This document shows, one piece after another, positions 1 through 64,000 of a stretch of DNA of 64,000 nucleotides. Made by a program: the position numbers and the translations under genes. The notes under the pieces were generated by a model. It was not told the DNA's origin. It did no database searches and saw only the letters and a program-made list of their open reading frames with translations. Numbering within the stretch: the stretch's first letter is position 1; every line of letters starts with the position of its first letter. This DNA is from a gamma proteobacterium symbiont of Taylorina sp. (GTDB lineage: Bacteria; Pseudomonadota; Gammaproteobacteria; GRL18): the NCBI GenBank assembly GCA_025655455.1, contig JAHXIV010000007.1, positions 186,001 to 250,000 of the forward strand. Reading direction: 5' to 3'.

Positions 1-1
1 T

Positions 2-649
2 CACTATACACCCGATGAGCTGGCTGAACTGGGAGCCATTCTGGAGCAATATCCCAAAGTGATTGTTGCTACTGATGATATTTATGAACACATGTTATGG
101 GAAGGAACACCTTTTAAAAATATCCTGAATATGTGTCCTGCCCTGTATGAACGTGGTTTTGTACTTAATGGGGTGTCCAAGGCTTACTCAATGACGGGAT
201 GGCGTATTGGCTATGTTGCCGGATCTGAATTACTGATACAAAAAATGAAAACCATACAGTCACAAAGTACCTCTAATCCTTCATCTATCTCTCAATATGC
301 CGCCCTTGCTGCCATTGAGGGAGATCAGTCCTTTGTTGAGAAAGTGGTTACAACGCTCAAGGATCGACATGACTTTATCTATAGTGCTCTGCTGGAAATA
401 GAAGGTGTTAAGTGTTTGCCTTGCCAGGGTACTTTCTATATTTTACCCAATGTAGAACAAGTGATGGCGCGTTTGGGGATTAGTAATGATGTTAAATTCA
501 GTGAATTTCTGCTTGAAAAAGCACAGATAGCAGTAGTCCCTGGTTCTGCTTTTGGTGCGCCTGGTTATATACGACTTTCTTTTGCAACCAGTATGAAAAA
601 TCTTCAGGAAGCCATGAAACGATTGCATGAAGTGCTTGATCCTGATTGA
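2..649 (+). CDS. Class I PLP aminotransferase, C-terminal part
   Basis: The frame is open from base 2, so the N-terminus lies before the window. The visible 215 residues match fold-type I aminotransferases of the aspartate aminotransferase group. The PLP-lysine region reads NGVSKAYSMTGWRIGY, with the Schiff-base lysine in the SK pair and the family arginine in GWRIGY. A TDDIYEHM segment upstream supplies the cofactor-contacting Asp and Tyr. It should transfer an amino group between an amino acid (aspartate or similar) and a 2-oxo acid in the cytoplasm. The substrate cannot be told from this part. It ends just before an intergenic stretch of about 760 bases that leads to the arsenite oxidase genes, so it is probably the last gene of an unrelated unit. 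Confidence 0.9.
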   Translation, partial: HYTPDELAELGAILEQYPKVIVATDDIYEHMLWEGTPFKNILNMCPALYERGFVLNGVSKAYSMTGWRIGYVAGSELLIQKMKTIQSQSTSNPSSISQYAALAAIEGDQSFVEKVVTTLKDRHDFIYSALLEIEGVKCLPCQGTFYILPNVEQVMARLGISNDVKFSEFLLEKAQIAVVPGSAFGAPGYIRLSFATSMKNLQEAMKRLHEVLDPD

Positions 650-1409
650 TGAGATCAAATATTTTAAGGCATTTAAGGACTGCCACAAAATAAAATTGCA
701 TTTATAAGCTTTCAGTTGCCATTCTATCAAAGCTTCCGCTGTCTTATTTGCAATTTGGACATGTTTGCCAAGCGACAGCGGCACACAATATTTGCTGAAG
801 GCTCTATGTCATTTTGTTTTTGCTTTTTGTTCTGGGATAGCACAGGAACAAGCAAAGTATAAGGTGAGCAAACAGCATCACTATAGTGCGTATTTTTAAC
901 CATTAATGTTAAAAGTTAATATCAATAATTAATCAATATTAATCTGCATTGATATGTTTCGTTTGCTGTATATATTAATGTTCAGATATAGACAATTATT
1001 TTTGTTATTATTATGCGTATATTTATCGTAACACTACTTATTTTTCTACTCATGACTTATTTCTACAAGGAAAATTCTTACCTTGTAAAGAGATAGAGTA
1101 TTCCTGGCTGTTCTTCATGTAATAAGCTTAATTAACAGACACATAGATAATTTCTATTAATGATCTATGCAGCTCATGACATAACTAAGCCAAGGTATTA
1201 ATATCTGCCATATTCCAACATTAAAATATATATTCTTAATCTATGTTTATTCATAACAATTGGCAGATGTAGAATATAATTTAATCTATGTTAAATAATA
1301 TATGATTTGCCTCAAGTAACATTGCCGCCTCAAGAAACACGAATAAAAATCAATAATAATAATAAATCAATAACAATAAATTTAATTAAACCAAGGGGGT
1401 TTATAAACC
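650..1409. other. Long AT-rich intergenic region before aioB
   Basis: No convincing gene is seen in these 760 bases. They hold one palindromic repeat copy (721-804). The rest is very AT-rich and probably carries the aio promoter. Visible structure: TTAATCTATGTT occurs twice (1236-1247 and 1281-1292, 45 bases apart), and ATCTGCCA at 1203-1210 is mirrored by TGGCAGAT at 1261-1268. These may be regulator sites. I found no good sigma-54 -24/-12 pair, although aio promoters in other bacteria are often sigma-54 dependent. Confidence 0.5.
721..804 (-). repeat. Palindromic intergenic repeat, copy A
   Basis: Read on the minus strand it starts GAGCCTTCAGC, contains GCCGCTGTCGCTTGGCAAAC and ends near TTTGATAGAAT. 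The arms CCGCTGTC and GACAGCGG can pair. It shares its start, core and end with copies at 1941, 17976, 21613, 29969 and 46109. It is the only copy in this set not placed against a neighbouring gene. Confidence 0.7.
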
Positions 1410-1928
1410 ATGTCAAAAATAAGTCGACGGAATTTTTTAAAAAGTTCTGGTGCAGTCGCAGCTATCCCGTTAATGGGTTCCGCAGGCAATGCTCTGGCAA
1501 AAGAGAATAGCCAGCTGCCGGATACTGGAATTATGCTGGATTACCCGGAAACAACGGTGAGCAATCTGAGTAAGCTGCCTGTTAATAAAGCTATTAATTT
1601 CCACTTCCCCGATAACAGTTCACCTTGTGCCGTGATTCGTATGGGTCATGCAGTGTCCGGTGGTGTTGGGCCTGACAAGGATATTGTTGCCTACAGCATT
1701 CAATGCAACCATATGGGTTGTCCTCTCAACTATGATACAACTACGCGCACGTTTAAATGCTCATGCCATTTCAGCACGTTTGACAGCGAAAAAACCGGTC
1801 AAATGGTAACCGGTCAAGCGACTGAAGATCTGCCCCGCATCCTGTTGTCTTACGACAAGGCATCAGGTGATATTAAAGCGGTGGGTGTTGATGGTTTGAT
1901 CTTTGGTCGCCAGGCAAATGTAGTGTAA
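1410..1928 (+). CDS. aioB: Arsenite oxidase small (Rieske) subunit
   Basis: 172 residues. A twin-arginine signal (SRRNFLK at residues 5-11, then a hydrophobic stretch to about residue 30) sends the folded protein to the periplasm. The Rieske [2Fe-2S] ligands are C99 and H101 (CNHMGC) and C117 and H120 (CSCH). C104 and C119 could form the disulfide that some AioB proteins have and others lack. AioB takes electrons from the molybdenum subunit and passes them to a cytochrome or azurin. The start is supported by an AGGGGG site about 12 bases upstream. The aioA gene follows 120 bases later with a palindromic repeat in the gap. Length and motifs fit the family well. Confidence 0.95.
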   Translation: MSKISRRNFLKSSGAVAAIPLMGSAGNALAKENSQLPDTGIMLDYPETTVSNLSKLPVNKAINFHFPDNSSPCAVIRMGHAVSGGVGPDKDIVAYSIQCNHMGCPLNYDTTTRTFKCSCHFSTFDSEKTGQMVTGQATEDLPRILLSYDKASGDIKAVGVDGLIFGRQANVV

Positions 1929-1940
1929 CGATACTGTTAA

Positions 1941-2031
1941 GAGCCTTCAGTAAATGAAATTTATCACTGTCGCTTTGCTAATATTTTTTATAGCAAAGAA
2001 AGACATTGAAAAAATTCATGTTAGATAAGAG
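1941..2031 (+). repeat. Palindromic repeat, copy B, between aioB and aioA
   Basis: It starts GAGCCTTCAGTAAATGAAAT 12 bases after the aioB stop and ends TTCATGTTAGATAAGAG just before the aioA ribosome binding site. The left arm (ATCACTGTCGCTTTGCTA) and right arm (TAGCAAAGAAAGACATTG) can fold into a long imperfect hairpin in the aioBA transcript. The last motif, ATAAGAGG, is duplicated directly downstream, and the second unit is the likely Shine-Dalgarno of aioA. Confidence 0.75.
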
Positions 2032-2048
2032 GATAAGAGGAAAAAATA

Positions 2049-4520
2049 ATGACTCAGAAAATTAAAGACCGCATCGGGTTACCCCCTGTGAATGCGCAAA
2101 AGACCAACATGACCTGTCACTTCTGTATTGTCGGATGTGGCTATCATACCTATAAATGGCCAGTTGATAAGGAAGGTGGGCGTAAAGCCAATCAGAATGC
2201 ATTGGGTATAGATTTTAGCAAGCAGGTCGGATCGCTGCAATTGTCTATGACACCTGCCATGACCAATACTGTTAAAGATAAAGATGGTCAGGCCTATAAC
2301 ATCATGATGGTTCCTGACAAGGAATGTGTGGTCAATAGCGGCATCTACTCAACCCGTGGTGGAGCCATGGGAAGTCTAATGTACAATGATACAGGGGCAT
2401 CAAAAGAACGCCTCAAGTATCCGCGTTTTTTCACCGGCGATGACTGGGTGGATTGGGACTGGAAACAGGCAATGGCTGTCTATGCTGGAGTGACCAAGCG
2501 TATTCTGGACAAAGACGGTGCTGATCAAATCATGTTTAATGCATTTGACCACGGTGGTGCCGGCGGAGGGTTTGAAAATACCTGGGGTTCAGGTAAATAT
2601 ATGTTCTCTGCCCTTAAAACCAAAATGGTAAGGATTCATAATCGGCCTGCCTATAATTCAGAATGCCATGCCACCCGTGATATGGGCATTGGCGAGTTAA
2701 ACAATAGCTATGAAGACAGTGAAGTTGCAGACACGATCATGTTTATTGGTATGAACTGCTACGAAACCCAGACCAATTATTTCCTTAATCATGCCTTGCT
2801 TAATTTGCAGGGAAATACCAAAGGAAAAAGAAAGCAGTGGTTTCCTAAAGAAAGTATTGAAGACAGTCGTTTCATTTTTGTTGATCCACGTCGTACCAAC
2901 ACACAGGCAATCTGCGAACAAACCGCCAAAGACAGGGTGCTGCATCTGCAAATTGAACCGGGTACGGATACTGCCTTGTTTAATGGTTTGCTCAGCTATG
3001 TAGTCGAGCAAGGCTGGCATAACAAAAAATTTATTGCGCAACATACCAGCGGTTTTGATGATGCATTAAAAGCCAACAAAATGTCTTTGGCAGACTGTAG
3101 TAAAGTCACCGGAGTTTCTCAAGCTGACCTGAAAAAGGCAGCCGAATGGGCCTACAAGCCCAAGGCTTCAGGTCATGCCCCGCGTACGGCACACATGTAT
3201 GAAAAAGGCATTATCTGGGGTAATGATAATTACAAAATCCAGTCCGCACTGGTTGATCTGGTGCTGGCAACGCAAAATGTGGGTCGGCGTGGTACGGGTG
3301 TTTGTCGTCTCGGTGGACATCAGGAAGGCTATGCACGTCCACCTTACCCCGGTCCTCGTCCTGCTCCCTATATTGACCAGGAAATCATCAATGGCAATGG
3401 AAAAATGTTGACGGTTTGGGCTTGTAATTCTGTTCGAAGCACCCTGAATGCACAACGTTATCAGGCAAAGATTATTCAGCGCAGTAATATCGTGCGCGAG
3501 GCATTGATTCAGGCTGGTGGTGGCTTGAGTACCGAACAATTAGTCGATGTGATTTATGATGCAGTGAGTAATAAAGGCGGCCTGTTTGTCACGACAATTG
3601 ATCTTTATCCAACCACCTTTGCCAAGCTGGGTCATATGACGTTACCGGCTGCACATCCGGGGGAAATGAATCTGACTTCCATGAACGGTGAGCGCCGCAT
3701 GAGGCTGTCTGAAAAGTTTATGGATGCCCCTGGGATAGCTAAAGCTGATTGTCTGATTGCAGCTGACATGGCAAATACCTTGAAAGGCATGTACAAGGCT
3801 GAAGGCAATGCAGAGATGGCAAAACGCTTCGAAGGCTTTGACTGGGGTACAGAAGAAGATGCCTTTAATGATGGTTTCAGAAAACCGGATGGTATTGACA
3901 GTCAGGGTGGTGGAACAGGAACTCTGGTCACTTATGAGCGCCTCCGGGCAATGGGCAATAACGGTGTCCAGTTACCCGTTAAAGAGTTCAAGAATGGCAA
4001 GCTGATCGGTACAGAAATGAACTATATGGATTACAAGTTTGGAACTAAAGATGGCAAGGCGCACTTCCTTCCAGCTCCTTGGACAGGCTTGCCTGAACCG
4101 GTTGAAAAACTACGGGGTAAACACAAGTTCTGGATTAATAATGGACGTGCTAATCATATCTGGCAAACAGGATTTCATGATAAGTATCATGCATTTAGAT
4201 CTGAGCGTTACCCAATGGCTCCCATCGAAATGAATCCGGCTGATGCCAAAGAACTGGGTATTGAATCGGGTGATGTCGTTGAGGTGTATAACGGCTATGG
4301 TTCAACTTCTGCTATGGCCTATCTTGAACCGGACATGAAACCAGGACATACCTTTATGGTGTTTGCTTATTTTAAAGGTAATGTCGGAGAGGTGGTTACA
4401 GACTGGACCGATCAGAATGTGCTGCCTTATTACAAAGGCACATGGGCAGACATCCGTAAAGTTTCATCAATGGCTGACTATAAAGAGACCGTCTCGTTTA
4501 AAAGCCGTCGCTACGCATAG
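2049..4520 (+). CDS. aioA: Arsenite oxidase large (molybdopterin) subunit
   Basis: 823 residues, full length for AioA. The N-terminal motif [17 protein letters not shown] carries the three cysteines C23, C26 and C30 that bind the [3Fe-4S] cluster, and is typical of this subfamily of DMSO-reductase-type enzymes. Long conserved blocks ([52 protein letters not shown]) match known AioA proteins. It oxidises arsenite to arsenate on a bis-MGD molybdenum cofactor in the periplasm. There is no signal peptide of its own, so it should be co-exported with the TAT-targeted AioB. The start is preceded by AGAGG. No aioX, aioS or aioR regulator, azurin or molybdenum cofactor gene lies nearby. The closest cytochrome gene is at 17963. 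Confidence 0.97.
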
Positions 4521-4641
4521 CATTTTCTTGGCAAATATTTGGCGCATGGATATTGTTGTCTGTGTGCTAAATATTGCAACGTTATAAGTGGCAGAAAAAA
4601 TATAAAACTCAAACACCTCAGTACATATTGAAGGAAATAAT

Positions 4642-5589
4642 ATGAAATATAAAAATTTCATCCGTGGAATATCACTAACGCTGATCAGTTTAATGCTGCT
4701 TCCATTACCGACAACAGCATCGACAACAACACTCGATCTGCCCGGTCCTCTAGTGGAAACTGAATGGCTGGAATCTAATTTACCAAATGTGGTTTTACTC
4801 GATGTGCGTAAAAAAGTTAACAAAGATAGCAAAAGAATATCTGGAGCAATCATCGTTCCATGGAAAAAAGTACGAGCCAAAAAGAAAGAAAATGGTGTTG
4901 ATTTAATTAAAATGCTTCCAGAGAAACATGCCTTTGAAGACTTGATGCAAAGTGTGGGGGTAAACAATGACAGCGTGATTGTAGTCACTAGCGAATCAAC
5001 AAATGCAGATAATACATTTTTTGGAACCCGCCTGTACTGGCAATTAAAGTATTTTGGACACGATAATGTTTCCCTTTTGAATGGCGGCAATGCGAAATGG
5101 TTTAAAGAAAAAAGAACATCATCAAGTAAAAATACCCGCCATGACAAAGGGGTATTTAAGGTAAGTAAAGTGAACAAGGATATTCTTGCGACAACAAAAG
5201 ACGTTGAAAAAGCAGTAAACGACAAGAATACAACATTGATAGATACACGTTCGGAAGATATGTATCTGGGTCTGTTCTACAAAAAGACATACGTGTATGG
5301 ATCGGGTCATATCCCTGGCGCCAAATCTGCAGATGGTGATATTTTTTTAAAATATGGAAAAGTTAAAACATTTCATGCCCCGGAAAAAATTAAAACAGCA
5401 TTAATGGCCAAAGGAATTGATCCTGAATCCAAATCCATTGTTTATTGCAATAGTGGGCATTTGGGTAGTGGTGTATGGTTCATAGAACATGAGATTTTGG
5501 GGAATATGAATGCCTCATTGTACGATGGTTCGATGCATGCGTGGACAAAGGATAGTGATCGCCCGGTTATTAGTATGAAAATGGAATAA
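4642..5589 (+). CDS. Secreted two-domain rhodanese-like sulfurtransferase
   Basis: 315 residues with a Sec signal peptide (hydrophobic core about residues 8-22, cleavage probably near ASTTT). Two rhodanese domains follow. The first (about 36-160) has DVRKK but no cysteine in its active loop. The second (about 185-310) has IDTRSEDMY, HIPGAKSA and the loop CNSGHLGSG with the catalytic Cys at residue 269. It should move sulfane sulfur in the periplasm, for example from thiosulfate to a thiol acceptor. It begins 121 bases after aioA on the same strand (AAGGA site at about 4630), so it may belong to the aio unit. A role in thioarsenic or sulfur chemistry is my inference. The family is secure; the substrate is not. 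Confidence 0.85.
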   Translation: MKYKNFIRGISLTLISLMLLPLPTTASTTTLDLPGPLVETEWLESNLPNVVLLDVRKKVNKDSKRISGAIIVPWKKVRAKKKENGVDLIKMLPEKHAFEDLMQSVGVNNDSVIVVTSESTNADNTFFGTRLYWQLKYFGHDNVSLLNGGNAKWFKEKRTSSSKNTRHDKGVFKVSKVNKDILATTKDVEKAVNDKNTTLIDTRSEDMYLGLFYKKTYVYGSGHIPGAKSADGDIFLKYGKVKTFHAPEKIKTALMAKGIDPESKSIVYCNSGHLGSGVWFIEHEILGNMNASLYDGSMHAWTKDSDRPVISMKME

Positions 5590-5923
5590 TAAACAAGATT
5601 AAAATGCCCAGTGGAATTTATTTGATTACAAAGAAATAAAATGAAACTAAAAGCAAAACCTTTTATGCAGATACTTCATTATTAAGCAATTAAAAGCAAT
5701 AATTGATGCCAAACAAGATTTTTACTGATCGATGCTCATCCAAGGAGGGAATTTGCGCCGGGTGGAAAGATGCGGGCTATCCATTTAAAACTATTAAATG
5801 ATATTGTGATATTTATGAAACAGGCCTTTGTTAAATAGTATCCAGGCTAATACCCCGTCTACTCTTGTTAAGGACTAGTAACGGGGTTGCTGTTTCACAA
5901 ATAAATATCAGTCTTATTATTAT
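5590..5923. other. Intergenic region between convergent genes
   Basis: No gene is certain here. A short frame at 5706-5801 (31 codons, with CSSKEGICAGWKDAGYPF) has no ribosome binding site. An overlapping frame reads LIDAHPRREFAPG, which looks faintly like a rhodanese LIDVR...EF..GH segment. Either may be a decayed fragment. The hairpin at 5852-5887 is listed separately. Confidence 0.35.
5852..5887 (-). terminator. Possible terminator of the flavoprotein gene
   Basis: ACCCCGT (5852-5858) and ACGGGGT (5881-5887) form a 7-bp stem with a long loop, 37 bases downstream of the minus-strand stop codon. No clear U-tract follows, so this is tentative. Confidence 0.3.
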
Positions 5924-7249
5924 TTAGTCACTGCAGCATCCAATCTTGTTTTCTTCAGTTTGTTGTGATGTGGGATCACAACATTCCTCTTCATTATCGT
6001 TATCTAAAGGTGCTGAGCATACGCCTGTTTCAGGCAAGACCAGTTCTACCCGTGCCGCCCCTTCTTTATCGCCGACAATATCAGCAATAATCGAACGTAC
6101 CTGTTCATATCCTGTGATCATCAGAAAGGTGGGAGCACGCCCGTAGGATTTCATGCCTGCTATATAGAATCCTGTCTCCGGCTGAGCCAACTCACGTGCG
6201 CCATGAGGACGTACTGTTCCACAGGAATGTACATTAGGATCAATCATAGGAGCAAGTATGGGTGGACATTCAGTTGCAGGATCCAGTTCAAGGCGTAATT
6301 CAGAAGCAAAGGAGTAATCAGGTCGGAAACCGGTGGAAACGACGAGTTCATCTACCGTCACATATTTATCCTCTTCGATTGCACCGGAACTGATTTTTAA
6401 TCCATCGGTTTGCCGGGCAATATGCGACAGGTAAAAACCGGATTCGATTGTTATTTTTCCAGCTTCAACCAAATGCTTGAATTTAGTGCCAAGTGCGCCT
6501 CTGGCTTCAATCTGGTCATTATCACCACCACCAAAGGAATGCTCGGTATCTTCATCTCTGACCAACCAGGTGATGTCTGTATCCGGGGCATCTTCTTTTA
6601 AAGTAATGAGATCCAGAATAGTCCCTACTGCAGAGTGTCCGCCGCCTAAAACAGCGACCCGCCTATTGGTAAACTGTTCCCGTTTCTTACCCAGTACATC
6701 AGGCATGACATAGCTAATATGATCTGATGCTTCGGACTCTCCGAAGGCAGGAAGTCCGTTTGAGCCTGCTGGATTCGGCGTGAACCAGGTGCCTGAGATA
6801 TCAATCACCGCATCAGCCAGCACAACTTGCTGCTTGCTATCCTGTGTATAACGAATTTCAAACTTTGCCTTTTCCCTGTCCTCTGTCATTAGTTTGTCCA
6901 ATCCAACACGACTGATGGCTGTTACTTTGGCTGACAGTTTGATATACTGCTTAAGTATGGTTTGAGTTCCCAATGGCTCGATGTAGCGTTCAATCAGTTC
7001 CCCGCCAGTAGGAAGCCCATCATCATCGGGTCTATCCCAGCCTGCGTCGTTCAGTAATTTTTCTGCCGCCATATCAACATTAAACTCCCAGGGAGAGAAC
7101 ATTTTTACATGTTGCCATTGACGAATGGCATGGGCTGCTTCTGCCCCCTGTTCAAAGATAATAGGTATTAATCCTCGCTCCAGCGCCTGAGCACCCGCAG
7201 CCAGACCAACGGGGCCAGCGCCTATAATAGCGACAATTTGTGGTTTCAT
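5924..7249 (-). CDS. FAD/NAD(P)-dependent oxidoreductase with Cys-Cys tail, arsenic-associated
   Basis: 441 residues. An FAD-binding Rossmann motif is at the N-terminus (IIGAGPVGLAAG, residues 8-19) and a second dinucleotide-binding motif (VLGGGHSAVG) is near residue 200, as in flavin monooxygenase-like and thioredoxin-reductase-like proteins. The tail carries two cysteine pairs (EECCD and GCCSD), which could bind a soft metal or arsenite. There is no CxxC redox pair of the TrxB kind. It is soluble and cytoplasmic. It faces the aio-rhodanese genes and diverges from the P-type ATPase gene, so a shared promoter region lies at 7250-7488. It resembles flavoproteins (ArsO-like) found in arsenic gene clusters. 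The reaction is unknown to me, and the arsenic link is inferred from context and the cysteine tail. Confidence 0.75.
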   Translation of the reverse strand: MKPQIVAIIGAGPVGLAAGAQALERGLIPIIFEQGAEAAHAIRQWQHVKMFSPWEFNVDMAAEKLLNDAGWDRPDDDGLPTGGELIERYIEPLGTQTILKQYIKLSAKVTAISRVGLDKLMTEDREKAKFEIRYTQDSKQQVVLADAVIDISGTWFTPNPAGSNGLPAFGESEASDHISYVMPDVLGKKREQFTNRRVAVLGGGHSAVGTILDLITLKEDAPDTDITWLVRDEDTEHSFGGGDNDQIEARGALGTKFKHLVEAGKITIESGFYLSHIARQTDGLKISSGAIEEDKYVTVDELVVSTGFRPDYSFASELRLELDPATECPPILAPMIDPNVHSCGTVRPHGARELAQPETGFYIAGMKSYGRAPTFLMITGYEQVRSIIADIVGDKEGAARVELVLPETGVCSAPLDNDNEEECCDPTSQQTEENKIGCCSD

Positions 7250-7402
7250 AGTATTTTTATCTCCTGAGTTGATTAAAGCGTATATTCTATGAGAACCTGA
7301 TCAGGGTAGCAACTCCACCGTTTATTTGTATGTTTTAAAACCAAATATTTCTCAATTTGGGTGTTAATTTCCTTTATATATTATAGTATACTCTATATAC
7401 GG

Positions 7403-7439
7403 ATTAACATATTAAGGCAGTAATAATTAACATATGTTA
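7403..7439. promoter_or_regulatory. Candidate operator in the divergent promoter region
   Basis: ATTAACATAT occurs at 7403-7412 and again at 7426-7435, 23 bases (about two helical turns) apart. The second copy is part of the perfect 12-base palindrome TAACATATGTTA (7428-7439). They lie about 50-85 bases before the P-type ATPase start and could be sites for a regulator of the flavoprotein/ATPase pair. No regulator gene is adjacent. Confidence 0.4.
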
Positions 7440-7488
7440 TATTGTTGCTGATTTCAGCTAGTTTATTATTAGGAAGGATTTAATTACA

Positions 7489-9588
7489 GTGATAGAAGCT
7501 TTATTCTTAATTGGTGGAAACCTTCTTGGTATCAGCCTATATTATAAAAATAAAAAAAAGTCGAAAAAACAACACCTCCATGCCTTGATGGGAAGTGGCC
7601 CCCGACCACTTGCTGTATCAGTGGATGACACTGGCCAAGTTAATACAATTACAGAAATCGATCAAAAAAAGGAAAAAACCAAAGAAGAAATAGCGGCCAT
7701 GCGCGTTTTGAATAGCAATGTTGGTTCTGTCGTCTTGCTGGTTGCTTCCCGGGCTTATCCTATTCTTACCTTGCCCGGTATGGCTCTGGCGGTCTATGGT
7801 TGTATTCCTATATATAAACGCACCTATATCTCAGTAATCAAGGAAAGAAAGCTGAAAAATGACCTGCTAAATGGTTTGGTAGTGACAGGAACCCTGGCAA
7901 CCGGACATTTTCTGGTGACTGCGTTATTTACCTTTGTTTCAAATCTTGGAACCGTTGTTGTGCAAAAAAGCAAAGGCTATTCCGAAGAGATGCTAAAGGG
8001 GGTGTTTGATCAAAAGGTCAGTACAGTATGGTTGTTACGAGATGGTAGCGAAATTGAGACACCAATTGAAGAAGTAAAAATCAACGATGTGGTTATTGTG
8101 CATACCGGGGAGTTGATTCCGCTGGATGGTATTATCGTTAAGGGCGCGGTTACAGTTGATCAGCATGCCTTGACTGGAGAATCCATACCCGTTGAAAAGG
8201 CTGAAGGTGATAAGGTATTAGCTTCTACGGTAGTCATTGCGGGTTATGCCCGAATTGAGGTCACGCAGACTGGCGAAAATACAGTGGTCGCAAAGATAGA
8301 AAATGTATTACAGGGAACTTCCCATTTTAAAACGGGTCTCCAGCTAAAAGGCGAAAGCTGGGCAGATAAGGCTGCTGCTCCTATCCTGGGTCTGGGTGTG
8401 CTGTTGTGGCCTTTTCAAGGTGCGGCTGTAACAACAGCAGTATTTAATATGAGTCCTGGTAATGGCATCCGTTTATCTGCCTCAGCGCAAACACTCACTC
8501 ATATCATTCTGGCTGCCCAGGAAAATATTCTGATCAAAGACGGCAGGGTTCTTGAGCAATTAATGGAAGTGGATACGGTCATCTTTGACAAGACCGGAAC
8601 CCTGACTGAAGACGAGCATGCAGTGAGTCGTATCCTGTGTGCAAATAATGATTATAGTGAAGATGATATTTTATACTTTGCGGCAGCAACCGAACAAAAA
8701 GTGAGTCATCCATTAGCCAGAGCGATTATAGAAAAGGCTGAAGCGTTAGAGCTAACTCTGCCGGATGTTGCGTTATCCGATTCCAGATATGAAGTCGGCA
8801 TGGGGGTTACTGCTACTGTTAATGGTAAAACCACTCAGGTGGGTAGCTTGCCCTTTATGGAGAAGGCAGGCATTCCTATCCCTGATGAAATAAAAGATGA
8901 TGTGCAGGCAACCATCGCCGATGGATTTTCTGTAGTGATGGTGGTTGTTGAAAGTCAGATTGTCGGTGCTATTGAAATTCAGGCACAGTTACGCCCTGAG
9001 GTTAAACAGATTATAAAGAGTCTGCGTGGGCATGGCATTAAACATATGTATATCCTGTCAGGTGACCAGCTGGAACCTACCCGTCAGATGGCCGAGATGC
9101 TGGAGCTGGACGGTTACTTCCATAATGTGTCTCCCGAAGATAAAAGCAATATTATTGAAAGGCTGCAAGGCGAAGGCAAGAAGGTCTGTTTTATTGGTGA
9201 TGGTATTAACGATGTGATTGCCATGAAAAAGGCAAATGCCTCGATTTCATTAAGTGGGGCGAGCACGATTGCTACAGATGTCGCCCAGGTTATTCTGATG
9301 AACGGAACCTTGCATGAGTTGGATGATTTGTTTGAAATTGCACATCGTCTGAAAAGTAAATTGATCATGACCATTACTTCCTATACGACCGTGGTACTGG
9401 TGTCCTTTACCAGTATCATGTTTCTGGGTGCTCCTCCATTTGTTGCACTGGTTGTACAATCTCTTGTTAATAATACCTATGGGATGTCACAGGCATTGCT
9501 GCCCTTAAAGCAACTGAGAGATAAGAAAAAGAAAGAGTATGAAAATGAACGAAAGTTACTTGCTAAAACAACATCTTTAGAACTGTAA
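7489..9588 (+). CDS. P1B-like P-type ATPase without HMA domain or CPx motif
   Basis: 699 residues with a GTG start behind AGGAAGG. All P-type ATPase landmarks are present: TGES (229-232), the phosphorylated Asp in DKTGTLT (D367), SHPLARAI with the P1B-type HP dipeptide (H407) and GDGIND (from G570). Membrane helices lie before TGES, around residues 295-325 and at the C-terminus. No N-terminal heavy-metal-associated domain is present. The metal-site motif, normally CPC, CPH or SPC in the helix before DKTGT, reads NMSPGNG (S322-P323-G324). The transported ion is therefore unclear. It should export a cation or metal across the inner membrane. A paralogue lies at 23022-25028. It diverges from the flavoprotein gene and is followed by aroA. 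Confidence 0.9.
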   Translation: MIEALFLIGGNLLGISLYYKNKKKSKKQHLHALMGSGPRPLAVSVDDTGQVNTITEIDQKKEKTKEEIAAMRVLNSNVGSVVLLVASRAYPILTLPGMALAVYGCIPIYKRTYISVIKERKLKNDLLNGLVVTGTLATGHFLVTALFTFVSNLGTVVVQKSKGYSEEMLKGVFDQKVSTVWLLRDGSEIETPIEEVKINDVVIVHTGELIPLDGIIVKGAVTVDQHALTGESIPVEKAEGDKVLASTVVIAGYARIEVTQTGENTVVAKIENVLQGTSHFKTGLQLKGESWADKAAAPILGLGVLLWPFQGAAVTTAVFNMSPGNGIRLSASAQTLTHIILAAQENILIKDGRVLEQLMEVDTVIFDKTGTLTEDEHAVSRILCANNDYSEDDILYFAAATEQKVSHPLARAIIEKAEALELTLPDVALSDSRYEVGMGVTATVNGKTTQVGSLPFMEKAGIPIPDEIKDDVQATIADGFSVVMVVVESQIVGAIEIQAQLRPEVKQIIKSLRGHGIKHMYILSGDQLEPTRQMAEMLELDGYFHNVSPEDKSNIIERLQGEGKKVCFIGDGINDVIAMKKANASISLSGASTIATDVAQVILMNGTLHELDDLFEIAHRLKSKLIMTITSYTTVVLVSFTSIMFLGAPPFVALVVQSLVNNTYGMSQALLPLKQLRDKKKKEYENERKLLAKTTSLEL

Positions 9589-9616
9589 GGCCACAAGCCA
9601 ATCTCTCCAGATTTTA

Positions 9617-9660
9617 AGGACTTTTAGTCCTGTTTCAACCTATGGGCTTTCAGTCCATAG
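9617..9660 (+). terminator. Two small hairpins after the P-type ATPase gene
   Basis: AGGACT-TTT-AGTCCT (9617-9631) is followed by GTTTC, and CTATGG/CCATAG pair at 9640-9660. They start 29 bases after the stop codon and could end transcription before aroA. The U-tract is poor. Confidence 0.35.
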
Positions 9661-9769
9661 TCATTGAGTTTTGACTTAACTATAATGATAATTTTTTAAT
9701 AATGTATATAATTCGCTTCAATCAAAAAATAATGAAGCCAAACTTTAAAGACCACAGGAGAAATTAAAT

Positions 9770-11062
9770 ATGAATTCTATTAGCGGATTTAAAAAAAGTA
9801 GTTCCAACACCTTTCCAGCCAGTGTTCCCGGCTCAAAATCATTTACCAATCGAGCTCTGGTTTTAGCAGCGCATCAATTGGGGCGTACGGCCATTCATAA
9901 TGCTTTGATCTGTGACGATACTATTTATTTCTCCAAAGCCCTGAGCGCCTTTGATGGTCTTGATATTGTTCAGGATGGGAACTCCTTTATCGTCAATCGC
10001 ACGAGCGAGACAATCGTTGCTCCTGATGAGCCGGTCTATTTCGGCGCAGCGGGTACTCCGGTTCGACTGATGCTTTCTTTTGTCTCATCGGCACAGGGGC
10101 AGACTCTGGTAACCGGTAACGAGCGCTTGAGCGAACGTCCCATGGTGGACATCCTGGATGCCTTTGATACAGCCGGCATTCAATATGAGTGTAAGGGTGA
10201 GCCAGAGCATCTGCCTGTGTTGGTAACCGGAGCCCCGGCAACCACTGCAAACTGGAAAATCAATGGTAGTGTTTCCAGCCAGTTTCTCACGAGCCTTTTA
10301 ATTAATGCTTCTCAGCAGCTCGATAAGTCAGAAGTCAATATTGAAGTTCTCAACTATCTCGTCTCCAGACCCTATGTTGAAATGACTCTGCAAATGATGG
10401 CCAAAGTCGGTCTCAAGGTTGAAGAGCCAGAGCCGAATCATTTTAAAGTAACGCCATGCCGTTCATCTGCCAGCGATATTCATGTGGAGATTGATGCCTC
10501 TGGCATGTCCTATATTCTTACTGCAGCGGTGCTCACTCAATCAACTGTTAAGATTAGTGGCATTTCCAGCAAGTCCAAACAGGGTGATGTTGGTCTGGTT
10601 GATGTCTACAAGCAAATGGGTTGCAAGGTAGAAGATGATGGCGACTCTATTACCTTTACCGGCGCACCTATCTCTGGCATTGATGTGGATATGGAAAAAA
10701 TGCCCGATGTAGTGCTGAGCCTGGCGGTTGCAGCAACCCAGGCCAGTGGTCCTGTCACCATTACCAATATCGCCAATTTACGCGTTAAAGAATGTGATCG
10801 TATTCATGCGGCCTGTCATGAGCTGGCACGTCTCGGCGTAGAGGTTGAAGAAGGCGAAGACTGGATGCGTATTCACCCGGCCAAAACTCTGAAAGTCGAA
10901 CAGGTAAAAACCTATGATGATCATCGGGTTGCCATGGCGTTTTCCCTGCTCGGTTTAATCCAGGAAGGCATCAGTGTTGAAGAACCAGAGTGTGTCAGCA
11001 AATCATTCCCTGATTTCTGGAAAGAAATGCAGCGCTTTGTTGATTTCCACCAGCAAGGCTGA
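9770..11062 (+). CDS. aroA: 3-Phosphoshikimate 1-carboxyvinyltransferase (EPSP synthase), atypical
   Basis: 430 residues, normal length. It joins the enolpyruvyl group of PEP to shikimate-3-phosphate in aromatic amino acid synthesis. Visible active-site blocks: PGSKSFTNR (20-28), SVSSQFLTS, MPDVVLSLA, RVKECDRIHA, YDDHRVAMAF and SKSFPDFWK. The PEP/glyphosate loop, usually LGNAGTAMRP, reads FGAAGTPVRL (91-100). The Asn equivalent to E. coli N94 is Ala, and the Pro equivalent to P101 is Leu. Changes at that proline lower glyphosate sensitivity in other EPSP synthases. The gene has its own AGGAG site. No other shikimate genes surround it, so it may be the organism's only aroA or an extra copy carried by the island. 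Confidence 0.92.
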   Translation: MNSISGFKKSSSNTFPASVPGSKSFTNRALVLAAHQLGRTAIHNALICDDTIYFSKALSAFDGLDIVQDGNSFIVNRTSETIVAPDEPVYFGAAGTPVRLMLSFVSSAQGQTLVTGNERLSERPMVDILDAFDTAGIQYECKGEPEHLPVLVTGAPATTANWKINGSVSSQFLTSLLINASQQLDKSEVNIEVLNYLVSRPYVEMTLQMMAKVGLKVEEPEPNHFKVTPCRSSASDIHVEIDASGMSYILTAAVLTQSTVKISGISSKSKQGDVGLVDVYKQMGCKVEDDGDSITFTGAPISGIDVDMEKMPDVVLSLAVAATQASGPVTITNIANLRVKECDRIHAACHELARLGVEVEEGEDWMRIHPAKTLKVEQVKTYDDHRVAMAFSLLGLIQEGISVEEPECVSKSFPDFWKEMQRFVDFHQQG

Positions 11063-11088
11063 AATACCGACAAAGTCAGCTGAATATT

Positions 11089-11136
11089 ACCTGAATCCGT
11101 GACGTTATCCACCGTAATAGGGTTACGAATTCAGGT
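11089..11136 (+). terminator. Inverted repeat after aroA
   Basis: ACCTGAATCCGT (11089-11100) pairs with ACGAATTCAGGT (11125-11136), 12 bp with one G-T pair. It begins 27 bases after the aroA stop and is a plausible terminator or RNA-stabilising hairpin, although no U-tract follows. Confidence 0.45.
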
Positions 11137-11237
11137 ATTATGCCCCGTTATCTATAGCTTCGAAATGTCCCCTGAGCCACAACCCACACACCAAATTGCT
11201 TTTACGTTGAATCCCGTATTTGTCAAACTTTGATAAT

Positions 11238-11297
11238 CACCCCATCAGATCTAGGGGTTACCCCAACAGAGCTAGGGCAACCCCAACAGGGCAGCGG
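11238..11297. repeat. Three tandem 20-base repeats upstream of the Pst-like operon
   Basis: Units at 11238-11257, 11258-11277 and 11278-11297 share the core ACCCCAACAG (first unit ACCCCATCAG), followed in units 1 and 2 by a CTAGGG block. The 20-base period is about two helical turns, as expected for a protein binding along one face. They lie about 280 bases before the substrate-binding gene. They do not match the Pho box. The rest of the 11063-11577 gap is AT-rich with no gene seen. Confidence 0.5.
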
Positions 11298-11577
11298 ACA
11301 TATCTTCTGTTAGTATAGTTTTGATGTATTAATTATAATGTAGGTTAAAGAAAAATGAATTATCACCTTGTATGATGACTATCTTTTAAGGGGTTCGTAA
11401 AGGAGTTTCTTAAAGTCGATTATGCGCTTATGACTTTAATTCAGAGTTGATAAGAGTTATAACCGGATAATAATAATAATTACAAATAATAATGAATACT
11501 GCTCACACCCACTTTTTTTTACGTAGTAAGTAGTAACAAAAAAATATTTTCAATCATACCAAAGGAGTTTATTAATT

Positions 11578-12378
11578 ATGCGCAATTTATTGCCAGCGTT
11601 TTCGCTTGCCATTTCACTTTTCACAGTCGGTACTGCTATTGCAGGCGAGTCGGTTACCTTTGCTGGTAGCACAACCGTATTTCCGTTCATGGAACAGCTA
11701 ACGCCCTTATTAGCGAAACACGGCATTGACGCCAAAGTCCAGGCTGGCGGATCATCTGCGGGCTTCAAGGCGGCTAAATCGGGTATTGCCCAGTTTGGCA
11801 TGATGTCACGTGAACTGAAGAAAAGCGAACAGCCGCACGTGAAGACATTAGTCATGTCACGTGATTGGCTGATTATGATTGCACACAAGGATGCGCCTTT
11901 CGACAATATTACTTCGAAAGAGATTGTTGATCTCTATACCGGCCATAGCAAAGAGCTGAATGGCTACAAGATCAACGCCATTGCGAAGGAAGCCGGGCGG
12001 GGAACCAAGACGATATTTGATCATTACTTCCATCTGGGCAAAAAGGCAGGCCATCCGATTGCCAGAGACCTGGTTATTATCGGCCCTAATGGTCAGGCTA
12101 TCACCACCGTGGCTGGAGACGTGCACGGGCTGACCATGCTGTCTTATTCCGCCGTGGACGCCGCCATCAAACAGGGTGAGCCGATCAAGATGTTGACGCT
12201 GGATGGTGTTGCAGGCACCCCGGATAATGTAGGAGATGGAAAATACACGCTGCAACGCGCCCTGAATCTGGTGTATTTGCCAAAGAACGCTGCTCTGGCG
12301 GAACGCTTGAAAAAAGCTCTGGCCAATGATGAAGCACGCAAGATCCTTATAGATGGTGGGCTCAAGCCTACTTTATAA
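11578..12378 (+). CDS. PstS-like phosphate-type ABC substrate-binding protein
   Basis: 266 residues with a Sec signal peptide (cleavage near AIAG-ES, residue 22-23). The mature start ESVTFAGSTTVFPFMEQL and the GGSSAGFKAAKSG and FGMMSREL segments match PstS-type periplasmic proteins, whose GST(T/S)V loop and SR segment hold the phosphate. It should capture phosphate, or a related oxyanion, for the permeases encoded next. An AAGGAG site precedes the start. It is separate in sequence and regulation from the pstS at 55985-56869, because no Pho box is visible upstream. This operon lies downstream of the arsenite oxidase genes and looks richer in G+C than its surroundings. Discrimination against arsenate is a reasonable but untested role. 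Confidence 0.85.
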   Translation: MRNLLPAFSLAISLFTVGTAIAGESVTFAGSTTVFPFMEQLTPLLAKHGIDAKVQAGGSSAGFKAAKSGIAQFGMMSRELKKSEQPHVKTLVMSRDWLIMIAHKDAPFDNITSKEIVDLYTGHSKELNGYKINAIAKEAGRGTKTIFDHYFHLGKKAGHPIARDLVIIGPNGQAITTVAGDVHGLTMLSYSAVDAAIKQGEPIKMLTLDGVAGTPDNVGDGKYTLQRALNLVYLPKNAALAERLKKALANDEARKILIDGGLKPTL

Positions 12379-12429
12379 GCGTAATTTGACAAGCAGGCCT
12401 CTTTGGTTTGCTTGGTTGACTATCATATG

Positions 12430-12475
12430 AGCACCTGATCGTGGAACAACGAGATTACTTTCCCGATTAGGTGCT
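12430..12475 (+). promoter_or_regulatory. Intercistronic hairpin between binding-protein and permease genes
   Basis: AGCACCTGATCG (12430-12441) pairs with CGATTAGGTGCT (12464-12475) with one mismatch. Such hairpins after a substrate-binding gene commonly protect its mRNA or reduce read-through, giving more binding protein than permease. Confidence 0.5.
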
Positions 12476-12548
12476 TCGTTGACTAAGACATAACAAATCT
12501 ATAACACCCAGAATTTTATTAAACACAACAAAAGAGATTTTATAGAAC

Positions 12549-13352
12549 ATGAAGTTCATTGTTTTATTATTGGTACTGATACTAGTTTTTATGTTGGCAT
12601 ACCCTCTTGTCAGTTCCATTGATTTCTTTATAGAAATCCCGCTCTCCAACTGGGTTACGCTCGATTGGTATCCTGACGAAGACTATTATGGGATGATGGT
12701 TCCGTTGACCGGCAGTTTACTGCTGGTGATTGTCACCCTCCCCCTGGCGCTTTTAGCTGGCTGGGTACTCAGTCTGCAACTGGTTGATAACCGCAAGAGC
12801 TGGCTCAATCCAGCCACAGTGGCGATACTCGAGGTATGGATTTCCATGCCTTCGGTTATCATCGGCGTCTGGGCGATTATCGAGATCATCCCCATGGTGC
12901 GGGAGACTTTCGGCGGAAACGGTTACTCGCTACTGGCTTCTGCCATTGGCCTGACCATATTTATCACGCCCACCTGCACCCTGTTATTCTACCGCAGCTA
13001 CCTGACCCATCTGGATCAATACCAGGGACTTGAAAACAGCTTTCAGATGTCTACTCTGAGCCGCTCTGAACTGTTTATCAAAAGCCAGCCAACAGCTGTG
13101 ATTGGTACGATCAATTACATTTTTTGCCGCATCTTTGGCGAGACCATGGTGGTGCTGATGCTTTCCGGCAACAGCCTGCAAGTGCCCGGCGATTTTTTGG
13201 ACAGCTTTCGTACGCTGACCGCTAACATTGCACTGGAAATGTCTTATGCAGGAGGCATGCATGAAACCGCTCTGTTCGCCATGGCCAGCATTGCCATCGT
13301 ATTTATCATGATCGTATTACTGGCGCAATATAAGAGGTTGATCCATGTTTAA
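12549..13352 (+). CDS. PstC-like ABC transporter permease
   Basis: 267 residues with about six membrane segments. The first is at residues 1-20, and others are near 55-80, 95-115 and 130-150, with one at the C-terminus. The cytoplasmic coupling loop reads FGETMVVLMLSGNSLQVP, very like the GETMAVLMATGN loop of PstC. It pairs with the next permease to form the membrane channel for the ion brought by the upstream binding protein. The stop overlaps the next gene by 8 bases. It is shorter than canonical PstC (about 310 residues). Confidence 0.85.
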   Translation: MKFIVLLLVLILVFMLAYPLVSSIDFFIEIPLSNWVTLDWYPDEDYYGMMVPLTGSLLLVIVTLPLALLAGWVLSLQLVDNRKSWLNPATVAILEVWISMPSVIIGVWAIIEIIPMVRETFGGNGYSLLASAIGLTIFITPTCTLLFYRSYLTHLDQYQGLENSFQMSTLSRSELFIKSQPTAVIGTINYIFCRIFGETMVVLMLSGNSLQVPGDFLDSFRTLTANIALEMSYAGGMHETALFAMASIAIVFIMIVLLAQYKRLIHV

Positions 13353-14106
13353 ACTTTTCAGACAACGTTGGATTCTGTGGCTGTACATGCTGCTGACAGT
13401 GAGCATCATTGCCACCTTTGTCAAACCCTTGCAATTCGAACATACCACTGCGGGCATTATCGTCGGTACCATTATTACCACGGTTGGAGCGGTGCTGATC
13501 GCCGCCCTGCCCGCCTACCTGATCGCTGGAGTCATGGCGGGCATCGTCCGTCTGCCGAACTGGCTGCAATCGATAACCGCAGTGTCTGTATATATCCTGG
13601 CCGGCATGCCGTCGATCATCCTGGGCGTCATTGGCTTCCTCTTATTCGTCAACGCCCTCGGATTTGGCTGGTCGATACTATCCGCCATGCTGACTCTGAT
13701 CCTGCTGTTGTACCCTACGCTGGTAACCGCCTTCTCCCAAATCCTCAGGCCTTTTAACCAGCGTTACGGCATGGCGGCAAAATCCTTTGATGTCGGTCCG
13801 CTGGAATTCCTGTTTCGTCTGTCACCCGCTTATCAGAAAGGTAAAATCCTTGATGCACTGATTCTTGGCTGGGCGACTTCACTGGGTGATACTGCCGCTG
13901 TCATGTTGACCTGCGGTGCCCTGACTGCTTTTCCTGAATCCATTATGGACTCGATCAGGCTGATAAATTTTCATATTTTCTTACTTGCAATGGATATACC
14001 AGGCGGCATGCCGGAAGCACGAAGTCTTTCGCTGCTGTTGATTATATTTTTACTGTTCCTTTTTCTCGTGCCACGTTTAGCACATCGCTACCTTTCAGAG
14101 GATTAA
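13345..14106 (+). CDS. PstA-like ABC transporter permease
   Basis: 253 residues with about six membrane helices. The loop GWATSLGDTAAVMLTCGA corresponds to the coupling region of PstA (usually ARTTGETAPLLFTA). MPSIILGVIGFLLF matches the Pst permease 'GVPSIVxG' segment. It starts inside the end of the upstream permease gene and is followed 4 bases later by the ATPase gene, so all three should be translated together. Confidence 0.85.
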   Translation: MFKLFRQRWILWLYMLLTVSIIATFVKPLQFEHTTAGIIVGTIITTVGAVLIAALPAYLIAGVMAGIVRLPNWLQSITAVSVYILAGMPSIILGVIGFLLFVNALGFGWSILSAMLTLILLLYPTLVTAFSQILRPFNQRYGMAAKSFDVGPLEFLFRLSPAYQKGKILDALILGWATSLGDTAAVMLTCGALTAFPESIMDSIRLINFHIFLLAMDIPGGMPEARSLSLLLIIFLLFLFLVPRLAHRYLSED

Positions 14107-14110
14107 TACT

Positions 14111-14941
14111 ATGAATGCACAAACGCTTATAACAAACAACGAATCGGCTAATAACGCCCATGTTCAATTATTGTTCGATGAGCCTGAATGTTGCGGCATC
14201 CGCGTCAAAGACCTGAGTATCTTTGCCAAGAAAAAAACCATCCTGACTGTTGATGAAATACGTTTCCCAAAAACTGGAGTGGTCGCCATTATGGGTCCTT
14301 CCGGCTCAGGTAAAAGCACGTTTCTCAAAGTCATGTCAGAGCTTATGGATGAAAATCTGTCTCATAAAGGTAAAATTGATATTACCTGCTTCGATGCAAC
14401 CAATCAGAAAGAGAGCATATGCTCCCACTTTGCCATGGTGTGGCAAAAACCAACTGTATTCCCTTGCTCCATTTGGGATAACCTGAAGGTACCACTGCGT
14501 AAACGTCAGGTTGCCCGCAAGAAGTGGCGTGAACTGATGGAACAGGCGTTGGAAGATGTCGGACTTATGGGGGAACTGGATGATCAATGGGAGAAACAAA
14601 CTGCTCAACGTTTGTCAGGTGGACAGCAGCAACGTCTTTCCATCGCCATGGGTCTGTTGAAGGACTCCAATATCTTTCTATTTGACGAGCCTACCTCCGC
14701 TCTTGACCCAATCTCTACTGATAAAATTGAAAAAATTATAGAAAATCTTGGTAAAAAGAAACTGGTCCTTCTGGTAACCCACAGCCTGGGTCAGGCCAAG
14801 CGCGTCAGTGATTATAGCGCAATGTTCCATAACCATGATGACCAGGGAGCTCTATGCGAATTCTCATCTTCGCAAGCCTTTTTCAAAAGCCCGGCGAGCC
14901 CCCAAAGCCGTGAATTTATTATGATGGAAACAGGTGTTTAG
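14111..14941 (+). CDS. PstB-like ABC transporter ATPase
   Basis: 276 residues. All ATPase motifs are intact: Walker A GPSGSGKST, Q-loop VWQKPTVFP, signature LSGGQQQR, Walker B FLFDEPTSALDP and H-loop LVTHS. It should act as a homodimer that powers the two permeases. The first 40 residues are an unusual acidic extension with an ECCG segment before the conserved domain. It is the last transporter gene; the iPGM-family gene begins 16 bases after its stop. This contrasts with the Pho-box pst operon later in the window, where the motifs are split between two ATPases. Confidence 0.9.
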   Translation: MNAQTLITNNESANNAHVQLLFDEPECCGIRVKDLSIFAKKKTILTVDEIRFPKTGVVAIMGPSGSGKSTFLKVMSELMDENLSHKGKIDITCFDATNQKESICSHFAMVWQKPTVFPCSIWDNLKVPLRKRQVARKKWRELMEQALEDVGLMGELDDQWEKQTAQRLSGGQQQRLSIAMGLLKDSNIFLFDEPTSALDPISTDKIEKIIENLGKKKLVLLVTHSLGQAKRVSDYSAMFHNHDDQGALCEFSSSQAFFKSPASPQSREFIMMETGV

Positions 14942-14957
14942 ACTAGAGAGGAAGAGC

Positions 14958-16448
14958 ATGAGTCATAATAAACAATCCAAAGCCGTACTGATGATTCTGG
15001 ATGGTATGGGACTTAACGAAGACCCAAAGAGTAGTGCCACCACTGCAGAACAAATGCCTTATGTGCATTCACTGATGCAGCAATATGGCTATGCACGTCT
15101 ACATGCTTCAGGAACACCAGTGGGACTGGATGAAGGCAAAGCGGGTAATTCAGAAGTTGGTCATCTTACTATAGGTGCAGGTAAAGTGTTGCTAAGCACT
15201 TTGGCTCGGGTACGCGAAGGTTATCATAGCAGTGACTGGGAGCAGAGTTCAGCATGGAATAATAGTGACTTCTCCAAACCTCTGCATGTGGCAGGAATAC
15301 TCTCTGATGCAGGCGTTCATGCTCATTGGGAAACGCTGATTATGGCGGCTGATCTGGGTATTAAGAAAGGTTTCCCTGCAGTTTACATCCATGCTTTGCT
15401 AGATGGAACAGATAGTCAGGCAGGGACTGCACCGAGAATGCTGGCAGAGCTGCAACAGGCCATTAAAGATAATGGCAGTGAAAAAATTATATTAGCATCG
15501 GTGATGGGTCGTAAGTGGTCTGCCGACCGGGCAGAAAACTGGGATTTAACGGAATATTGTCGTGACGCGTTAATGGGTCGCATAGAAGGCAAGGCATTTA
15601 GCTCGGCAGATCTGGAACAGCACTTGACAAACTCCCTTTCTGAAGCAGATTTCCCCTACGCTTTCTTACCTGGTGGTGTGCCAGTTGGTGCAGGTGAGAC
15701 GCTGATACTGAGCAATCATCGTGCAGACCGTATTTCACAACTGGCCAAAATCATGAATGATGAATGTCATGTGATTGCAATGGTTGAGTTAAAACATGAA
15801 GCAACACCCATAGAAGATGTTTTTTTCCCTACTTTACCCCTTAATGGTGGTTTGATTGATGTGTTGAAAGAACAGGGATTTCGCACAACCCGATTATCAG
15901 AGCAGTGTAAGTTTCCGCATGTGACTTATTTTATTAATGGCATGCAGGCGGATGAGTCAGCTAAAGGTGTTGAAGTAGCGACGATTCCCGATGCGGAAAT
16001 TTTAGGTAATCCCCTAATGTCGATTAAGCTGCTTACAACAGAAATGCAGAAAATCATGGCAGATGATGATGGTGGACAGGTGCTTATTGTCAATGTACCC
16101 AATCTGGATCAGGTCGGTCATCAGGGAAGTCTTGAGGCTGCCAGTGTAGCAGGCAATGCCGTTGATAATCTGGTTAAACAGGTTATGATATGGGCTAAAG
16201 AGCATGGCTGGCAATTGCTGATCACGGCAGATCATGGTAATGCTGATGTGATGGTCGATGGTCAGGGACGCCCCATGGGATCACATTCGAGTAATAATGT
16301 GCCTATGCTGGCTATTCCCTGTGATGGAAAAACCGTGCAATGGCAACAGGAAACAGGTGTCTTAACGAATGTTGCTGCAAGCTTACTGACGTTGTTAGGA
16401 ACAGAATATCCAGATACTATGAGTGAGAGCTTGATAACACTTAATTAG
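14958..16448 (+). CDS. Cofactor-independent phosphoglycerate mutase family enzyme, divergent
   Basis: 496 residues. I chose the ATG at 14958 over 14934 because AGAGAGGAAG lies just upstream. It belongs to the alkaline-phosphatase superfamily iPGM group. Metal and nucleophile residues are present: LDG (D15), GNSEVGHL (S65), NLDQVGH, ADHGN and GSHSSN. Substrate-arginine motifs are also mostly kept (MGRKWSADR, NHRADR, CKFPHVT). One position differs: the usual FLDGRDT reads LLDGTDS, so the arginine is Thr. It may interconvert 3- and 2-phosphoglycerate or act on a related phosphoester. It lies between the Pst-like ABC genes and two phosphatase genes rather than with glycolysis genes, which hints at a specialised paralogue. 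I leave the symbol gpmI off for that reason. Confidence 0.8.
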   Translation: MSHNKQSKAVLMILDGMGLNEDPKSSATTAEQMPYVHSLMQQYGYARLHASGTPVGLDEGKAGNSEVGHLTIGAGKVLLSTLARVREGYHSSDWEQSSAWNNSDFSKPLHVAGILSDAGVHAHWETLIMAADLGIKKGFPAVYIHALLDGTDSQAGTAPRMLAELQQAIKDNGSEKIILASVMGRKWSADRAENWDLTEYCRDALMGRIEGKAFSSADLEQHLTNSLSEADFPYAFLPGGVPVGAGETLILSNHRADRISQLAKIMNDECHVIAMVELKHEATPIEDVFFPTLPLNGGLIDVLKEQGFRTTRLSEQCKFPHVTYFINGMQADESAKGVEVATIPDAEILGNPLMSIKLLTTEMQKIMADDDGGQVLIVNVPNLDQVGHQGSLEAASVAGNAVDNLVKQVMIWAKEHGWQLLITADHGNADVMVDGQGRPMGSHSSNNVPMLAIPCDGKTVQWQQETGVLTNVAASLLTLLGTEYPDTMSESLITLN

Positions 16449-16478
16449 TTAGTGTCCATGCGTTTATTCCGCTTTTAG

Positions 16479-16504
16479 CCTTCCCCGTCTTCAGAAGGGG
16501 AAGG
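16479..16504 (+). terminator. Hairpin after the iPGM-family gene
   Basis: CCTTCCCC (16479-16486) and GGGGAAGG (16497-16504) form a perfect 8-bp stem with a 10-base loop, 31 bases after the stop codon. It is G+C-rich and likely stops or stabilises the transcript. Confidence 0.5.
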
Positions 16505-16541
16505 GGGTTGAAAAGGTATATGATTTAGTAATTAAACCTAA

Positions 16542-16600
16542 AACCTCCCCTATCCCCCTTCGCCTAAGAGCGCCTACTGTTGGTAGATAAGGGGGAGGTG
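16542..16600. repeat. G-rich inverted repeat
   Basis: AACCTCCCCTATCCCCCTT pairs imperfectly with AAGGGGGAGGT at the other end, enclosing about 30 bases. It looks like an intergenic repeat of REP type, but no second copy was found in this window. Confidence 0.4.
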
Positions 16601-16692
16601 TGAGTAGTTACCATTTTTTCACATAAATACTGGATCGCATTCCTTATCCAGCCTATACTCATTTATTTCTAATTTTATAACAAGGAAACTTT

Positions 16693-17211
16693 ATGACAGT
16701 AGAACACCCAACCTGGTCAATGTCCATAGGAGACAATGGTGCAGGAATAATTATGATGCCCTGCCCCGGAACAAAAGAAGTCGATGTTGAGAACACAGTT
16801 AGCCAGTTAAAAGAACAGGGTGTGATCGCTATTCTTAGCATGATGACAGATGAAGAAATGAAAAATTTAAATGCTGATAACTTGTCAACAGTGTGTCAAC
16901 AGAATGATATTCAGTGGTTTAATATGGAAACGGATGATCATAAGGTTCCTGGTGAAGATTCTCTGTCAAAATGGGAACAGTACAAGGGAAATCTGGTGGA
17001 TGTTATTAACCAGGGTGGCAAAGTTGCAGTTCATTGCAAGGGAGGGACTGGCAGGACAGGAGTTGGAGTGGCAATGCTGCTATTAGAACTTGGTAAAGAT
17101 GGAGATCAGGCGGTAGCAGATGTAAAAGCCCTGAAACCCGGTGCTTTTAACAGTGATTTGACGGTTGAGTTTATTAAAAAACGGGCAGAAACACTAAAAG
17201 ATAACTCCTGA
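16693..17211 (+). CDS. Cys-based protein tyrosine/dual-specificity phosphatase family protein
   Basis: 172 residues, soluble. The catalytic P-loop is HCKGGTGRTG, with nucleophile C115 and R121 in exact CX5R spacing. The fold resembles the CDKN3/DSP-type phosphatases found in bacteria. A likely general acid is in the METDDHKVP segment (residues 78-86). An AAGGA site precedes the start. Five bases after its stop comes the histidine phosphatase gene, so the two are co-transcribed. It should hydrolyse a phosphoester on a protein or small molecule. Its neighbours (iPGM-family enzyme, histidine phosphatase, phosphate importer) fit small-molecule phosphate metabolism at least as well as signalling. 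Confidence 0.82.
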   Translation: MTVEHPTWSMSIGDNGAGIIMMPCPGTKEVDVENTVSQLKEQGVIAILSMMTDEEMKNLNADNLSTVCQQNDIQWFNMETDDHKVPGEDSLSKWEQYKGNLVDVINQGGKVAVHCKGGTGRTGVGVAMLLLELGKDGDQAVADVKALKPGAFNSDLTVEFIKKRAETLKDNS

Positions 17212-17216
17212 GCTTT

Positions 17217-17885
17217 ATGTCTGAACATTCAGAAAAACAAACAGGCATCCAAACAGAAACTGCCAGCTTAGAGACTCAGGCAGAGACCATCATTGACTTT
17301 ATTCGTCATGGTGAGCCTGAAGGCGGCAGAATGTATCGTGGCAATCGGGTGAATCATCCCCTGTCAAAAATGGGCTGGCAACAGATGCATGAAGCGATTA
17401 GCACGCAGACTATGAGGCTAGAACCAGATACAGAATTCAAGTGGGATCTTGTTGTTAGCTCACCCATGCTGCGTTGTCATGCTTTTGCTGAGGTGATATC
17501 AAAACAGTTGGCCATTCCACTGGTCACTAACGAGTCATTAACGGAAATTTCCTTTGGTGACTGGGAAGGGAAAACAGTTGATGAGGTTAAGGCGGCTGAC
17601 CCGGTTCTATTTCGTGATTTTCATCGTGATCCGGTTAAAAACAGACCACATGGAGCAGAATCTCTGGAAACATTTAGTCAGCGTATTAGCGGGGGATTAT
17701 CTGCTTTGTTAAAAGAATATTCGGGCAAGAGGATATTGCTGGTGACCCATGCCGGAATTATGCGAACCATTCTTATTAATGTTTTATCGGCGCCATTAAA
17801 AAGTCGCCAATTGATCCGCTTCCCCTATGCAGGAATGTTACGTCTCTATGTGACACAAGATCAGAAGCGGATTGAATACCTTTAA
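17217..17885 (+). CDS. Histidine phosphatase family protein
   Basis: 222 residues. The phosphohistidine motif is IRHGEPEGG (R30, H31). The second catalytic histidine is in LLVTHAGIMRT, and E-x-x-F-G-D-W-E-G (EISFGDWEG) is also present, as in CobC-like and SixA/GpmB-like phosphatases. It removes phosphate from a small molecule through a phosphohistidine. It follows the Cys-based phosphatase gene by five bases, without a clear ribosome binding site of its own, so translational coupling is likely. No cobalamin genes are near, so alpha-ribazole phosphatase is not supported. Confidence 0.85.
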   Translation: MSEHSEKQTGIQTETASLETQAETIIDFIRHGEPEGGRMYRGNRVNHPLSKMGWQQMHEAISTQTMRLEPDTEFKWDLVVSSPMLRCHAFAEVISKQLAIPLVTNESLTEISFGDWEGKTVDEVKAADPVLFRDFHRDPVKNRPHGAESLETFSQRISGGLSALLKEYSGKRILLVTHAGIMRTILINVLSAPLKSRQLIRFPYAGMLRLYVTQDQKRIEYL

Positions 17886-17962
17886 CCTGGAAAAATACAG
17901 TAGATTTAACAAAGAGGTAATGGCATGATTAAGTTTAATTTAATAATAACACGAGAAAAAAA

Positions 17963-18496
17963 ATGATTGACAAGACTCTTATCAAACATAAAATTGTACC
18001 CTGGTCTTATTTGCAAGGAAAAAATGTTTGCAAAGCGACAGCGGCAAAGTTTTACTGGCCCAATGCTCTAATTTCGGTTCTTATGTTTTTAGCGCTGAGC
18101 ATGCCTGTTATAGCTAATGCTGACCGTCAGTCGGCAGAATTACCCAGCCATGTTTCAAAGCATTTGATGTCCACCATGCGTAATAATCTGGAGTCTCTGG
18201 CACACATTACTTATCTTCTGGCAGACTCTAAATATGCTGAGGCCGCCGATATGGCCGAAAATAACCTTGGTATGTCTTCCATGGAGATTCATTTCAAAAA
18301 ATTCGTGGGCAAATATTTGCCCAAGGGAATGCGTAAGATTAGCAAACAGATGCATAAGGCGGCTTCAGACTTTGCCTTATCTGCCAGAGAAACTGAAAAA
18401 GATGGGGACGTAAACAGGTCATTCTCGGCCTTATCTCAGGTTATGAATCAGTGTGTAGCCTGTCATGATCTTTATCGAGTTAACCGAGCTGACTAA
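17963..18496 (+). CDS. Periplasmic c-type cytochrome with C-terminal haem motif
   Basis: 177 residues if read from the ATG at 17963. The haem c motif CVACH is near the C-terminus, after about 120 residues that look helical, like cytochrome c' or other four-helix cytochromes. A signal peptide precedes ANADRQ (about residues 34-54). The first third is odd: a palindromic repeat (17976-18068) is read in frame and encodes residues from about 5 to 35, before and into the signal sequence. A start at M41 (18083) would give only about 13 residues before the cleavage site, short for a signal peptide. The protein could carry electrons in the periplasm, possibly from arsenite oxidase, but the genes are 13 kb apart. 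Family placement is fair; the start is uncertain. Confidence 0.7.
   Translation: MIDKTLIKHKIVPWSYLQGKNVCKATAAKFYWPNALISVLMFLALSMPVIANADRQSAELPSHVSKHLMSTMRNNLESLAHITYLLADSKYAEAADMAENNLGMSSMEIHFKKFVGKYLPKGMRKISKQMHKAASDFALSARETEKDGDVNRSFSALSQVMNQCVACHDLYRVNRAD
17976..18068 (-). repeat. Palindromic repeat, copy C, inside a coding frame
   Basis: On the plus strand it starts CTCTTATCAAACATAAAATT, has GTTTGCAAAGCGACAGCGGC in the core and ends near AATGCTC, matching the reverse of the other copies. It begins 13 bases after the proposed start of the cytochrome gene and adds codons without a stop. Confidence 0.7.
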
Positions 18497-18519
18497 GAGG
18501 GAATGTATTAGTCAGCTTA

Positions 18520-18648
18520 TCATACCATGGCGAATAACGATGCAGATAAAACAAGTAATGGTAATCCGGGTATGATCGGCATGATAATGAAGAGCACGCC
18601 AAGAGCAAATGTCACCGAGGCTAAAATACGATAAATTGTTTTTTTCAT
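18520..18648 (-). CDS. Small membrane protein (42 residues)
   Basis: A short frame with a GGAGA site 7 bases before the ATG. It encodes MKKTIYRILASVTFALGVLF followed by a Pro-rich turn (MPIIPGLP) and a second hydrophobic stretch. The two-helix hairpin with a PGLP turn recalls YbaN/DUF454-like and PGPGW-type small membrane proteins. The function is unknown. It lies on the opposite strand between the cytochrome and ParA genes. Confidence 0.55.
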   Translation of the reverse strand: MKKTIYRILASVTFALGVLFIIMPIIPGLPLLVLSASLFAMV

Positions 18649-18789
18649 ATCAACTTCTCCAGTATATATTTGGATTATAGTACATCCCTGAAAAATAGCT
18701 ATAACTCATGGCTAATCAGGTAGGTTATAAGGGGCAGTCATTTGACGAATACAGCAAAATACTGAATAATATGGTATCTTGGAGAGAAT

Positions 18790-19428
18790 ATGAAAATTAT
18801 CACTTTACTTGCACAAAAAGGCGGAACAGGGAAAACAACCCTGTCTATTCACTTGGCTGTGCTGGTTGCTGCCAAAAACCTGAAGGTGGTTATTGCTGAT
18901 ATTGACCCACAGCAGAGTACAACTTTCTGGAACGAGAGGAGGGCGGATAGTGTTCCTGATGTTATACCCCTGGCGGCCAACACTTTGCAACAAAACATTA
19001 GCAAGCTGGCCAATCAGGGAGTTGACCTCCTGGTTATTGATACCGCACCTCACTCCCACGAGGATGCTATTATTGCAGCTCAACTGGCAGACTTTATTCT
19101 TATTCCCACCCGTCCAGCCATCCTTGATCTGCAAGCCATAGGCTCTTCAGTTAAAATTGTAAAAAGTATTGATGGTAAGGCAGCCATTGTATTGAATGGC
19201 TGTCCCTTTCCCGGCAAGAGCGGTGAGAGAGCTATTGTTAGAGAAGCACGGGAAGCCCTGTCAGGTTATGGTATACCTGTAGCTCCTGTGGCCATATCCA
19301 ATCGGGTGGCACTGAGTCACTCCCTTATAGATGGGAAGGCGGTAACAGAGTTTGAAAGCAAAAGTAAGGCGGCCGATGAAATACGTGAATTAATGAACTG
19401 GATCAACCAGGAGACATACCTATGGTGA
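18790..19428 (+). CDS. ParA/MinD-family ATPase
   Basis: 212 residues. The deviant Walker A motif is KGGTGKTT (residues 10-17), with DIDPQQST, LLVIDTAPH and a C-terminal helical region, as in solitary ParA proteins. These ATPases position DNA or protein cargo on the nucleoid or membrane. No ParB gene follows. Instead a 59-residue membrane protein overlaps the end by 7 bases, and this could be its partner or anchor. GGAGAG precedes the start. Nearby decay (a trxB remnant just downstream) suggests this region has been rearranged. Confidence 0.88.
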   Translation: MKIITLLAQKGGTGKTTLSIHLAVLVAAKNLKVVIADIDPQQSTTFWNERRADSVPDVIPLAANTLQQNISKLANQGVDLLVIDTAPHSHEDAIIAAQLADFILIPTRPAILDLQAIGSSVKIVKSIDGKAAIVLNGCPFPGKSGERAIVREAREALSGYGIPVAPVAISNRVALSHSLIDGKAVTEFESKSKAADEIRELMNWINQETYLW

Positions 19429-19601
19429 AGAGAGCAAAACTGACCCTCGAACATACCGAAGTAAATGAAGTAGATTTTCCTGAATCTGCCGTGAACGAAC
19501 AATCTGCTGCCTCTGATAGCCGAGGTAACTTAGGCAAGATGTTACTTATGGCAGGATTAACGATTGCTTCTCTGATTATCTTTAAGCAGAAAATCTTCTG
19601 A
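19422..19601 (+). CDS. Small C-tail-anchored membrane protein next to ParA
   Basis: 59 residues. It has a charged N-terminal part (MVKRAKLTLEHTEVNEVDFP), a Ser-rich linker, and one C-terminal membrane helix (about residues 38-54) ending in KQKIF. It overlaps the parA-like stop by 7 bases, so it is translated with it. The layout (cytosolic peptide plus tail anchor) would suit a ParA-binding partner on the membrane. I do not recognise a family. Confidence 0.6.
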   Translation: MVKRAKLTLEHTEVNEVDFPESAVNEQSAASDSRGNLGKMLLMAGLTIASLIIFKQKIF

Positions 19602-19602
19602 T

Positions 19603-19680
19603 ATGACAGAAGAAACCAGGTATTGTAAAGTCCTCATCCTTGGATCCGGCTCGCGCCAGGCTGAGCCCGGTAAAGTATAG
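19603..19680 (+). pseudogene. Remnant of a thioredoxin reductase gene start
   Basis: The frame begins MTEETRYCKVLILGSGS and then leaves the family, ending 8 codons later. TrxB proteins start with the same pattern (KVLILGSGPAGY...). Only the first FAD-binding strand remains, and none of the CxxC or NADPH domain follows. It directly follows the small membrane protein gene. Confidence 0.55.
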
Positions 19681-19881
19681 GAAATACGAATACCCTGTCC
19701 ACAAAACTCAGCTACTGCTTAATCATCTTGCAGGATTCCTGCATTTGTTGTCATTGCTCGTGTTTCTCATCAATTGTATCAATATTTTTTCCAATTGCTC
19801 GGACTTTTTAAGTAGCTCCTCTGCCGGTTTCAATATACCACTTAGGCCAATGTGTGTTCGCAGAGAGTATACAATTCAATA
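19681..19881. other. Decayed intergenic stretch
   Basis: It contains AATACCCTGTCCACA, almost repeated at 22979-22993 (AATACCCTATCCACA), and a small GCAGG/CCTGC hairpin. A minus-strand frame reads KPAEELLKKSEQLEKIL without a start codon. Nothing here can be called a gene. Confidence 0.35.
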
Positions 19882-20511
19882 TCAAGTTTTGACATTACCC
19901 TTTAGCTGATGGTACACAAATAAAGCCAAAGGTTCTATCAACCACCCGGAAATTCCTACCAACGAATGTTGTTTATATGCTAAAAATACGGCAAAAGCTC
20001 CAACCGCTGGAATAACCGTAGTTAGATAGATAACACGATTTTTTAAAATTATCACCTGTCCACGTTCTCTGTGCAAATGATCGTTACGAATCACGTAGGC
20101 TGCCAGCGCAGCGACAAGCAACCCGTTCACCACCATTAGAACGGAAAAAATAAGAACGACAAATGGACTATTGGGATATTGCCCAACCAGGTTAGAGCCA
20201 AAGGGAATGAGTGAACACGCCGCCAGAAGACAAAATGTAAGAATGATGGACCAGCGGTCACACCCGGATATGTACACCCAGATTATATGCTGCTCCTGCC
20301 AAATTCTGGCGATCATAATGAAGCTGATGAGCCAGGCAACAATCTCTGGAATCTGTGCTTTTAAGGCATCATAGAGAAGGATCTCGGCACCATCCCCCTG
20401 AGCGTCGGGTAACTTCAACTCAAGAACCAGCAGCGTAATGGCGATGGCGATAACTCCGTCAAAAAGAGCGGAGAGGCGCTCATTAGTACTAACCATAAAT
20501 TTAGCATTCAT
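19882..20511 (-). CDS. TMEM175/DUF1211-family membrane protein
   Basis: About 209 residues from the ATG at 20511, which has AAAGGA 7 bases upstream; a GTG six codons earlier is possible. The first helix carries RLSALFDGVIAIAITLLVLE, matching the R-x-x-x-F-S-D-G signature of TMEM175 potassium channels, although the Ser of FSDG is absent here (LFDG). About five to six further helices follow (ALKAQIPEIVAWLISF, LTFCLLAACSLIPFG and others). Bacterial members form potassium-permeable channels. Its role here is unknown. Confidence 0.8.
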   Translation of the reverse strand: MNAKFMVSTNERLSALFDGVIAIAITLLVLELKLPDAQGDGAEILLYDALKAQIPEIVAWLISFIMIARIWQEQHIIWVYISGCDRWSIILTFCLLAACSLIPFGSNLVGQYPNSPFVVLIFSVLMVVNGLLVAALAAYVIRNDHLHRERGQVIILKNRVIYLTTVIPAVGAFAVFLAYKQHSLVGISGWLIEPLALFVYHQLKGNVKT

Positions 20512-20529
20512 CTTATATCCTTTTTTCAC

Positions 20530-20862
20530 CTCTTATTGTGATGTCCTATTTTTTAATGAGATCATTCAGAAAAGCAAGTTATTTCCACACCCGTTATCGT
20601 CACTTCACTCCATGCTAATGTCTTATATTTTTTTTTTATTGTCAAGGGCTACTCTACCCTAAAGAACCGCAGTCTATATTAAACAAATTTGGCCATCATC
20701 ATTTGTAGTAACATAACAACTACATAATGATGGTGGATAAATTTAAGTTATTTAGAGTATAAAAAAGGGTATATTGAAAAAAATGATTGCAGCAGAGAAT
20801 GAGTGGAGATAGAATTAAGTACATTACCAGTTATTTTTTAAATAAAACCTGAGACCTAGAAA
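20530..20862. other. Intergenic region with an imperfect inverted repeat
   Basis: No gene is seen. An inverted repeat at 20685-20744 has arms that start AAATTTGGCCATCATCATTT and end TGGTGGATAAATTT around a short AACATAACA loop. It could be a small mobile hairpin element. It shares no core with the six-copy repeat family. Confidence 0.4.
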
Positions 20863-21612
20863 ATGTTAATAATACTTACATTACTCGTATTTGCTTTAGC
20901 CTTTATATTTTCCATGTTGGGGCTTGGCGGGGCGATGTTATATATTCCAGTATTCACATGGTTTGGCTTTGATCTCAAAGGGGTTGCTATTCCAACCGGG
21001 CTATTTCTTAACAGCATTACAGCCCTGTCTGCCGCCATCTTCTATTACCGCGCCAAAATGATTGATGTTCGGGGGACTGCTCCCATGATTATCACCGCCA
21101 TTATAGGAGCACCCATAGGTGCCCATTTTACTCATCTTCTGCCAACAGATATTCTGATAATATTATTCTCCATTGCTATGATTGCTGCTGGTTCAAAAAT
21201 GTTATACAGTGCTTCCGATGAGGAGCCAACCAGCTTACTTGCTTTTAAGAAACGAGCTGGCATCACAGGCATCGCTGGTTTTTTCATTGGTTTTACTTCG
21301 GGATTATTAGGCACAGGCGGTGGTTTTCTATTTGTTCCTTTGATGATAGCAGTCGGCTACCCTACCAAACACGCTGCTGCTAATTCAGCATTTATTGTTC
21401 TATTTTCATCCTTTTCCGGCTTTTTAGGCCATGCTTCTGAAGGCCATTTTAATTGGCAAGTGCTAATTTTTTGTGCGATTGCCGCCGTTATAGGTGCTCA
21501 AATCGGTGGTAAAGTGATGAAAGAGAAAATGAAAGCCCGTTGGATAAAGCAAATATTTGGTGTTTTACTAATTTTTGTGGCTATTAAGTTCTCCTGGAAC
21601 CTTTTCTTTTAA
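20863..21612 (+). CDS. TauE/SafE-family permease
   Basis: 249 residues with about eight membrane helices. It shows the duplicated glycine-rich motifs of the family: LGLGGAMLYIP near residue 20 and GLLGTGGGFLFVPLM near residue 150. Members move sulfite, sulfoacetate or other anions across the inner membrane, mostly outward. No substrate is shown by the neighbours. The stop codon touches palindromic repeat copy D. Confidence 0.88.
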   Translation: MLIILTLLVFALAFIFSMLGLGGAMLYIPVFTWFGFDLKGVAIPTGLFLNSITALSAAIFYYRAKMIDVRGTAPMIITAIIGAPIGAHFTHLLPTDILIILFSIAMIAAGSKMLYSASDEEPTSLLAFKKRAGITGIAGFFIGFTSGLLGTGGGFLFVPLMIAVGYPTKHAAANSAFIVLFSSFSGFLGHASEGHFNWQVLIFCAIAAVIGAQIGGKVMKEKMKARWIKQIFGVLLIFVAIKFSWNLFF

Positions 21613-21705
21613 TTCACCCTAAGCCAAATGAAATTTATCGCTGTCGCTTTGCTAAAAATTTTATAGCTAAGAAAGATGGTGATAAATTTCATGTTAGATT
21701 AAGAG
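21613..21705 (+). repeat. Palindromic repeat, copy D
   Basis: It begins at the stop codon of the TauE/SafE gene, with GCCAAATGAAATTTATCGCT followed by GTCGCTTTGCTA, and ends ATAAATTTCATGTTAGATTA. The arms ATGAAATTTATC and GATAAATTTCAT are perfect 12-base inverted repeats. This is the most symmetric copy. Confidence 0.75.
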
Positions 21706-21737
21706 ATCAACTAGATTTAAAACCCGATACACCAATG

Positions 21738-22946
21738 TCAATTAACAATTTCGCGTATAGCTTCTGCAAGCTGTTCGAGTTCTTCTTCGGTGTTGTAAAA
21801 GCCGGTCGAAATCCTGGCAGGAGCGGGTAACTGGTGCTTTGGCTCAGGACGAATCATGAAATTCCGCTTATTGAGAGCGCTGCATAGATCAGGCGGATTC
21901 CAGCCCTCGGCGAGAAATTCGATCATACCGGCCTCTTTGCCCTGGGGCGTGATGACCTGAATGCCTGGTATATCGCTGATCAGGGCTTGCATATGACGAG
22001 CCAGACCCTGAATACGAGTGAAAATCCACTCCATCCCTACATGATCCAGCAGATACTCCAAGGATTTCTGAAAGCCTAACAGGGTAGGCATGTACATCGC
22101 TGTGGCAAGTTGGTAACGGGCGGCAAAGGGCGCCGGGACAACATAAGGGGACAGCATATCAAGGTCAGATCGCTGATTGACTGAGGCGGGACTGATAAAA
22201 GTTGGGTCTACCTCCGGTATCCTTTCTTTGGCAATGTACAATATGCCAATCCCTTCAGGACCACAAAGCCATTTTCGTCCGGCCATAGCGTAGAAGTCAA
22301 CACCCAGTTCATGCATATTGACTGGGATTGCGCCTACAGCCTGTGCGCCATCCGCCAAAACATACACATTATGTGCGTGGCAGATTTCAACGAGTTTTTT
22401 GAGGGGGAAGGTAATACCGGTTGAAGTTGACACATGAGATACTACAAATAGCCGGGTACGGGGTGTGATTGCCTTTTCAACTGAGGACACGAACTCTTCC
22501 TCGTCATATTCATCACCGTATTCAACATTTACGTATTTTACAACGATGCCATAACGCGATTTGATCAAAGACAACGGAGCCAGGGAGGCAACATGTTCCA
22601 AGCTAGTGGTAACCACCTCATCGCCGGGTTGCCAGTTAAGCCCCCACAGCACAATATTTATGGCCTCGGTGGTGCTATGAGTCAATGCAATTTCATCATA
22701 CGATGCACCTACCATACGAGCCAGAAGGTTTCTGGTCGTATCCATTTCAGCGTAAAGCTCTTCGATAAACGGCAAATATCTGCCCTGCAAATACTCTTTC
22801 TCCGCTTCTGCCTTCATAGCGTCTGCCGCCATCTTTGGCAACGGTCCATTGGTTCCCGTATTCAGGTAGTGAACAGCAGTCGTTGCTGGCATTTGTTCGC
22901 GTATTGCCTGCAGTTTTTCTTTATCTTCATTCAACTTAGTCATCAT
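21738..22946 (-). CDS. Class V aminotransferase (cysteine desulfurase/isopenicillin N epimerase-like)
   Basis: 402 residues. PLP motifs: THSTTEAIN (phosphate contact), SHVSTSTGI, ADGAQAVGA (the Asp that contacts the pyridine nitrogen) and GRKWLCGPEG with the Schiff-base lysine. No conserved catalytic-Cys loop of IscS/SufS type is obvious near residue 340, so desulfurase activity is unsure. The epimerase/lyase branch of the class fits better. A second in-frame ATG three bases on is slightly better placed relative to AAGGA. It lies 75 bases upstream of the second CPx-less P-type ATPase gene on the same strand, which may be one unit. Confidence 0.8.
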   Translation of the reverse strand: MMTKLNEDKEKLQAIREQMPATTAVHYLNTGTNGPLPKMAADAMKAEAEKEYLQGRYLPFIEELYAEMDTTRNLLARMVGASYDEIALTHSTTEAINIVLWGLNWQPGDEVVTTSLEHVASLAPLSLIKSRYGIVVKYVNVEYGDEYDEEEFVSSVEKAITPRTRLFVVSHVSTSTGITFPLKKLVEICHAHNVYVLADGAQAVGAIPVNMHELGVDFYAMAGRKWLCGPEGIGILYIAKERIPEVDPTFISPASVNQRSDLDMLSPYVVPAPFAARYQLATAMYMPTLLGFQKSLEYLLDHVGMEWIFTRIQGLARHMQALISDIPGIQVITPQGKEAGMIEFLAEGWNPPDLCSALNKRNFMIRPEPKHQLPAPARISTGFYNTEEELEQLAEAIREIVN

Positions 22947-23021
22947 TTTTTCCTTATAATAAGTTTAGGAAATGTAAATACCCTATCCACAGATGGAATA
23001 TTCAAAATCTCCTGCAGCATC

Positions 23022-25028
23022 TCAGTTCTTTTTTTTAGGCTTTTTTCTGAACTTATGTTCCAGAGTCGGCAGCATAGAATTGCCAAGAGCCACGGCAAAT
23101 CCCGAATAATTGATTAGAAAAGAACCACCAAGTCTTAATCCCATAAATAGTGCGCCGCCCAGGCTGATGGCGGATGGAATTATAAATATCGACATGGTGC
23201 GCCATAAATTGTTTTTAAGTTTGCGAGAGATATCAAATAAATCACAGAAATGGGTTAGATTGCCATCCATTAGAACCGCCTGCGCGGTATCAGTGGCAAT
23301 GCTTGTGGCACCACTTAAAGAAACTGACACATTGGCGGTTTTCATCGCAATTGCATCATTGACTCCATCGCCAATGAAACAAACCTTTCTACCCTGCTGT
23401 TGTAACTCTTCGACAATTTTAGCTTTTTCCTCGGGGAGTACTTCAGCAAAATAACTGTCCATGCCAAGCGATTCCGCCAACTGTCTGGTAGGATATTCAT
23501 GATCGCCGGAAACAATCGATATATGCTTAATTCCGCGTTTGCGTAAACCGCTGAGAACGGATTTGACTTCTGGTCGCAAAATAGCTTCTATTTCAATGGC
23601 ACCGATAACACCGCTATCGACAGCGAGTAGAACCAATGAGTGCCCTTCAAGATGGGCGCCTTCCAGGGCGGTTTTAATGGTCTCAGGAATTTGTAACTTT
23701 TCCATTTTCATAAAGCGAGCGCTGCCAACCCGGATAAGCCGGTTATCGATTTTGACGCTTATACCAAATCCCATTTTAAATTCAGAATCTTCTATAGAAG
23801 GTAATTCAAGATTAAATTCCTGTGCTTTTTTTATAATGGCTTTGGCAAGCGGGTGGGTCAGTTTATGCTCAGCGGTGGCCGCGTAGAGCAGGATATCGTT
23901 TGAACTATAATCATCGTCAGCAATTATAATCCTGCCAACCTCCGGTTCTTCGTTTGTCAGTGTCCCGGTTTTATCGAACAGTACGGTGTCAACGTTATTT
24001 AATTCTTCTATAGCCCGTCCATCCTTGATCAACAGGCCACTACGAAAAGCGGAATGAAGAAAATTCAACGTTCCAATGGGAGCCGCGACCCTCAGCCGGT
24101 TGCCAAAGGTGCTGTGGACAACCGCAGTGGCGGCGATGGGGCCAAGAACAGGCAGAGTTACGAGAGTCAACCCAAATATGGGTAACGCAATGAGATTTGC
24201 CCATTTCTCGCCTGTTGACTGAATAGATGAAGTATAGGCAGCCGTATTGTCCAGAATTTCACCAATTTTTGCGATGGTGGTGTCTTCACCTGCCCTGGTG
24301 ATCCTGACCTTGATCTGTCCACTCACCATGAGCGTGGAAGAGAATACGTCCGCGTTGGTTTCTTTTTCTACCGGTTGTGATTCTCCGGTTAATGTATGTT
24401 GATCAATCAGGGCTATACCATCAATAATTACACCATCGATAGCGATGACTTCGCCGCCTCGAAGCAGCACGATATCACCGGTTTTAACGTGTTTTAGAGG
24501 CGACTCGATTTCTACGCCGTCTTTTAAAACCCATACTGTATCAGGTTGCTGCTTGAGCATGCCGCTGATAAGCGGTTTGGAAACGGCCTGGTTCATGGCC
24601 AGTACTTTTGAGCCGCCATGGTAAAACAGTACGCTGAGCGCAAGAAACAATTCCTGATGGGTTAGAAAACACAGAATGATGTATAAGGAAAATAACGCAT
24701 CATGCCCAATCGTGCGTCTTTTAAGCAGCTGTCTTTCACCCAGTTTCAAAATGGGTATGCATGTGTAAATAATGCTGCCAAAGGTTAATACATAAAATAC
24801 CGGAGATAATGGGGTTAAAGCAACCAGGCCTAAAGAAACCATGCTGGCATTAAATAACCGGTCATACTCTTTCTCCGGAGCATCAATGTTGGATAATCTG
24901 GAGAGAAATTTTCTTGATTTTGGGCGTTGGATGTTTTTTTTAGATGTTGTTAATTGTTTGTTTTTTAAATGTTCAAACAACTTTACTCCGACGTAAGCAG
25001 TGAATAAAATACCAAGTCTAATAAACAT
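23022..25028 (-). CDS. Second CPx-less P1B-like P-type ATPase
   Basis: 668 residues, a paralogue of the protein at 7489-9588. Motifs: LTGES, DKTGTLT (Asp near residue 352), THPLAKAI and GDGVND. There is no heavy-metal-associated domain; the N-terminus is one helix and a basic linker. Where P1B ATPases have CPC, this protein reads HSTFGNRL, so even the helix-breaking proline is lost. The ion cannot be inferred. The two paralogues sharing this loss argue that it is a family trait, not a sequencing error. No regulator or chaperone gene is adjacent. Confidence 0.88.
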   Translation of the reverse strand: MFIRLGILFTAYVGVKLFEHLKNKQLTTSKKNIQRPKSRKFLSRLSNIDAPEKEYDRLFNASMVSLGLVALTPLSPVFYVLTFGSIIYTCIPILKLGERQLLKRRTIGHDALFSLYIILCFLTHQELFLALSVLFYHGGSKVLAMNQAVSKPLISGMLKQQPDTVWVLKDGVEIESPLKHVKTGDIVLLRGGEVIAIDGVIIDGIALIDQHTLTGESQPVEKETNADVFSSTLMVSGQIKVRITRAGEDTTIAKIGEILDNTAAYTSSIQSTGEKWANLIALPIFGLTLVTLPVLGPIAATAVVHSTFGNRLRVAAPIGTLNFLHSAFRSGLLIKDGRAIEELNNVDTVLFDKTGTLTNEEPEVGRIIIADDDYSSNDILLYAATAEHKLTHPLAKAIIKKAQEFNLELPSIEDSEFKMGFGISVKIDNRLIRVGSARFMKMEKLQIPETIKTALEGAHLEGHSLVLLAVDSGVIGAIEIEAILRPEVKSVLSGLRKRGIKHISIVSGDHEYPTRQLAESLGMDSYFAEVLPEEKAKIVEELQQQGRKVCFIGDGVNDAIAMKTANVSVSLSGATSIATDTAQAVLMDGNLTHFCDLFDISRKLKNNLWRTMSIFIIPSAISLGGALFMGLRLGGSFLINYSGFAVALGNSMLPTLEHKFRKKPKKKN

Positions 25029-25160
25029 TAAAACTATTCTCCGTATGGTTTATTACTTATGGAAGGTCTGATTTATTGACGTTATCGGCCAAACTTTCCA
25101 TTCTCTCTAATAATATTATAAAAATTCTGCGTCATCACAGCTGAAACAGGGTTTTCGAGT

Positions 25161-28031
25161 TTAGCCTATAATCCGAAGCCCTGCGGGTAATGACTCACCA
25201 AATACTCGCTGCTGATCCTTTGCATCCAGTGCTGCAACCTGTTCAACCATGTTTATCCAGCTCACTACACACTTTGAATTAATTAGCTTATCGATTACCG
25301 ACAACCTCACCGAATCATCAAGATCACGTTCTCGATCACCACTTTGTCGCGCTATCATACTAGCGGCCAATGCGGCGTGCCTGTTTTTATTCCAGTCCTG
25401 ATCTAATAAACAATCAATCCATTTGCCTGCCACATCCTTAGGCACCACTTTATGGGCGCTTCCATGAAAAGGTACACGGCTGCCAATTCTTCCCAGAGCC
25501 CACCATGAAGCATCAGGTTCTTTCGTTTTCTGCAATCGTTTTACCAGCCATCCGCCCACTTCTATCTTACTCTCAACAGGCAAATGCTCCAACACCGCTA
25601 CCAGCCGAACAATATCTTCATAAGATCTTGTTTTTAACAACTTTTCTGTTTTCTGATTTCTTGAGGCAGCCGGATTAATATACCTGGTTACATCCTTGTA
25701 GATTTTCTTTTGAGCCTCTTCTGTTAGTCCCCCGGCAACCCGACGCCATAATGTCCACCACTCTGACCAGGATTGTGACTCATTAGAAAATTGAACACCT
25801 TGTTGATAGTTTTCCCACAATGCATTCACTTGCCATTCATCTAAAGTATATCCAAATCCTGGTCGAAGACAATAGCCTGTCAAATTATTCCACAGTCTCT
25901 CATGTCGATTAGAGCGACGCCTTCGTTTAGCGCCTTTAGATAACTCCTTCGCTAGGGATCGTAACAGTGGCATATCCCAATCCGCTTTTTTCCCCAATAA
26001 TTTTTCCAGTAAAGGACGCAGGTTTTTCACTGCATTTTTATCTGCTGTTTTATCACTTAGTCCAAATACGACAGCTATCTTCTCTACCGCTTGTGCAAAA
26101 TTATTGGGTAGTTTCTGTTCTGCAGGTTCTCCACTGCCTTCGCTCTCGTGGCTGACAATGGGTGATCTCAGTTGAAATTCCAGTTCCCACGACTGTTTAT
26201 GCTCCTCCTTCGCCACACATTGCATTTGCAGTGTCCCCACCGCTGTCATATTTGCCACTACTTGCACGACAATTTCTTTTTTATGCTTCCCGGCTTTATC
26301 AAGCACAGTCACTAAAGGAGGTAAGGTCACAAAGTTTTCACTGTCTACGTCAATCAACTGGCCTGGAGTATAGGAGTTGTCAGATACTGTCGATATCAAA
26401 TCAAAAGAAACAGGCTGACCTAGTGTTAAGGAAAACTGCTTATCTTTTAATGCGATAGTTTCACCCTCAGAGCTTCCTTTTGGTAAAATACATACGGCTT
26501 TTTTCTCGGCATTGTTTTGATCATCAACCATTAAAAAATAACTTCGAGCAGAGCCGCCTTCGATTTTTGTCTGCCAGCCGCGTCGGGCTAATCCATAGGC
26601 CGAGGCGCCATAGGCAACGGCTCGATCCGGCCGATCATTATCAAGCACTGACAATGGTTCCTGTGACCGCTCCTGTGACCAATGGGCAAACAGTTCGAGT
26701 ACTCTATCAATAATCAATGGGCTATTAAACACACCACCGTTAAATAATATTGCGTCAGGAATCACCGGGTCTTTTAATTCAGCATCGGCATCTAGCCCCA
26801 ACGCTGTACCACAGGCAATTTGGTGGCGTCTGAGAAAAGAGGCAATATGCTTGCTAACGGCCGGATCCGAAGCATAATTCAAACCAAACTCGACAACACC
26901 GGCTCGCCTCTGTTGCGGCATATCATCAAATGTTGTCAATGGAAAGAAACCGTCAATGACCATATCGTGCACATCAGATTTGCGCACCTGAGTTTTACGG
27001 GCACCGCCAATTAATTTAGAGCCACTTCCTAATACAGTAATAGTGGCTAAATCAGGAGCATCCGACGATAACAACAGTTCTTTCGCCTTGCGGCTTTGCT
27101 GAATCAGTTGAGAAAGTGCTGACGCCGTTAATTTCTTTCCGCCCTTTGTCACCTGTTTCTCTGCTTGATGGGCTATCGCTAAATCAACGTTATCGCCACC
27201 TAACATCAAATGATCGCCAACAGCCACACGTTTTAAATCAATATCGTCACCATCAACCGAAACACTAATCAGGCTAAGATCCGTAGTACCGCCACCTAAA
27301 TCACATACCAAAATTAAGCGGGTATCAGCCAGCTTTTCTGCAGCTGCGTCCTGGTGTCGATACAACCAGTCATAGACAACAGCTTGCGGCTCTTCCAGTA
27401 ACAGCAAGTCGCTTAGACCTGCTAACTTCGCCGCTTGCAGCGTAAGTGATCGTGCTGCTTCATCGAAAGAAGCTGGAATGGTAATGACTATTTCCTGCTT
27501 AGCGAGAGGGCTATCAGGAAAACGTTGATCCCACGCATAACGTATATGAGAAAGGAAACTGGCACTTGCTACAACGGGTGATACCCTGGCAACTCCCTCT
27601 GCTGCGGACCACGGCAAAATCGCTGCCTGCCTGTCGACTGAGGGATGAGAGAGCCAGCTTTTTGCACTAACAACCCCCCTGCCATCAACTTTACTATTCA
27701 GCTCTCTGGCCCAGTCTCCGACAATTGCCTCTTCTAAATCACCTCTAAGCGGCTGCGCATTCTTTTTATGCTGCCAGGGCATTGCCGAATCTTCAGGTCT
27801 GATTTCACCGGCGGTAGGGTGATAACGAAAAGAAGGTAAATAAGGACGGGCTGCAATTTCTCCCGGTGCTATCAATTGTTCAATTTCAAACAGCTCTATT
27901 ATTGGCTGCTTTGAGGGCTTTGAGTTTTTTGCTGACTGCGCCAGCGTTAGATCACAATAAGTCACAACACAGTGCGTGGTGCCTAAATCGATGCCTACAA
28001 TATAACTGGAGCCGCCTGCTTGCTTATTCAT
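25161..28031 (-). CDS. Large Hsp70-family protein with C-terminal extension
   Basis: 956 residues. The N-terminal ATPase domain starts VGIDLGTTHCVVTY (phosphate 1) and has LVCDLGGGTTDLSL (phosphate 2) and AILFNGGVFNSP (adenosine region). After about residue 560 comes a substrate-domain-like beta region, then about 300 residues of helical sequence (DUF3731-like) that DnaK does not have. It is the downstream member of a two-Hsp70 unit, starting 106 bases after the upstream gene's stop. No DnaJ or GrpE gene is near. The client and role are unknown. Such paired genes next to DUF2760 proteins recur in proteobacteria, as I recall. Confidence 0.88.
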   Translation of the reverse strand: MNKQAGGSSYIVGIDLGTTHCVVTYCDLTLAQSAKNSKPSKQPIIELFEIEQLIAPGEIAARPYLPSFRYHPTAGEIRPEDSAMPWQHKKNAQPLRGDLEEAIVGDWARELNSKVDGRGVVSAKSWLSHPSVDRQAAILPWSAAEGVARVSPVVASASFLSHIRYAWDQRFPDSPLAKQEIVITIPASFDEAARSLTLQAAKLAGLSDLLLLEEPQAVVYDWLYRHQDAAAEKLADTRLILVCDLGGGTTDLSLISVSVDGDDIDLKRVAVGDHLMLGGDNVDLAIAHQAEKQVTKGGKKLTASALSQLIQQSRKAKELLLSSDAPDLATITVLGSGSKLIGGARKTQVRKSDVHDMVIDGFFPLTTFDDMPQQRRAGVVEFGLNYASDPAVSKHIASFLRRHQIACGTALGLDADAELKDPVIPDAILFNGGVFNSPLIIDRVLELFAHWSQERSQEPLSVLDNDRPDRAVAYGASAYGLARRGWQTKIEGGSARSYFLMVDDQNNAEKKAVCILPKGSSEGETIALKDKQFSLTLGQPVSFDLISTVSDNSYTPGQLIDVDSENFVTLPPLVTVLDKAGKHKKEIVVQVVANMTAVGTLQMQCVAKEEHKQSWELEFQLRSPIVSHESEGSGEPAEQKLPNNFAQAVEKIAVVFGLSDKTADKNAVKNLRPLLEKLLGKKADWDMPLLRSLAKELSKGAKRRRRSNRHERLWNNLTGYCLRPGFGYTLDEWQVNALWENYQQGVQFSNESQSWSEWWTLWRRVAGGLTEEAQKKIYKDVTRYINPAASRNQKTEKLLKTRSYEDIVRLVAVLEHLPVESKIEVGGWLVKRLQKTKEPDASWWALGRIGSRVPFHGSAHKVVPKDVAGKWIDCLLDQDWNKNRHAALAASMIARQSGDRERDLDDSVRLSVIDKLINSKCVVSWINMVEQVAALDAKDQQRVFGESLPAGLRIIG

Positions 28032-28137
28032 TGTTACTCATTTATTTTCTATCAGCCATCATCTGCTGTTGATGACAATTAATTCTAATATCCGCTGGTT
28101 GCAATGTTAATAAGTGCGATGTTGATTGTTGCTGCTA

Positions 28138-29982
28138 TCAACTGTCTCTGACATCTAACTCGACATTCCATCGCTCAGCGCCGTTCACTGGCAACGCTTC
28201 AAGCCTGATCGTGCCAACTTCAGTGACTGTTGCTGCTAGATGAACGGGTACAATCTCACCTTTTGTACGGCCTTCAATTGGCAATGTTGCCTGTATTTCA
28301 GGCAGCTCTTCTAATTCACCATCATTCCAGTCTTCCAATATTTCTCCAGGTTGATCTTCCCGCCGGGTAGCAGACCCATAGAATCGAAAACGCACAGGTT
28401 CGCCAACTATTAATCCGAACTCTTCGTTATCGATCATGACATCCGTTCCCTCCTCCATTCCAAATGGGGCAACACATAAGGCCTGTATAGGAGGTTCCAT
28501 GCCCGGCACTGCCGGCATCGAACTCTCTACGCCAATGTAATAAGCATTGGCAATACCACCTCGAATTCGAACCCCTTTACCCTGCCTGACATAGCCATAA
28601 TAAGCAGCCCCCTTCGCTACCGCTAAATCCAGATCAGCCCCTTCTAATAATCGAGCGGCTGCGGCGCCATCACTGCTTAGCCAGTCGTTAATGATATTGA
28701 GTACTTTGTTTGCTAAAATGGGGGCTTTCAGCACACCGCCATTCAATAAAATAGCGCTTGGTTTAATAAAGGAACCACTGGCTCCCTCAAACCCTTCAAC
28801 ATCGTCCATAGCATCTACCTGCTTACTGAGAAATGCTGCCAGGTGGCGAGTGACCGCTGCATCTTGTGCATAGGGCAAGCCCAGTTTAGTTAATGCCGCT
28901 CGGGGATTATGCACAGGATGTTCATCCACGGACACCTGTGGAAAGAATCCTTCGATTAATGTTTGCTCAATGTCTTGTCTCGTTAATTCGGCTCTTAGCG
29001 TACCGCCCATTAATCTGGAGCCTCTACTGGGTACAACCAGCGGTACAGAATCCACACCGGGATCAGCAAGCAAAGTCTCTTTAGCATCTCTACAGCCATG
29101 GGTTAAAGCAATGACTTGCCAGGCTTGTAATTTTTTACCCTGCTGCGCCAGCCTGGCCTTAATTCTATAGGCCAGTGCTAAATCCATATTGTCTCCACCC
29201 AACAAAATATGGTCGCCTACAGCAATACGATTTAAGGTGAGGTTCCCTTCATCTTCTGTCACTGCAATCAACGACAAATCTGTTGTGCCGCCACCTATAT
29301 CCACCACCAGGATGATATCGCCTACCATTACCTGCTCACGCCATGTTTTACCAGCCTGATGAATCCAGCTATAAACTGCAGCCTGAGGCTCTTCCAAAAG
29401 CGTCAAATGCTGAAACCCTGTTGCACGTGCGGCTTCGGCAGTCAGTTCCCTTGCAGCCGGATCAAATGAAGCGGGAACCGTGATTATAAGCTGTTGATTT
29501 TCTATTGGGTTATCACTGTTCGAGTGATTCCAGGATGATTTAAGGTGTTCCAGATAAGCAATGGTGGCCTCAAAAGGTGATATTTTTTCCACTTCTTCCG
29601 GGCTTTCTAAAGGCAGGAATGCTGAACGTCGATCCACCCCAGCATGACATAACCAGCTCTTTGCACTGGATATGAGTCGTATCGGTGTTTTGCTCCCCAT
29701 CTTCCTCGCCAGTTCTCCCACCAATTGGTTGGGCGCTCCATTCCAGGGTAAGGCTAAATCACCTGAAGCAACTTCCGACTCATGAAACTGATAGATGAAC
29801 GACGGCAGTTGCAGCCGCTCATCTATGCTGCCAGGAGCTGTTAACTGGGGAATAAATAACACTTCCTGTTTTATTGCATCGGTCTTCGCCGCCTCATCAG
29901 CCATCTGCAAATCCAGATAGGACAAAACACAGTGGGTTGTTCCCAGGTCAATCCCAATACTGTACTGGCTCTTATCTAACAT
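28138..29982 (-). CDS. Hsp70-family protein
   Basis: 614 residues from the ATG at 29982, chosen because AGGGG lies 8 bases before it; an ATG at 30000 lacks a site. ATPase motifs: GIDLGTTHCVLSY, VVDIGGGTTDLSL and AILLNGGVLKAP. The substrate domain is short, and the protein ends without the DnaK lid or EEVD-like tail. The start codon and Shine-Dalgarno fall inside palindromic repeat copy F, so the first residues (MLDKS) are repeat-encoded. It lies between the DUF2760 gene and the longer Hsp70 gene, all on one strand. Confidence 0.87.
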   Translation of the reverse strand: MLDKSQYSIGIDLGTTHCVLSYLDLQMADEAAKTDAIKQEVLFIPQLTAPGSIDERLQLPSFIYQFHESEVASGDLALPWNGAPNQLVGELARKMGSKTPIRLISSAKSWLCHAGVDRRSAFLPLESPEEVEKISPFEATIAYLEHLKSSWNHSNSDNPIENQQLIITVPASFDPAARELTAEAARATGFQHLTLLEEPQAAVYSWIHQAGKTWREQVMVGDIILVVDIGGGTTDLSLIAVTEDEGNLTLNRIAVGDHILLGGDNMDLALAYRIKARLAQQGKKLQAWQVIALTHGCRDAKETLLADPGVDSVPLVVPSRGSRLMGGTLRAELTRQDIEQTLIEGFFPQVSVDEHPVHNPRAALTKLGLPYAQDAAVTRHLAAFLSKQVDAMDDVEGFEGASGSFIKPSAILLNGGVLKAPILANKVLNIINDWLSSDGAAAARLLEGADLDLAVAKGAAYYGYVRQGKGVRIRGGIANAYYIGVESSMPAVPGMEPPIQALCVAPFGMEEGTDVMIDNEEFGLIVGEPVRFRFYGSATRREDQPGEILEDWNDGELEELPEIQATLPIEGRTKGEIVPVHLAATVTEVGTIRLEALPVNGAERWNVELDVRDS

Positions 29983-30057
29983 GAAATTATCCCCTGACAT
30001 ATTTGCTTTTGTATGTTGGCAAAATAACAGTGGAAAATTTCATTTGGCTGACGGCTC
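29969..30057 (-). repeat. Palindromic repeat, copy F, spanning a gene junction
   Basis: On the minus strand it runs from the DUF2760 stop codon (GAGCCGTCAGCCAAATGAAA) to TTTCATGTTAGATAAGAG, which includes the ATG and first codons of the Hsp70 gene. The core has diverged (CACTGTTATTTTGCCAAC) but both ends match the other copies closely. Confidence 0.72.
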
Positions 30058-30700
30058 ATAACTCTACTTCAGCTGCTGCAACGATAGTGGTATCGTGCCC
30101 AGCGGACAATTTAGGCAGATTGACTGCTTCCGCACGCCATCCACGATGGATAAGCGTTCCCGTAAAAGGTGCTGCACCAACAACATTACCCGTTAATCTA
30201 ACTTCTGACGCATTAAAACCCTCCGCCAAAGTAACACGGCTCTCTTCATCTTCTGATCGAATCGGACTTAAGGTAAAGTATTCATTGATCGCTTTTTTGC
30301 TACCCTCATGCACTACGCGGGCAGCCGCACCGACTTCCTCGTCGGAGTAGACCCCAATTTCCTCTTGCACAAAATCAATTAATCGGGCTTCTTGCTGTAG
30401 TAAACCCAAAAACTGCAGAGCCGATTCTGGTGATGACTGTTTAATAGTTGATGACTCCTTAACAGTTGATGACTCTTTAACAGCAGGAACAGCTGTGGAA
30501 TCAATTTTATTATCATCAGTATCAGTGACTTCAATTGATGGAGTATCATTTGTCGTACTATCATCCATTTCTGTATCAACTAAAATACGTTTTGAGGGTT
30601 TCAGTAGAAATGCAAAAAACAGGATCACGGCGATACCTGCTAACGTAATGTGAGCCAGGTCAAATGTGGCTGGCAATTGTAGAGTTAAATCAAAATTCAT
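30056..30700 (-). CDS. DUF2760-like membrane-anchored protein
   Basis: About 214 residues from the ATG at 30700, which has AGGAAA 8 bases upstream; an earlier ATG is six codons away. An N-terminal segment (LAHITLAGIAVILFFAFLL) is a membrane helix. A Ser/Thr/Asp-rich linker follows, with a near-repeated VKESSTVKESS stretch. The last 130 residues form the conserved part (LQFLGLLQQEARLIDFVQEE, GAAARVVHEG). It is the first gene of the Hsp70 pair unit and may tether or regulate the Hsp70s at the membrane. No biochemical function is known to me. Confidence 0.75.
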   Translation of the reverse strand: MNFDLTLQLPATFDLAHITLAGIAVILFFAFLLKPSKRILVDTEMDDSTTNDTPSIEVTDTDDNKIDSTAVPAVKESSTVKESSTIKQSSPESALQFLGLLQQEARLIDFVQEEIGVYSDEEVGAAARVVHEGSKKAINEYFTLSPIRSEDEESRVTLAEGFNASEVRLTGNVVGAAPFTGTLIHRGWRAEAVNLPKLSAGHDTTIVAAAEVEL

Positions 30701-30746
30701 GGTTAAGTTTCCTATCAAACATAAACAGCCTTGAGCGAATAAAGAG

Positions 30747-30811
30747 TTGCCCCTGTCTTATTTGCAAGGGCTCTTAATAATCAAAAAAAGGTGTCATATT
30801 GCCAGGGGCAA
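30747..30811. repeat. Inverted repeat, possibly a decayed seventh palindromic copy
   Basis: TTGCCCCTG (30747-30755) and CAGGGGCAA (30803-30811) are perfect inverted arms. Between them, CTGTCTTATTTGCAA (30753-30767) is identical to a stretch of copy A and nearly so to copy C. The ends of the family are missing. The remaining bases of the 30719-31014 gap hold no gene. Confidence 0.4.
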
Positions 30812-31014
30812 AACATCACAGGCTCCTAGCTCAGTAGCTAATATAAAGTCTTGTTATAACCTTTGATTTGGATATTTTCAATTAAAACTACTTCTAAAAC
30901 ACAAAATAAATGGTTTATAGGTTGTTTTTTTGTGATAAATGTTACAAAACAGCAATCTTGGCGGTAGAAACAAATTAGCCCCGGGCAAAACATGTGGTCT
31001 TGATGAAGCGAAAT

Positions 31015-31665
31015 TTAAATCGCAGTTCGTATCCAGGTATCTTTAAGCCGTTTTGCCAACACCGACCCTAAAATAATTTGGAATGCTGCACGAAGATCAG
31101 AATTTTTATCAAGATAACTTTTTAAACGATCTTTCGGCCAGAATACATAGCGAGTCGCTTCAGTTGCTACAACATTGGCGGCCGCGACTTCATCAGTAAA
31201 GTAACTTAGTTCTCCAATAAACTGTCCTGCATGTAGTTCACTTACTTTCTTACCATCTAATTCGACGTCGGCCTTACCTGAATAGATCAATATTAGTCTT
31301 TCAAGTGGTTCATCCCTGGAGACAAAACATTCACCTGGATCTGCATTTTCCCAACTGGAAAGTTTAAGAATCTTTTTCATGTCACGAGGCGTTAAAGTGT
31401 GAAAAGCGATTTGGCAGAGTCGTTGTTCATCTTCACTCAACTTTACCGGTCTGCGCTCAAGCAATAATCGAACAATCCAGAAAATATTGAATATCATGAA
31501 AACCAAATTCCAAAATATTGGCGGGTAAAGCGGGTCTGGCCGAAAGTAAAAATACGGAAGCATAAAACATGCTGCGGCAATAGTTAAAATACGCAGCCAG
31601 AGTATATCTCGCATGCTATAGGAAAAAAGGTACAAAACATTTGCAATGTGGACAAAATATTCCAT
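31015..31665 (-). CDS. Popeye-like membrane protein with cyclic-nucleotide-binding domain
   Basis: 216 residues from the ATG at 31665; longer frames upstream run into transposase-derived sequence. Three short membrane segments (about residues 3-75) precede a cNMP-binding beta-roll (SGKADVELDGKKVSELHAGQFIGELSYF, split here as two strands around the phosphate cassette GELSYF). The usual Arg of a cAMP-binding cassette is not seen (VAAANVVA), so ligand binding is uncertain. The arrangement matches bacterial Popeye-domain proteins. It lies on the same strand as the DUF2760-Hsp70 unit, about 300 bases upstream. The role is unknown. Confidence 0.72.
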   Translation of the reverse strand: MEYFVHIANVLYLFSYSMRDILWLRILTIAAACFMLPYFYFRPDPLYPPIFWNLVFMIFNIFWIVRLLLERRPVKLSEDEQRLCQIAFHTLTPRDMKKILKLSSWENADPGECFVSRDEPLERLILIYSGKADVELDGKKVSELHAGQFIGELSYFTDEVAAANVVATEATRYVFWPKDRLKSYLDKNSDLRAAFQIILGSVLAKRLKDTWIRTAI

Positions 31666-31682
31666 CGCCAGGCTCCTTTGTT

Positions 31683-32296
31683 TCAAATATTGACATTCTC
31701 TCTCACCCCAGTCCCACAGGCTATCAAGCGGTGACCACACTGAACACATTTAAATTCTGCCTGAGTTTGTCGGTTACCCTTGTTTCTATGATAGCACATT
31801 GGAGATGTTTGACTGGTGTATTTCGGATCAACAAACAACATTTGAGCACCTGGCCAGAATTGTTTGTATTCCAGAAAGGTCTTGAACAGTCCCCAGCTCT
31901 GATCGAGTATGACTCGGTTCAAGCCTGATTTTTGTTTCACCATCCGTCCATGATTATTCGTATCACGTTTCACTGATTTCGTCATCTGGTAGAAAGCAAC
32001 CGCTATGGGTTCAGGTAATTCAATTTCAACCTGAATGGAAACAAACCAGTGATCTCCCTGATGTGAAACGGTAACATTTTTTGCCGTAACCTCTGACTCT
32101 CTGGATTTTCTAAAATTAACCCAACCAATTTTGGGCAGAAAAATTCTTTTACCTTCAATTTTTAAACCTTGAGGCAGAGTAAAACTATCTCTATCTCTAT
32201 CTCCTCGTTTCTTAAATGCGGGTATTTTCTTAAACGGTTGTTTTTGTCAAATGCATCCTTAAAGGCTCGTTCAAATTGTTTTAAGGTTTGTTCCAA
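31683..32296 (-). pseudogene. IS200/IS605-type TnpB remnant with its catalytic core deleted
   Basis: The C-terminal part reads KSGLNRVILDQSW, FKTFLEYKQFWPGAQ and VDPKYTSQTSPMC with CVQCGH, the TnpB zinc-ribbon region. Upstream in the same frame are KRIFLPKIGWVNFRKS and SIQVEIELPEP, which belong to the N-terminal half. The two halves are joined directly (FYQMTKSVKRD), so roughly 100 or more residues are gone, including the first RuvC acidic residues. One zinc-binding Cys is Ser (SQTSPMC). A frameshift near 32222 separates a further N-terminal piece (LEQTLKQFERAFKDAFD). No transposase TnpA or intact ends are visible. Confidence 0.72.
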
Positions 32297-32617
32297 TGGG
32301 GATTATTTGTGTCCGCAGGCCGGAGCCTTCCGGATTGATAAGATCACTGTCTTTGGCTGCCATTCACTGATTTAGGGAGGTAGAAAAAAAAGTATAAATT
32401 AGGGGCTATTTTTTCGCAGCTTTTATGGCTGAGAATATTGCTCGCATTAAATAAAGCACACTGCTTTGCAGCGTGTTTCCTACCATTGAGTTTCAAAAAG
32501 ATATTTTCATATATAGAGATAGACCGGGCTTATCCAACACAGGATAAGATTGTGGCTTCGTACAATCTATCCTGTTCGTTATAAAATATTTCTTGAAAAG
32601 CTGTATTTATTATCGTA
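32297..32617. other. Intergenic region with a strong stem-loop
   Basis: No gene is seen. The stem-loop at 32539-32575 pairs ACAGGATAAGATTGT with ACAATCTATCCTGT, with one extra A in the left arm and a short loop. On the minus strand it is flanked by ATAAC on one side and GTTGGAT on the other, the latter fitting the attC core GTTRRRY. It could be a cassette recombination site of the PIN toxin unit or simply its terminator. Confidence 0.4.
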
Positions 32618-32995
32618 TTAAGGCTGAAACTTAATAAGCTCAAGTTCTTTAATTATTTTGTAATGCTTTGTATTTCCTGTTATCAGTGGAATGCCATGAG
32701 AGACAGCTGTTGCTACAATTAAAGCATCTGCAAGTTGCATAGAATGACTTAAAAAATGCTGTTCAATATAAAACATTGCTCTGCTTGATATTTCTTCAGT
32801 AACATAGTTGATTTTTGTTTCCCAAGATTTTAAAGCTTTACGTAATAAATTTAATTCATTTTTGTTTCTCATACCTTGAACTAATTCCATGTATGTTATT
32901 ACTGAAATACTAAAACCATTATACTTTTCTATAGTATTGAGGGCTTTCATGTTTCCATTCATATACCAAATAATTACATCGGTATCAATTAACAT
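32618..32995 (-). CDS. PIN-domain toxin (VapC type)
   Basis: 125 residues. Acidic PIN residues are visible: D4 in MLIDTDV, E in TYMELVQG, and D in LADALIVATA, near residue 90. VapC toxins are Mg-dependent endoribonucleases that cut tRNA or rRNA. The start overlaps the antitoxin stop by 11 bases, so the order is antitoxin then toxin. The family is clear; the RNA target is not known. Confidence 0.9.
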   Translation of the reverse strand: MLIDTDVIIWYMNGNMKALNTIEKYNGFSISVITYMELVQGMRNKNELNLLRKALKSWETKINYVTEEISSRAMFYIEQHFLSHSMQLADALIVATAVSHGIPLITGNTKHYKIIKELELIKFQP

Positions 32996-33230
32996 TAAAT
33001 CTGTCTTGCCTTATATTTCGAACATGATTCTTTACATCTTGAGTCTGAGGATTATCCTTCCAGATACCAAATAGCTCATTTTGAGTTTTTAAGTCCTCAT
33101 TTTCATCATCTATAGGGACTAATTTAGCACAAGATTTTCCATGGTAGCTTATGACAACCTCCTCACCTCTTTTAACTGTGTTAAGCAACTCTGTAGAATG
33201 AAATCTAAGATCTTTTGCTGTTGCTTGCAT
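32985..33230 (-). CDS. Phd/YefM-type antitoxin
   Basis: About 81 residues from the ATG at 33230, which has a GAGG site; an earlier in-frame start is four codons up. The N-terminal DNA-binding region is MQATAKDLRFHSTELLNTVK followed by RGEEVVISYHGK and AKLVPID, the Phd/YefM pattern. The C-terminal tail should wrap the PIN toxin. It likely represses its own operon through the inverted repeat at 33255-33283. Confidence 0.88.
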   Translation of the reverse strand: MQATAKDLRFHSTELLNTVKRGEEVVISYHGKSCAKLVPIDDENEDLKTQNELFGIWKDNPQTQDVKNHVRNIRQDRFNVN

Positions 33231-33254
33231 AACATACCTCATTAAATATTTTAA

Positions 33255-33283
33255 AAAGTTTATATTTTAAATATGTAAACTTT
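33255..33283 (-). promoter_or_regulatory. Inverted repeat, probable antitoxin operator
   Basis: AAAGTTTA (33255-33262) and TAAACTTT (33276-33283) are perfect 8-base inverted arms, 25 bases upstream of the antitoxin start. Autoregulatory sites of this kind are usual for Phd/VapC pairs. Confidence 0.55.
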
Positions 33284-33505
33284 GTCATATAAAAAGTCAA
33301 GCTGCAGGTGTATTTTCTTGTATAACGTTGTCATAATTTGGATCTAGGTCAAGGAAAGATGTAATTGAAAAATGACTCTCTTTCATCAAAACTCATAACT
33401 TTTTTAAAATCGCTAAGACCCAGTGATAAAATTCATGACTTTGTTATATGTTTTGTTAATATTTGATACACAATGTAGTACAAATATGAACACTGGATAA
33501 CTATT

Positions 33506-33790
33506 ATGAAAACTGAAATGCTTACAACCCGTATTGACCATGATACTAAATTGGCTTTTATCCACATTTGTGATGAGGTTGGGTTAAGCCCATCACAAGC
33601 TATTAAATTATTTGCACGTGCTGTTATCAATTATGGCGGCATTCCATTTGAACTTAAAGCAAAACAACCAAATTCTGTGACTGTAGCCGCTATTCAGGAG
33701 CTTTCACAAGGAAAAGGGCACAAAGCTGAGAGTGTAACCAGCCTAATTGCAGAGTTAACAGAAGACAAAGTGACAAATGTACACTCTTGA
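33506..33790 (+). CDS. RelB/DinJ-type antitoxin
   Basis: 94 residues. The ribbon-helix-helix start (MLTTRIDHDTKLAFIHICDEVGLSPSQAIKLF, split by my reading into one strand and two helices) and YGGIPFEL are typical of RelB/DinJ. The toxin partner that overlaps its end is truncated (33777-33851), so the antitoxin seems to have outlived its toxin. The sequence from 33231 to 33505, apart from the operator, shows no gene. Confidence 0.85.
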   Translation: MKTEMLTTRIDHDTKLAFIHICDEVGLSPSQAIKLFARAVINYGGIPFELKAKQPNSVTVAAIQELSQGKGHKAESVTSLIAELTEDKVTNVHS

Positions 33791-33851
33791 TTACTCACCC
33801 CAATTTAAAAAAGATTTGATTTTGTCACCTAGGCAGAAAATTAAGCTCTAA
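33777..33851 (+). pseudogene. Truncated YafQ/RelE-type toxin
   Basis: The frame starts MYTLDYSPQFKKDLIL, the usual N-terminus of YafQ-like mRNA interferases, and stops after 24 codons where the family continues for about 90. It overlaps the RelB/DinJ-type gene end by 14 bases as intact pairs do. All catalytic residues (C-terminal) are gone. Confidence 0.7.
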
Positions 33852-33885
33852 ATTTATAGATAAATATCTAGCCTGTGCTAGAATT

Positions 33886-33903
33886 AAAGTACAATTGTAC
33901 TTT
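33886..33903 (+). promoter_or_regulatory. Perfect 18-base palindrome before a PIN toxin pair
   Basis: AAAGTACAATTGTACTTT lies 11 bases before the start codon at 33915. It is probably the autoregulatory operator of the toxin-antitoxin pair. Confidence 0.65.
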
Positions 33904-33914
33904 TAGGTATATCT

Positions 33915-34310
33915 ATGAAAATAACAATAGATACTTCTGCTCTCTTAGCAGTTATCTTAAATGAGCCTGAAAAGGCTACGATTCTTAATATGACGAAAGG
34001 TGTTCAACTTCTTTCACCTGAGTCAGTTCATTGGGAAATAGGCAATGCATTTTCTGCAATGATAAAAAGAGAAAGGATTTTATTACAGCTTGCCCAGCAA
34101 GGAATTCAAGAATATCAAAATATACCTATAAAATTCATAAATATTGATATTGTTTCTACATTGGAACTTGTTGAGAAATTTAAAATGTATGCTTATGATG
34201 CCTATTTAATAAAGTGTTCCATGCAAACAGACACGGCACTACTAACATTGGACAAAGGGCTACAGAATATTGCCAAATCAGTTGGTACTAAAGTCTTGGA
34301 GATAAAATAA
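33915..34310 (+). CDS. PIN-domain toxin (VapC type), toxin-first pair
   Basis: 131 residues. MKITIDTSALLAVIL carries the first PIN Asp. E in VHWEIGNAFSA is the second acidic residue, and YAYDAYLIKCS and LLTLDKGL hold the later Asp residues. It should be an RNA endonuclease. Here the toxin gene comes first, and its stop overlaps the antitoxin start by one base (TAATG). That is the reverse of the minus-strand pair 700 bases away. Confidence 0.88.
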   Translation: MKITIDTSALLAVILNEPEKATILNMTKGVQLLSPESVHWEIGNAFSAMIKRERILLQLAQQGIQEYQNIPIKFINIDIVSTLELVEKFKMYAYDAYLIKCSMQTDTALLTLDKGLQNIAKSVGTKVLEIK

Positions 34311-34537
34311 TGCGAGCATATTCATATACAGAAGTAAGACAAAATTTAGCTTCTGTTCTAGATGAAGCTAATGAAAAAGGTGTTGTTCAAATTAACCGTA
34401 GAGATGGTCAATCTTTTCTCCTTAAACCTATCCCTACTAAAGGTTCCCCCCTTGATATAAAAGGCATTTATGTCAATATTTCAACTCAAGAAATTATTGA
34501 TATTATTCGGGAAGGAAGAGATCGTGACAATTATTAA
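34310..34537 (+). CDS. Phd/YefM-type antitoxin of the second PIN pair
   Basis: 75 residues. It starts MRAYSYTEVRQNLASVLDEA, then GVVQINRRDGQSFLLKP, matching Phd/YefM DNA-binding domains, followed by an acidic tail (IREGRDRDNY). It should neutralise the upstream toxin and repress from the palindrome at 33886. Its stop is followed by the cassette-like hairpin at 34587. Confidence 0.85.
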   Translation: MRAYSYTEVRQNLASVLDEANEKGVVQINRRDGQSFLLKPIPTKGSPLDIKGIYVNISTQEIIDIIREGRDRDNY

Positions 34538-34586
34538 AACTCCCTATGGTAAATTAAATGAACTGTGCTATAAAAATGCTATCAAA

Positions 34587-34651
34587 AGCATAAACTCTGA
34601 TATTTACTACGCTCCGCTTCGTAAATGCAGGTTATGCTAGCGTTATGTGTC
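34587..34651 (+). repeat. attC-like recombination site
   Basis: AGCATAAAC and GGTTATGCT are mirrored about a stem ATATTTAC/GTAAAT with the loop TACGCTCCGCTTC. It ends AGCGTTATGTGTC, which resembles the attC end (AGC-GTTRRRY, one mismatch). The base pairs and CGCTCCGCTTCG-type loop recall integron attC sites. GTTATGTGTC is mirrored by GACACATAAC at 35266-35275, the end of the following gene pair. Confidence 0.4.
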
Positions 34652-34666
34652 TAATTGAGGTTCAAT

Positions 34667-34948
34667 ATGATCGAAGTAGTATCAAAAAACAATATTGATG
34701 AAGTGCTGCCTTTGATTAGCGCTTATCAAGAATTTTATAATGTAGCTGAAATATCAGACTCTAAAAACAAAGAGTTTTTCTCTCAATTTGGTGAGTCAAA
34801 CCCCGTTGGTTGTCAGTTTATTTATCGAAATAATGGTGCGGCAAGGCTTCAATGGGTAACTGCTCAAGACAATGAGCAGGCACAAAAACTTTATAATTCA
34901 ATGAACACAAGCAAGAGTACGTGGTACTTTTATACGTACAACACTTAA
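34667..34948 (+). pseudogene. GNAT acetyltransferase gene with internal deletion
   Basis: 93 codons remain open. The N-terminal part (EVLPLISAYQEFYNV, GCQFIYRNNG) and C-terminal part (ARLQWVTAQDNEQAQKLYNS) fit GNAT enzymes of about 150 residues. The section between them, with the acetyl-CoA-binding Q/RxxGxG/A loop, is missing without a frameshift. The product could fold only in part and is unlikely to be an active acetyltransferase. ATG at 34667 is preferred to a TTG four codons earlier. Confidence 0.7.
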
Positions 34949-34968
34949 CAATTCAAAGAGAAGACAAA

Positions 34969-35274
34969 ATGTCGTTTGAAAGGATAATAGGGCTTAATGT
35001 AATCGATGATCAAGAGTATCAAAGATATAGAGAGGCAATGCTTCCTATTCTTAAAACCTATGATGGCGCTTTTGGCTACGACTTTAAGGTTTCTGAAGTA
35101 CTGCTATCCAAAACTGAAGATGATATAAATCGGGTTTTTACAATTGAGTTTCCTAGCAAACAAAATATGGAGGAGTTTTTTGCAAATCCAGATTATATTG
35201 AGGTACAAAATCGACACCTCAAGAATTCAATAAATAGTAAAACTGTCATCTCAATGCATGAAAAAGACACATAA
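34969..35274 (+). CDS. DUF1330-like small protein
   Basis: 101 residues from the ATG at 34969 (AGAGAAG upstream). The pattern VIDDQEYQRYREAMLPIL, GGAFGYDF-like GAFGYDF and EFPSKQNMEEFFANPDY matches DUF1330 dimeric alpha-beta barrel proteins. No enzymatic activity is known for most of them. The stop codon is part of the GACACATAAC end motif, as often seen where a gene ends in an attC site. Confidence 0.72.
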   Translation: MSFERIIGLNVIDDQEYQRYREAMLPILKTYDGAFGYDFKVSEVLLSKTEDDINRVFTIEFPSKQNMEEFFANPDYIEVQNRHLKNSINSKTVISMHEKDT

Positions 35275-35291
35275 CACTCTGGCTCAAGTTT

Positions 35292-35819
35292 ATGCTGGGA
35301 TATAAAAAAAGAATCATATTAATTCATCATGAACTTGGTATTCCTGATAGCTATGAAAATAAATATGCTCTAAAGCTACAAAAAGAAGAAACAAAATTAG
35401 TAGAAATAGGAAATGATATATATGGTCGGCTACAAAGACTGATACCATTAGCAACAAGTGCATGGGCAGAAATGAAAGAACATGCTCAAAAAGAAGGTGT
35501 TACATTAAACATTGTCTCAGCATTTAGAGCGGTTGATAAACAAAGAAATATCATTTATATGATATTGGGTTCTGGCCAAACTATATCCGAGATATTAAAG
35601 GTTTGTGCTGCCCCTGGGTATAGTGAGCACCATACTGGTCGTGCTGTAGATTTTACATCAACTGAATGTGAACCATTATCTGAAGAGTTTGAAAATACAG
35701 AGGCGTTTATCTGGTTAAATGAAAATGCTAAAATTTATTCATTTAGGCTTTCGTATCCAAAAAATAATCTGCTGGGTATAGCATATGAACCGTGGCATTG
35801 GGCATACAGCCAAGCATAA
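35292..35819 (+). CDS. VanY/M15-family D-alanyl-D-alanine carboxypeptidase-like protein
   Basis: 175 residues. M15 zinc-peptidase motifs are present: SAFRAVDKQ, SEHHTGRAVDFT (the zinc His and Asp) and EPWHWAY (catalytic/zinc His). There is no signal peptide, unlike most cell-wall carboxypeptidases, so its site of action is doubtful. The first 30 residues (MLGYKKRIILIHHELG) may come from a cassette junction. It is the last gene before the second attC-like site. Confidence 0.8.
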   Translation: MLGYKKRIILIHHELGIPDSYENKYALKLQKEETKLVEIGNDIYGRLQRLIPLATSAWAEMKEHAQKEGVTLNIVSAFRAVDKQRNIIYMILGSGQTISEILKVCAAPGYSEHHTGRAVDFTSTECEPLSEEFENTEAFIWLNENAKIYSFRLSYPKNNLLGIAYEPWHWAYSQA

Positions 35820-35820
35820 G

Positions 35821-35911
35821 CACATAACAATTTGCTGCTACTGAACCTTCGGTCGTTGCACCGTTTCCGAACGCCCCCTTTTCTTGTCTCTTGAGCTTTT
35901 ATTCGTTATGC
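35821..35911 (+). repeat. Second attC-like site
   Basis: CACATAACAATTTGCTGCTA opens the element and TTCGTTATGC closes it, 91 bases in all. AGCATAA just before the opening pairs with TTATGCT at the close. Length and ends are in the range of attC sites, but the fit to the RYYYAAC/GTTRRRY cores is partial. The region 35912-36082 after it has no gene. Confidence 0.4.
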
Positions 35912-36082
35912 TTGTAAAACTGACAGAAAGTACGCAATAATGTGAAAAACCTAAACTTCTAAGAACCACTAACCCAGAAATTAAACTGCAGTCCTGTATG
36001 AAATATATTTCTTTGTATTTTTATATTAAATATTTTCATTAAGAAACCAATCTCTCAGGATAAGGGGTTCTAAGAAATAAAT

Positions 36083-36100
36083 TTTTAGGAATCCCTAAAA
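36083..36100 (-). terminator. Terminator overlapping the end of rpiA
   Basis: On the minus strand TTTTAGG-GATT-CCTAAAAATTT forms a tight hairpin with a following run of A/T. The rpiA stop codon TAG is part of the stem. Confidence 0.55.
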
Positions 36101-36757
36101 GCCTTCTTTGACACCATTGGGTGTGCCGACTAAAAGTACATCAGCAGGTCGCATGGCAAACAGGCCGTTGGTGACCACACCAACAATATCATTGAGTTGT
36201 TCTTCCAGCTTGACGGGTTCCATAATTTCCATGCTATGGATATCTAGAATGAGATTACCGTTATCCGTCGTGAAGCCTTCACGCAGAACAGGCTCACCAC
36301 CCAACTTAACAATTTCTCTGGCAACATAACTACGCGCCATGGGAATGACTTCTACCGGCAATGGAAATGTGCCCATATAACTGACTAGTTTGCTTTCATC
36401 AACAATGCAGACAAACTTGTCTGCCACAGCTGCAACAATCTTTTCTCGAGTTAACGCTCCGCCGCCGCCTTTAATTAAGTGCAGTGCTTTATTGCTTTCA
36501 TCTGCACCATCAATATAAACTGACATTTCATTGACAGAGTTTAAATCAAAGACTTCAATACCATGACTACGCAAACGTTCAGCAGTTGCTTCAGAACTGG
36601 CAACAGCACCTTTTATTTTGTGTTTGATTTTACCTAGCTCGTCAATAAAAAAATTGGCTGTAGAACCTGTTCCTACACCAATAATTGTATCAACAACCAC
36701 ATGCTCTATTGCTGCCCTTGCAACTGCTTGCTTCATTTCGTCTTGATTCATCTTCAA
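36095..36757 (-). CDS. rpiA: Ribose-5-phosphate isomerase A
   Basis: 220 residues, full length. Motifs: [14 protein letters not shown] (phosphate loop), [23 protein letters not shown] with the catalytic acidic residues, and [14 protein letters not shown]. It interconverts ribose-5-phosphate and ribulose-5-phosphate in the pentose phosphate pathway in the cytoplasm. It diverges from ilvA, as in many gammaproteobacteria. An in-frame ATG two codons on is an alternative start. Confidence 0.97.
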
Positions 36758-36859
36758 TTCCTTGATTAATAAAATTTTTTAGCCTATTATCCTTGATTTT
36801 GATAGAAACTACCAGAAATGTTCATTGTGAACCGCTGTTATCAGGCTCAGGCAGAAATT

Positions 36860-38374
36860 ATGTTAGAAAATTATGTGAAAAAAATCCTTAAAGCCCGTGT
36901 ATACGAAATCGTTGACTCAGTCCCTCTGGATGAAGCGGTTAATCTGTCTATACGCACAAATAATCAGATCTGGCTGAAAAGAGAAGACCTGCAACCGGTT
37001 TTTTCTTTTAAACTGCGTGGTGCCTATAACAAAATGGTGCAGCTAAGCCAGCAGGAAAAGCACAATGGAGTCATTGCTGCATCGGCTGGTAATCATGCTC
37101 AGGGGGTTGCCTTGTCGGCCAATAAACTGGATATTGATGCCTTGATTGTTATGCCCAAGACAACACCGGATATCAAAGTGGATGCAGTGAAGCGTTTGGG
37201 TGGTACGGTTAAGCTGCATGGTAATAGTTATGATGAAGCTTATCAATATGCTAAAACATTGGAAAAAGAACAGGGAAGAACTTTTATCCACCCCTATGAT
37301 GATCCTGATGTGATTGCAGGTCAGGGCACGGTGGCCATGGAAATTATGAAGCAGTGCCAGCAGGAACCTGACGCTATTTTTGTACCAGTGGGAGGTGGGG
37401 GCTTAATTTCAGGCATTGCTGTTTATGTGAAGTACCTCTACCCTGAAGTGAAAATTATTGGTGTGGAACCGGATGATGCAGCTTCAATGCATGATGCTTT
37501 AATTGCTAATGAGCGTATTATATTAGATCAGGTAGGTATTTTTGCCGATGGTGTTGCCGTTAAACAAGTGGGTGAAGAGACTTTTCGCATTGCACAGAAA
37601 TATGTAGATGAAGTTATTTTAGTCAATGCAGATGAAGTCTGTGCAGCGATTAAAGATATTTTTGATGATACCCGCACTGTGATGGAACCTGCTGGCGCTC
37701 TTGCTGTTGCCGGTTTAAAGAAATACATCAAACAAAAAGAAGTGAGTAATCACTCTTATGTTGCAATCAATAGTGGAGCCAATATTAATTTTGATCGTCT
37801 GCGTCATGTAGCAGAACGAGCTGAGCTGGGAGAACATAGAGAGGTGTTATTTTCCGTGGAAATTGATGAATGTCACGGTAGCTTTCTTAAATTTTGCAAG
37901 GCTATAGGCAATCGGGGTATTACTGAATTTAACTATCGTTATTCTGATGATAAAACTGCACAGATCTTTGTCGGGGTGAAAACATCCGATGCTGAAAAGG
38001 AAAAGCAGGATTTATTTGGAACATTGATTGGAGAAGGTTATTCAATTATTGATCTGAGTGATAATGAAATTGCCAAGTTACACTTGCGGCATATGGTTGG
38101 CGGACATGCGCCGGGTGTTGAGAATGAACACCTGTATCGTTTTGAATTTCCTGAACGTCCGGGGGCATTATTACGTTTTTTAAGTGGTATGGGACAGAAT
38201 TGGAATATCAGCCTATTCCATTATCGTAATCATGGTGCAGCATTTGGGCGGGTTTTAGCCGGTATTCAGGTGCCGGATAATGACCTGGATGCCTTCCATC
38301 GTTATCTTGATGAACTGGCTTATAATTATTGGGATGAAACGCAAAACCCGGCATACAAGAAGTTTTTGAGATAA
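36860..38374 (+). CDS. ilvA: Threonine dehydratase (biosynthetic)
   Basis: 504 residues from the ATG at 36860; an earlier in-frame ATG (36818) adds 14 residues that do not fit the family. The PLP lysine is in FSFKLRGAYNKM. SAGNHAQGVA, GGGGLISG and the Gly-rich cofactor loop follow. The last 180 residues make two ACT-like domains for feedback control by isoleucine (GHAPGVENEHLYRFEFPERPG begins the second). It converts threonine to 2-oxobutanoate, the first step to isoleucine. Confidence 0.96.
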   Translation: MLENYVKKILKARVYEIVDSVPLDEAVNLSIRTNNQIWLKREDLQPVFSFKLRGAYNKMVQLSQQEKHNGVIAASAGNHAQGVALSANKLDIDALIVMPKTTPDIKVDAVKRLGGTVKLHGNSYDEAYQYAKTLEKEQGRTFIHPYDDPDVIAGQGTVAMEIMKQCQQEPDAIFVPVGGGGLISGIAVYVKYLYPEVKIIGVEPDDAASMHDALIANERIILDQVGIFADGVAVKQVGEETFRIAQKYVDEVILVNADEVCAAIKDIFDDTRTVMEPAGALAVAGLKKYIKQKEVSNHSYVAINSGANINFDRLRHVAERAELGEHREVLFSVEIDECHGSFLKFCKAIGNRGITEFNYRYSDDKTAQIFVGVKTSDAEKEKQDLFGTLIGEGYSIIDLSDNEIAKLHLRHMVGGHAPGVENEHLYRFEFPERPGALLRFLSGMGQNWNISLFHYRNHGAAFGRVLAGIQVPDNDLDAFHRYLDELAYNYWDETQNPAYKKFLR

Positions 38375-38490
38375 TTTAACTAAATGCATGAAATAACTTG
38401 ATTTTTGAATTAATTGTTGGCAATATATGCAGCAAATGAGAAGCAAATAGCAAATTCTTAGTGCTTTTTCAAACTTGGGGGCAGTCCAGA

Positions 38491-38634
38491 GTGAATTCTT
38501 ATCGTTTAAATGGTCGTAATAACAGGCGATTGGTTTCTAAAAAGAGAAATTTTAAGCTTGATCCGATTATTGTATTGACTTCCGTTGTTTTGGTGGGTGT
38601 ATTCTTCAGCAGTATGACTGCTTTCGGATTTTAG
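38491..38634 (+). CDS. Small membrane protein (47 residues)
   Basis: A GTG start with a GGGGG site. The first 23 residues are basic (MNSYRLNGRNNRRLVSKKRN), and the rest is one membrane helix (PIIVLTSVVLVGVFFSS). The stop is 10 bases from the end of the convergent folate gene. No family is recognised. The charge pattern and site make a real small gene plausible. Confidence 0.45.
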   Translation: MNSYRLNGRNNRRLVSKKRNFKLDPIIVLTSVVLVGVFFSSMTAFGF

Positions 38635-38643
38635 TTCTTTACT

Positions 38644-39228
38644 TTAAAAATAATTTAATCTTTCTTCTGTAATAATCCCATGTAAAGGGATGTCCCAGTC
38701 ATTGGCCTGTATGTGCTCTGTCCTTTGACATTCATGTGCCACACCAAAAAATTGCGTTTTTACTGTTCCTGTATTCAGGTGCTGCAGGGCACGATCATAG
38801 TATCCTCCACCCATACCCATACGGTTTCCCTGTTCATCAAATCCAACCAGTGGGGCTAAAATCAAGTCGAGTTGTTCAACGCTTATGATATGTTCCTGTT
38901 GATAGACAGGTTCAGGAATACCAAAACAATTTTTTTCTAATTGGGTTTCACTATTGTAAAGTGCAAAATGCATTATAGAATCCCGGGAAGATAAAATAAC
39001 CGGCAGATAGACTCTTTTTTTATCACTAAACAGTTGCTCTATCATAGGAAAGAGATCAATTTCACCATCAGTGGCTGAATACAGGGCTATTTGTTGTGAA
39101 CTTTTATATAGCTGTGAGTGGATGATAAGCTGGATGATTGATTCAGCATGAAGTAGCTGTTCACTCTTAGAAATTTGACGGCGTTCATTTCGCAGTTTTT
39201 GACGAAGTGGTGTCTGCTTGGAATTCAA
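38644..39228 (-). CDS. 5-Formyltetrahydrofolate cyclo-ligase
   Basis: 194 residues. The C-terminal motif GNRMGMGGGYYDRAL is the substrate/ATP-binding signature of the family, and the N-terminal PLRQKLRNERR fits too. It converts 5-formyl-THF to methenyl-THF using ATP. It lies just downstream of the 6S RNA gene on the same strand, the arrangement known as ssrS-ygfA in enterobacteria, where both are in one transcript. Confidence 0.93.
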   Translation of the reverse strand: MNSKQTPLRQKLRNERRQISKSEQLLHAESIIQLIIHSQLYKSSQQIALYSATDGEIDLFPMIEQLFSDKKRVYLPVILSSRDSIMHFALYNSETQLEKNCFGIPEPVYQQEHIISVEQLDLILAPLVGFDEQGNRMGMGGGYYDRALQHLNTGTVKTQFFGVAHECQRTEHIQANDWDIPLHGIITEERLNYF

Positions 39229-39280
39229 AGTCGATTCTCTTCCGTTTTACCAGAGGAAAGGCTCCTGGGAATATTTTTAT

Positions 39281-39483
39281 AGAAGAACCATCCAGACCGT
39301 CACTCACTTTCGCTCTTGAACCTATCGGTTCAAGTGGAGATATGACTAACAAATCAGGCTTTCTGCTCACTTCCTCCTAAAAAGAAGGGCAGGCTTGCAC
39401 ACATTATCAGGAGCTTATCTCCGGGGTAAAGGATTACGGCTCAAGAAGTACCCAGTAGTCAACCTGTCCAGACAGAACTTCTA
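39281..39483 (-). ncRNA. ssrS: 6S RNA
   Basis: It lies between zapA and the folate cyclo-ligase gene, the standard gammaproteobacterial location. The minus strand reads AGAAGTTCTGTCTGGAC at the 5' end and GTCTGGATGGTTCTTCT at the 3' end, which can pair as the closing stem. CTTGAACC and GGTTCAAG form the conserved hairpin, as in E. coli 6S RNA. The middle is a long imperfect stem that would hold the open bubble bound by sigma-70 RNA polymerase. Length about 200 fits. The ends are estimates to within about 10 bases. Confidence 0.8.
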
Positions 39484-39506
39484 ATGAAAGTATAACAAAT
39501 TATCTG

Positions 39507-39818
39507 TTAAAGCTCCATTTGTTTAGTCTCATTTACAACAACATCTACTTTTTCTCTTAACTTACGGATTTGTTGTTCTAACTGGGTACTCTCAGTTGTA
39601 TGCTGCTGCTGTTCCAATAAATCATGGGCAATATTAAGTGCTGCCATAACCGCAATGCGGTCACTGCCAATGACCTTTCCACTGCTGCGAATTTCCTGCA
39701 TTTTATCATTGAGTAAAGTGGCAGAATTGACAAGACCATCTCTATGGTTAGATGCACAGGCAATGCGATATTCTTTTTCAAGAATGTGCACAGTAACAGG
39801 TACTGTTTCTTCACTCAT
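39507..39818 (-). CDS. zapA: Cell division protein ZapA
   Basis: 103 residues. The N-terminal domain (VTVHILEKEYRIAC, HRDGLVNSATLLNDKM) and a C-terminal coiled coil (LEQQIRKLREKVDVVVNE) match ZapA. It bundles FtsZ filaments at the division site. The gene upstream overlaps it by 4 bases (ATGA), so they are coupled. Confidence 0.94.
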   Translation of the reverse strand: MSEETVPVTVHILEKEYRIACASNHRDGLVNSATLLNDKMQEIRSSGKVIGSDRIAVMAALNIAHDLLEQQQHTTESTQLEQQIRKLREKVDVVVNETKQMEL

Positions 39819-40045
39819 CCGTTGCTCTCCATGGCTTTTAGACGGTTGATAATAGCTTCTACACGGGTACGTGCATTTTCATTCTTCTCCATCAGCTTTG
39901 AGCGTTCACCCTGTAAGAAATCCTGCTGAGAACGTAATTGAGTATTTTCCTGTTTAAGTTGTTTTATCATACTCAATAAAATATCCACACTATTATTGAG
40001 GTGTGATAATTCTATGTTAGTATCAGAGGCTGTATTGTCGACCAT
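39815..40045 (-). CDS. TIGR02449-type coiled-coil protein
   Basis: 76 residues, nearly all coiled coil with heptads (LNNSVDILLSMIKQLKQEN, LRSQQDFLQGERSKLMEKNE). Small proteins of this family sit directly before zapA in many gammaproteobacteria and probably work with it in division. Start chosen from the track of upstream AATAAT sequence is not critical. No catalytic features are present. Confidence 0.82.
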   Translation of the reverse strand: MVDNTASDTNIELSHLNNSVDILLSMIKQLKQENTQLRSQQDFLQGERSKLMEKNENARTRVEAIINRLKAMESNG

Positions 40046-40284
40046 AATTTATTATTCTTTTGAAGTAATGGCTATTATCGTTTTATCCAGGATTTAACTC
40101 AACTAAAATTTACAATTGAATTAAAAGCCCTATATTAGAATTCATTGTGGCATTGGTCAATGGTAAAATGATAATCAATTGAGGAAATTTTGACTAAGTG
40201 GGGTATAATTCACCTTTTAACTCTTTTTTCTTCTAAGTTTGGTTAAGGGCTTCTTATTAAAATTATTTTTTTGGGTATATTACT

Positions 40285-40833
40285 ATGTCATCAGAGATAA
40301 ATATTGAACTAATAATGAGAAGTCTTACTAATGTCGGCAGTGAGACAACACCTTCAGAAGCACATGGTGTTCTTTGTGGTTTGTTGTGTGGAAATAATAA
40401 AATAAAAAGTTCTCAATGGAAGTCTCATCTTGCTCATGATGTATTGCCAGGAGATCTCTTAGCTGATGAAGCACAGCAAATTTTAGATGTGCTGTACAAT
40501 CAAACCATTGTTTCTATGGCGGATAATGATTTAACTTTTTATCCACTTTTGCCTGAGGATGAAAATAATATTATTATCCTGGAAGCAATTGCTCAGTGGG
40601 CACAGGGGTTTTTAATGGGTCTCAGCTTAATGGGGATCCGGGAATTTTCTGATTATCCCGAAGAAGTTGAAGAATTTGTAGGAACAATGGCTTCACTCTC
40701 AGATGCTGACAGCTATGATTTGGCTGACGATGAGAGCGATGAGGAAGCTATTGTTGAATTGATTGAATTCATTCGTATGGGTGTTTTGTTAGTGAATGAA
40801 GAAATGAACCCCGTCAGAGCTGTCAGCCAATAA
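40285..40833 (+). CDS. ygfB: UPF0149/YgfB-family protein
   Basis: 182 residues. The pattern SEAHGVLCGLLCG, a GFLMGLSLMG core and a DEEAIVELIEFIRMGVLLV end match YgfB. The protein is acidic and soluble, and its function is not settled; in Pseudomonas it affects stress and beta-lactamase gene expression. It starts the ygfB-pepP-ubiH-ubiI operon, as in E. coli. Confidence 0.9.
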   Translation: MSSEINIELIMRSLTNVGSETTPSEAHGVLCGLLCGNNKIKSSQWKSHLAHDVLPGDLLADEAQQILDVLYNQTIVSMADNDLTFYPLLPEDENNIIILEAIAQWAQGFLMGLSLMGIREFSDYPEEVEEFVGTMASLSDADSYDLADDESDEEAIVELIEFIRMGVLLVNEEMNPVRAVSQ

Positions 40834-40845
40834 TAACTATTTACA

Positions 40846-42213
40846 ATGATACACATAATGCATGATTTAAAAGAATTTATAAGACGCAGAAAAAACTTAA
40901 TGCAGGTAATGGGAAGGGAAAGTATTGCCATTTTACCGACTGCAGGAGAACAGGTTAGAAATCGTGACGTGCTTTATCCGTTCAGACCGGATAGTAATTT
41001 CTTGTATTTAACCGGATTTTGGGAACCTGAAGCGGTACTGGTGTTGATCCCGGGTCGTCAACATGGTGAATATGTTTTATTTTGCCGTGAAAAAAATAAA
41101 ACCCAGGAAATCTGGCATGGCCGCCGTCACGGACAGGAAGGAGTCTTAGAGCATTATGCTGTAGATGATTCGTTTCCTATTGATGATATTGATGAAATAT
41201 TGCCCGGCTTAATGGAAAATAAAACCCGGGTGTTTTATACCATGGGTATTCATAATAATTTTGATCAGCGTTTAATGGGTTGGGTTAATCAGTTAAAACA
41301 AAAAGTTCGTATGGGAGTTAATGCACCAGGTGAGTTTGTGGCACTGGATCATCCCTTACATGAGATGCGTTTATTTAAGTCAGCCTATGAAATCCGTATG
41401 ATGAAAAAAGCGGCCGCTATTTCCTGTAAGGCACATAAAAGATTGATGCAGTCTACACCTGCAGGTCTTTATGAATATCAGCTGGAAGCAGAATTCATTC
41501 ATGAATGTATGCATAATGGCTGTCGTGATTCTGCTTATCCATCCATTGTCGGGGGAGGGGAAAACGCCTGCATATTACATTACACTGAAAATAATATGCC
41601 GCTGAATGATGGTGATTTAGTGCTGGTGGATGCCGGGGGAGAGTATCAGGGGTATGCCTCTGATATTACCAGGACTTTCCCTGTTAATGGAAAATTTTCA
41701 GCGGAGCAGAAAGCACTTTATGAACTGGTTCTTGAAGCTCAGGCAGCGGCTATTGAAATGGTTTATCCCGGAAGTCACTGGAATGCACCGCATGAAGCAG
41801 CGGTTAAAACTATTACCAAAGGTCTGGTTCGTCTTGGATTGCTGAAAGGAAGAGTGGATAAATTAATAAAGGATGCAGCCTATAAGCCCTTTTATATGCA
41901 TAGAACAGGACATTGGCTGGGGTTGGATGTACATGATGTGGGTGATTATAAGGTGGATGGTGAATGGCGTATGCTGGAAGTCGGCATGGTGCTGACGGTT
42001 GAACCTGGAATTTATACGGGTGACAATCGCAAAATACCTAAAAAATGGCGTAAAATCGGTATTCGAATTGAAGACGATGTGAGAGTGACCCGCACGGGAA
42101 ATGAGGTACTGACAGCGAAAGCACCTAAAACAATAGATGAAATTGAAGCTTTAATGGCAGCAGGTGTGGTGCTTAAAAAGGCTGTGAAAAAGAAAGCTGT
42201 TGTTAAGAAATAG
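40846..42213 (+). CDS. pepP: Xaa-Pro aminopeptidase P (aminopeptidase P II)
   Basis: 455 residues. Metal-binding residues of the pita-bread fold: VDAGGEYQGYASDITRTF (Asp pair), HRTGHWLGLDVHDVG (His), TVEPGIY (Glu) and GIRIEDDV (Glu). It cleaves the N-terminal residue from peptides with proline in second position. A Lys/Val-rich tail (LKKAVKKKAVVKK) is an unusual extension of about 15 residues. An in-frame ATG four codons on could also be the start. Confidence 0.95.
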   Translation: MIHIMHDLKEFIRRRKNLMQVMGRESIAILPTAGEQVRNRDVLYPFRPDSNFLYLTGFWEPEAVLVLIPGRQHGEYVLFCREKNKTQEIWHGRRHGQEGVLEHYAVDDSFPIDDIDEILPGLMENKTRVFYTMGIHNNFDQRLMGWVNQLKQKVRMGVNAPGEFVALDHPLHEMRLFKSAYEIRMMKKAAAISCKAHKRLMQSTPAGLYEYQLEAEFIHECMHNGCRDSAYPSIVGGGENACILHYTENNMPLNDGDLVLVDAGGEYQGYASDITRTFPVNGKFSAEQKALYELVLEAQAAAIEMVYPGSHWNAPHEAAVKTITKGLVRLGLLKGRVDKLIKDAAYKPFYMHRTGHWLGLDVHDVGDYKVDGEWRMLEVGMVLTVEPGIYTGDNRKIPKKWRKIGIRIEDDVRVTRTGNEVLTAKAPKTIDEIEALMAAGVVLKKAVKKKAVVKK

Positions 42214-42238
42214 AATGTGGTTAAGAAAAAAGTGAGTG

Positions 42239-42355
42239 TTAGTTTTTAGGAATATTCGGAAAGTAGTTTTGATAACCCTGTGGTTGATGAGATATGATTG
42301 ATCTTGGCGGGGACGCTTCAAGCGCATCCATGTGTTGCTCATCCTCGGCATCCAT
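42239..42355 (-). CDS. Possible small acidic protein (38 residues)
   Basis: A GGAGG site lies 8 bases before the ATG. The peptide starts MDAEDEQHMDALEASPPRSI and ends in NIPKN. It is antisense to the pepP-ubiH gap. The composition is protein-like, but the frame is short and its own start region faces the ubiH start. Low certainty. Confidence 0.25.
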   Translation of the reverse strand: MDAEDEQHMDALEASPPRSIISHQPQGYQNYFPNIPKN

Positions 42356-42411
42356 GCCTCCTACCTCCATTACCACGGATTTTAACGTAATGAATAAGAG
42401 AAATACTCTGA

Positions 42412-43755
42412 ATGACAAAACATTCAATAGAAAACTTTGACATCGTGATTGTTGGTGGTGGTATGGCTGGGGCTACTATGGCTCTGGCTTTGGCACCGCT
42501 GGATTTAAAAATTGCTGTGATAGAGGTGCATCCTTATCAGGAGAAACAATCTCAGCCCAGTTTTGATGATCGGTGTCTGGCTCTGGCCTGGAGTTCTAAA
42601 GAGATTTATCGGGTGATGGGGATCTGGGAGCAATTAGAACAACGTGACGGGGATGGTTTTGAGGCCATTAAGCAGATTCATATTTCTGATCGGGGACATA
42701 TTGGGGTGACCCGACTGGATCACCGCAAAGAAGGGGTGTCTGCATTAGGCTACGTAGTTGAAAGTCGTGTGGTAGGTGAGGTTTTAATTGAGCAGATGAG
42801 ACAAAAGAGTAATATTCAGATTTTTTGTCCGGCAACGATTAAACAAGTAGAAACCGATGCAGAGGAAGTCAGAATTAATTTAACTCTTGCTAAGCGTAAA
42901 GAGTCTGCTGCTAAAAAAATTCAACAAAAAAGCCTGTCTGCTCAGCTTTTGATTATTGCAGATGGAGTAAATTCTGTCACGCGTGAATCACTGGGGATTA
43001 AAAGCAGTCAAAGTGCCTATGCTCAAACAGCTGTTATTGCCAATATAGAAACAGAAATTCAGCATAATAATATTGCCTATGAACGCTTCACTGACTCGGG
43101 ACCTCTGGCGGTGTTGCCATTAAGCCGTAAGCGTTGCTCACTGGTCTGGACGGTTAGAGATGATCAACTGGGAAGACTGATGTCTTTAAATGACGGAGAT
43201 TTTATTGATGAATTACAGCAGCGATTTGGTTATCGCTTAGGACAAATCACTAAGGCAGGATGCCGATCCAGTTATCCTCTGGTGTTGATGAAAATCGAGA
43301 ATAAGACTTTAGAACATCAAAATAGAGTGGCTTTAATCGGCAATGCAGCGCATGGAGTACACCCGGTGGCAGGACAGGGATTTAATCTTGGGATGCGTGA
43401 TATTTCAGCATTGGCAGAGTTGATTGTGAAAGAATGCCGGCAGCATAAAAATTATGATACGGGTAATAAAGAATTATTAAGCAGTTACTGGCACTGGCGT
43501 CAGGCTGATATTCAGCAGGTGACAAAAATTACTAATGGATTGATTAAATTATTCTCCAATCAATCCACACCTCTGGCGGTATTAAGAAATTCAGGCTTAT
43601 TGATGACGGATATTATGCCGGCTCTGAAACATTCAATTGCCCAGGAAGCAATGGGGCGTGGTATGTTGCAGGGAAAATTGAGTAAAATGGCTGTGGGTCA
43701 GTCACTCTATTCTCTAATAACGAAAACAGGAAAAGCAGGTTACTCTTGTGGTTAA
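42412..43755 (+). CDS. ubiH: 2-Octaprenyl-6-methoxyphenol hydroxylase
   Basis: 447 residues. It is a flavin-dependent aromatic hydroxylase: FAD motif IVGGGMAGATMALAL (residues 12-26), second motif IADGVNSVTRE and GNAAHGVHPVAGQGFNLG (family DG and GD motifs). It hydroxylates the ring in ubiquinone synthesis. The insert KRKESAAKKIQQKS (residues 161-174) is longer than usual. The ubiI gene overlaps its end by 8 bases. Confidence 0.92.
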   Translation: MTKHSIENFDIVIVGGGMAGATMALALAPLDLKIAVIEVHPYQEKQSQPSFDDRCLALAWSSKEIYRVMGIWEQLEQRDGDGFEAIKQIHISDRGHIGVTRLDHRKEGVSALGYVVESRVVGEVLIEQMRQKSNIQIFCPATIKQVETDAEEVRINLTLAKRKESAAKKIQQKSLSAQLLIIADGVNSVTRESLGIKSSQSAYAQTAVIANIETEIQHNNIAYERFTDSGPLAVLPLSRKRCSLVWTVRDDQLGRLMSLNDGDFIDELQQRFGYRLGQITKAGCRSSYPLVLMKIENKTLEHQNRVALIGNAAHGVHPVAGQGFNLGMRDISALAELIVKECRQHKNYDTGNKELLSSYWHWRQADIQQVTKITNGLIKLFSNQSTPLAVLRNSGLLMTDIMPALKHSIAQEAMGRGMLQGKLSKMAVGQSLYSLITKTGKAGYSCG

Positions 43756-44986
43756 AAATGTAATAAAAGAACAGCAGCATTACGATATTATTATTGTGGG
43801 CGGCGGCATGGTTGGTGCGACCTTAGCTTGTGCATTAGGAGGCAGTCATCTGAAAATTGCTGTTGTTGAATCTTATCAAAGTGATTTTAACTGGCCGGAA
43901 GGTTCTCATGATATTCGAGTCAGTGCCTTGACTCATGCCAGCCAGCATATTTTTGAGAATGTTGGTGCATGGCAAAGTATGCAGAAAGACGGGGTTTCTG
44001 CCTACAATAAAATGCATGTCTGGGATGCAACAGGGCAGGGTCAGATTCACTTTGACAGTGTGGAGGTTGCACAGGCTGATCTGGGTCATATTGTTGAGAA
44101 CCGGATTATTCAAAAAGCACTGCAAAAACGTTTGGCTGATTTTGATAATATTAATTTATTAATGCCTGTGACACTGGAATCTTTGCAATATATGCAGGAT
44201 AATTTTATAGAACTGACCACAAGTGATGGTATAACACTGACGACTGAGCTGGTAGTCGGTGCTGACGGTGCTAATTCATGGGTGAGAAAACAGGCTGATA
44301 TTTCACTCCATAGCTGGGCTTATCATCAAACAGCGGTAGTGTGTAATGTGACAAGCTCAGAGTCGCATCAAAATAGCTGCTGGCAGCAGTTTATGCCGGA
44401 GGGGCCACTAGCATTTCTACCCCTGGCTGATGGACAAAGTTCAATTGTCTGGTCAACTACTGAAGATAAAGCTCAGGCATTGTTGAATATGGATGAACAG
44501 CTTTTCAATCAGGAATTGCAGATGGCTTTCGGTAGTTCGCTGGGACGTATTAGTCTGAGTTCAGAACGAGGTGCTTTTCCCCTGCGCTTAAGACATGCCA
44601 AAAACTATGTCAAACAACGTCTGGCATTGGTAGGTGATGCGGCGCATACTGTGCATCCACTTGCTGGTCAGGGGGTTAATCTGGGATTGTTGGATGCCGT
44701 TGTATTGGCAGAAGAAATTATGCGCAGTCATAAGAAAAAACGTGACATAGGCAGCTTATCGACATTACGACGTTATGAGCGTCGTCGTAAGGGAGATAAT
44801 ATTGCCATGCTGGCTGCTATGGATGGCTTTAAAAAACTCTTTAGTAATGACTTTGCCCCTCTGAAACTATTGCGTAATAGAGGTCTTAATCTCGCAGACA
44901 GGCTGCCTTTGTTCAAGAATGCAATGATTAAACAGGCAATGGGTTTAAGTGGAGAACTGCCGCATCTGGCACGCCCTTTATTATGA
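43748..44986 (+). CDS. ubiI: Ubiquinone biosynthesis hydroxylase UbiI/VisC family
   Basis: 412 residues from a GTG start. FAD motif IVGGGMVGATLACAL; LGHIVENRIIQKAL and GDAAHTVHPLAGQGVNLGL are typical of the UbiH/UbiI family. UbiI hydroxylates the C5 position. Order ubiH then ubiI matches the E. coli operon. Its stop overlaps the next start by 4 bases (ATGA). Confidence 0.9.
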   Translation: MVKNVIKEQQHYDIIIVGGGMVGATLACALGGSHLKIAVVESYQSDFNWPEGSHDIRVSALTHASQHIFENVGAWQSMQKDGVSAYNKMHVWDATGQGQIHFDSVEVAQADLGHIVENRIIQKALQKRLADFDNINLLMPVTLESLQYMQDNFIELTTSDGITLTTELVVGADGANSWVRKQADISLHSWAYHQTAVVCNVTSSESHQNSCWQQFMPEGPLAFLPLADGQSSIVWSTTEDKAQALLNMDEQLFNQELQMAFGSSLGRISLSSERGAFPLRLRHAKNYVKQRLALVGDAAHTVHPLAGQGVNLGLLDAVVLAEEIMRSHKKKRDIGSLSTLRRYERRRKGDNIAMLAAMDGFKKLFSNDFAPLKLLRNRGLNLADRLPLFKNAMIKQAMGLSGELPHLARPLL

Positions 44987-46107
44987 AAATAAGAGTGTTT
45001 GATTTAACTAAAATTCTAAGCGTTTTTCTATTAGCTGCTGCCTGCAGTATGACGACCTGTGCCGAGGGGACTCTCCCGCCTAAAAATATTATTCTCTTTA
45101 TCGGCGATGGAATGGGTGTGAGCCAGATCAGTGCGGCAAAAATCGTTAAAGGAAGGCTTAATCTGGAACAGTTCGATGTGTCGGGTTTGTTGACAACTCA
45201 TTCCTCTAACTCTCTTGTGACAGACTCAGCAGCAGCTGGAACTGCTTTGGCAACAGGATATAAAACCAATAATGGTGTTATTTCTCTTTTACCGGAAGGA
45301 ACACGACTTAAAACCATTGTTGAATATGCTATTGAAAAGAATAAAGCGACTGGAATCGTTGTGTCAAGTTCTATTACTCATGCGACGCCAGCGACTTTTC
45401 TTGCTCATACCGGTAGTCGAAAAAATCATAGTGAAATTGCAGAGCAAATTGCACAAAGTGATGTCGATGTTTTATTTGGCGGGGGATGGGGTTATTTTAT
45501 TCCACAAAATATTGCCGGCAGTTTAAGATCAGATAATAAGGATTTGCTGGCAGAAATAAAAGTCAGCAGACAGGTAATACAAACTGAACAGGAGTTTTTA
45601 AATCTTTCCTCTGTTGACTCTGTGGTGGGTTTGTTTGCTGCAAAACATCTGAAAGAAGCAAAGTTTCGTCAGCTTTCATTAGCTCAATTAACAGCTAAAG
45701 CCATTCATATTCTTGCAGCAAAAAGTGAGTCAAAAAATAACAAGGGTTTCTTTTTGATGATTGAAGGTTCACAAATTGATTGGGCCGGGCACCAAAATGA
45801 TGAAGCTTATCTACTGAGTGAGATGCTGGATTTTGATGCGGCTGTCGGGGTAGGCCTGGACTATGCCAGAGAGTCACAACAGACACTGCTTATTGTGACT
45901 TCTGATCATGAAACCGGTGGCTTTACGATTCATAATGGCTCGCTTAACAATAAAAGAATATCCTCTTCTTCATTTGCCAGCACCCGACATACTGCTGTGA
46001 TGGTGCCTGTTTTTGCTTATGGTCCGGGCAGTTCATTATTTTCAGGGATTCATGACAATACCAGTATTGGTCAAAATATCATACAATATATTAATCATTC
46101 ACATTAG
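44983..46107 (+). CDS. Alkaline phosphatase
   Basis: 374 residues with an N-terminal signal peptide (residues 1-27, ending near CAEGT; a cysteine in LLAAACSM makes a lipoprotein possible but the lipobox is weak). Motifs: FIGDGMGVSQ (metal Asp), VTDSAAAGTALATG with the nucleophile Ser, QIDWAGH, and SDHETGGF (metal Asp/His). It frees phosphate from phosphoesters in the periplasm. It is translationally coupled to ubiI, so it may not be under PhoB control; no Pho box is seen. Palindromic repeat copy E starts one base after its stop. Confidence 0.93.
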   Translation: MKIRVFDLTKILSVFLLAAACSMTTCAEGTLPPKNIILFIGDGMGVSQISAAKIVKGRLNLEQFDVSGLLTTHSSNSLVTDSAAAGTALATGYKTNNGVISLLPEGTRLKTIVEYAIEKNKATGIVVSSSITHATPATFLAHTGSRKNHSEIAEQIAQSDVDVLFGGGWGYFIPQNIAGSLRSDNKDLLAEIKVSRQVIQTEQEFLNLSSVDSVVGLFAAKHLKEAKFRQLSLAQLTAKAIHILAAKSESKNNKGFFLMIEGSQIDWAGHQNDEAYLLSEMLDFDAAVGVGLDYARESQQTLLIVTSDHETGGFTIHNGSLNNKRISSSSFASTRHTAVMVPVFAYGPGSSLFSGIHDNTSIGQNIIQYINHSH

Positions 46108-46108
46108 A

Positions 46109-46213
46109 CTCTTATCAAACATGAATTTGTCATCGCTATCTCTTCGCAGGACTTTTTTTATAAAAGAGAAGTGTTTGCAAAGTGACAGCGATAAATATCA
46201 TTTGGCTGAGAGC
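46109..46213 (-). repeat. Palindromic repeat, copy E
   Basis: The plus strand begins CTCTTATCAAACATGAATTT just after the alkaline phosphatase stop, has GTTTGCAAAGTGACAGCGAT in the core and ends CATTTGGCTGAGAGC. A partial second copy of the end (TTTATCAAACATAAATTATG) follows and runs into the lipA start. This is the longest copy, with an extra inner arm. Confidence 0.75.
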
Positions 46214-46231
46214 TTTTATCAAACATAAATT

Positions 46232-47158
46232 ATGAAAACTCCAGCAAAGCGTTTTATTCCTGTTTTTGACCATTCCAACAAGCCTAATGGCTCCAGGATG
46301 CCGACTTATATTCGTCAGGCATTAACAAAAAAAACTAATTATGCTGCGACTGCCAGTAGTGTCCATGATAATAAGCTGGTAACTGTTTGTGAGGAAGCCC
46401 ATTGCCCTAATCGTAATGAATGCTGGAATCGGGGCACGGCTACTTTTATGTTGTTAGGTGATACCTGTACCCGAGCCTGTGGTTTTTGTGCTGTTAAGAC
46501 CGGAAAACCGGATAGTGTTGACAGTTCTGAGCCGGAACGAATTGCACAGGCTGTTGCTGAAATGGCTTTGGATTTTGTGGTTCTCACCTCGGTTAATCGT
46601 GATGAATTAGATGATGGTGGTGCGCAGATATTTGCTGATACATTGCTGGCATTGAGAAAAGATAACGCAGCGATTGGTGTTGAATTCCTGACACCGGACT
46701 TTAGGGGCTGTCAGGAAAAGGCTATTACTATCGTTAGCAAAGCATTATTACAGCCATGCTGTTCTCGTGAGGATAATATAAAGCTGGTTTGGGGACATAA
46801 TATTGAAACAGTGCCTTCCTTGTATAAAGTAGTTCGTAAAGGCAGTCAATATGAACGATCACTGACAATGCTACGCCTGATTAGTGAATTGGAGCAGGTT
46901 GAAACAAAGTCCTCTCTGATTCTTGGCTTGGGTGAAACAAAACAGGAAGTGGTTCAGGTAATGCAGGATTTACGTGACAATCATGTTGATAGAATTGCTC
47001 TGGGGCAATACCTTAGACCCACAAAATACCACCTTCCGGTAAAAGAATACCTTGCTTTGGAATTGTTTTCTGAATATGAAATTATAGCAAAAGACTTAGG
47101 TTTTACATGGGTTAAATCAGGGCCTATGGTTCGATCATCATATCATGCTGAGGATTAA
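46232..47158 (+). CDS. lipA: Lipoyl synthase
   Basis: 308 residues. The auxiliary-cluster cysteines are C53, C58 and C64 (CEEAHCPNRNEC); the radical-SAM cysteines are C79, C83 and C86 (CTRACGFC). It ends SGPMVRSSYHAED, with the conserved RSSYHA that binds the auxiliary cluster. It inserts two sulfur atoms into octanoyl chains on lipoyl domains. Where most LipA proteins have a short VFNHNIETV loop, this one has LLQPCCSREDNIKLVWGHNI, an insertion with an extra cysteine pair. Its lipB partner is not adjacent. Confidence 0.94.
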   Translation: MKTPAKRFIPVFDHSNKPNGSRMPTYIRQALTKKTNYAATASSVHDNKLVTVCEEAHCPNRNECWNRGTATFMLLGDTCTRACGFCAVKTGKPDSVDSSEPERIAQAVAEMALDFVVLTSVNRDELDDGGAQIFADTLLALRKDNAAIGVEFLTPDFRGCQEKAITIVSKALLQPCCSREDNIKLVWGHNIETVPSLYKVVRKGSQYERSLTMLRLISELEQVETKSSLILGLGETKQEVVQVMQDLRDNHVDRIALGQYLRPTKYHLPVKEYLALELFSEYEIIAKDLGFTWVKSGPMVRSSYHAED

Positions 47159-47209
47159 GAAAGTGAGAAGAGAGAAGTGGTAAGTTTAAAGACTAAAGAT
47201 GAAAAACTA

Positions 47210-48328
47210 ATGACAAAATTAAAAGAGACAGCCTTATTTAATAATCATCAGAAAATGGGGGCTAAGCTGGTTGATTTTGGCGGCTGGAATATGCCGATTC
47301 ATTATGGTTCTCAAATTGATGAGCATCATCAGGTAAGAAAAGATGCTGGGATGTTTGATGTCTGTCATATGACCATTGTTGATCTACGTGGCTGTGAAGT
47401 CATGGATTATCTGGCAAAACTATTAGCCAATGATATTGCAAAAATTACGGGACAATCAGGCAAGGCTCTTTATAGCTGCATGTTAAATGAGAAGGGTGGC
47501 GTTATTGATGATTTGATTGTCTATGCAATGAGTCCGGCCTGGGTTAGAGTGATTGTTAATTCATCCACCCGGGTAAAAGATATTGCCTGGATGCGTACTC
47601 AAATAGACCATTTTGCGGTTGACCTGACAGAACGGCAGGATCTGGCAATGATCGCTGTACAGGGACCCAATGCCAGAACATTAGCTGCTGTTGCTTTGGG
47701 TGATAATATTGCCGGGTCTGATAAACTCAAACCATTTAATGCATTATTAATTAATGCAGAATCAGATCAAGAATATTTTATTGCCCGCACTGGTTATACC
47801 GGTGAGGATGGTTATGAAATTGTCTGCAGCAATAAAATGGTAGCGTCTATATGGGAAAAATTAGCGGTAGCAGGTGTTAAACCCTGTGGTCTGGGTGCCA
47901 GAGATACTCTGAGACTTGAGGCAGGTATGAATCTTTATGGTAATGATATGGATGAAAGCCAGTCACCCCTGGAAAGTGGTCTAAGCTGGACGGTTGATTT
48001 TAGCAATGAAAATCGTCAGTTTATTGGTCGCAGTGCTTTGCAAAAGCAAAAAGAGCAGGGGTTAAAATATAAGCTGGTTGGTTTGATTCTTAATGGTAAG
48101 GGTGTTTTAAGAGCACATCAAAAAGTACAGGTGAATATTAATGGTGAAATGCTAACAGGTGAATTAACCAGTGGAACTTTTTCTCCAACCATGCAAAATT
48201 CCATAGGTTTTGCCAGAGTGCCGTTTGAGACGAGGGAGAGTTGTCAGGTTGAAATTCGTAACAAACTTCTGCAAGCAAAAGTTGTCAAATTACCCTTTGT
48301 AAGGAATGGTAGAATCTTATTAGAATAA
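47210..48328 (+). CDS. gcvT: Aminomethyltransferase (glycine cleavage T protein)
   Basis: 372 residues from the ATG at 47210; a GTG 11 codons earlier is less likely. Folate-binding blocks are visible: VDFGGWNMPIHYGS, MFDVCHM, RTGYTGEDGYEI and GARDTLRLEAGM. It transfers the methylene group of H-protein-bound aminomethyl to tetrahydrofolate. The gcvH and gcvP genes are not in the window after it. It follows lipA, which makes the cofactor of the H protein. Confidence 0.95.
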   Translation: MTKLKETALFNNHQKMGAKLVDFGGWNMPIHYGSQIDEHHQVRKDAGMFDVCHMTIVDLRGCEVMDYLAKLLANDIAKITGQSGKALYSCMLNEKGGVIDDLIVYAMSPAWVRVIVNSSTRVKDIAWMRTQIDHFAVDLTERQDLAMIAVQGPNARTLAAVALGDNIAGSDKLKPFNALLINAESDQEYFIARTGYTGEDGYEIVCSNKMVASIWEKLAVAGVKPCGLGARDTLRLEAGMNLYGNDMDESQSPLESGLSWTVDFSNENRQFIGRSALQKQKEQGLKYKLVGLILNGKGVLRAHQKVQVNINGEMLTGELTSGTFSPTMQNSIGFARVPFETRESCQVEIRNKLLQAKVVKLPFVRNGRILLE

Positions 48329-48347
48329 ATGCATGGTCATATTTCTT

Positions 48348-49499
48348 TTATTCAGAATATTGCATGCGGCAATTTAATTTCATAACGCTTTCCAGTTCTT
48401 TGATGATTTTATCCTGATCTATATGGGGTAAATTATTTAATTCTGTAACCGATTCACCCTGACGATGTTTAATAATAGAGTTCATAATATAATCACAACC
48501 TTGATCACATAAGCTTTCAAGCGTTTCTTCCAGATGCTTGTTATTGGTTTCTTCTGCAGTGCCAAACCAAAAGGAAAGACCTTTATTGAGAAATTCCTGG
48601 TAAGGCAGATAGTGCGAACCATCACATGAAAAATTCAGACTGACCATACCATTAATAATATTAATCGAACCTGCACGCAAATAAATAACCTCATCAGCAA
48701 ATCTTAATGCACGGAAATATTCAAATATTTTTGGGATAGCACTGGCAGGCACACTTGCTTGAGTTGAATAGGCATGTCTTGGATAAGCCAGGCAAATATC
48801 AGGATCATTAAGTTCCTGCATGGACAATAGGCGATAATTATAAGGATCATTCAATAACCAGATTGTTGTTCTGCTGCTGGAAAAATGAAACTTCCCATGA
48901 AACACACCATGTTCACAAATCAGTGCTTCCATCAATGCAAACACATTATCGATATTATTATCCATATCACTTTGCAGGCGTTGTTGTGCAAAAAGACCGC
49001 TGCGAATGGCAGGATCTCCTTTTATCTGCTGCCATTGATAGTCTTCTTTGTATATATGAGTGGTTCCAGGTAATTCCCGTAAATCAAAATCAACCCCTAA
49101 ATATCCAATAAGTTCGCCCTGAGCATTATTAATGATTTGTATCGCTGTTACTGATGGACGCTTATTATGCTTACTGATATAAGCTTCTGAGAGAGCAAAA
49201 TTGTAATGGTTAAAATGCTGCTGCATATAGGGACGTGTTGAACGATCTCGATTTAAACTCTTAGAATCATTATCATAACGTGTAATGGTATTAGTAATTT
49301 GGATGCCCTGCTGATTCATGACATATAAATACTTGCAGTGTTGAAATTCCGGAAAAGCCTTACGCAGATGTTTTTCCAGTTTTTCCGGGAGGAGTATATC
49401 GGCTGATAAAATAAGTGCTAACTCTGCCAGTGGCTGTTTTAATAATTCAACCAGAACTTTTCGCTGATTATCAATGGTTTGTTTTAATGCAGTTTTCAT
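48348..49499 (-). CDS. PDC/cache sensor-domain protein of unknown function
   Basis: 383 residues from the ATG at 49499 (AGGA 6 bases upstream); a longer frame of 19 codons upstream is less likely. The region KYLYVMNQQGIQITNTI, then RDRSTRPYM, SEAYISKHNKRPSVTAIQII and GYLGVDFDLREL, is the PDC (dCache-like) sensor pattern. No transmembrane helix, kinase or GGDEF domain is seen, so it may bind a ligand in the cytoplasm. It follows phoR on the same strand by 75 bases and may be co-transcribed with the pho genes. Confidence 0.7.
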   Translation of the reverse strand: MKTALKQTIDNQRKVLVELLKQPLAELALILSADILLPEKLEKHLRKAFPEFQHCKYLYVMNQQGIQITNTITRYDNDSKSLNRDRSTRPYMQQHFNHYNFALSEAYISKHNKRPSVTAIQIINNAQGELIGYLGVDFDLRELPGTTHIYKEDYQWQQIKGDPAIRSGLFAQQRLQSDMDNNIDNVFALMEALICEHGVFHGKFHFSSSRTTIWLLNDPYNYRLLSMQELNDPDICLAYPRHAYSTQASVPASAIPKIFEYFRALRFADEVIYLRAGSINIINGMVSLNFSCDGSHYLPYQEFLNKGLSFWFGTAEETNNKHLEETLESLCDQGCDYIMNSIIKHRQGESVTELNNLPHIDQDKIIKELESVMKLNCRMQYSE

Positions 49500-49574
49500 A
49501 GTTCCTAAGGGTACACTCAAAAGTAAATTGGTAAAGATGGTGTGCCAGAATATCAATTTATTATTGAGTGAACC

Positions 49575-50582
49575 CTAAGCGTTAAAAAGGCAGCAAAACT
49601 TACTGCCTTTGCCTATGGTACTGGTCACTTCCAGTGATGCATGATGATGATTAAGGATGTGTTTTACTATTGCCAGCCCCAATCCTGTTCCGCCTTCATT
49701 ACGAGAACGCCCTTTATCAACACGGTAAAAACGCTCCGTTAATCGATGCAGATGTTTTTTTGCAATACCTTCACCATTATCACTGACGGAAAAACAAATT
49801 AATTTATTTTTTTTCACCCATTCAATATGTATATTACCATTTTCCTGTGTATAACGCATGGCATTATTAATCAGGTTTGAAAAGGCACTCTGCAATTCAT
49901 ACTCATTACCTGCTATTAATAATGAATTATCTATATCACTGGTAATTTCCTGATTTTTATTGCTTCTTAAGTGTTTTACATCTTTGATTAATGATTTTAT
50001 TATGCTGGGAATTTGTACTAAATCTGTATCAACCTCTTTATCTGCATTGGCTTCCAGTTTTGATAACATTAGTAAATCCTGGACAAGATTTTCCATTCTC
50101 TGTGATTGATGCTGCATTTCCAGAATAGGAAACAGAAGTGTTTTATCATCTATCAATCGATCTTCAAGGACTTCCAGATAACCCTTTATAACGGTAAGCG
50201 GTGTACGCAGTTCATGAGAAACATTCGCAACAAAGTCCTTTCTCATTTTACTAATACGATGTATCTTGCTGACATTTCTGGCCAGCAAGAAACGAGTATT
50301 ATTAGTGCAGGGTAATAGTGAAAGTGATAAGAACAGACTACTATTGGCAGGAGATTGAATATCAATGCCTCTGGATATTTTTTTTTCAATATCTCTGGAT
50401 GATAAAAAATTTTTTAGCTGAGGATTGTCTATAATCTGGAGAATATTTCTATCCAGATGTTTTTTCTTTTTTAAGCCAAAAAATGACTGTGCCCTTCTAT
50501 TAAAAAATATGATTTTATTTTCTTCATTTAATAGAACAGCTGCATCAGGTATTGCCTCAATATAGGCTTGAAAATTATTCAC
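49575..50582 (-). CDS. phoR: Phosphate-regulon histidine kinase PhoR, without membrane segments
   Basis: 335 residues from a GTG at 50582, which has AGGAA 9 bases upstream; longer in-frame starts overlap phoB. A PAS domain (IEAIPDAAVLLNEENKIIFFN) comes first, then the H-box VSHELRTPLTVIKGYLEVL, the N-box NLINNAMRYTQ and the G-boxes DNGEGI and GGTGLGLAIV. It should phosphorylate PhoB in low phosphate. Typical PhoR has two N-terminal membrane helices and about 430 residues. Here none remain, and upstream sequence is phoB, so it appears to be a soluble PhoR. Confidence 0.9.
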   Translation of the reverse strand: MNNFQAYIEAIPDAAVLLNEENKIIFFNRRAQSFFGLKKKKHLDRNILQIIDNPQLKNFLSSRDIEKKISRGIDIQSPANSSLFLSLSLLPCTNNTRFLLARNVSKIHRISKMRKDFVANVSHELRTPLTVIKGYLEVLEDRLIDDKTLLFPILEMQHQSQRMENLVQDLLMLSKLEANADKEVDTDLVQIPSIIKSLIKDVKHLRSNKNQEITSDIDNSLLIAGNEYELQSAFSNLINNAMRYTQENGNIHIEWVKKNKLICFSVSDNGEGIAKKHLHRLTERFYRVDKGRSRNEGGTGLGLAIVKHILNHHHASLEVTSTIGKGSKFCCLFNA

Positions 50583-51273
50583 AAGAATCATTTCCTGTTG
50601 AAAAAATATAGCCACTGCCTCTAACCGTCTGAATCAAACCATCAGATTTAAATTCAGATAAGGTTTTTCTTAAGCGTCTGATATGCACATCAACGGTTCT
50701 TTCATCGATAAATACATCTGCACCCCAGACCTGATCTAATAGCTGGTCGCGGGAAAATACTCGTTCTGTATGTGACATAAAGAAATATAACAATTTATAT
50801 TCTAAAGGCCCTATTGCAAATTTTTTTCCTGCATAGCTCACTTTATGTGATTCAGAATTAATTTCTAAATCTCCCGCCTTAAGGATTGTTTTGTCAATAT
50901 GTCCGGAACGCCTCAATACAGCATGGATGCGGGCAATCAATTCTCTTGGGGAAAAGGGTTTAACGACATAATCATCAATTCCAACACTAAACCCATGGAT
51001 TTTGTCTTGTTCTTCTGATTTAGCGGTGAGCATAATAATGGGGATGTTAGCATTTTTTTTATTTGCTCTTAGATCTTTTGCAAATTCAACACCGTCTTTA
51101 CCGGGCAGCATCCAGTCCAGTAAAATTAAATCAGGTTTTTTATGTGCGATAGCATTTTGAGCCTGAATAACATTTTCTGTTTCTATCAGATTGATATCAC
51201 TATTAAAAAGTGAAAACTTAATCATGTCTCTGATTGATTTTTCATCTTCAACAAGTAAAATATTTTTTTTCAT
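50575..51273 (-). CDS. phoB: Phosphate-regulon response regulator PhoB
   Basis: 232 residues. The receiver domain has the phosphoacceptor Asp in LILLDWMLPG and the Lys in MLTAKSEE. The winged-helix OmpR-type domain ends with DVHIRRLRKTL and VRGSGYIFS. It binds Pho boxes (see 56921-56969) to switch on phosphate genes. It overlaps phoR by about 8 bases and follows pstB1 by 20. Confidence 0.95.
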   Translation of the reverse strand: MKKNILLVEDEKSIRDMIKFSLFNSDINLIETENVIQAQNAIAHKKPDLILLDWMLPGKDGVEFAKDLRANKKNANIPIIMLTAKSEEQDKIHGFSVGIDDYVVKPFSPRELIARIHAVLRRSGHIDKTILKAGDLEINSESHKVSYAGKKFAIGPLEYKLLYFFMSHTERVFSRDQLLDQVWGADVFIDERTVDVHIRRLRKTLSEFKSDGLIQTVRGSGYIFSTGNDSCE

Positions 51274-51293
51274 TAATTTCTCATGATTATAGA

Positions 51294-52082
51294 TTAACCG
51301 TATCGACCTTCAATATAATCAGCTGTTTCTTTTTTATCAGGTGTTACAAACAGATCAGAGGTTTCTTTATGTTCGATCACCTTGCCCATCAGCATAAAAA
51401 TACATTCTTCACTGGCACGTCGAGCCTGTGCCATATTATGAGTTACCAGTAATATGCTATATTCTCCACGCAACTCCCAGATTAGTTCCTCGACAGCTGC
51501 CGTTCCTTTAGGATCCAGTGCCGAACAGGGTTCATCCATTAATAAAATATTGGGTTTTACCGGTAATAATCTGGCAATACAGAGTTTTTGCTGTTCTTCC
51601 AAAGATAAAGCGGTGGCTTTTTGATCCAGACTATCTTTGACCTTATCCCAAAGTAATACCTGACGTAAAGATTTTTCAACGATATCATTATAATCTGCGG
51701 CAGAATATTTTTTATCTTTCACATGCAGTTTGTGGCCAAAGAGTATGTTTTCTTTGATTGAAACAGGCAGTGGATTAGGTCGTTGAAAAACCATACCGAT
51801 TTGTTTACGTACCTGTACTAATTCAACCTTTTCTGCATAGATATTTTGCTCCTGAACATTAATTTTACCATCAATTCGAACATAACCCAGTCGTTCATTA
51901 ATTCGATTCACACTGCGCAGGAAAGTAGATTTCCCACAACCTGAGGGACCGATTAAAGACGTTATCATGCCGTTACGGATATTTAAATCAATATCAAAAA
52001 GTGCCTGAAAAGAACCATACCATAGATTCAGCTTTTCAGTGGTGATTGCATAATCATGTGCTGTATTCATTAGTTTATCCAT
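51294..52082 (-). CDS. pstB: PstB-type ATPase with degenerate signature motif
   Basis: 262 residues. Walker A GPSGCGKS (45-52), Q-loop MVFQRPNP (Q100), Walker B LLMDEPCSALDP (D183, E184) and H-loop LVTHNM (H215) are intact. The ABC signature, normally LSGGQ, is LSLEE (159-163). It should form a heterodimer with the adjacent ATPase, whose signature is intact and whose Q- and H-loops are not. Together they give one normal and one weak ATP site. It drives the PstC-PstA channel. Confidence 0.93.
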   Translation of the reverse strand: MDKLMNTAHDYAITTEKLNLWYGSFQALFDIDLNIRNGMITSLIGPSGCGKSTFLRSVNRINERLGYVRIDGKINVQEQNIYAEKVELVQVRKQIGMVFQRPNPLPVSIKENILFGHKLHVKDKKYSAADYNDIVEKSLRQVLLWDKVKDSLDQKATALSLEEQQKLCIARLLPVKPNILLMDEPCSALDPKGTAAVEELIWELRGEYSILLVTHNMAQARRASEECIFMLMGKVIEHKETSDLFVTPDKKETADYIEGRYG

Positions 52083-52888
52083 TATCCAAAACGTCCCTCA
52101 ATATAATCCAAAGTCAGCGGATCTTTTACTTCACCATTAAAAAGTGCCTCGGTATCACCAATTTCTATACATTTTCCATCCAGAAAAAATGCAGTACGAT
52201 CCGCGAGTCGATGCGCCTGTTGTACCAGATTAGTCACTAATATAATGGTCATTTCATGCTTTAATTCTTTTAGTACATCTTCAATTCGCATCGTGGTGAC
52301 AGGATCAACAGCAATAGAGAATTCATCCAACATTAACACTTCAGGTTCCTGTGACAAAGCCCTGGCAATGGTTAAACGCTGCTGCTGACCACCGGAGAGC
52401 AGACTACCCAGAGAGTTCAGTCGATCTTTGACTTCATCCCAGAGTGCGGCACGCTGTAAACAACGCTCTACAATTTGATCCAGGGAGGTTTTGTCTTTGA
52501 TGCCCCGCAGACGCGGAGACAAGGCCACATTTTCATATATTGTTAAGGGCAAGCCCACTGGCAGGGGAAATACTACGCCGATACGGCTGCGCAGGGCATA
52601 GACATTTCTAAGCTGATGAATATCCCGGTTATTAAAGCGAATATCACCCTCTACTTTCATATTGGCATCAAAAGTATTCATCAGATTGAGTGATTTTAAA
52701 AAGCTGGTTTTACCCGCATTAGCCGGGCCGATAATGCCGAAAATTTCATTTTCATAGATTTTCAGACTGACATCACTGAGAGCAGCTTTTCCAGCATAAG
52801 AAATTGTCAGGTCATTGACTTCTATTTTACATTTCTGTGCTTTTACTACTCTATCAAACTCTGTATCAACAACTGTTTTTTCTACCAT
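52082..52888 (-). CDS. Second PstB-type ATPase, degenerate Q- and H-loops
   Basis: 268 residues, overlapping the next gene by one base. Walker A is GPANAGKT (54-61), signature LSGGQ (164-168) is normal, and Walker B LMLDEF (D188, E189) is present. The Q-loop has Pro (VVFPLP, P108) instead of Gln, and the H-loop has Asn (LVTNLV, N220) instead of His. The D-loop is IAVD. Pairing with PstB1 would restore one complete catalytic site. It overlaps the pstA stop by 7 bases. Confidence 0.9.
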   Translation of the reverse strand: MVEKTVVDTEFDRVVKAQKCKIEVNDLTISYAGKAALSDVSLKIYENEIFGIIGPANAGKTSFLKSLNLMNTFDANMKVEGDIRFNNRDIHQLRNVYALRSRIGVVFPLPVGLPLTIYENVALSPRLRGIKDKTSLDQIVERCLQRAALWDEVKDRLNSLGSLLSGGQQQRLTIARALSQEPEVLMLDEFSIAVDPVTTMRIEDVLKELKHEMTIILVTNLVQQAHRLADRTAFFLDGKCIEIGDTEALFNGEVKDPLTLDYIEGRFG

Positions 52889-53793
52889 TTTTTCTGACCT
52901 CGTAAATACATTCTTAATGCAATTGACACACTATTCATTAATAACACCATACCAATTAACACCAATGCCACCGCATAAGGTAATGCCTCAGGTACATTGG
53001 GTACCTGGGTAGACACCACAAACAGGTGTAATGATAAAGCCATGGTTTGATCAAATATACCCTGCGGTAAAAACGGCAGGAAGAATGCGGCTCCGGTAAA
53101 CATAATTGGTGCAGTTTCCCCTGTGGTTCTGGAGACCTCAAGAATAACACCGGTTAAGATACCGCTGACTGCGTTAGGTAATACCACCCGTCGAATGGTT
53201 TGCCAACGTGTAGCACCCATATTCCAGCAGGCTTCACGAAAAGCATGAGGGACTGCCTGCAATGATTCACGGGTTGAAACAATCACCACCGGCAGCGTCA
53301 TAATCGCCAGGGTTAAACTGGCGGCTAAAATACTGGTGCCAAAGCCGAAAAACATCACGAACGCACCCAGACCAAATAAGGCATGAACGATGGACGGTAC
53401 TCCGGCCAGGTTGATAATCGCCAGATTGATAATACGCGTAAACCAGTTGTCGGAGGCATACTCACTCAGGTAGATTGCCGCAGCAATACCCAGAGGGACA
53501 GAAACCAATAATGCCAGACTGACTAGCCAGACCGTGCCCAGTAAAGCAGGAAAAACACCGCCTTCTGTCATGCCGTTAACCGGATCAGTAAATAAAAAAT
53601 CAATGGAAATCATCGATCCGCCCTTTACAATCAATGTACCCAGAATTACTAATACGGGCAGGATGAGTAACAGGGTCATCATCAAAAAAAGGACACTATA
53701 GAGTTTTTGAGTCTTTTTATTTTTTACATTCAGCGCAGAAACAGAAAACATTGACTCTGCTGAATTAGCTTTTTCAAGCGTAGTTTTATGCAT
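52882..53793 (-). CDS. pstA: Phosphate ABC transporter permease PstA
   Basis: 303 residues with six predicted membrane helices. The coupling loop reads RTTGETAPIMFTGAAFFLPF, the PstA pattern, and GVPSIVHALFGLG is the family's PSI motif. It forms the phosphate channel with PstC. The first 30 residues are a cytosolic extension. Confidence 0.94.
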   Translation of the reverse strand: MHKTTLEKANSAESMFSVSALNVKNKKTQKLYSVLFLMMTLLLILPVLVILGTLIVKGGSMISIDFLFTDPVNGMTEGGVFPALLGTVWLVSLALLVSVPLGIAAAIYLSEYASDNWFTRIINLAIINLAGVPSIVHALFGLGAFVMFFGFGTSILAASLTLAIMTLPVVIVSTRESLQAVPHAFREACWNMGATRWQTIRRVVLPNAVSGILTGVILEVSRTTGETAPIMFTGAAFFLPFLPQGIFDQTMALSLHLFVVSTQVPNVPEALPYAVALVLIGMVLLMNSVSIALRMYLRGQKKW

Positions 53794-53839
53794 AGTTTTT
53801 ACCTATTTATTGTATTATTGAATTCAACTATTGATTTAA

Positions 53840-54772
53840 CTATTGATTCTTGATCCCGCGAACAATCAAATCAGCAGTCAGATTGATAATAAAGGTAATC
53901 AGGAACAGGAAAATACCAATACTGAATAACACCTGATAATGTTCTGAACCTACAGCAGTTTCACCCAGTTCAGCTGCAATGGTAGCGGTTAAGGCTCTAA
54001 CCGAATCAAACACACTGCCTGGAATATTGACCGAGTGGCCTGTTGCCATCAGCACCGCCATCGTCTCACCAAAACCACGTCCAACACCCAGTAGGATGGC
54101 ACCTAATAGTCCATTTTTTGCAGCCGGTAATACCGTTTTATAAATAACCTGCCAACGGGTTGCACCCAGTGCTTCTGCTGCTTCTCTATAACGATCGGGT
54201 ACGGCTTTAAGTGCATCTTCTGCAATAGAAGTCATAATAGGAGCCGCCATAAGACCGAGAATAATCCCTGCATTCAGTACACTGAGTCCCACCGGCACAT
54301 CAAATGTTTCAATAATGAGTGGATTCATAATGGATAAACCGATAAAGCCCCAGACCACTGAAGGAATAGCGGCTAACAATTCGACTAATACTTTGAGATA
54401 TTCCCTGGTTTTTCCAGTGGAAAATTCGGCAATATAGATTGCCGCACCCAAAGAAAAAGGGATTGCAATCAGCATGGCCAAACCTGTGACACTGGCGGTA
54501 CCGGCAATTAAAGCCAGCATACCGTATTCGGGGTCATCTTCATCACTGGGTTCCCAATATTCTGAACCAAACACCTCAGTAAAAGAAAACCCTTCCAATA
54601 AGAAACCCATGCCTTCGACGGTAACAAAAACAAAAATACCGACAACAAAAATAATGGCTGAAATACCACTGATAAAAACAATCATTTGCACCAGCTTGTC
54701 AAAATACCAGTCCATATTGCGTTGATCAAATAGATCGTCCATTTGTTTGCTACTACTCTCTAGCTTAGCCAT
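53840..54772 (-). CDS. pstC: Phosphate ABC transporter permease PstC
   Basis: 310 residues, six membrane helices. The coupling loop GFGETMAVLMATGHSVNIP is typical, as is AAIPSVVWGFIGL. It starts 2 bases after phoU. An acidic insert (GSEYWEPSDEDDPEYG, residues 69-84) is part of the periplasmic loop. Confidence 0.94.
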   Translation of the reverse strand: MAKLESSSKQMDDLFDQRNMDWYFDKLVQMIVFISGISAIIFVVGIFVFVTVEGMGFLLEGFSFTEVFGSEYWEPSDEDDPEYGMLALIAGTASVTGLAMLIAIPFSLGAAIYIAEFSTGKTREYLKVLVELLAAIPSVVWGFIGLSIMNPLIIETFDVPVGLSVLNAGIILGLMAAPIMTSIAEDALKAVPDRYREAAEALGATRWQVIYKTVLPAAKNGLLGAILLGVGRGFGETMAVLMATGHSVNIPGSVFDSVRALTATIAAELGETAVGSEHYQVLFSIGIFLFLITFIINLTADLIVRGIKNQ

Positions 54773-54774
54773 GT

Positions 54775-55839
54775 TTATACCTCATCGCCATGTAACAGGT
54801 TCAGTAAATCACTGATATATAAAGCTAAAGTGCGATACAGAGTTTCTATATTCTGATCTTCAGACTCAGAACTGATATCCCACTCTAAGGTACTGGTATG
54901 AAAAGGAATATTTTCTATATAAGAGCTGAGCTTCCCCTGTAAACTGATAATGAGATGTTGTTCTGAAATTTCCTGGTGACTTATATCATTCAGGCAGGTG
55001 GTGCTTAGTTCAGATGTTTCTACACTTCTGGAACCAAGAAAAGTGACCAGTTCCGGGCTAATGTTTGCGGCAGCTGTACGGCCGGCACTTCGATAAGTGC
55101 AAATATCAGGATGATTTTTTTGTGCAATAGCTTCAGCCAGTTGGCTTGAAATGCTATTGTCTTTATCAATAAACAGGATTTTATAAATTTTGCGGGCTTT
55201 TTGTTCACCGGTGACAGCAAAAATCGTATCTTCGCAAAGATTTTTTGCTTGATCTGCAACACGTTTAAGCTGGGTAAAAATAACAAACAGGGCTAAAGTG
55301 TCTTTGACATTTTGTTTCTGAGTGTTCTGGGTAATTTCCTGATAAACCACATCCAGGTTATATTCCATACTCCTGGCCATGACTATGGTGCTGCGTGCTA
55401 ATTCAGAGTTCAACTCTGCAAATGCCTTGATGGATTGTTTCAGCATCAATTGTGTTTCAGCGGCCAGTCGATCGATTTCTCTGCCCATTGAGCCTTCAGG
55501 AGGTGAACTTAATTGCACGGCTTCTCGTGCAATGACAACGGCGTAATCGCCCATACGTTCCAGTTCAATATTAATTCTTATAATCGAGGACAGTAAACGT
55601 AAATGTGTGCCGCTGGGCAGGTGTACGGCAATAAATTTATGACATAATCGATCAATTGCCCGCATGGTTCGGTTAATGGGATGATCATTCAGAATGGTGT
55701 TGTAAGCTAATTGTTTATCGCCGGTTTGCAAAGCATGAATCGCATCATTAACACCAGTTTGTACATTACGGGCTTGTTCTATAACCCTGCTGCGTATATT
55801 TTTCAAATCATTTTCAAGACGTTGTTCCAGATGAGACAT
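54775..55839 (-). CDS. phoU: PhoU fused to an inactive low-molecular-weight phosphatase domain
   Basis: 354 residues against about 235 for ordinary PhoU. Residues 1-210 form the two three-helix bundles of PhoU (IELERMGDYAVVIAREAV, LKRVADQAKNLCED). Residues about 218-350 (KILFIDKDNSISSQLAEAIA, RSAGRTAA) have the strand-loop-helix start of low-molecular-weight tyrosine phosphatases and thioredoxin-linked ArsC. The P-loop Cys and Arg (CX5R) are replaced by D225 and S231 at exact spacing, so it should be catalytically dead. PhoU transmits the state of the Pst transporter to PhoR. The extra domain may bind a phosphate- or arsenate-like ligand or a partner; this is inference. Confidence 0.85.
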   Translation of the reverse strand: MSHLEQRLENDLKNIRSRVIEQARNVQTGVNDAIHALQTGDKQLAYNTILNDHPINRTMRAIDRLCHKFIAVHLPSGTHLRLLSSIIRINIELERMGDYAVVIAREAVQLSSPPEGSMGREIDRLAAETQLMLKQSIKAFAELNSELARSTIVMARSMEYNLDVVYQEITQNTQKQNVKDTLALFVIFTQLKRVADQAKNLCEDTIFAVTGEQKARKIYKILFIDKDNSISSQLAEAIAQKNHPDICTYRSAGRTAAANISPELVTFLGSRSVETSELSTTCLNDISHQEISEQHLIISLQGKLSSYIENIPFHTSTLEWDISSESEDQNIETLYRTLALYISDLLNLLHGDEV

Positions 55840-55984
55840 AGTTAATTCCAGTGGGTTAAAGCCAGATTAAAAGGTTAAAGAATTATGGTTAAAGGTAAAT
55901 ATAGAATGTGAAAAGGAATGCAGGCTTAATTAGCATGCACCCCTCTCTGAACTAATACTTGCTACTCCGAAGAGACAATAACAA

Positions 55985-56869
55985 TTAGTCACATTTCACA
56001 TCTTTTGCAGGGGCATAACCTTTTTTAAGCAGAATACACTGACCTTTATCACTCATAATCCAGTCAAGGTATTTTTTAATTTCACCTTTAGGCTCACCAT
56101 TGGTATACATAAACAATGGACGGGCAATCGGGTAAGAGCGATCACTGGCGGTTGCTACGCTGGGATTAACACATGGCTTGCCGGCTTCCTGGGCAACACA
56201 GGACATTTTTATATGATCATTTGCATAAGCTAAACCACTATAGCCTATGGCGCAGGGGGTTTTTTCAACCAAATCAACCACATCTTTTGAACCGTGCATG
56301 TCTAAGGTACCCTGGCGAAATTTTCCTTTTTTACCGAGTACGGCTTTTTTGAAAAATGCATAAGTACCTGAATTATTCTGGCGACTGACAACAACAATTT
56401 TATCCTGTTTACAACCCGGAACTTTTAAACCCAGATCTGACCATTTGACGGCTTTTCCATCACGGCCAAAAATCTCTTTTAATTGTGCAAAAGAGAGTGT
56501 GTCTGAAGGATTGTCTTTATGCAAGAAAACAGATAAAGCGTCATAACCGACAATATGCTGAATAGGATTTTGTCCCTTGCTTTTTGCCAGTTTAATTTCT
56601 TTTCCCTTCATTGAGCGACTGGCATTAGCAATATCAACAGTGCCGTTAATCATCGCTGCAATTCCAGTTCCAGAACCGCCACCGGAAACGGCTATTGCGA
56701 CATCTTTATCTACATTTCGATATTCTTCTGCCCAGGCTTGAGCGACATTCACTAATGTGTCGGAACCTTTATTTTGAATTACTGTTCTGGCTGATACAGA
56801 ACTGCTTAGGGATAATAATCCAAGGCCTGATATTAAAATGCAGCTGCCTAATATTTGTTTTTTATTCAC
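55985..56869 (-). CDS. pstS: Phosphate-binding protein PstS
   Basis: 294 residues with a Sec signal peptide (to about ASA-RTV, residue 27). The mature start VIQNKGSDTLVNVAQAW, GGGSGTGIAAMINGTVDIANASR and SRQNNSGTYAFF are the PstS phosphate-binding loops. It delivers phosphate to PstC-PstA. It is the first gene of the operon and has two Pho boxes upstream. The 145-base gap after it may lower expression of the genes that follow. Confidence 0.95.
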   Translation of the reverse strand: MNKKQILGSCILISGLGLLSLSSSVSARTVIQNKGSDTLVNVAQAWAEEYRNVDKDVAIAVSGGGSGTGIAAMINGTVDIANASRSMKGKEIKLAKSKGQNPIQHIVGYDALSVFLHKDNPSDTLSFAQLKEIFGRDGKAVKWSDLGLKVPGCKQDKIVVVSRQNNSGTYAFFKKAVLGKKGKFRQGTLDMHGSKDVVDLVEKTPCAIGYSGLAYANDHIKMSCVAQEAGKPCVNPSVATASDRSYPIARPLFMYTNGEPKGEIKKYLDWIMSDKGQCILLKKGYAPAKDVKCD

Positions 56870-56920
56870 ATTGTTTCCTTTTTGCTTTTATATAAGATAG
56901 CAGCAGTATAAATATACAAT

Positions 56921-56969
56921 GTTACAGAATTATGACAATATTAGAACAAATGTGACAGGGTTATGAAAA
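56921..56969 (-). promoter_or_regulatory. Two Pho boxes upstream of pstS
   Basis: On the minus strand TTGTCATAATTCTGTAAC (56938 to 56921) and TTTTCATAACCCTGTCAC (56969 to 56952) fit the PhoB site CTGTCAT-N4-CTGTMAY. They are 31 bases apart, about three helical turns, and 52 bases from the pstS start. They should make the operon PhoB-activated in low phosphate. Confidence 0.8.
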
Positions 56970-56987
56970 TTGGATGATAGTGCTGAG

Positions 56988-57911
<924 letters not shown>

Positions 57912-58018
57912 TTAAAAATAATCAATTTATATGCTGAAAAAAGCCCCTAACAGTCTATTGTAAATTGTGGTAGGATAATAACCTAGTAATTCAATCAAGT
58001 ATTGTAGGTAGTATATTA

Positions 58019-59497
58019 ATGAAACAGTTGAAGTTTACCAATCGTTATCAGCAATTAGGCAATGATTTTTATCAAAACCAGCAGCCTACGTCAATTAAAA
58101 AACCTCATCTTATCAATATTAATCCATTGATGCTTAATGAATTAGATATTGATGAGAGCACAATTGACCATGAGTTCTTTACTGACATCAGTAGTGGCAA
58201 TGCCATGTTGGAGGATGCTCAGCCCAGTTCGTTTATTTATGCAGGGCATCAGTTTGGCCATTTTGTACCACAGTTAGGTGACGGCAGAGCTATTTTATTG
58301 GGAGAAATTCAAAATAAAAATGGACGCTACTGGGAGTTACAGCTTAAAGGTGCTGGTTTAACGCCTTTTTCACGTGATGGTGACGGCAGGGCAGTATTGC
58401 GTTCTACGATCAGGGAATATCTTTGTAGTGAAGCAATGGCGGCACTGCATATTCCAACTACTCGCTCTCTTTCAATAGTGGGCAGTGAAGAGAAAGTTTT
58501 TCGGGAAAATATTGAAACCGGCTCGGTTATGATAAGAATGTCTCCCTCTTTTATACGTTTTGGTTCTTTTGAATTATTTGCTTCCAGAGGACAGCATAGG
58601 CAAATTAAACAATTAGCTGATTTTGTGATTAGACATTATTATCAGGATATTGATTTGCGAAGTACTGACTATAATCCTTATCAAAAATGGCTGGAAAAAG
58701 TCGTCAATAAAACAGCTGAATTGATTGCCGCATGGCAGGCTGAGGGATTTGCCCATGGCGTTATGAATACTGATAATATGTCAATTTTAGGTCTGACAAT
58801 TGATTACGGCCCATTTGCATTCCTGGATAATTATGACAGTCAGTTTATTTGTAATCACTCTGATCATCAGGGGCGTTACCGTTTTGAAAATCAGCCGTCG
58901 ATTGCGTTCTGGAATTTAAATTGTCTGGCCAGAAGCGTATTGGATTTAATGGATGTAGAAGAGGCCAAGCAGGCTTTATCTGGCTATGAAAAAGACTATA
59001 ACCGTTATTATTTAAAATTAATGCAAAATAAATCAGGTTTATTTGAGAAAAATGACAAGCAGCATGAAGCACTTATTTTTTCGCTATTAAATATTATGCA
59101 GGAACAGCAGGTTGACTATAGCCTGTTTTTTAGAAAGCTCGCTGATTTTGAGTTTGATCAAGTCTCACGGCAGGCAAATAGTGATTTGCTTGAATTATTT
59201 AATGATGCTGATACTTTTAATCAATGGGCTGGAGAATATCATCAAAATCTAAAATCCCAGCCTTTATCTGCAGAGGCACGTAAGGAAAAAATGAACAGCA
59301 TCAATCCTAAGTATATTCTGCGCAATTATATCGCACAAATGATCATAGAGCGTGCTGAGCAACAGCAGGATTATGCCTACTTGGATCAGTGGCTGAAAGT
59401 ATTACAAAATCCTTATGATGAGCATCCGGAAATGGCAGAATACGCAGGACACCCACCAGCCTGGGCAGGTCAAATCTCTGTCAGTTGTTCTTCCTAG
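58019..59497 (+). CDS. selO: SelO-family protein adenylyltransferase
   Basis: 492 residues. The atypical kinase fold is shown by GDGRAILLGE, LQLKGAGLTPFSRDGDGRA, RSTIREYLCSEA and HGVMNTDNMSILGLTIDYG (metal and nucleotide-binding residues). SelO transfers AMP to Ser, Thr or Tyr of target proteins, in response to redox stress. The C-terminus ends SCSS, the place of the selenocysteine-type tail seen in eukaryotic relatives. It converges with the DUF938 gene. Confidence 0.93.
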   Translation: MKQLKFTNRYQQLGNDFYQNQQPTSIKKPHLININPLMLNELDIDESTIDHEFFTDISSGNAMLEDAQPSSFIYAGHQFGHFVPQLGDGRAILLGEIQNKNGRYWELQLKGAGLTPFSRDGDGRAVLRSTIREYLCSEAMAALHIPTTRSLSIVGSEEKVFRENIETGSVMIRMSPSFIRFGSFELFASRGQHRQIKQLADFVIRHYYQDIDLRSTDYNPYQKWLEKVVNKTAELIAAWQAEGFAHGVMNTDNMSILGLTIDYGPFAFLDNYDSQFICNHSDHQGRYRFENQPSIAFWNLNCLARSVLDLMDVEEAKQALSGYEKDYNRYYLKLMQNKSGLFEKNDKQHEALIFSLLNIMQEQQVDYSLFFRKLADFEFDQVSRQANSDLLELFNDADTFNQWAGEYHQNLKSQPLSAEARKEKMNSINPKYILRNYIAQMIIERAEQQQDYAYLDQWLKVLQNPYDEHPEMAEYAGHPPAWAGQISVSCSS

Positions 59498-59507
59498 ATA
59501 TGATGTA

Positions 59508-60098
59508 TTATTTTTTTTTCCAGCAAAGTATTTTATTATTGGCGGGCATATCAATTTGCTGAGAAAATTCCAGCCCGGATTGTTTAGCCAGAGAATTCAA
59601 AAATTCGAAGTCTTTTATCTCACTATCAGGGTTTTGTTGCTTTAGCCAGAGGTCAAAACGTGCGTTACTTTCTGCAGTGTATTGACCATTATAATTGAAG
59701 GGGCCGTAAAGAATGAAAAGTCCCTCTTTTTGCAGCTGGCTGCCTACTCTACTGAAGAAAGCTTCTACTTCGGCTTTGCTCATAATATGAGCTGTATTGG
59801 CAGAAAAAATAATATCAATTGCTAACTCAGGCCAGTTGGATTTTTTCACATCCAGTTCAAATGGATAGTGAAGATTACTCAACTGAGCTTCGTCCAGCCA
59901 TAGTTTTATAGCAGGATGATTTTCAGGACGGTCACTGGTATACCATTCAAGGTGCGGCATTTTTTTTGAAAAATAAACAGCATGTTGTCCGGTGCCGCTG
60001 CCTATTTCAAGTATATTGGCTGGATGAGGACATAGTAATTTCAGTTGTTTGAGGATGACAGCCTGATTTTGAACACATGATTCAGAAAATGGTTTCAA
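59508..60098 (-). CDS. DUF938-family SAM-dependent methyltransferase
   Basis: 196 residues. The SAM motif ILEIGSGTGQHAVYF is near residue 30, then TSDRPE, FSANTAHIMSKAEVEAF and GPFNYNGQYTAESN, typical of DUF938 proteins. Substrate unknown. It overlaps the GNAT-type gene upstream by 4 bases and should be co-translated. Confidence 0.88.
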   Translation of the reverse strand: MKPFSESCVQNQAVILKQLKLLCPHPANILEIGSGTGQHAVYFSKKMPHLEWYTSDRPENHPAIKLWLDEAQLSNLHYPFELDVKKSNWPELAIDIIFSANTAHIMSKAEVEAFFSRVGSQLQKEGLFILYGPFNYNGQYTAESNARFDLWLKQQNPDSEIKDFEFLNSLAKQSGLEFSQQIDMPANNKILCWKKK

Positions 60099-61258
60099 TG
60101 TTTTTTCCCCTGAGAGCCATCAGCAAATAAAGGGTGCTTATAAGGTAAATGTTGATTGAGCTGCTGCATATAATCTACAACAGCAGCTTGTTCATGATTG
60201 ATAAATTGTTCAATAGAGGCCTTAAAATGAGGCTCACTTAAATAATGACTGGATTTGGTTAAAACAGGAATAAATCCCCTGGCAATCTTATGCTCTCCCT
60301 GTGCTCCAGGTTCAAATTTTTCCAGGCCATGATGGATACAATATTCTATCCCTTGATAGTAACATGCTTCAAAGTGTAAATTATCAATAGACTTCTGACA
60401 TCCCCAGAAACGACCGTATAAGGTCGTATCACTTTTATACATTAGTGAACCAGCGATGCAGTGATTATTTTTGTCAGCCATAACCAATACTACCTGAGCG
60501 GATAAAGTTCTGGCTATGGTCTGAAAAAACTCACAATTTAGTGTGGCCATACCCCATTTTTCTGCAAAAGTGGCTAAATAAAAACGGGTAAAATCCTGCC
60601 AGTCTTTTTCTGTGCTGGTAAAACCGTCTAAAATTCTAAAAGTGACTCCACTTTGTTTGATGCTGTTACGCTCTTTACGGATATTTTTTCGTTTTCTGGA
60701 AGATAAAGCGGATAAAAAATCATCAAAATCCTTATAATTATTATTATGCCAGTGAAATTGACAATCGTAGCGGGTATATAGCTTCTGATCTGATAGCCAT
60801 TGCTGTTCGGTATTAGCAGGAAATAGACAATGAAAACTGCTATAATGGTATTGTTGTGCAACTTGTTTGGCTGTTTTTATTAATAAAGGAACAATTTTTT
60901 CTTCCTGACCTGCCAGAGATAATAAACGTTGACCTTGAATGGGTGTATAGGGAATACATGAGACCAATTTTGGAAAATATTGCAGTCCATGTCTCTGGTA
61001 GGCATCACTCCAGGCTTGATCAAATACGAATTCACCATAGGAATTATGTTTTTCGTATAAAGGCATTGCGCCAAGTAGTTGATTGTTTTCATAAATAACA
61101 ATATGTCTGGGAATCCAGCCAAATTTTTCAGCTGCGCAGTGATGTATTTCCAAAGCGTGTAGGAACTCGTATCGGATAAAAGGATTATTATCAACCAGTA
61201 AAGCATTCCATTGTTGTTTATCAATTTCACTGATTGACTGGCAAATTTTTATTTCCAT
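60095..61258 (-). CDS. GNAT-like/peptidogalycan-type acyltransferase (COG3146)
   Basis: 387 residues. Two GNAT-like halves are present. The pattern ISEIDKQQWNAL at the N-terminus, FDQAWSDAYQR, RKRKNIRKERNSIKQSGV and ARGFIPVLTKSSH match the COG3146/DUF482 group. Members resemble peptidoglycan aminoacyl-transfer (FemX-like) enzymes. The substrate is unknown. Confidence 0.85.
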   Translation of the reverse strand: MEIKICQSISEIDKQQWNALLVDNNPFIRYEFLHALEIHHCAAEKFGWIPRHIVIYENNQLLGAMPLYEKHNSYGEFVFDQAWSDAYQRHGLQYFPKLVSCIPYTPIQGQRLLSLAGQEEKIVPLLIKTAKQVAQQYHYSSFHCLFPANTEQQWLSDQKLYTRYDCQFHWHNNNYKDFDDFLSALSSRKRKNIRKERNSIKQSGVTFRILDGFTSTEKDWQDFTRFYLATFAEKWGMATLNCEFFQTIARTLSAQVVLVMADKNNHCIAGSLMYKSDTTLYGRFWGCQKSIDNLHFEACYYQGIEYCIHHGLEKFEPGAQGEHKIARGFIPVLTKSSHYLSEPHFKASIEQFINHEQAAVVDYMQQLNQHLPYKHPLFADGSQGKKH

Positions 61259-61424
61259 AAAGATACCCGTTAGAGATATGTATTGAATCCAGAGCTAAAT
61301 TAATAAAGTCATAGGTATAATCTTATACCAAAAACAGCATGAATTTTTATTATTTGTCATAAATTTGACACAAAATAAAAATATACTGTTCTTACTAAAA
61401 CCAAAAAGAGAACAGAAAAATGAA
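61259..61424. other. AT-rich promoter region
   Basis: It lies between divergent genes and has no gene. TTTGTCATAAATTTGACAC (61356-61374) carries two TTTGWCA-like parts; no further claim is made. Confidence 0.3.
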
Positions 61425-61627
61425 ATGAATCAGAACAATAAAAATGCAGTACCTGATCAGCAATTCAATAAAAGCTTAATATCAAATACTCTCAAATTAA
61501 TGGTCTTGATGCTTTGATGGGAACTCTTACATTACCACTCATAGATCGCTATGAAACTCATTCCTATATTCAACACCTTAAAAGTAAATATCATATCCAT
61601 ATGGATGAACTGGAGCGCAAGGATTAA
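61425..61627 (+). pseudogene. Frameshifted small gene or small protein upstream of the GHKL gene
   Basis: The frame from 61425 reads MNQNNKNAVPDQQFNKSLIS and soon stops. The next frame, open from about 61481, reads IKYSQINGLDALMGTLTLP, then RYETHSYIQHLKSKYHIHMD, and ends at 61627. A single base change between the two would give one protein of about 66 residues. Alternatively the ATG at 61517 starts a 36-residue protein. Its stop is one base from the next gene's start. Confidence 0.45.
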
Positions 61628-61628
61628 T

Positions 61629-62396
61629 ATGAATGACAAATCTGACACCTTGATAAAAGGAAAATCACTTAAAGAAGGTCCTGTTATTTATCATCCTGAA
61701 GACTATCTGATAGATGAGCATAAAATTAAAAAGAATCTCTCACTGACGAAACTCAATAATATCTTCAAATTGTATCTGCAGAAAAGTGATTTACGCTATG
61801 ACGATATTTCAATTCTAGGTCAATTCTCTATCATTTTTAATGATCCTGCGTTTAGTCTATGGCATACAATGAGTTTGTCTGAGCAAAGTAAGGCTCTTTC
61901 TGAACTGGTGGTCATGCCGCAACTTTATGATGAGTTGATAACCTCTATCGGTGGTACTGCTGGTGATGCCATGATTATTAAAAGTGTTGTTAAAGATGCC
62001 TACCAAAATGCCGTCGATAGTTTTTCCCATGCAGCATTTCTGCAAAAAAAATATCTTAATCAATTTCCGGCAATCAAGATTATCCTTTATATTGACCAGT
62101 TCAGAAAATTAGTTGTACTGAGTGTTGTGGATAATGGATATGGAAAAAATTTTTTAAAACCCAAAAAGTCATTTGTTGATCAAAAAGACGGCAATGATTT
62201 GATATCCAGGTTTGTTGACTGGTTTGTCAGGCGTTATATTGAAAAATCAGATGCTGATGTAAAACATGATATTGCCTACACTGGTGGTCAGGGGCAGGCT
62301 TTAAAAAAGATCAAAATTGAGATGCAATTGGATGTTGATGTACATTTTCTTGATTCAGGAGCAGTATTTGAAATTAAATTGAGAAATTATTTCTGA
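61629..62396 (+). CDS. GHKL-type ATPase-domain protein
   Basis: 255 residues from the ATG at 61629, with AAGGA 7 bases upstream. The C-terminal half has the marks of a histidine-kinase-like ATPase: an N-box-like KDAYQNAVDSF (122-132), a G1 box VVDNGYG (166-172) and a G2-like TGGQGQAL. No dimerisation H-box or receiver is seen. The N-terminal 110 residues (YDDISILGQFSIIFNDPAF) match nothing I know. It may be an anti-sigma-like or switch kinase. The small gene upstream could be its partner, as in spoIIAA/spoIIAB-type pairs, but that is a guess. Confidence 0.62.
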   Translation: MNDKSDTLIKGKSLKEGPVIYHPEDYLIDEHKIKKNLSLTKLNNIFKLYLQKSDLRYDDISILGQFSIIFNDPAFSLWHTMSLSEQSKALSELVVMPQLYDELITSIGGTAGDAMIIKSVVKDAYQNAVDSFSHAAFLQKKYLNQFPAIKIILYIDQFRKLVVLSVVDNGYGKNFLKPKKSFVDQKDGNDLISRFVDWFVRRYIEKSDADVKHDIAYTGGQGQALKKIKIEMQLDVDVHFLDSGAVFEIKLRNYF

Positions 62397-62515
62397 ACTG
62401 ATCCCATTCTATTATTCAGACTCTTTTCTCAATTGCACAATGCTATAAGAACACGCTTTTTTATATTTATGTTATAATTTCCGGTTAATTCGTTATATTA
62501 AGGATATTATACAAT

Positions 62516-62953
62516 ATGCCAAAAGTGCTTGTCGCAGGTGAAAAAGCATTTGTTATTCATTCATTTTCCAATGATGAGCTGAATGCACTTGAGATTTCCC
62601 GTACCAGAAATGATTCAGTTGCTGCTGTTGGTTCTGCTCTGGATGGTGATATGACTCCCGAGGGACTGGAAGCGATTCAGCCCGATGTCATGATGCTGCT
62701 TAAACAGTCGGAAACGTGGAAAAAATCACATCGCAGCCCTGATATGGATGGCTTTACATTACTGGTTTTTCGTGGAAAAAATAATAATGCTCAAAAAAAC
62801 TATATTGCAAACTGGTGTGGACAATCCAGTGCTGAAATGCTGTCGCAAAACCCGGGAGCCTTAATTAAACAACTGGTACAGGGATTTCATCAATTATTTA
62901 AATTAAAAAACTATCACAAAAAAAGTATAGTTCATAGTTTAATGAATTCTTGA
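62516..62953 (+). CDS. Hypothetical protein (145 residues)
   Basis: Not recognised. It is soluble, with EISRTRNDSVAAVGSALDGD and a C-terminal basic part (HQLFKLKNYHKK). No signal peptide or membrane helix. An AAGGA site lies upstream. It lies between the GHKL gene and the GspL/PilM-like gene on the same strand and may belong with the latter. Confidence 0.55.
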   Translation: MPKVLVAGEKAFVIHSFSNDELNALEISRTRNDSVAAVGSALDGDMTPEGLEAIQPDVMMLLKQSETWKKSHRSPDMDGFTLLVFRGKNNNAQKNYIANWCGQSSAEMLSQNPGALIKQLVQGFHQLFKLKNYHKKSIVHSLMNS

Positions 62954-62975
62954 TCTAAGTAATAGGAAATTCCAT

Positions 62976-64000
62976 TTGTTTAAAAATGTCATGCCTTTTT
63001 TTCATCGCTTAAAGCACCGGTTTGTCTTTTCGCTTACTGCGTTTTTTAAGACGGATGAACGTCAGGAACTGCTGAAAACAGTTGATACTCATTTGCTTAT
63101 CTGGAATCAGGAACTGCTGAATCTGCAGACTGGTGAGTGTGTCGAACTGGCTGATATGGAGGCTGAAACTGTTGCCTCGGCAGCAAAAAAATTATCGCTA
63201 ATAGAGGGAAAAAATAAACAATCGATACATATAGCCCTTTATTTATCCAATGTAGAATTTGTTGCAACTGAATATGAATTACCGGAAATGGCCATTCAAA
63301 ATGTGCCGTCAGCTCTAAGTTATCAGGTGAGTGATCTGATGCCTGCCTATCCCGGTCAGTTAATGCTGGCTGTTAATCATAATGAATCAAGAAAAAAAAA
63401 TATTGCATTATGGCTGGACTATGAGCGAACGGAGCGGTTATTTAGTGCATTCAAGCAGCAGTCGATCGAATTGTCTGCCATTATTCCCAGAATAATACTC
63501 ACCTCTCTGATAAAAACTGAAAATACTAAAAAAAACCAAATACTGCAGTATAGAGAACAGGATGAAAATCACTTATTACAGGTGACACTCAATCAACAGG
63601 ATTTTATACAGTGGCGTAGTATCAGCCATCGTGATATGCAGGATGAAGCCTATTTTCAACAATGGGAAAAAGAATCAGCAGCCTTAGATGATATGACACA
63701 TATTAAAACAGCTGATTATTGGTTGGATATTGACAGAAAACAGATAGAGCAGCTTTCATATGCTTTTTTCCCCGAATCAGCACGGCGTAATTTAAAAAAA
63801 CATAGTCGTTTGAAAAAAGGCCGCTTAGCCGTGATTGCCGGGCTTATTGTTGCTGTATTGCTGGTAACCCCGTTTATCAAAAATTCAATCCGTTTTAATA
63901 AATATGAGCAAAGATACCTGGAATATAAAGAGAAAACAGTTGAAGTTCGAAAAATGCGCAGTTCTGTGACTCAATTTGAAGATAACTGGGCTTTATTTGT
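62976..64000 (+). CDS. GspL/PilM-PilN-like secretion or pilus protein, N-terminal part
   Basis: The frame runs to the end of the window (341 codons). A TTG at 62976 has AGGA 8 bases upstream; an ATG at 62991 is an alternative. A cytoplasmic domain of about 270 residues (LIWNQELLNLQTGECVEL, SALSYQVSDLMPAYPGQ) resembles the actin-like part of GspL/PilM. One membrane helix follows (LAVIAGLIVAVLLVTPF, about 278-294), then a coiled coil (FNKYEQRYLEYKEKTVEV). This order is like GspL or a PilM-PilN fusion of a type II secretion or type IV pilus machine. Confidence 0.6.
   Translation, partial: MFKNVMPFFHRLKHRFVFSLTAFFKTDERQELLKTVDTHLLIWNQELLNLQTGECVELADMEAETVASAAKKLSLIEGKNKQSIHIALYLSNVEFVATEYELPEMAIQNVPSALSYQVSDLMPAYPGQLMLAVNHNESRKKNIALWLDYERTERLFSAFKQQSIELSAIIPRIILTSLIKTENTKKNQILQYREQDENHLLQVTLNQQDFIQWRSISHRDMQDEAYFQQWEKESAALDDMTHIKTADYWLDIDRKQIEQLSYAFFPESARRNLKKHSRLKKGRLAVIAGLIVAVLLVTPFIKNSIRFNKYEQRYLEYKEKTVEVRKMRSSVTQFEDNWALF

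Follow-up and report, generated by a model that had tools for sequence, protein, structure and literature searches.

How can a chaperone gene keep being translated when a mobile repeat occupies the place at which its translation begins? The question is raised by an Hsp70-like gene of a gammaproteobacterial symbiont of Taylorina sp. (genome G000; the window, meaning the whole stretch of DNA analysed, is 64,000 nucleotides of contig JAHXIV010000007.1). A sequence-only reading had claimed that one copy of a repeat, copy F, supplies both the ribosome-binding site and the start of this gene, and the claim is supported by empty sites in relatives, by the reading frame and by Shine–Dalgarno (SD) pairing. 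It is very probable that the start of Hsp70 was rebuilt by the mobile repeat, whose tail acts as a portable start; as parts of the same reading, insertions that heal their target would survive, and coupling to the upstream gene might be relayed through the element. The features on which this reading draws are the following.

25161..28031, minus strand: third gene of the unit, Hsp70-like with a C-terminal DUF3731
28138..29982, minus strand: Hsp70-like gene encoding 614 aa when read from the ATG of the element (Pfam HSP70, E 5.5e-16)
29969..30057, minus strand: copy F of the dispersed palindromic element (covariance model and BLAST; empty site in L032, L033, L035 and L036)
29976..30059, minus strand: 27-codon frame that begins at the ancestral ATG, crosses the element and stops at a TAG overlapping the new ATG (ATGTTAG); proposed relay
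29980..29982, minus strand: new Hsp70 start ATG, from the element tail ATGTTAGATAAGAG; the only in-frame start with SD-like pairing
29991..29995, minus strand: AGGGG, SD-like, in the element, 8 nt 5' of the ATG (anti-SD duplex -6.5 kcal/mol)
29998..30000, minus strand: in-frame upstream ATG (MSGDNF-MLDKS), alternative start in the element (duplex -0.1 kcal/mol)
30056..30718, minus strand: DUF2760 gene as an open reading frame, first start TTG at 30718, ATG at 30700 (Pfam DUF2760, E 2.9e-53)
30057..30059, minus strand: relic of the ancestral Hsp70 ATG, out of frame with Hsp70 (empty-site comparison)

The DUF2760 profile is matched to its last position, and each of the six close genomes has two adjacent Hsp70-like matches. 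A TnpB/Cas12f-like remnant (31683-31985, minus strand; TNB domain, E 9e-14) lies a short way upstream of the chaperone genes, and the window also has two toxin–antitoxin-like pairs, one of a PIN domain and a Phd/YefM-like protein under the Pfam cut-off (32618-33242, minus strand), the other of RelB and a PIN domain (33506-34310, plus strand).

Copy F (29969-30057, minus strand) was matched to copy E of the window by BLAST (E 0.0013) and reaches 70.2 bits (window E 3e-10) against a covariance model made from 25 copies, F included; Rfam gave no match in 29700-30300. As had been read from the sequence, it extends from the GA of the DUF2760 TGA (30056-30058) to the AG of Hsp70 codon 5, its exact ends being ambiguous because GAGCC is present on both sides, and both AGGGG and the ATG fall inside it. 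The further statement that the end of the element encodes MLDKS holds for MLDK and two bases of the serine codon, which the element leaves incomplete. Hsp70 now begins MLDK-S where relatives have M-S, the tail ATG-TTA-GAT-AAG-AG being joined to the old codon 2 (AGC). The frame near the start contains two ATGs, at 29982 and 30000, and since the second also lies in the element, the start is element-borne either way.

What the junction looked like before the insertion can be read in relatives. Among 57 genomes searched, seven, this one included, have an Hsp70 match at E <= 1e-80: six close (89–93% to G000) and one distant (44%). Two of the close relatives, BB34 and BB36, share their names with metagenome-assembled genomes from a marine bone microbiome that are labelled unclassified gammaproteobacteria in PMC7883544. 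In relatives without the repeat both the ATG and the spacing differ, four of the six close genomes starting Hsp70 at an ATG that overlaps the stop. In these four (G005, G007, G012 and G021) the junction is empty and reads GAGTTATGAGCC(A/G)GTA, with the DUF2760 TGA overlapping the Hsp70 ATG by 4 nt (TTATGAGC); the TGA of the filled junction is therefore not new, the same codon being present there. In the remaining two, G000 and G019, the element follows ATGAGCC and is itself followed by another GAGCC. The wider comparison covered 80 relatives (L053 and L054 being G007 and G012 again), with the first in-frame start taken from a point 12 nt 5' of the stop: the overlap is 4 nt in 46 and 1 nt in 32, one start lies at +2 and one was not determined. 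As the overlap is held in 78 of these 80 and in the four close empty junctions, it is deeply conserved and was broken by the insertion. In the junctions printed for L053-L132, from Vibrio to Paraburkholderia, DUF2760 ends in AEVEL in nearly all, and the overlapping start follows.

The comparison of filled with empty sites shows the insertion of a non-autonomous palindromic repeat behind the GAG of TTATGAGCC. Insertion at this point of the conserved 4-nt DUF2760 stop/Hsp70 start overlap put the ancestral ATG (30059-30057) out of frame, because the net insertion of copy F is 86 nt, and the element tail ATG-TTA-GAT-AAG-AG meets the target again in phase with codon 2, giving M-L-D-K-S.

The element is not peculiar to this junction. 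At least 137 matches of about 90 nt (E <= 0.01) were found in the 4.5-Mb genome, a lower bound because only 150 of 5,860 first-look candidates were scored, and the unit is far too short to code for a transposase. Its sequence forms a long, imperfect palindrome, the consensus of which begins (T)AAGAGCCNTCRGC... and finishes ...ATGTTTGATAAGAG. When 25 copies were folded singly, most gave one long predicted hairpin (the weakest -11.2 kcal/mol), and the structure of the covariance model was taken from these single folds; the RNAalifold consensus of the 25-copy alignment is weak, probably because of indels. The family is present in 13 of the 57 genomes searched, this one included, and outside the genus only in G019; in a sample of the class it occurs in two of 274 genomes, this one and one of the same genus. 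Six copies are listed in the window at E <= 0.0003, copy F and the following.

721..807, minus strand: copy A, degenerate (covariance model, E 0.00026)
1938..2031, plus strand: copy B, common to G000 and G005 (covariance model)
17976..18071, minus strand: copy C, present at this site in G005 and absent from it in G007 and G019 (covariance model and empty sites)
21611..21704, plus strand: copy E, strong predicted hairpin, z -4.73 (BLAST and covariance model)
46109..46218, minus strand: copy G (covariance model)

The orthologue of copy B in G005 has an extra element piece at its left end. The element model also matches 30709-30776 (minus strand), upstream of DUF2760, weakly (21.4 bits, E 0.15); this may be a degraded copy or a coincidence. 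In G000, copies form tandem arrays, repeating every 87–90 nt or so, at C2:78745-79385, C53:8714-8980, C5:44942-45496 and C10:13532-13713; they look as if new copies enter behind the GAG end of older ones. Because GAG is found on both sides, target duplication and insertion behind the GAG of a GAG-ending element leave indistinguishable junctions. The genome was searched for Y1 (HUH) transposases only; there were four matches, none of which had a copy closer than about 1.5 kb (best E 0.47). An origin from IS200/IS605 or REP/RAYT (PATE) elements was considered and is unproven, no copy lying beside the four Y1 matches; action in trans is possible.

The same event is seen at other genes. fabF is present in all 24 family genomes, and the 14 other loci read are all without the element, with a native TTG or ATG directly before (A/S/T/N)KRRVV; in this genome the relic ATGGCTAAGAG (GATGGCTAAGAG) is kept 5' of the element, after which comes ATG-TTA-GAT-AAG-AGA. 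The GMC oxidoreductase gene, found in 19 of 24 family genomes, starts with ATG-AGT, ATG-AAT or ATG-TCT in all 11 other loci read, each without the element, and here reads ATGAG, element, ATG-TTA-GAT-AAT-AGC. The pattern is repeated, as judged from joined flanks, at BioF-like, MenC-like and signal-peptide-like genes and at one more gene in G001; for the MenC-like gene (C30:35870) the start repair is taken from the joined flanks only, because a clean orthologous junction is missing. Since the same event recurs at these genes, the tail behaves as a portable start, healing ATGAG or ATG..AAGAG targets, and healing insertions would survive because the gene stays translated. Fourteen further copies lie inside genes, in frame, all of exactly 87 nt net and with an open frame through the element (among them, in G000, loci L218, L227, L161, L237, L221, L240, L274, L147 and L156). 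Their hosts include RibD, MutL (between domains), a hybrid histidine kinase, an M1 peptidase, an FtsX-type permease and a helicase-like protein, and they encode a common peptide of about 29 residues, roughly SPRPINSPAVVLQTSSPANKTVGEFMFDKS.

The second line of evidence is the frame in which copies meet the gene behind them. In this genome 136 of the 137 copies were used (C35:44612 was left out), and the raw count of frames with >=100 open codons, made on the 106 copies with a tail ATG and no copy directly behind, is 27:6:4 with the tail-ATG frame first (p 1e-6), or 20:6:4 of 99 without intragenic insertions (p 2e-4). This raw excess is absent in other genomes, where 5:2:6 was counted among 58 ATG copies (68 copies were kept from 71 matches, three being duplicates or a reverse-strand shadow). 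A narrower test was devised after this failed replication: the element was removed by script and the frame of the joined flanks compared. Its end-match filter was passed by 121 of 136 copies in this genome and 63 of 68 in the others. Start-near insertions, i.e., those <=6 codons from the ATG of a gene of >=100 codons, give 9:1:0 here and 2:0:0 elsewhere, in total 11:1:0, with p 5e-5 under a null of 1/3 and 0.003 under 1/2; the latter may be fairer for TAAGAG targets, because TAA closes one frame. The intragenic class gives 11:1:0 and 4:0:0, or 14:1:0 once C18:21860, counted as intragenic only through Ns, is excluded (p 0.0005 under 1/2); the 14 in-frame copies remain, and the sole frame-1 row is an array copy. 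The set of start copies is small and was partly picked by eye: eight of 11 were kept as strong, and those set aside were C53:8714, which belongs to an array, and C4:140652 and C16:31277, which make a weaker case for a native start.

How Hsp70 would be reached by ribosomes is a separate issue. It is proposed that reinitiation at the old ATG would let ribosomes translate the 27-codon element frame, that these ribosomes would open the hairpin hiding AGGGG, and that, having terminated at the TAG that overlaps the new ATG, they would start again on it, relaying DUF2760 coupling over the 73-nt gap. For native E. coli pairs, the accessible part of PMC10666635 describes reinitiation as almost abolished at +38 nt and ranks -8 third among stop/start spacings. 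The 73-nt gap should, on these figures, uncouple Hsp70 unless the relay works. The predicted hairpin of copy F is of moderate stability (-21 kcal/mol, z -2.05, 8 of 200 shuffles equally stable) and includes AGGGG and the AU of AUG, which fits opening by a translating ribosome; that predicted for the G019 copy is weak (z -1.21). All eight start copies rated strong can be read, without a stop inside the element, in the frame set by the old start. Two, of triplet length, continue into the gene; in five of the six non-triplet ones the stop and the new ATG share 7 or 8 nt (7 in F, 8 in G019), and in the fabF copy the old frame ends 5 nt before the new ATG. As controls, 76 other non-triplet copies were taken, of which 36 stay open to this point and 17 have their stop on the ATG (p 0.015 and 0.005); the comparison was made post hoc, and many copies outside the start set also have an open element frame. 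A stricter filter in this control removed three of the 14 intragenic copies, leaving 11.

The same data bear on another account, to which slightly less than an even chance is given: the element would bring an independent ribosome-binding site and start, the coupling to DUF2760 would be lost, and the 27-codon frame would be incidental. The stable duplex of AGGGG with the anti-SD (-6.5 kcal/mol) speaks for it, as does the frame open to the tail in 36 of 76 non-triplet copies that have no role at a start. It is less easily reconciled with non-triplet start copies, whose frame is open in six of six and ends on the new ATG in five, or with the G019 copy, which has no AGGGG before its ATG.

The junction in G019 deserves attention in its own right. 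This genome belongs to another genus, and a different copy fills it at the same base. Copy F is 66% identical to the G019 copy and 86% to a copy of its own genome, C16:31277, whereas the G000 and G019 flanks are about 88–90% identical. Trees of the flanking genes group G019 with the empty G021 (FastTree 0.996 and 0.953; IQ-TREE 88). The simplest reading of these comparisons would be that separate insertions occurred at the same base. A single ancestral insertion, precisely lost several times, is unlikely; it would account for the identical site and for the same left end GAGCCGTCAGC in both genomes, and support is low (0.334 and 53) for the branch on which G007 is placed, but the trees, with their support for G019 and G021, would demand several precise losses, and the elements are far less alike than their flanks.

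Less probable still is translation from the ATG at 30000, also within the element, which would add MSGDNF before MLDKS. No ATG comes earlier in the open frame, and annotation programs may pick this one; its SD pairing of -0.1 kcal/mol is set against -6.5 for the ATG at 29982, the G019 copy has no in-frame upstream start, and the conserved protein begins at about SQYSIGIDLG. An allele in decay, with Hsp70 now untranslated, is scarcely credible: a deeply conserved overlap was broken and dN/dS is slightly higher for this copy (0.118–0.143, compared with 0.082–0.125 among relatives), but these values indicate clear purifying selection, the 614 codons are intact, and the same solution was reached in G019.

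With the rebuilt start as the preferred reading, a broader proposal can be formulated, whose probability is put a little below one half. It assumes that a marine gammaproteobacterial genus carries a family of mobile palindromes with a universal target-repair tail, which would restore an in-frame ATG (ATG-TTT-GAT-AAG|AGN) behind GAG at starts; its interior would be open in the incoming frame and its shifted frames would end on the ATG, so that genes would be healed and coupled at any length of insertion, while inside genes only the 87-nt in-frame form would be tolerated. The empty sites show a mobile repeat landing on a start codon without loss of the gene and bringing its own in-frame start along, and surviving at a start even where the operon junction is probably translationally coupled. 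This offers a testable account of how small selfish repeats persist in gene-dense genomes. As native N-termini are altered by the insertion (MLDK-, MFDK-), caution is needed in gene-start annotation in the genus, and the filled junctions are natural constructs for the study of relayed termination–reinitiation.

No report of a repeat restoring start codons at many genes was found in the literature searched, which covered little of the subscription literature. Several known systems share single traits with the element. MITEAba12 of Acinetobacter is likewise a short mobile repeat, with start codons near its ends that could fuse with neighbouring coding sequences (PMC6382973). In the available part of that report, this use of starts is a possibility raised from the consensus, whereas here it is shown by empty sites; MITEAba12 is also described as having target duplications of 9 bp, and a parent IS is proposed for it; for the present element no parent was found. 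The 107-bp Correia/NEMIS element is another short repeat, and ORFs within it occur fused to other ORFs (PMC2229807); restoration of start sites is unmentioned in the accessible portion of its description, and it is set apart here by description. In comparison with ATGA termination–reinitiation coupling, of which the ancestral 4-nt overlap is a case, a mobile element would here give rise to the overlap, with a short frame acting as relay.

The closest known kind, by description, is that of the Rickettsia palindromic elements (RPE), dispersed palindromic repeats located in frame in unrelated coding genes and encoding a shared peptide (PMC10969869). The 14 copies inside genes, in frame and with an 87-nt net insert, resemble them, which is not so for copy F (86 nt). 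Unlike RPE, the element is about 87 rather than about 150 nt long, its host is a gammaproteobacterium, and it has the start-rebuilding mode, which goes unmentioned in the available text on RPE. For that mode the parallel lies elsewhere. Integrative elements such as the SXT/R391 integrative and conjugative element (ICE) in prfC reportedly insert at the 5' end of a gene and supply a replacement start and N-terminus. They are large and integrase-driven, with one main site per genome, whereas the element described here is a tiny repeat acting at several genes. It thus resembles the integrative elements that rebuild 5' ends when it lies at a start, and RPE when it lies inside a gene.

Follow-up and report, generated by a model that had tools for sequence, protein, structure and literature searches.

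How phosphate status is relayed by Pst, PhoU and PhoR has long been an open question. The usual Pst system resists dissection, its ATPase being a symmetric homodimer. The locus reported here has several described relatives. PhoU (TIGR02135; P. aeruginosa 4q25, A. aeolicus 1t72) is matched in both sequence and fold by residues 1-213 of the protein under study, and the two share a setting in a pst operon with adjacent PhoB/PhoR. The protein differs from PhoU in having an extra 140-residue ArsC-like domain, and in that its gene lies between pstS and pstC. The pI258 ArsC (1jf8; TIGR02691) has in common with this domain its fold, an invariant Trp, the SAG motif and the alpha-1 motif (SQMAE-like), but in our protein the positions of Cys10, Arg16, Cys82, Cys89 and Asp105 are replaced and the domain is fused to PhoU. 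Closer in layout are two PhoU-ArsC fusions with an intact CX5R (in genomes G482 and G432), which also place PhoU before ArsC and lie in a pst operon. However, these have intact ArsC residues and one canonical PstB, and are probably separate fusions. No PhoU-ArsC or PhoU-LMWPc fusion was found in open-access papers.

Two further comparisons concern the ATPase. In Enterococcus faecalis, tandem PstB1 and PstB2 are encoded by adjacent genes of one pst operon and have non-overlapping functions (PMC12096839), whereas the PstB pair described here has complementary losses. Among ABC exporters, heterodimers in which one ATP site is degenerate include BmrCD, TM287/288 and MsRv1273c/72c (PMC4046567, PMC5216877, PMC12038006). 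The Pst ATPase predicted here resembles them in pairing one competent with one degenerate ATP site, but it belongs to a binding-protein-dependent phosphate importer.

The window, meaning the whole 64,000-nucleotide stretch that was analysed, carries on its (-) strand a pst operon with the gene order pstS-phoU-pstC-pstA-pstB2-pstB1-phoB-phoR:

56921..56980, (-): three Pho-box-like pattern matches immediately upstream of pstS, each with 3 mismatches
55985..56869, (-): pstS, the operon's first gene (TIGR02136, 228 bits, above cut-off)
54775..55839, (-): phoU-pseudo-arsC fusion gene, 354 aa, ATG start
55201..55839, (-): PhoU core, residues 1-213, two three-helix PhoU domains (Pfam PhoU, TIGR02135, Foldseek 4q25)
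54778..55200, (-): pseudo-ArsC domain, residues 214-354, ArsC-like over about 218-350 (family profile against the PDB, AlphaFold2, Foldseek)
53840..54772, (-): pstC (TIGR02138, 275.5 bits, above cut-off)
52882..53793, (-): pstA (TIGR00974, 264 bits, above cut-off)
52082..52888, (-): pstB2, with LSGGQ kept, Asn for the H-loop His (52229-52231), the Q-loop gone and DEF for DEP (motif reading against homologues)
51294..52082, (-): pstB1, with Walker A/B and the H-loop kept and LSLEE for LSGGQ (51594-51608) (motif reading against homologues)
50575..51273, (-): phoB (TIGR02154, 316 bits, above cut-off)
49575..50615, (-): phoR, without a transmembrane segment (TIGR02966, 394 bits, above cut-off; best 19-residue hydropathy 1.07)

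PstB is still the best family for PstB1 (322.2 bits) and PstB2 (284.1 bits), although both score under its curated cut-off of 343.2. The Pho-box-like matches are individually weak and 6.4 would be expected across the whole window, which has nine, yet three of the nine fall within 60 bases. Other PhoU matches in the genome lie in frames of about 570-614 aa, which we take to be of the Na/Pi-cotransporter type; outside membrane transporters the genome has no PhoU but the fusion. We take it to be the working PhoU because there is no other PhoU of its type and because of the Pho-box-like cluster upstream of pstS. The window also contains a second, divergent Pst-like cluster (11578-14941, (+)) of a binding protein, two permeases and an ATPase, all under the Pst cut-offs. 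Elsewhere, a protein-tyrosine-phosphatase-like ORF (16693-17211, (+)) with an HCKGGTGRTG motif and no NCBIfam match stands beside a histidine-phosphatase-like ORF. By hydropathy, the PhoR of one other fused locus (L016) also lacks a transmembrane segment, while most other fused loci with a nearby PhoR have one.

Residues 1-213 match Pfam PhoU (E=9e-22, 77.7 bits, cut-off 23.5) and TIGR02135 phoU_full (136.7 bits, above the cut-off of 130.25). The C-terminal domain of the window protein, searched alone, gives weak matches to LMWPc (15.7 bits, below the cut-off of 23.2) and arsC_pI258_fam (E=8e-4), and its TIGR02691 score of 22.3 bits is below the cut-off of 174.3. TIGR02691 ArsC is matched by 44 of 59 family members (best E=3e-19), and the profile of the fusion family reaches solved ArsC structures in the PDB (E=1.6e-16). 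Since the homologues match ArsC and their profile finds its structures, we regard ArsC ancestry as certain at the level of sequence once homologues are included. AlphaFold2 modelled the whole 354-aa protein from 59 sequences with pLDDT 92.1 and pTM 0.84, and Foldseek matched this model to PhoU 4q25 (TM by target 0.93, rmsd 1.4) and to pI258 ArsC 1jf8 (TM by target 0.84, E=1.4e-5). Modelled separately, the C-terminal domain has pLDDT 92.2 and its top Foldseek match is again ArsC 1jf8 (E=1.4e-8, TMt 0.82), with LMW-PTPs ranking lower. By profile and model, then, the domain is assigned to the ArsC-like, thioredoxin-coupled arsenate reductase branch and not to the tyrosine phosphatases. The sequence-only reading of this DNA had proposed an LMWP/ArsC resemblance at the C-terminus of PhoU; profiles, AlphaFold2 and Foldseek bear it out, the closer likeness being to ArsC, and residues 218-350 do yield an LMWP-like fold on structure prediction. 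Some phmmer matches to ubiquitin chains covered 46 residues, passed no single-stretch threshold and were set aside as chance.

The same reading had called the domain catalytically dead, with D225 and S231 at the CX5R positions. Both residues are read exactly so, and all five catalytic ArsC residues are replaced: Cys10, Arg16, Cys82, Cys89 and Asp105 of the thioredoxin-coupled enzyme correspond to D225, S231, Q301, I308 and S324. The principal sites are these:

55147..55167, (-): dead CX5R loop, residues 225-231 (DKDNSIS), Asp225 for Cys and Ser231 for Arg (residue counts over 78 sequences)
54937..54939, (-): residue 301, Gln at the ArsC Cys82 position (Cys in 0/78)
54916..54918, (-): residue 308, Ile at the ArsC Cys89 position (Cys in 1/78)
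54880..54882, (-): Trp320, present throughout the dead family (78/78) and also invariant in true ArsC

The search for further PhoU-LMWP fusions that had also been suggested was made across GTDB species genomes and returned 79 loci. These span Gammaproteobacteria, Bacteroidota/Rhodothermota, Verrucomicrobiota, Acidobacteriota, Myxococcota and Krumholzibacteriota, the labels being those of record titles; many fusion-bearing genomes are metagenome bins, and individual taxon labels may be wrong. The residue counts cover 78 sequences, namely the window protein and 77 loci, with L061 (diverging end) and L071 (truncated) excluded. At the position of the nucleophilic Cys there is Asp in 75 of the 78, Gly in two and Glu in one. 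The phosphate-binding Arg is present in only one of those counted, and a verrucomicrobial fusion outside the 78 (G329) also keeps it. In a quick C-domain tree with many weak inner branches, the dead domains group in a single clade, apart from true ArsC (SH-aLRT 99). Verrucomicrobial members retain more of the old site: most have the acid of the Asp-Pro pair, and two of the eight aligned (L072, L135) have the Arg. Because they do, the change from Cys to Asp looks like the earliest shared step of catalytic loss, at the base of the family. The comparison shows descent from a thioredoxin-coupled arsenate reductase that lost catalysis there, its nucleophile becoming an Asp225 that may fill and order the old anion loop. 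Reading the loop (IDEDN) as a HAD or receiver-domain motif was set aside, as the second acid is not conserved.

Does the domain persist as a functional part, or is it decaying? New conserved positions that are absent from ArsC, Phe313-His314 and Arg350-Gly351 among them, have appeared at a distance from the former catalytic residues. Nearly all homologues, from several phyla, have Asp in place of the Cys, and for this reason the comparison identifies the domain as an old, maintained pseudoenzyme rather than one in decay.

All dead fusions with readable flanks lie in a pst operon whose two pstB genes are degenerate in complementary ways. The order PstS-PhoU-PstC-PstA-PstB2-PstB1 is kept wherever the flanks or contig are long enough; in Verrucomicrobia phoU precedes pstS, and at L016 pstB2 and pstA are swapped when listed by frame start. 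PstB1 lacks LSGGQ in 57 of 57 homologues, with LSLEE, LSLEQ, LQLEQ or LALEE instead; its Walker A, Walker B and H-loop motifs are intact. PstB2 keeps LSGGQ and has Asn for the H-loop His in all 57 readable homologues (72/72 readable over all loci, some overlapping loci being counted twice); its Q-loop is lost (FPLPV) and DEFSIA replaces DEPCSA. In an ABC dimer, each ATP site is made of the Walker motifs of one subunit and the signature of the other. Since the two subunits have lost complementary motifs, we predict an obligate PstB1/PstB2 heterodimer with one competent, hydrolysing ATP site and one degenerate site.

The 687 genomes examined for the fusion, in three draws, were also scanned with a DNA pattern for the DEFSIA(V/I)D sequence of PstB2. 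The gammaproteobacterial draw (274 genomes) held four genomes with both and none discordant. The draw from Verrucomicrobiota, the phylum of G316 (195 genomes), held three with both and one with the pattern only (G491), as did the draw from the phylum of G311 (218 genomes; pattern only in G521). In total, ten genomes have both, two the PstB2 pattern only, 675 neither, and none an intact dead fusion without the pattern. The Fisher p of 1e-20 is descriptive, as it ignores relatedness and two of the three draws were centred on a known fusion carrier. Much of the co-occurrence could reflect common descent of the operon or its transfer as a unit.

At L171 (G491) the asymmetric PstB pair is accompanied by an ordinary unfused PhoU, and at L172 (G521; 3273-7822) the asymmetric PstB1/PstB2 operon has no PhoU gene nearby. 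These two loci contradict the idea that the pair needs a fused PhoU, and the pseudo-ArsC domain is therefore not required by the asymmetric ATPase. In G375 a remnant (L156, 8356-9210) joins the start of the PhoU-pseudo-ArsC gene to the last part of PstB1; the operon between them seems to have been deleted.

The Verrucomicrobiota draw also contained the intact-CX5R fusions of G482 and G432 (L137/L153 and L138/L154), at L153 8819-10123 and L154 6831-7982, in ordinary single-PstB operons ordered pstS-pstC-pstA-pstB-phoU. Their PstB has LSGGQ, DEPCSALDP and the H-loop His. In the C-domain tree, quick as it is, their ArsC parts group with true ArsC outside the dead clade; a single origin for dead and intact fusions was rejected on this ground, and PhoU and ArsC were apparently joined more than once. 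Of the two types, only the dead one accompanies a split ATPase, the intact cases being few (n=2). In the genus and family to which the window belongs, the fusion is distributed patchily. It is present in G278, G283, G287 and G288, of which G283 and G287 also have an ordinary PhoU; in other members, some with incomplete assemblies, an ordinary PhoU alone or none was found. The operon has probably been lost or laterally transferred.

On balance, we think it somewhat more probable than not that the fusion is the cell's only PhoU and that its pseudo-ArsC domain serves for docking or regulation, and not as an oxyanion sensor, in an asymmetric Pst system. Because of its family, operon and neighbours it would act as PhoU, coupling the Pst importer to PhoR/PhoB and restraining both when phosphate is plentiful. 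Most plausibly the pseudo-ArsC domain would dock on one of two partners, the asymmetric PstB1/PstB2 ATPase or PhoR, and the newly conserved Phe313-His314 and Arg350-Gly351 would be in keeping with a newly acquired binding surface. The PhoU of E. coli has contacts with both PstB and the PAS domain of PhoR (PMC4423584).

Three other explanations were weighed. The C-terminal domain may instead be a passive stabilising appendage or a slowly eroding remnant, with all regulation in the PhoU core. Its faster divergence (mean identity of homologues to the window protein 39%, against 55% for the PhoU core) and the unfused PhoU in the asymmetric operon of L171 would suit this, but we think it improbable, as full length and a high-confidence fold are maintained across several phyla and the new conserved positions arose after catalysis was lost.

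A second possibility is that the acidic loop left by the Cys-to-Asp change binds Mg2+ or Mn2+, so that the domain senses metal or a metal-nucleotide. Positions 226-227 are mostly acidic, and position 228 is Asn or Asp in 75/78, alongside the nearly invariant Asp225; moreover, pho activation in Salmonella in low Mg2+ needs PhoU and proceeds via PhoR (PMC9239213). However, the second and third acids vary (D227 is found in 51/78), and a distant conserved acid that would complete the site was not found. We consider metal sensing distinctly unlikely.

The remaining explanation is the one first advanced for this gene, that the dead ArsC fold binds cytoplasmic phosphate or arsenate and lets PhoU sense it directly in an organism that makes arsenate. 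In LMWP/ArsC enzymes the oxyanion is held by loop amides, the Cys and the Arg. Here the site itself is lost along with catalysis: a carboxylate replaces the Cys, the loop Gly has mostly given way to an acidic residue, the Arg survives in hardly any homologue and the loop carries a net negative charge (-2 to -4 in 60/78), so that binding of a phosphate or arsenate dianion in the former anion loop appears unlikely, though the domain may bind an oxyanion elsewhere. As for the supposed arsenate-making host, the genome does encode a true arsenite oxidase, so arsenate is probably made:

1410-4520, (+): aioB and aioA, true arsenite oxidase genes (177 and 1232 bits)

The fusion, however, does not track arsenite oxidation. 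Among 36 fused genomes, AioA is at full strength only in the window's; AioA-model scores in a few others reach 234-399 bits, and the next best (399-373 bits in G283, G298 and G295, from frames of about 900 aa) are just above the 359-bit cut-off and may be other molybdoenzymes. A stand-alone thioredoxin-type ArsC was not found in the window's genome at E<1e-6, the fusion loci sit throughout in pst and not ars operons, and the arsenic connection looks coincidental. Despite its certain ArsC ancestry, the encoded AioBA and a loop Asn228 and Ser232 that are often retained among homologues, direct oxyanion sensing is not supported and we hold it very unlikely, given the acidic, Arg-less loop and the single full-strength AioA.

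Returning to the docking or regulatory domain that we favour, a further step would be a distinct class of phosphate transceptor, in which the heterodimer hydrolyses ATP at one site while the degenerate site serves for signalling to a dedicated PhoU, whose pseudo-ArsC domain reads it, in place of the symmetric PstB homodimer and PhoU of the textbook Pho system. We offer this only as a speculation, and a rather doubtful one. What sets the window's system apart is that its two ATP-binding subunits are encoded by separate genes that have fared differently, and that its PhoU has an extra domain. If the heterodimer is real, mutations at each site could test whether separate ATP sites serve transport and signalling. 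The family also offers a case of an arsenate reductase turned probable regulatory domain through a conserved Cys-to-Asp change. Together, the dead fusion and the lopsided Pst pump point to an undescribed variant of a textbook nutrient-sensing system.
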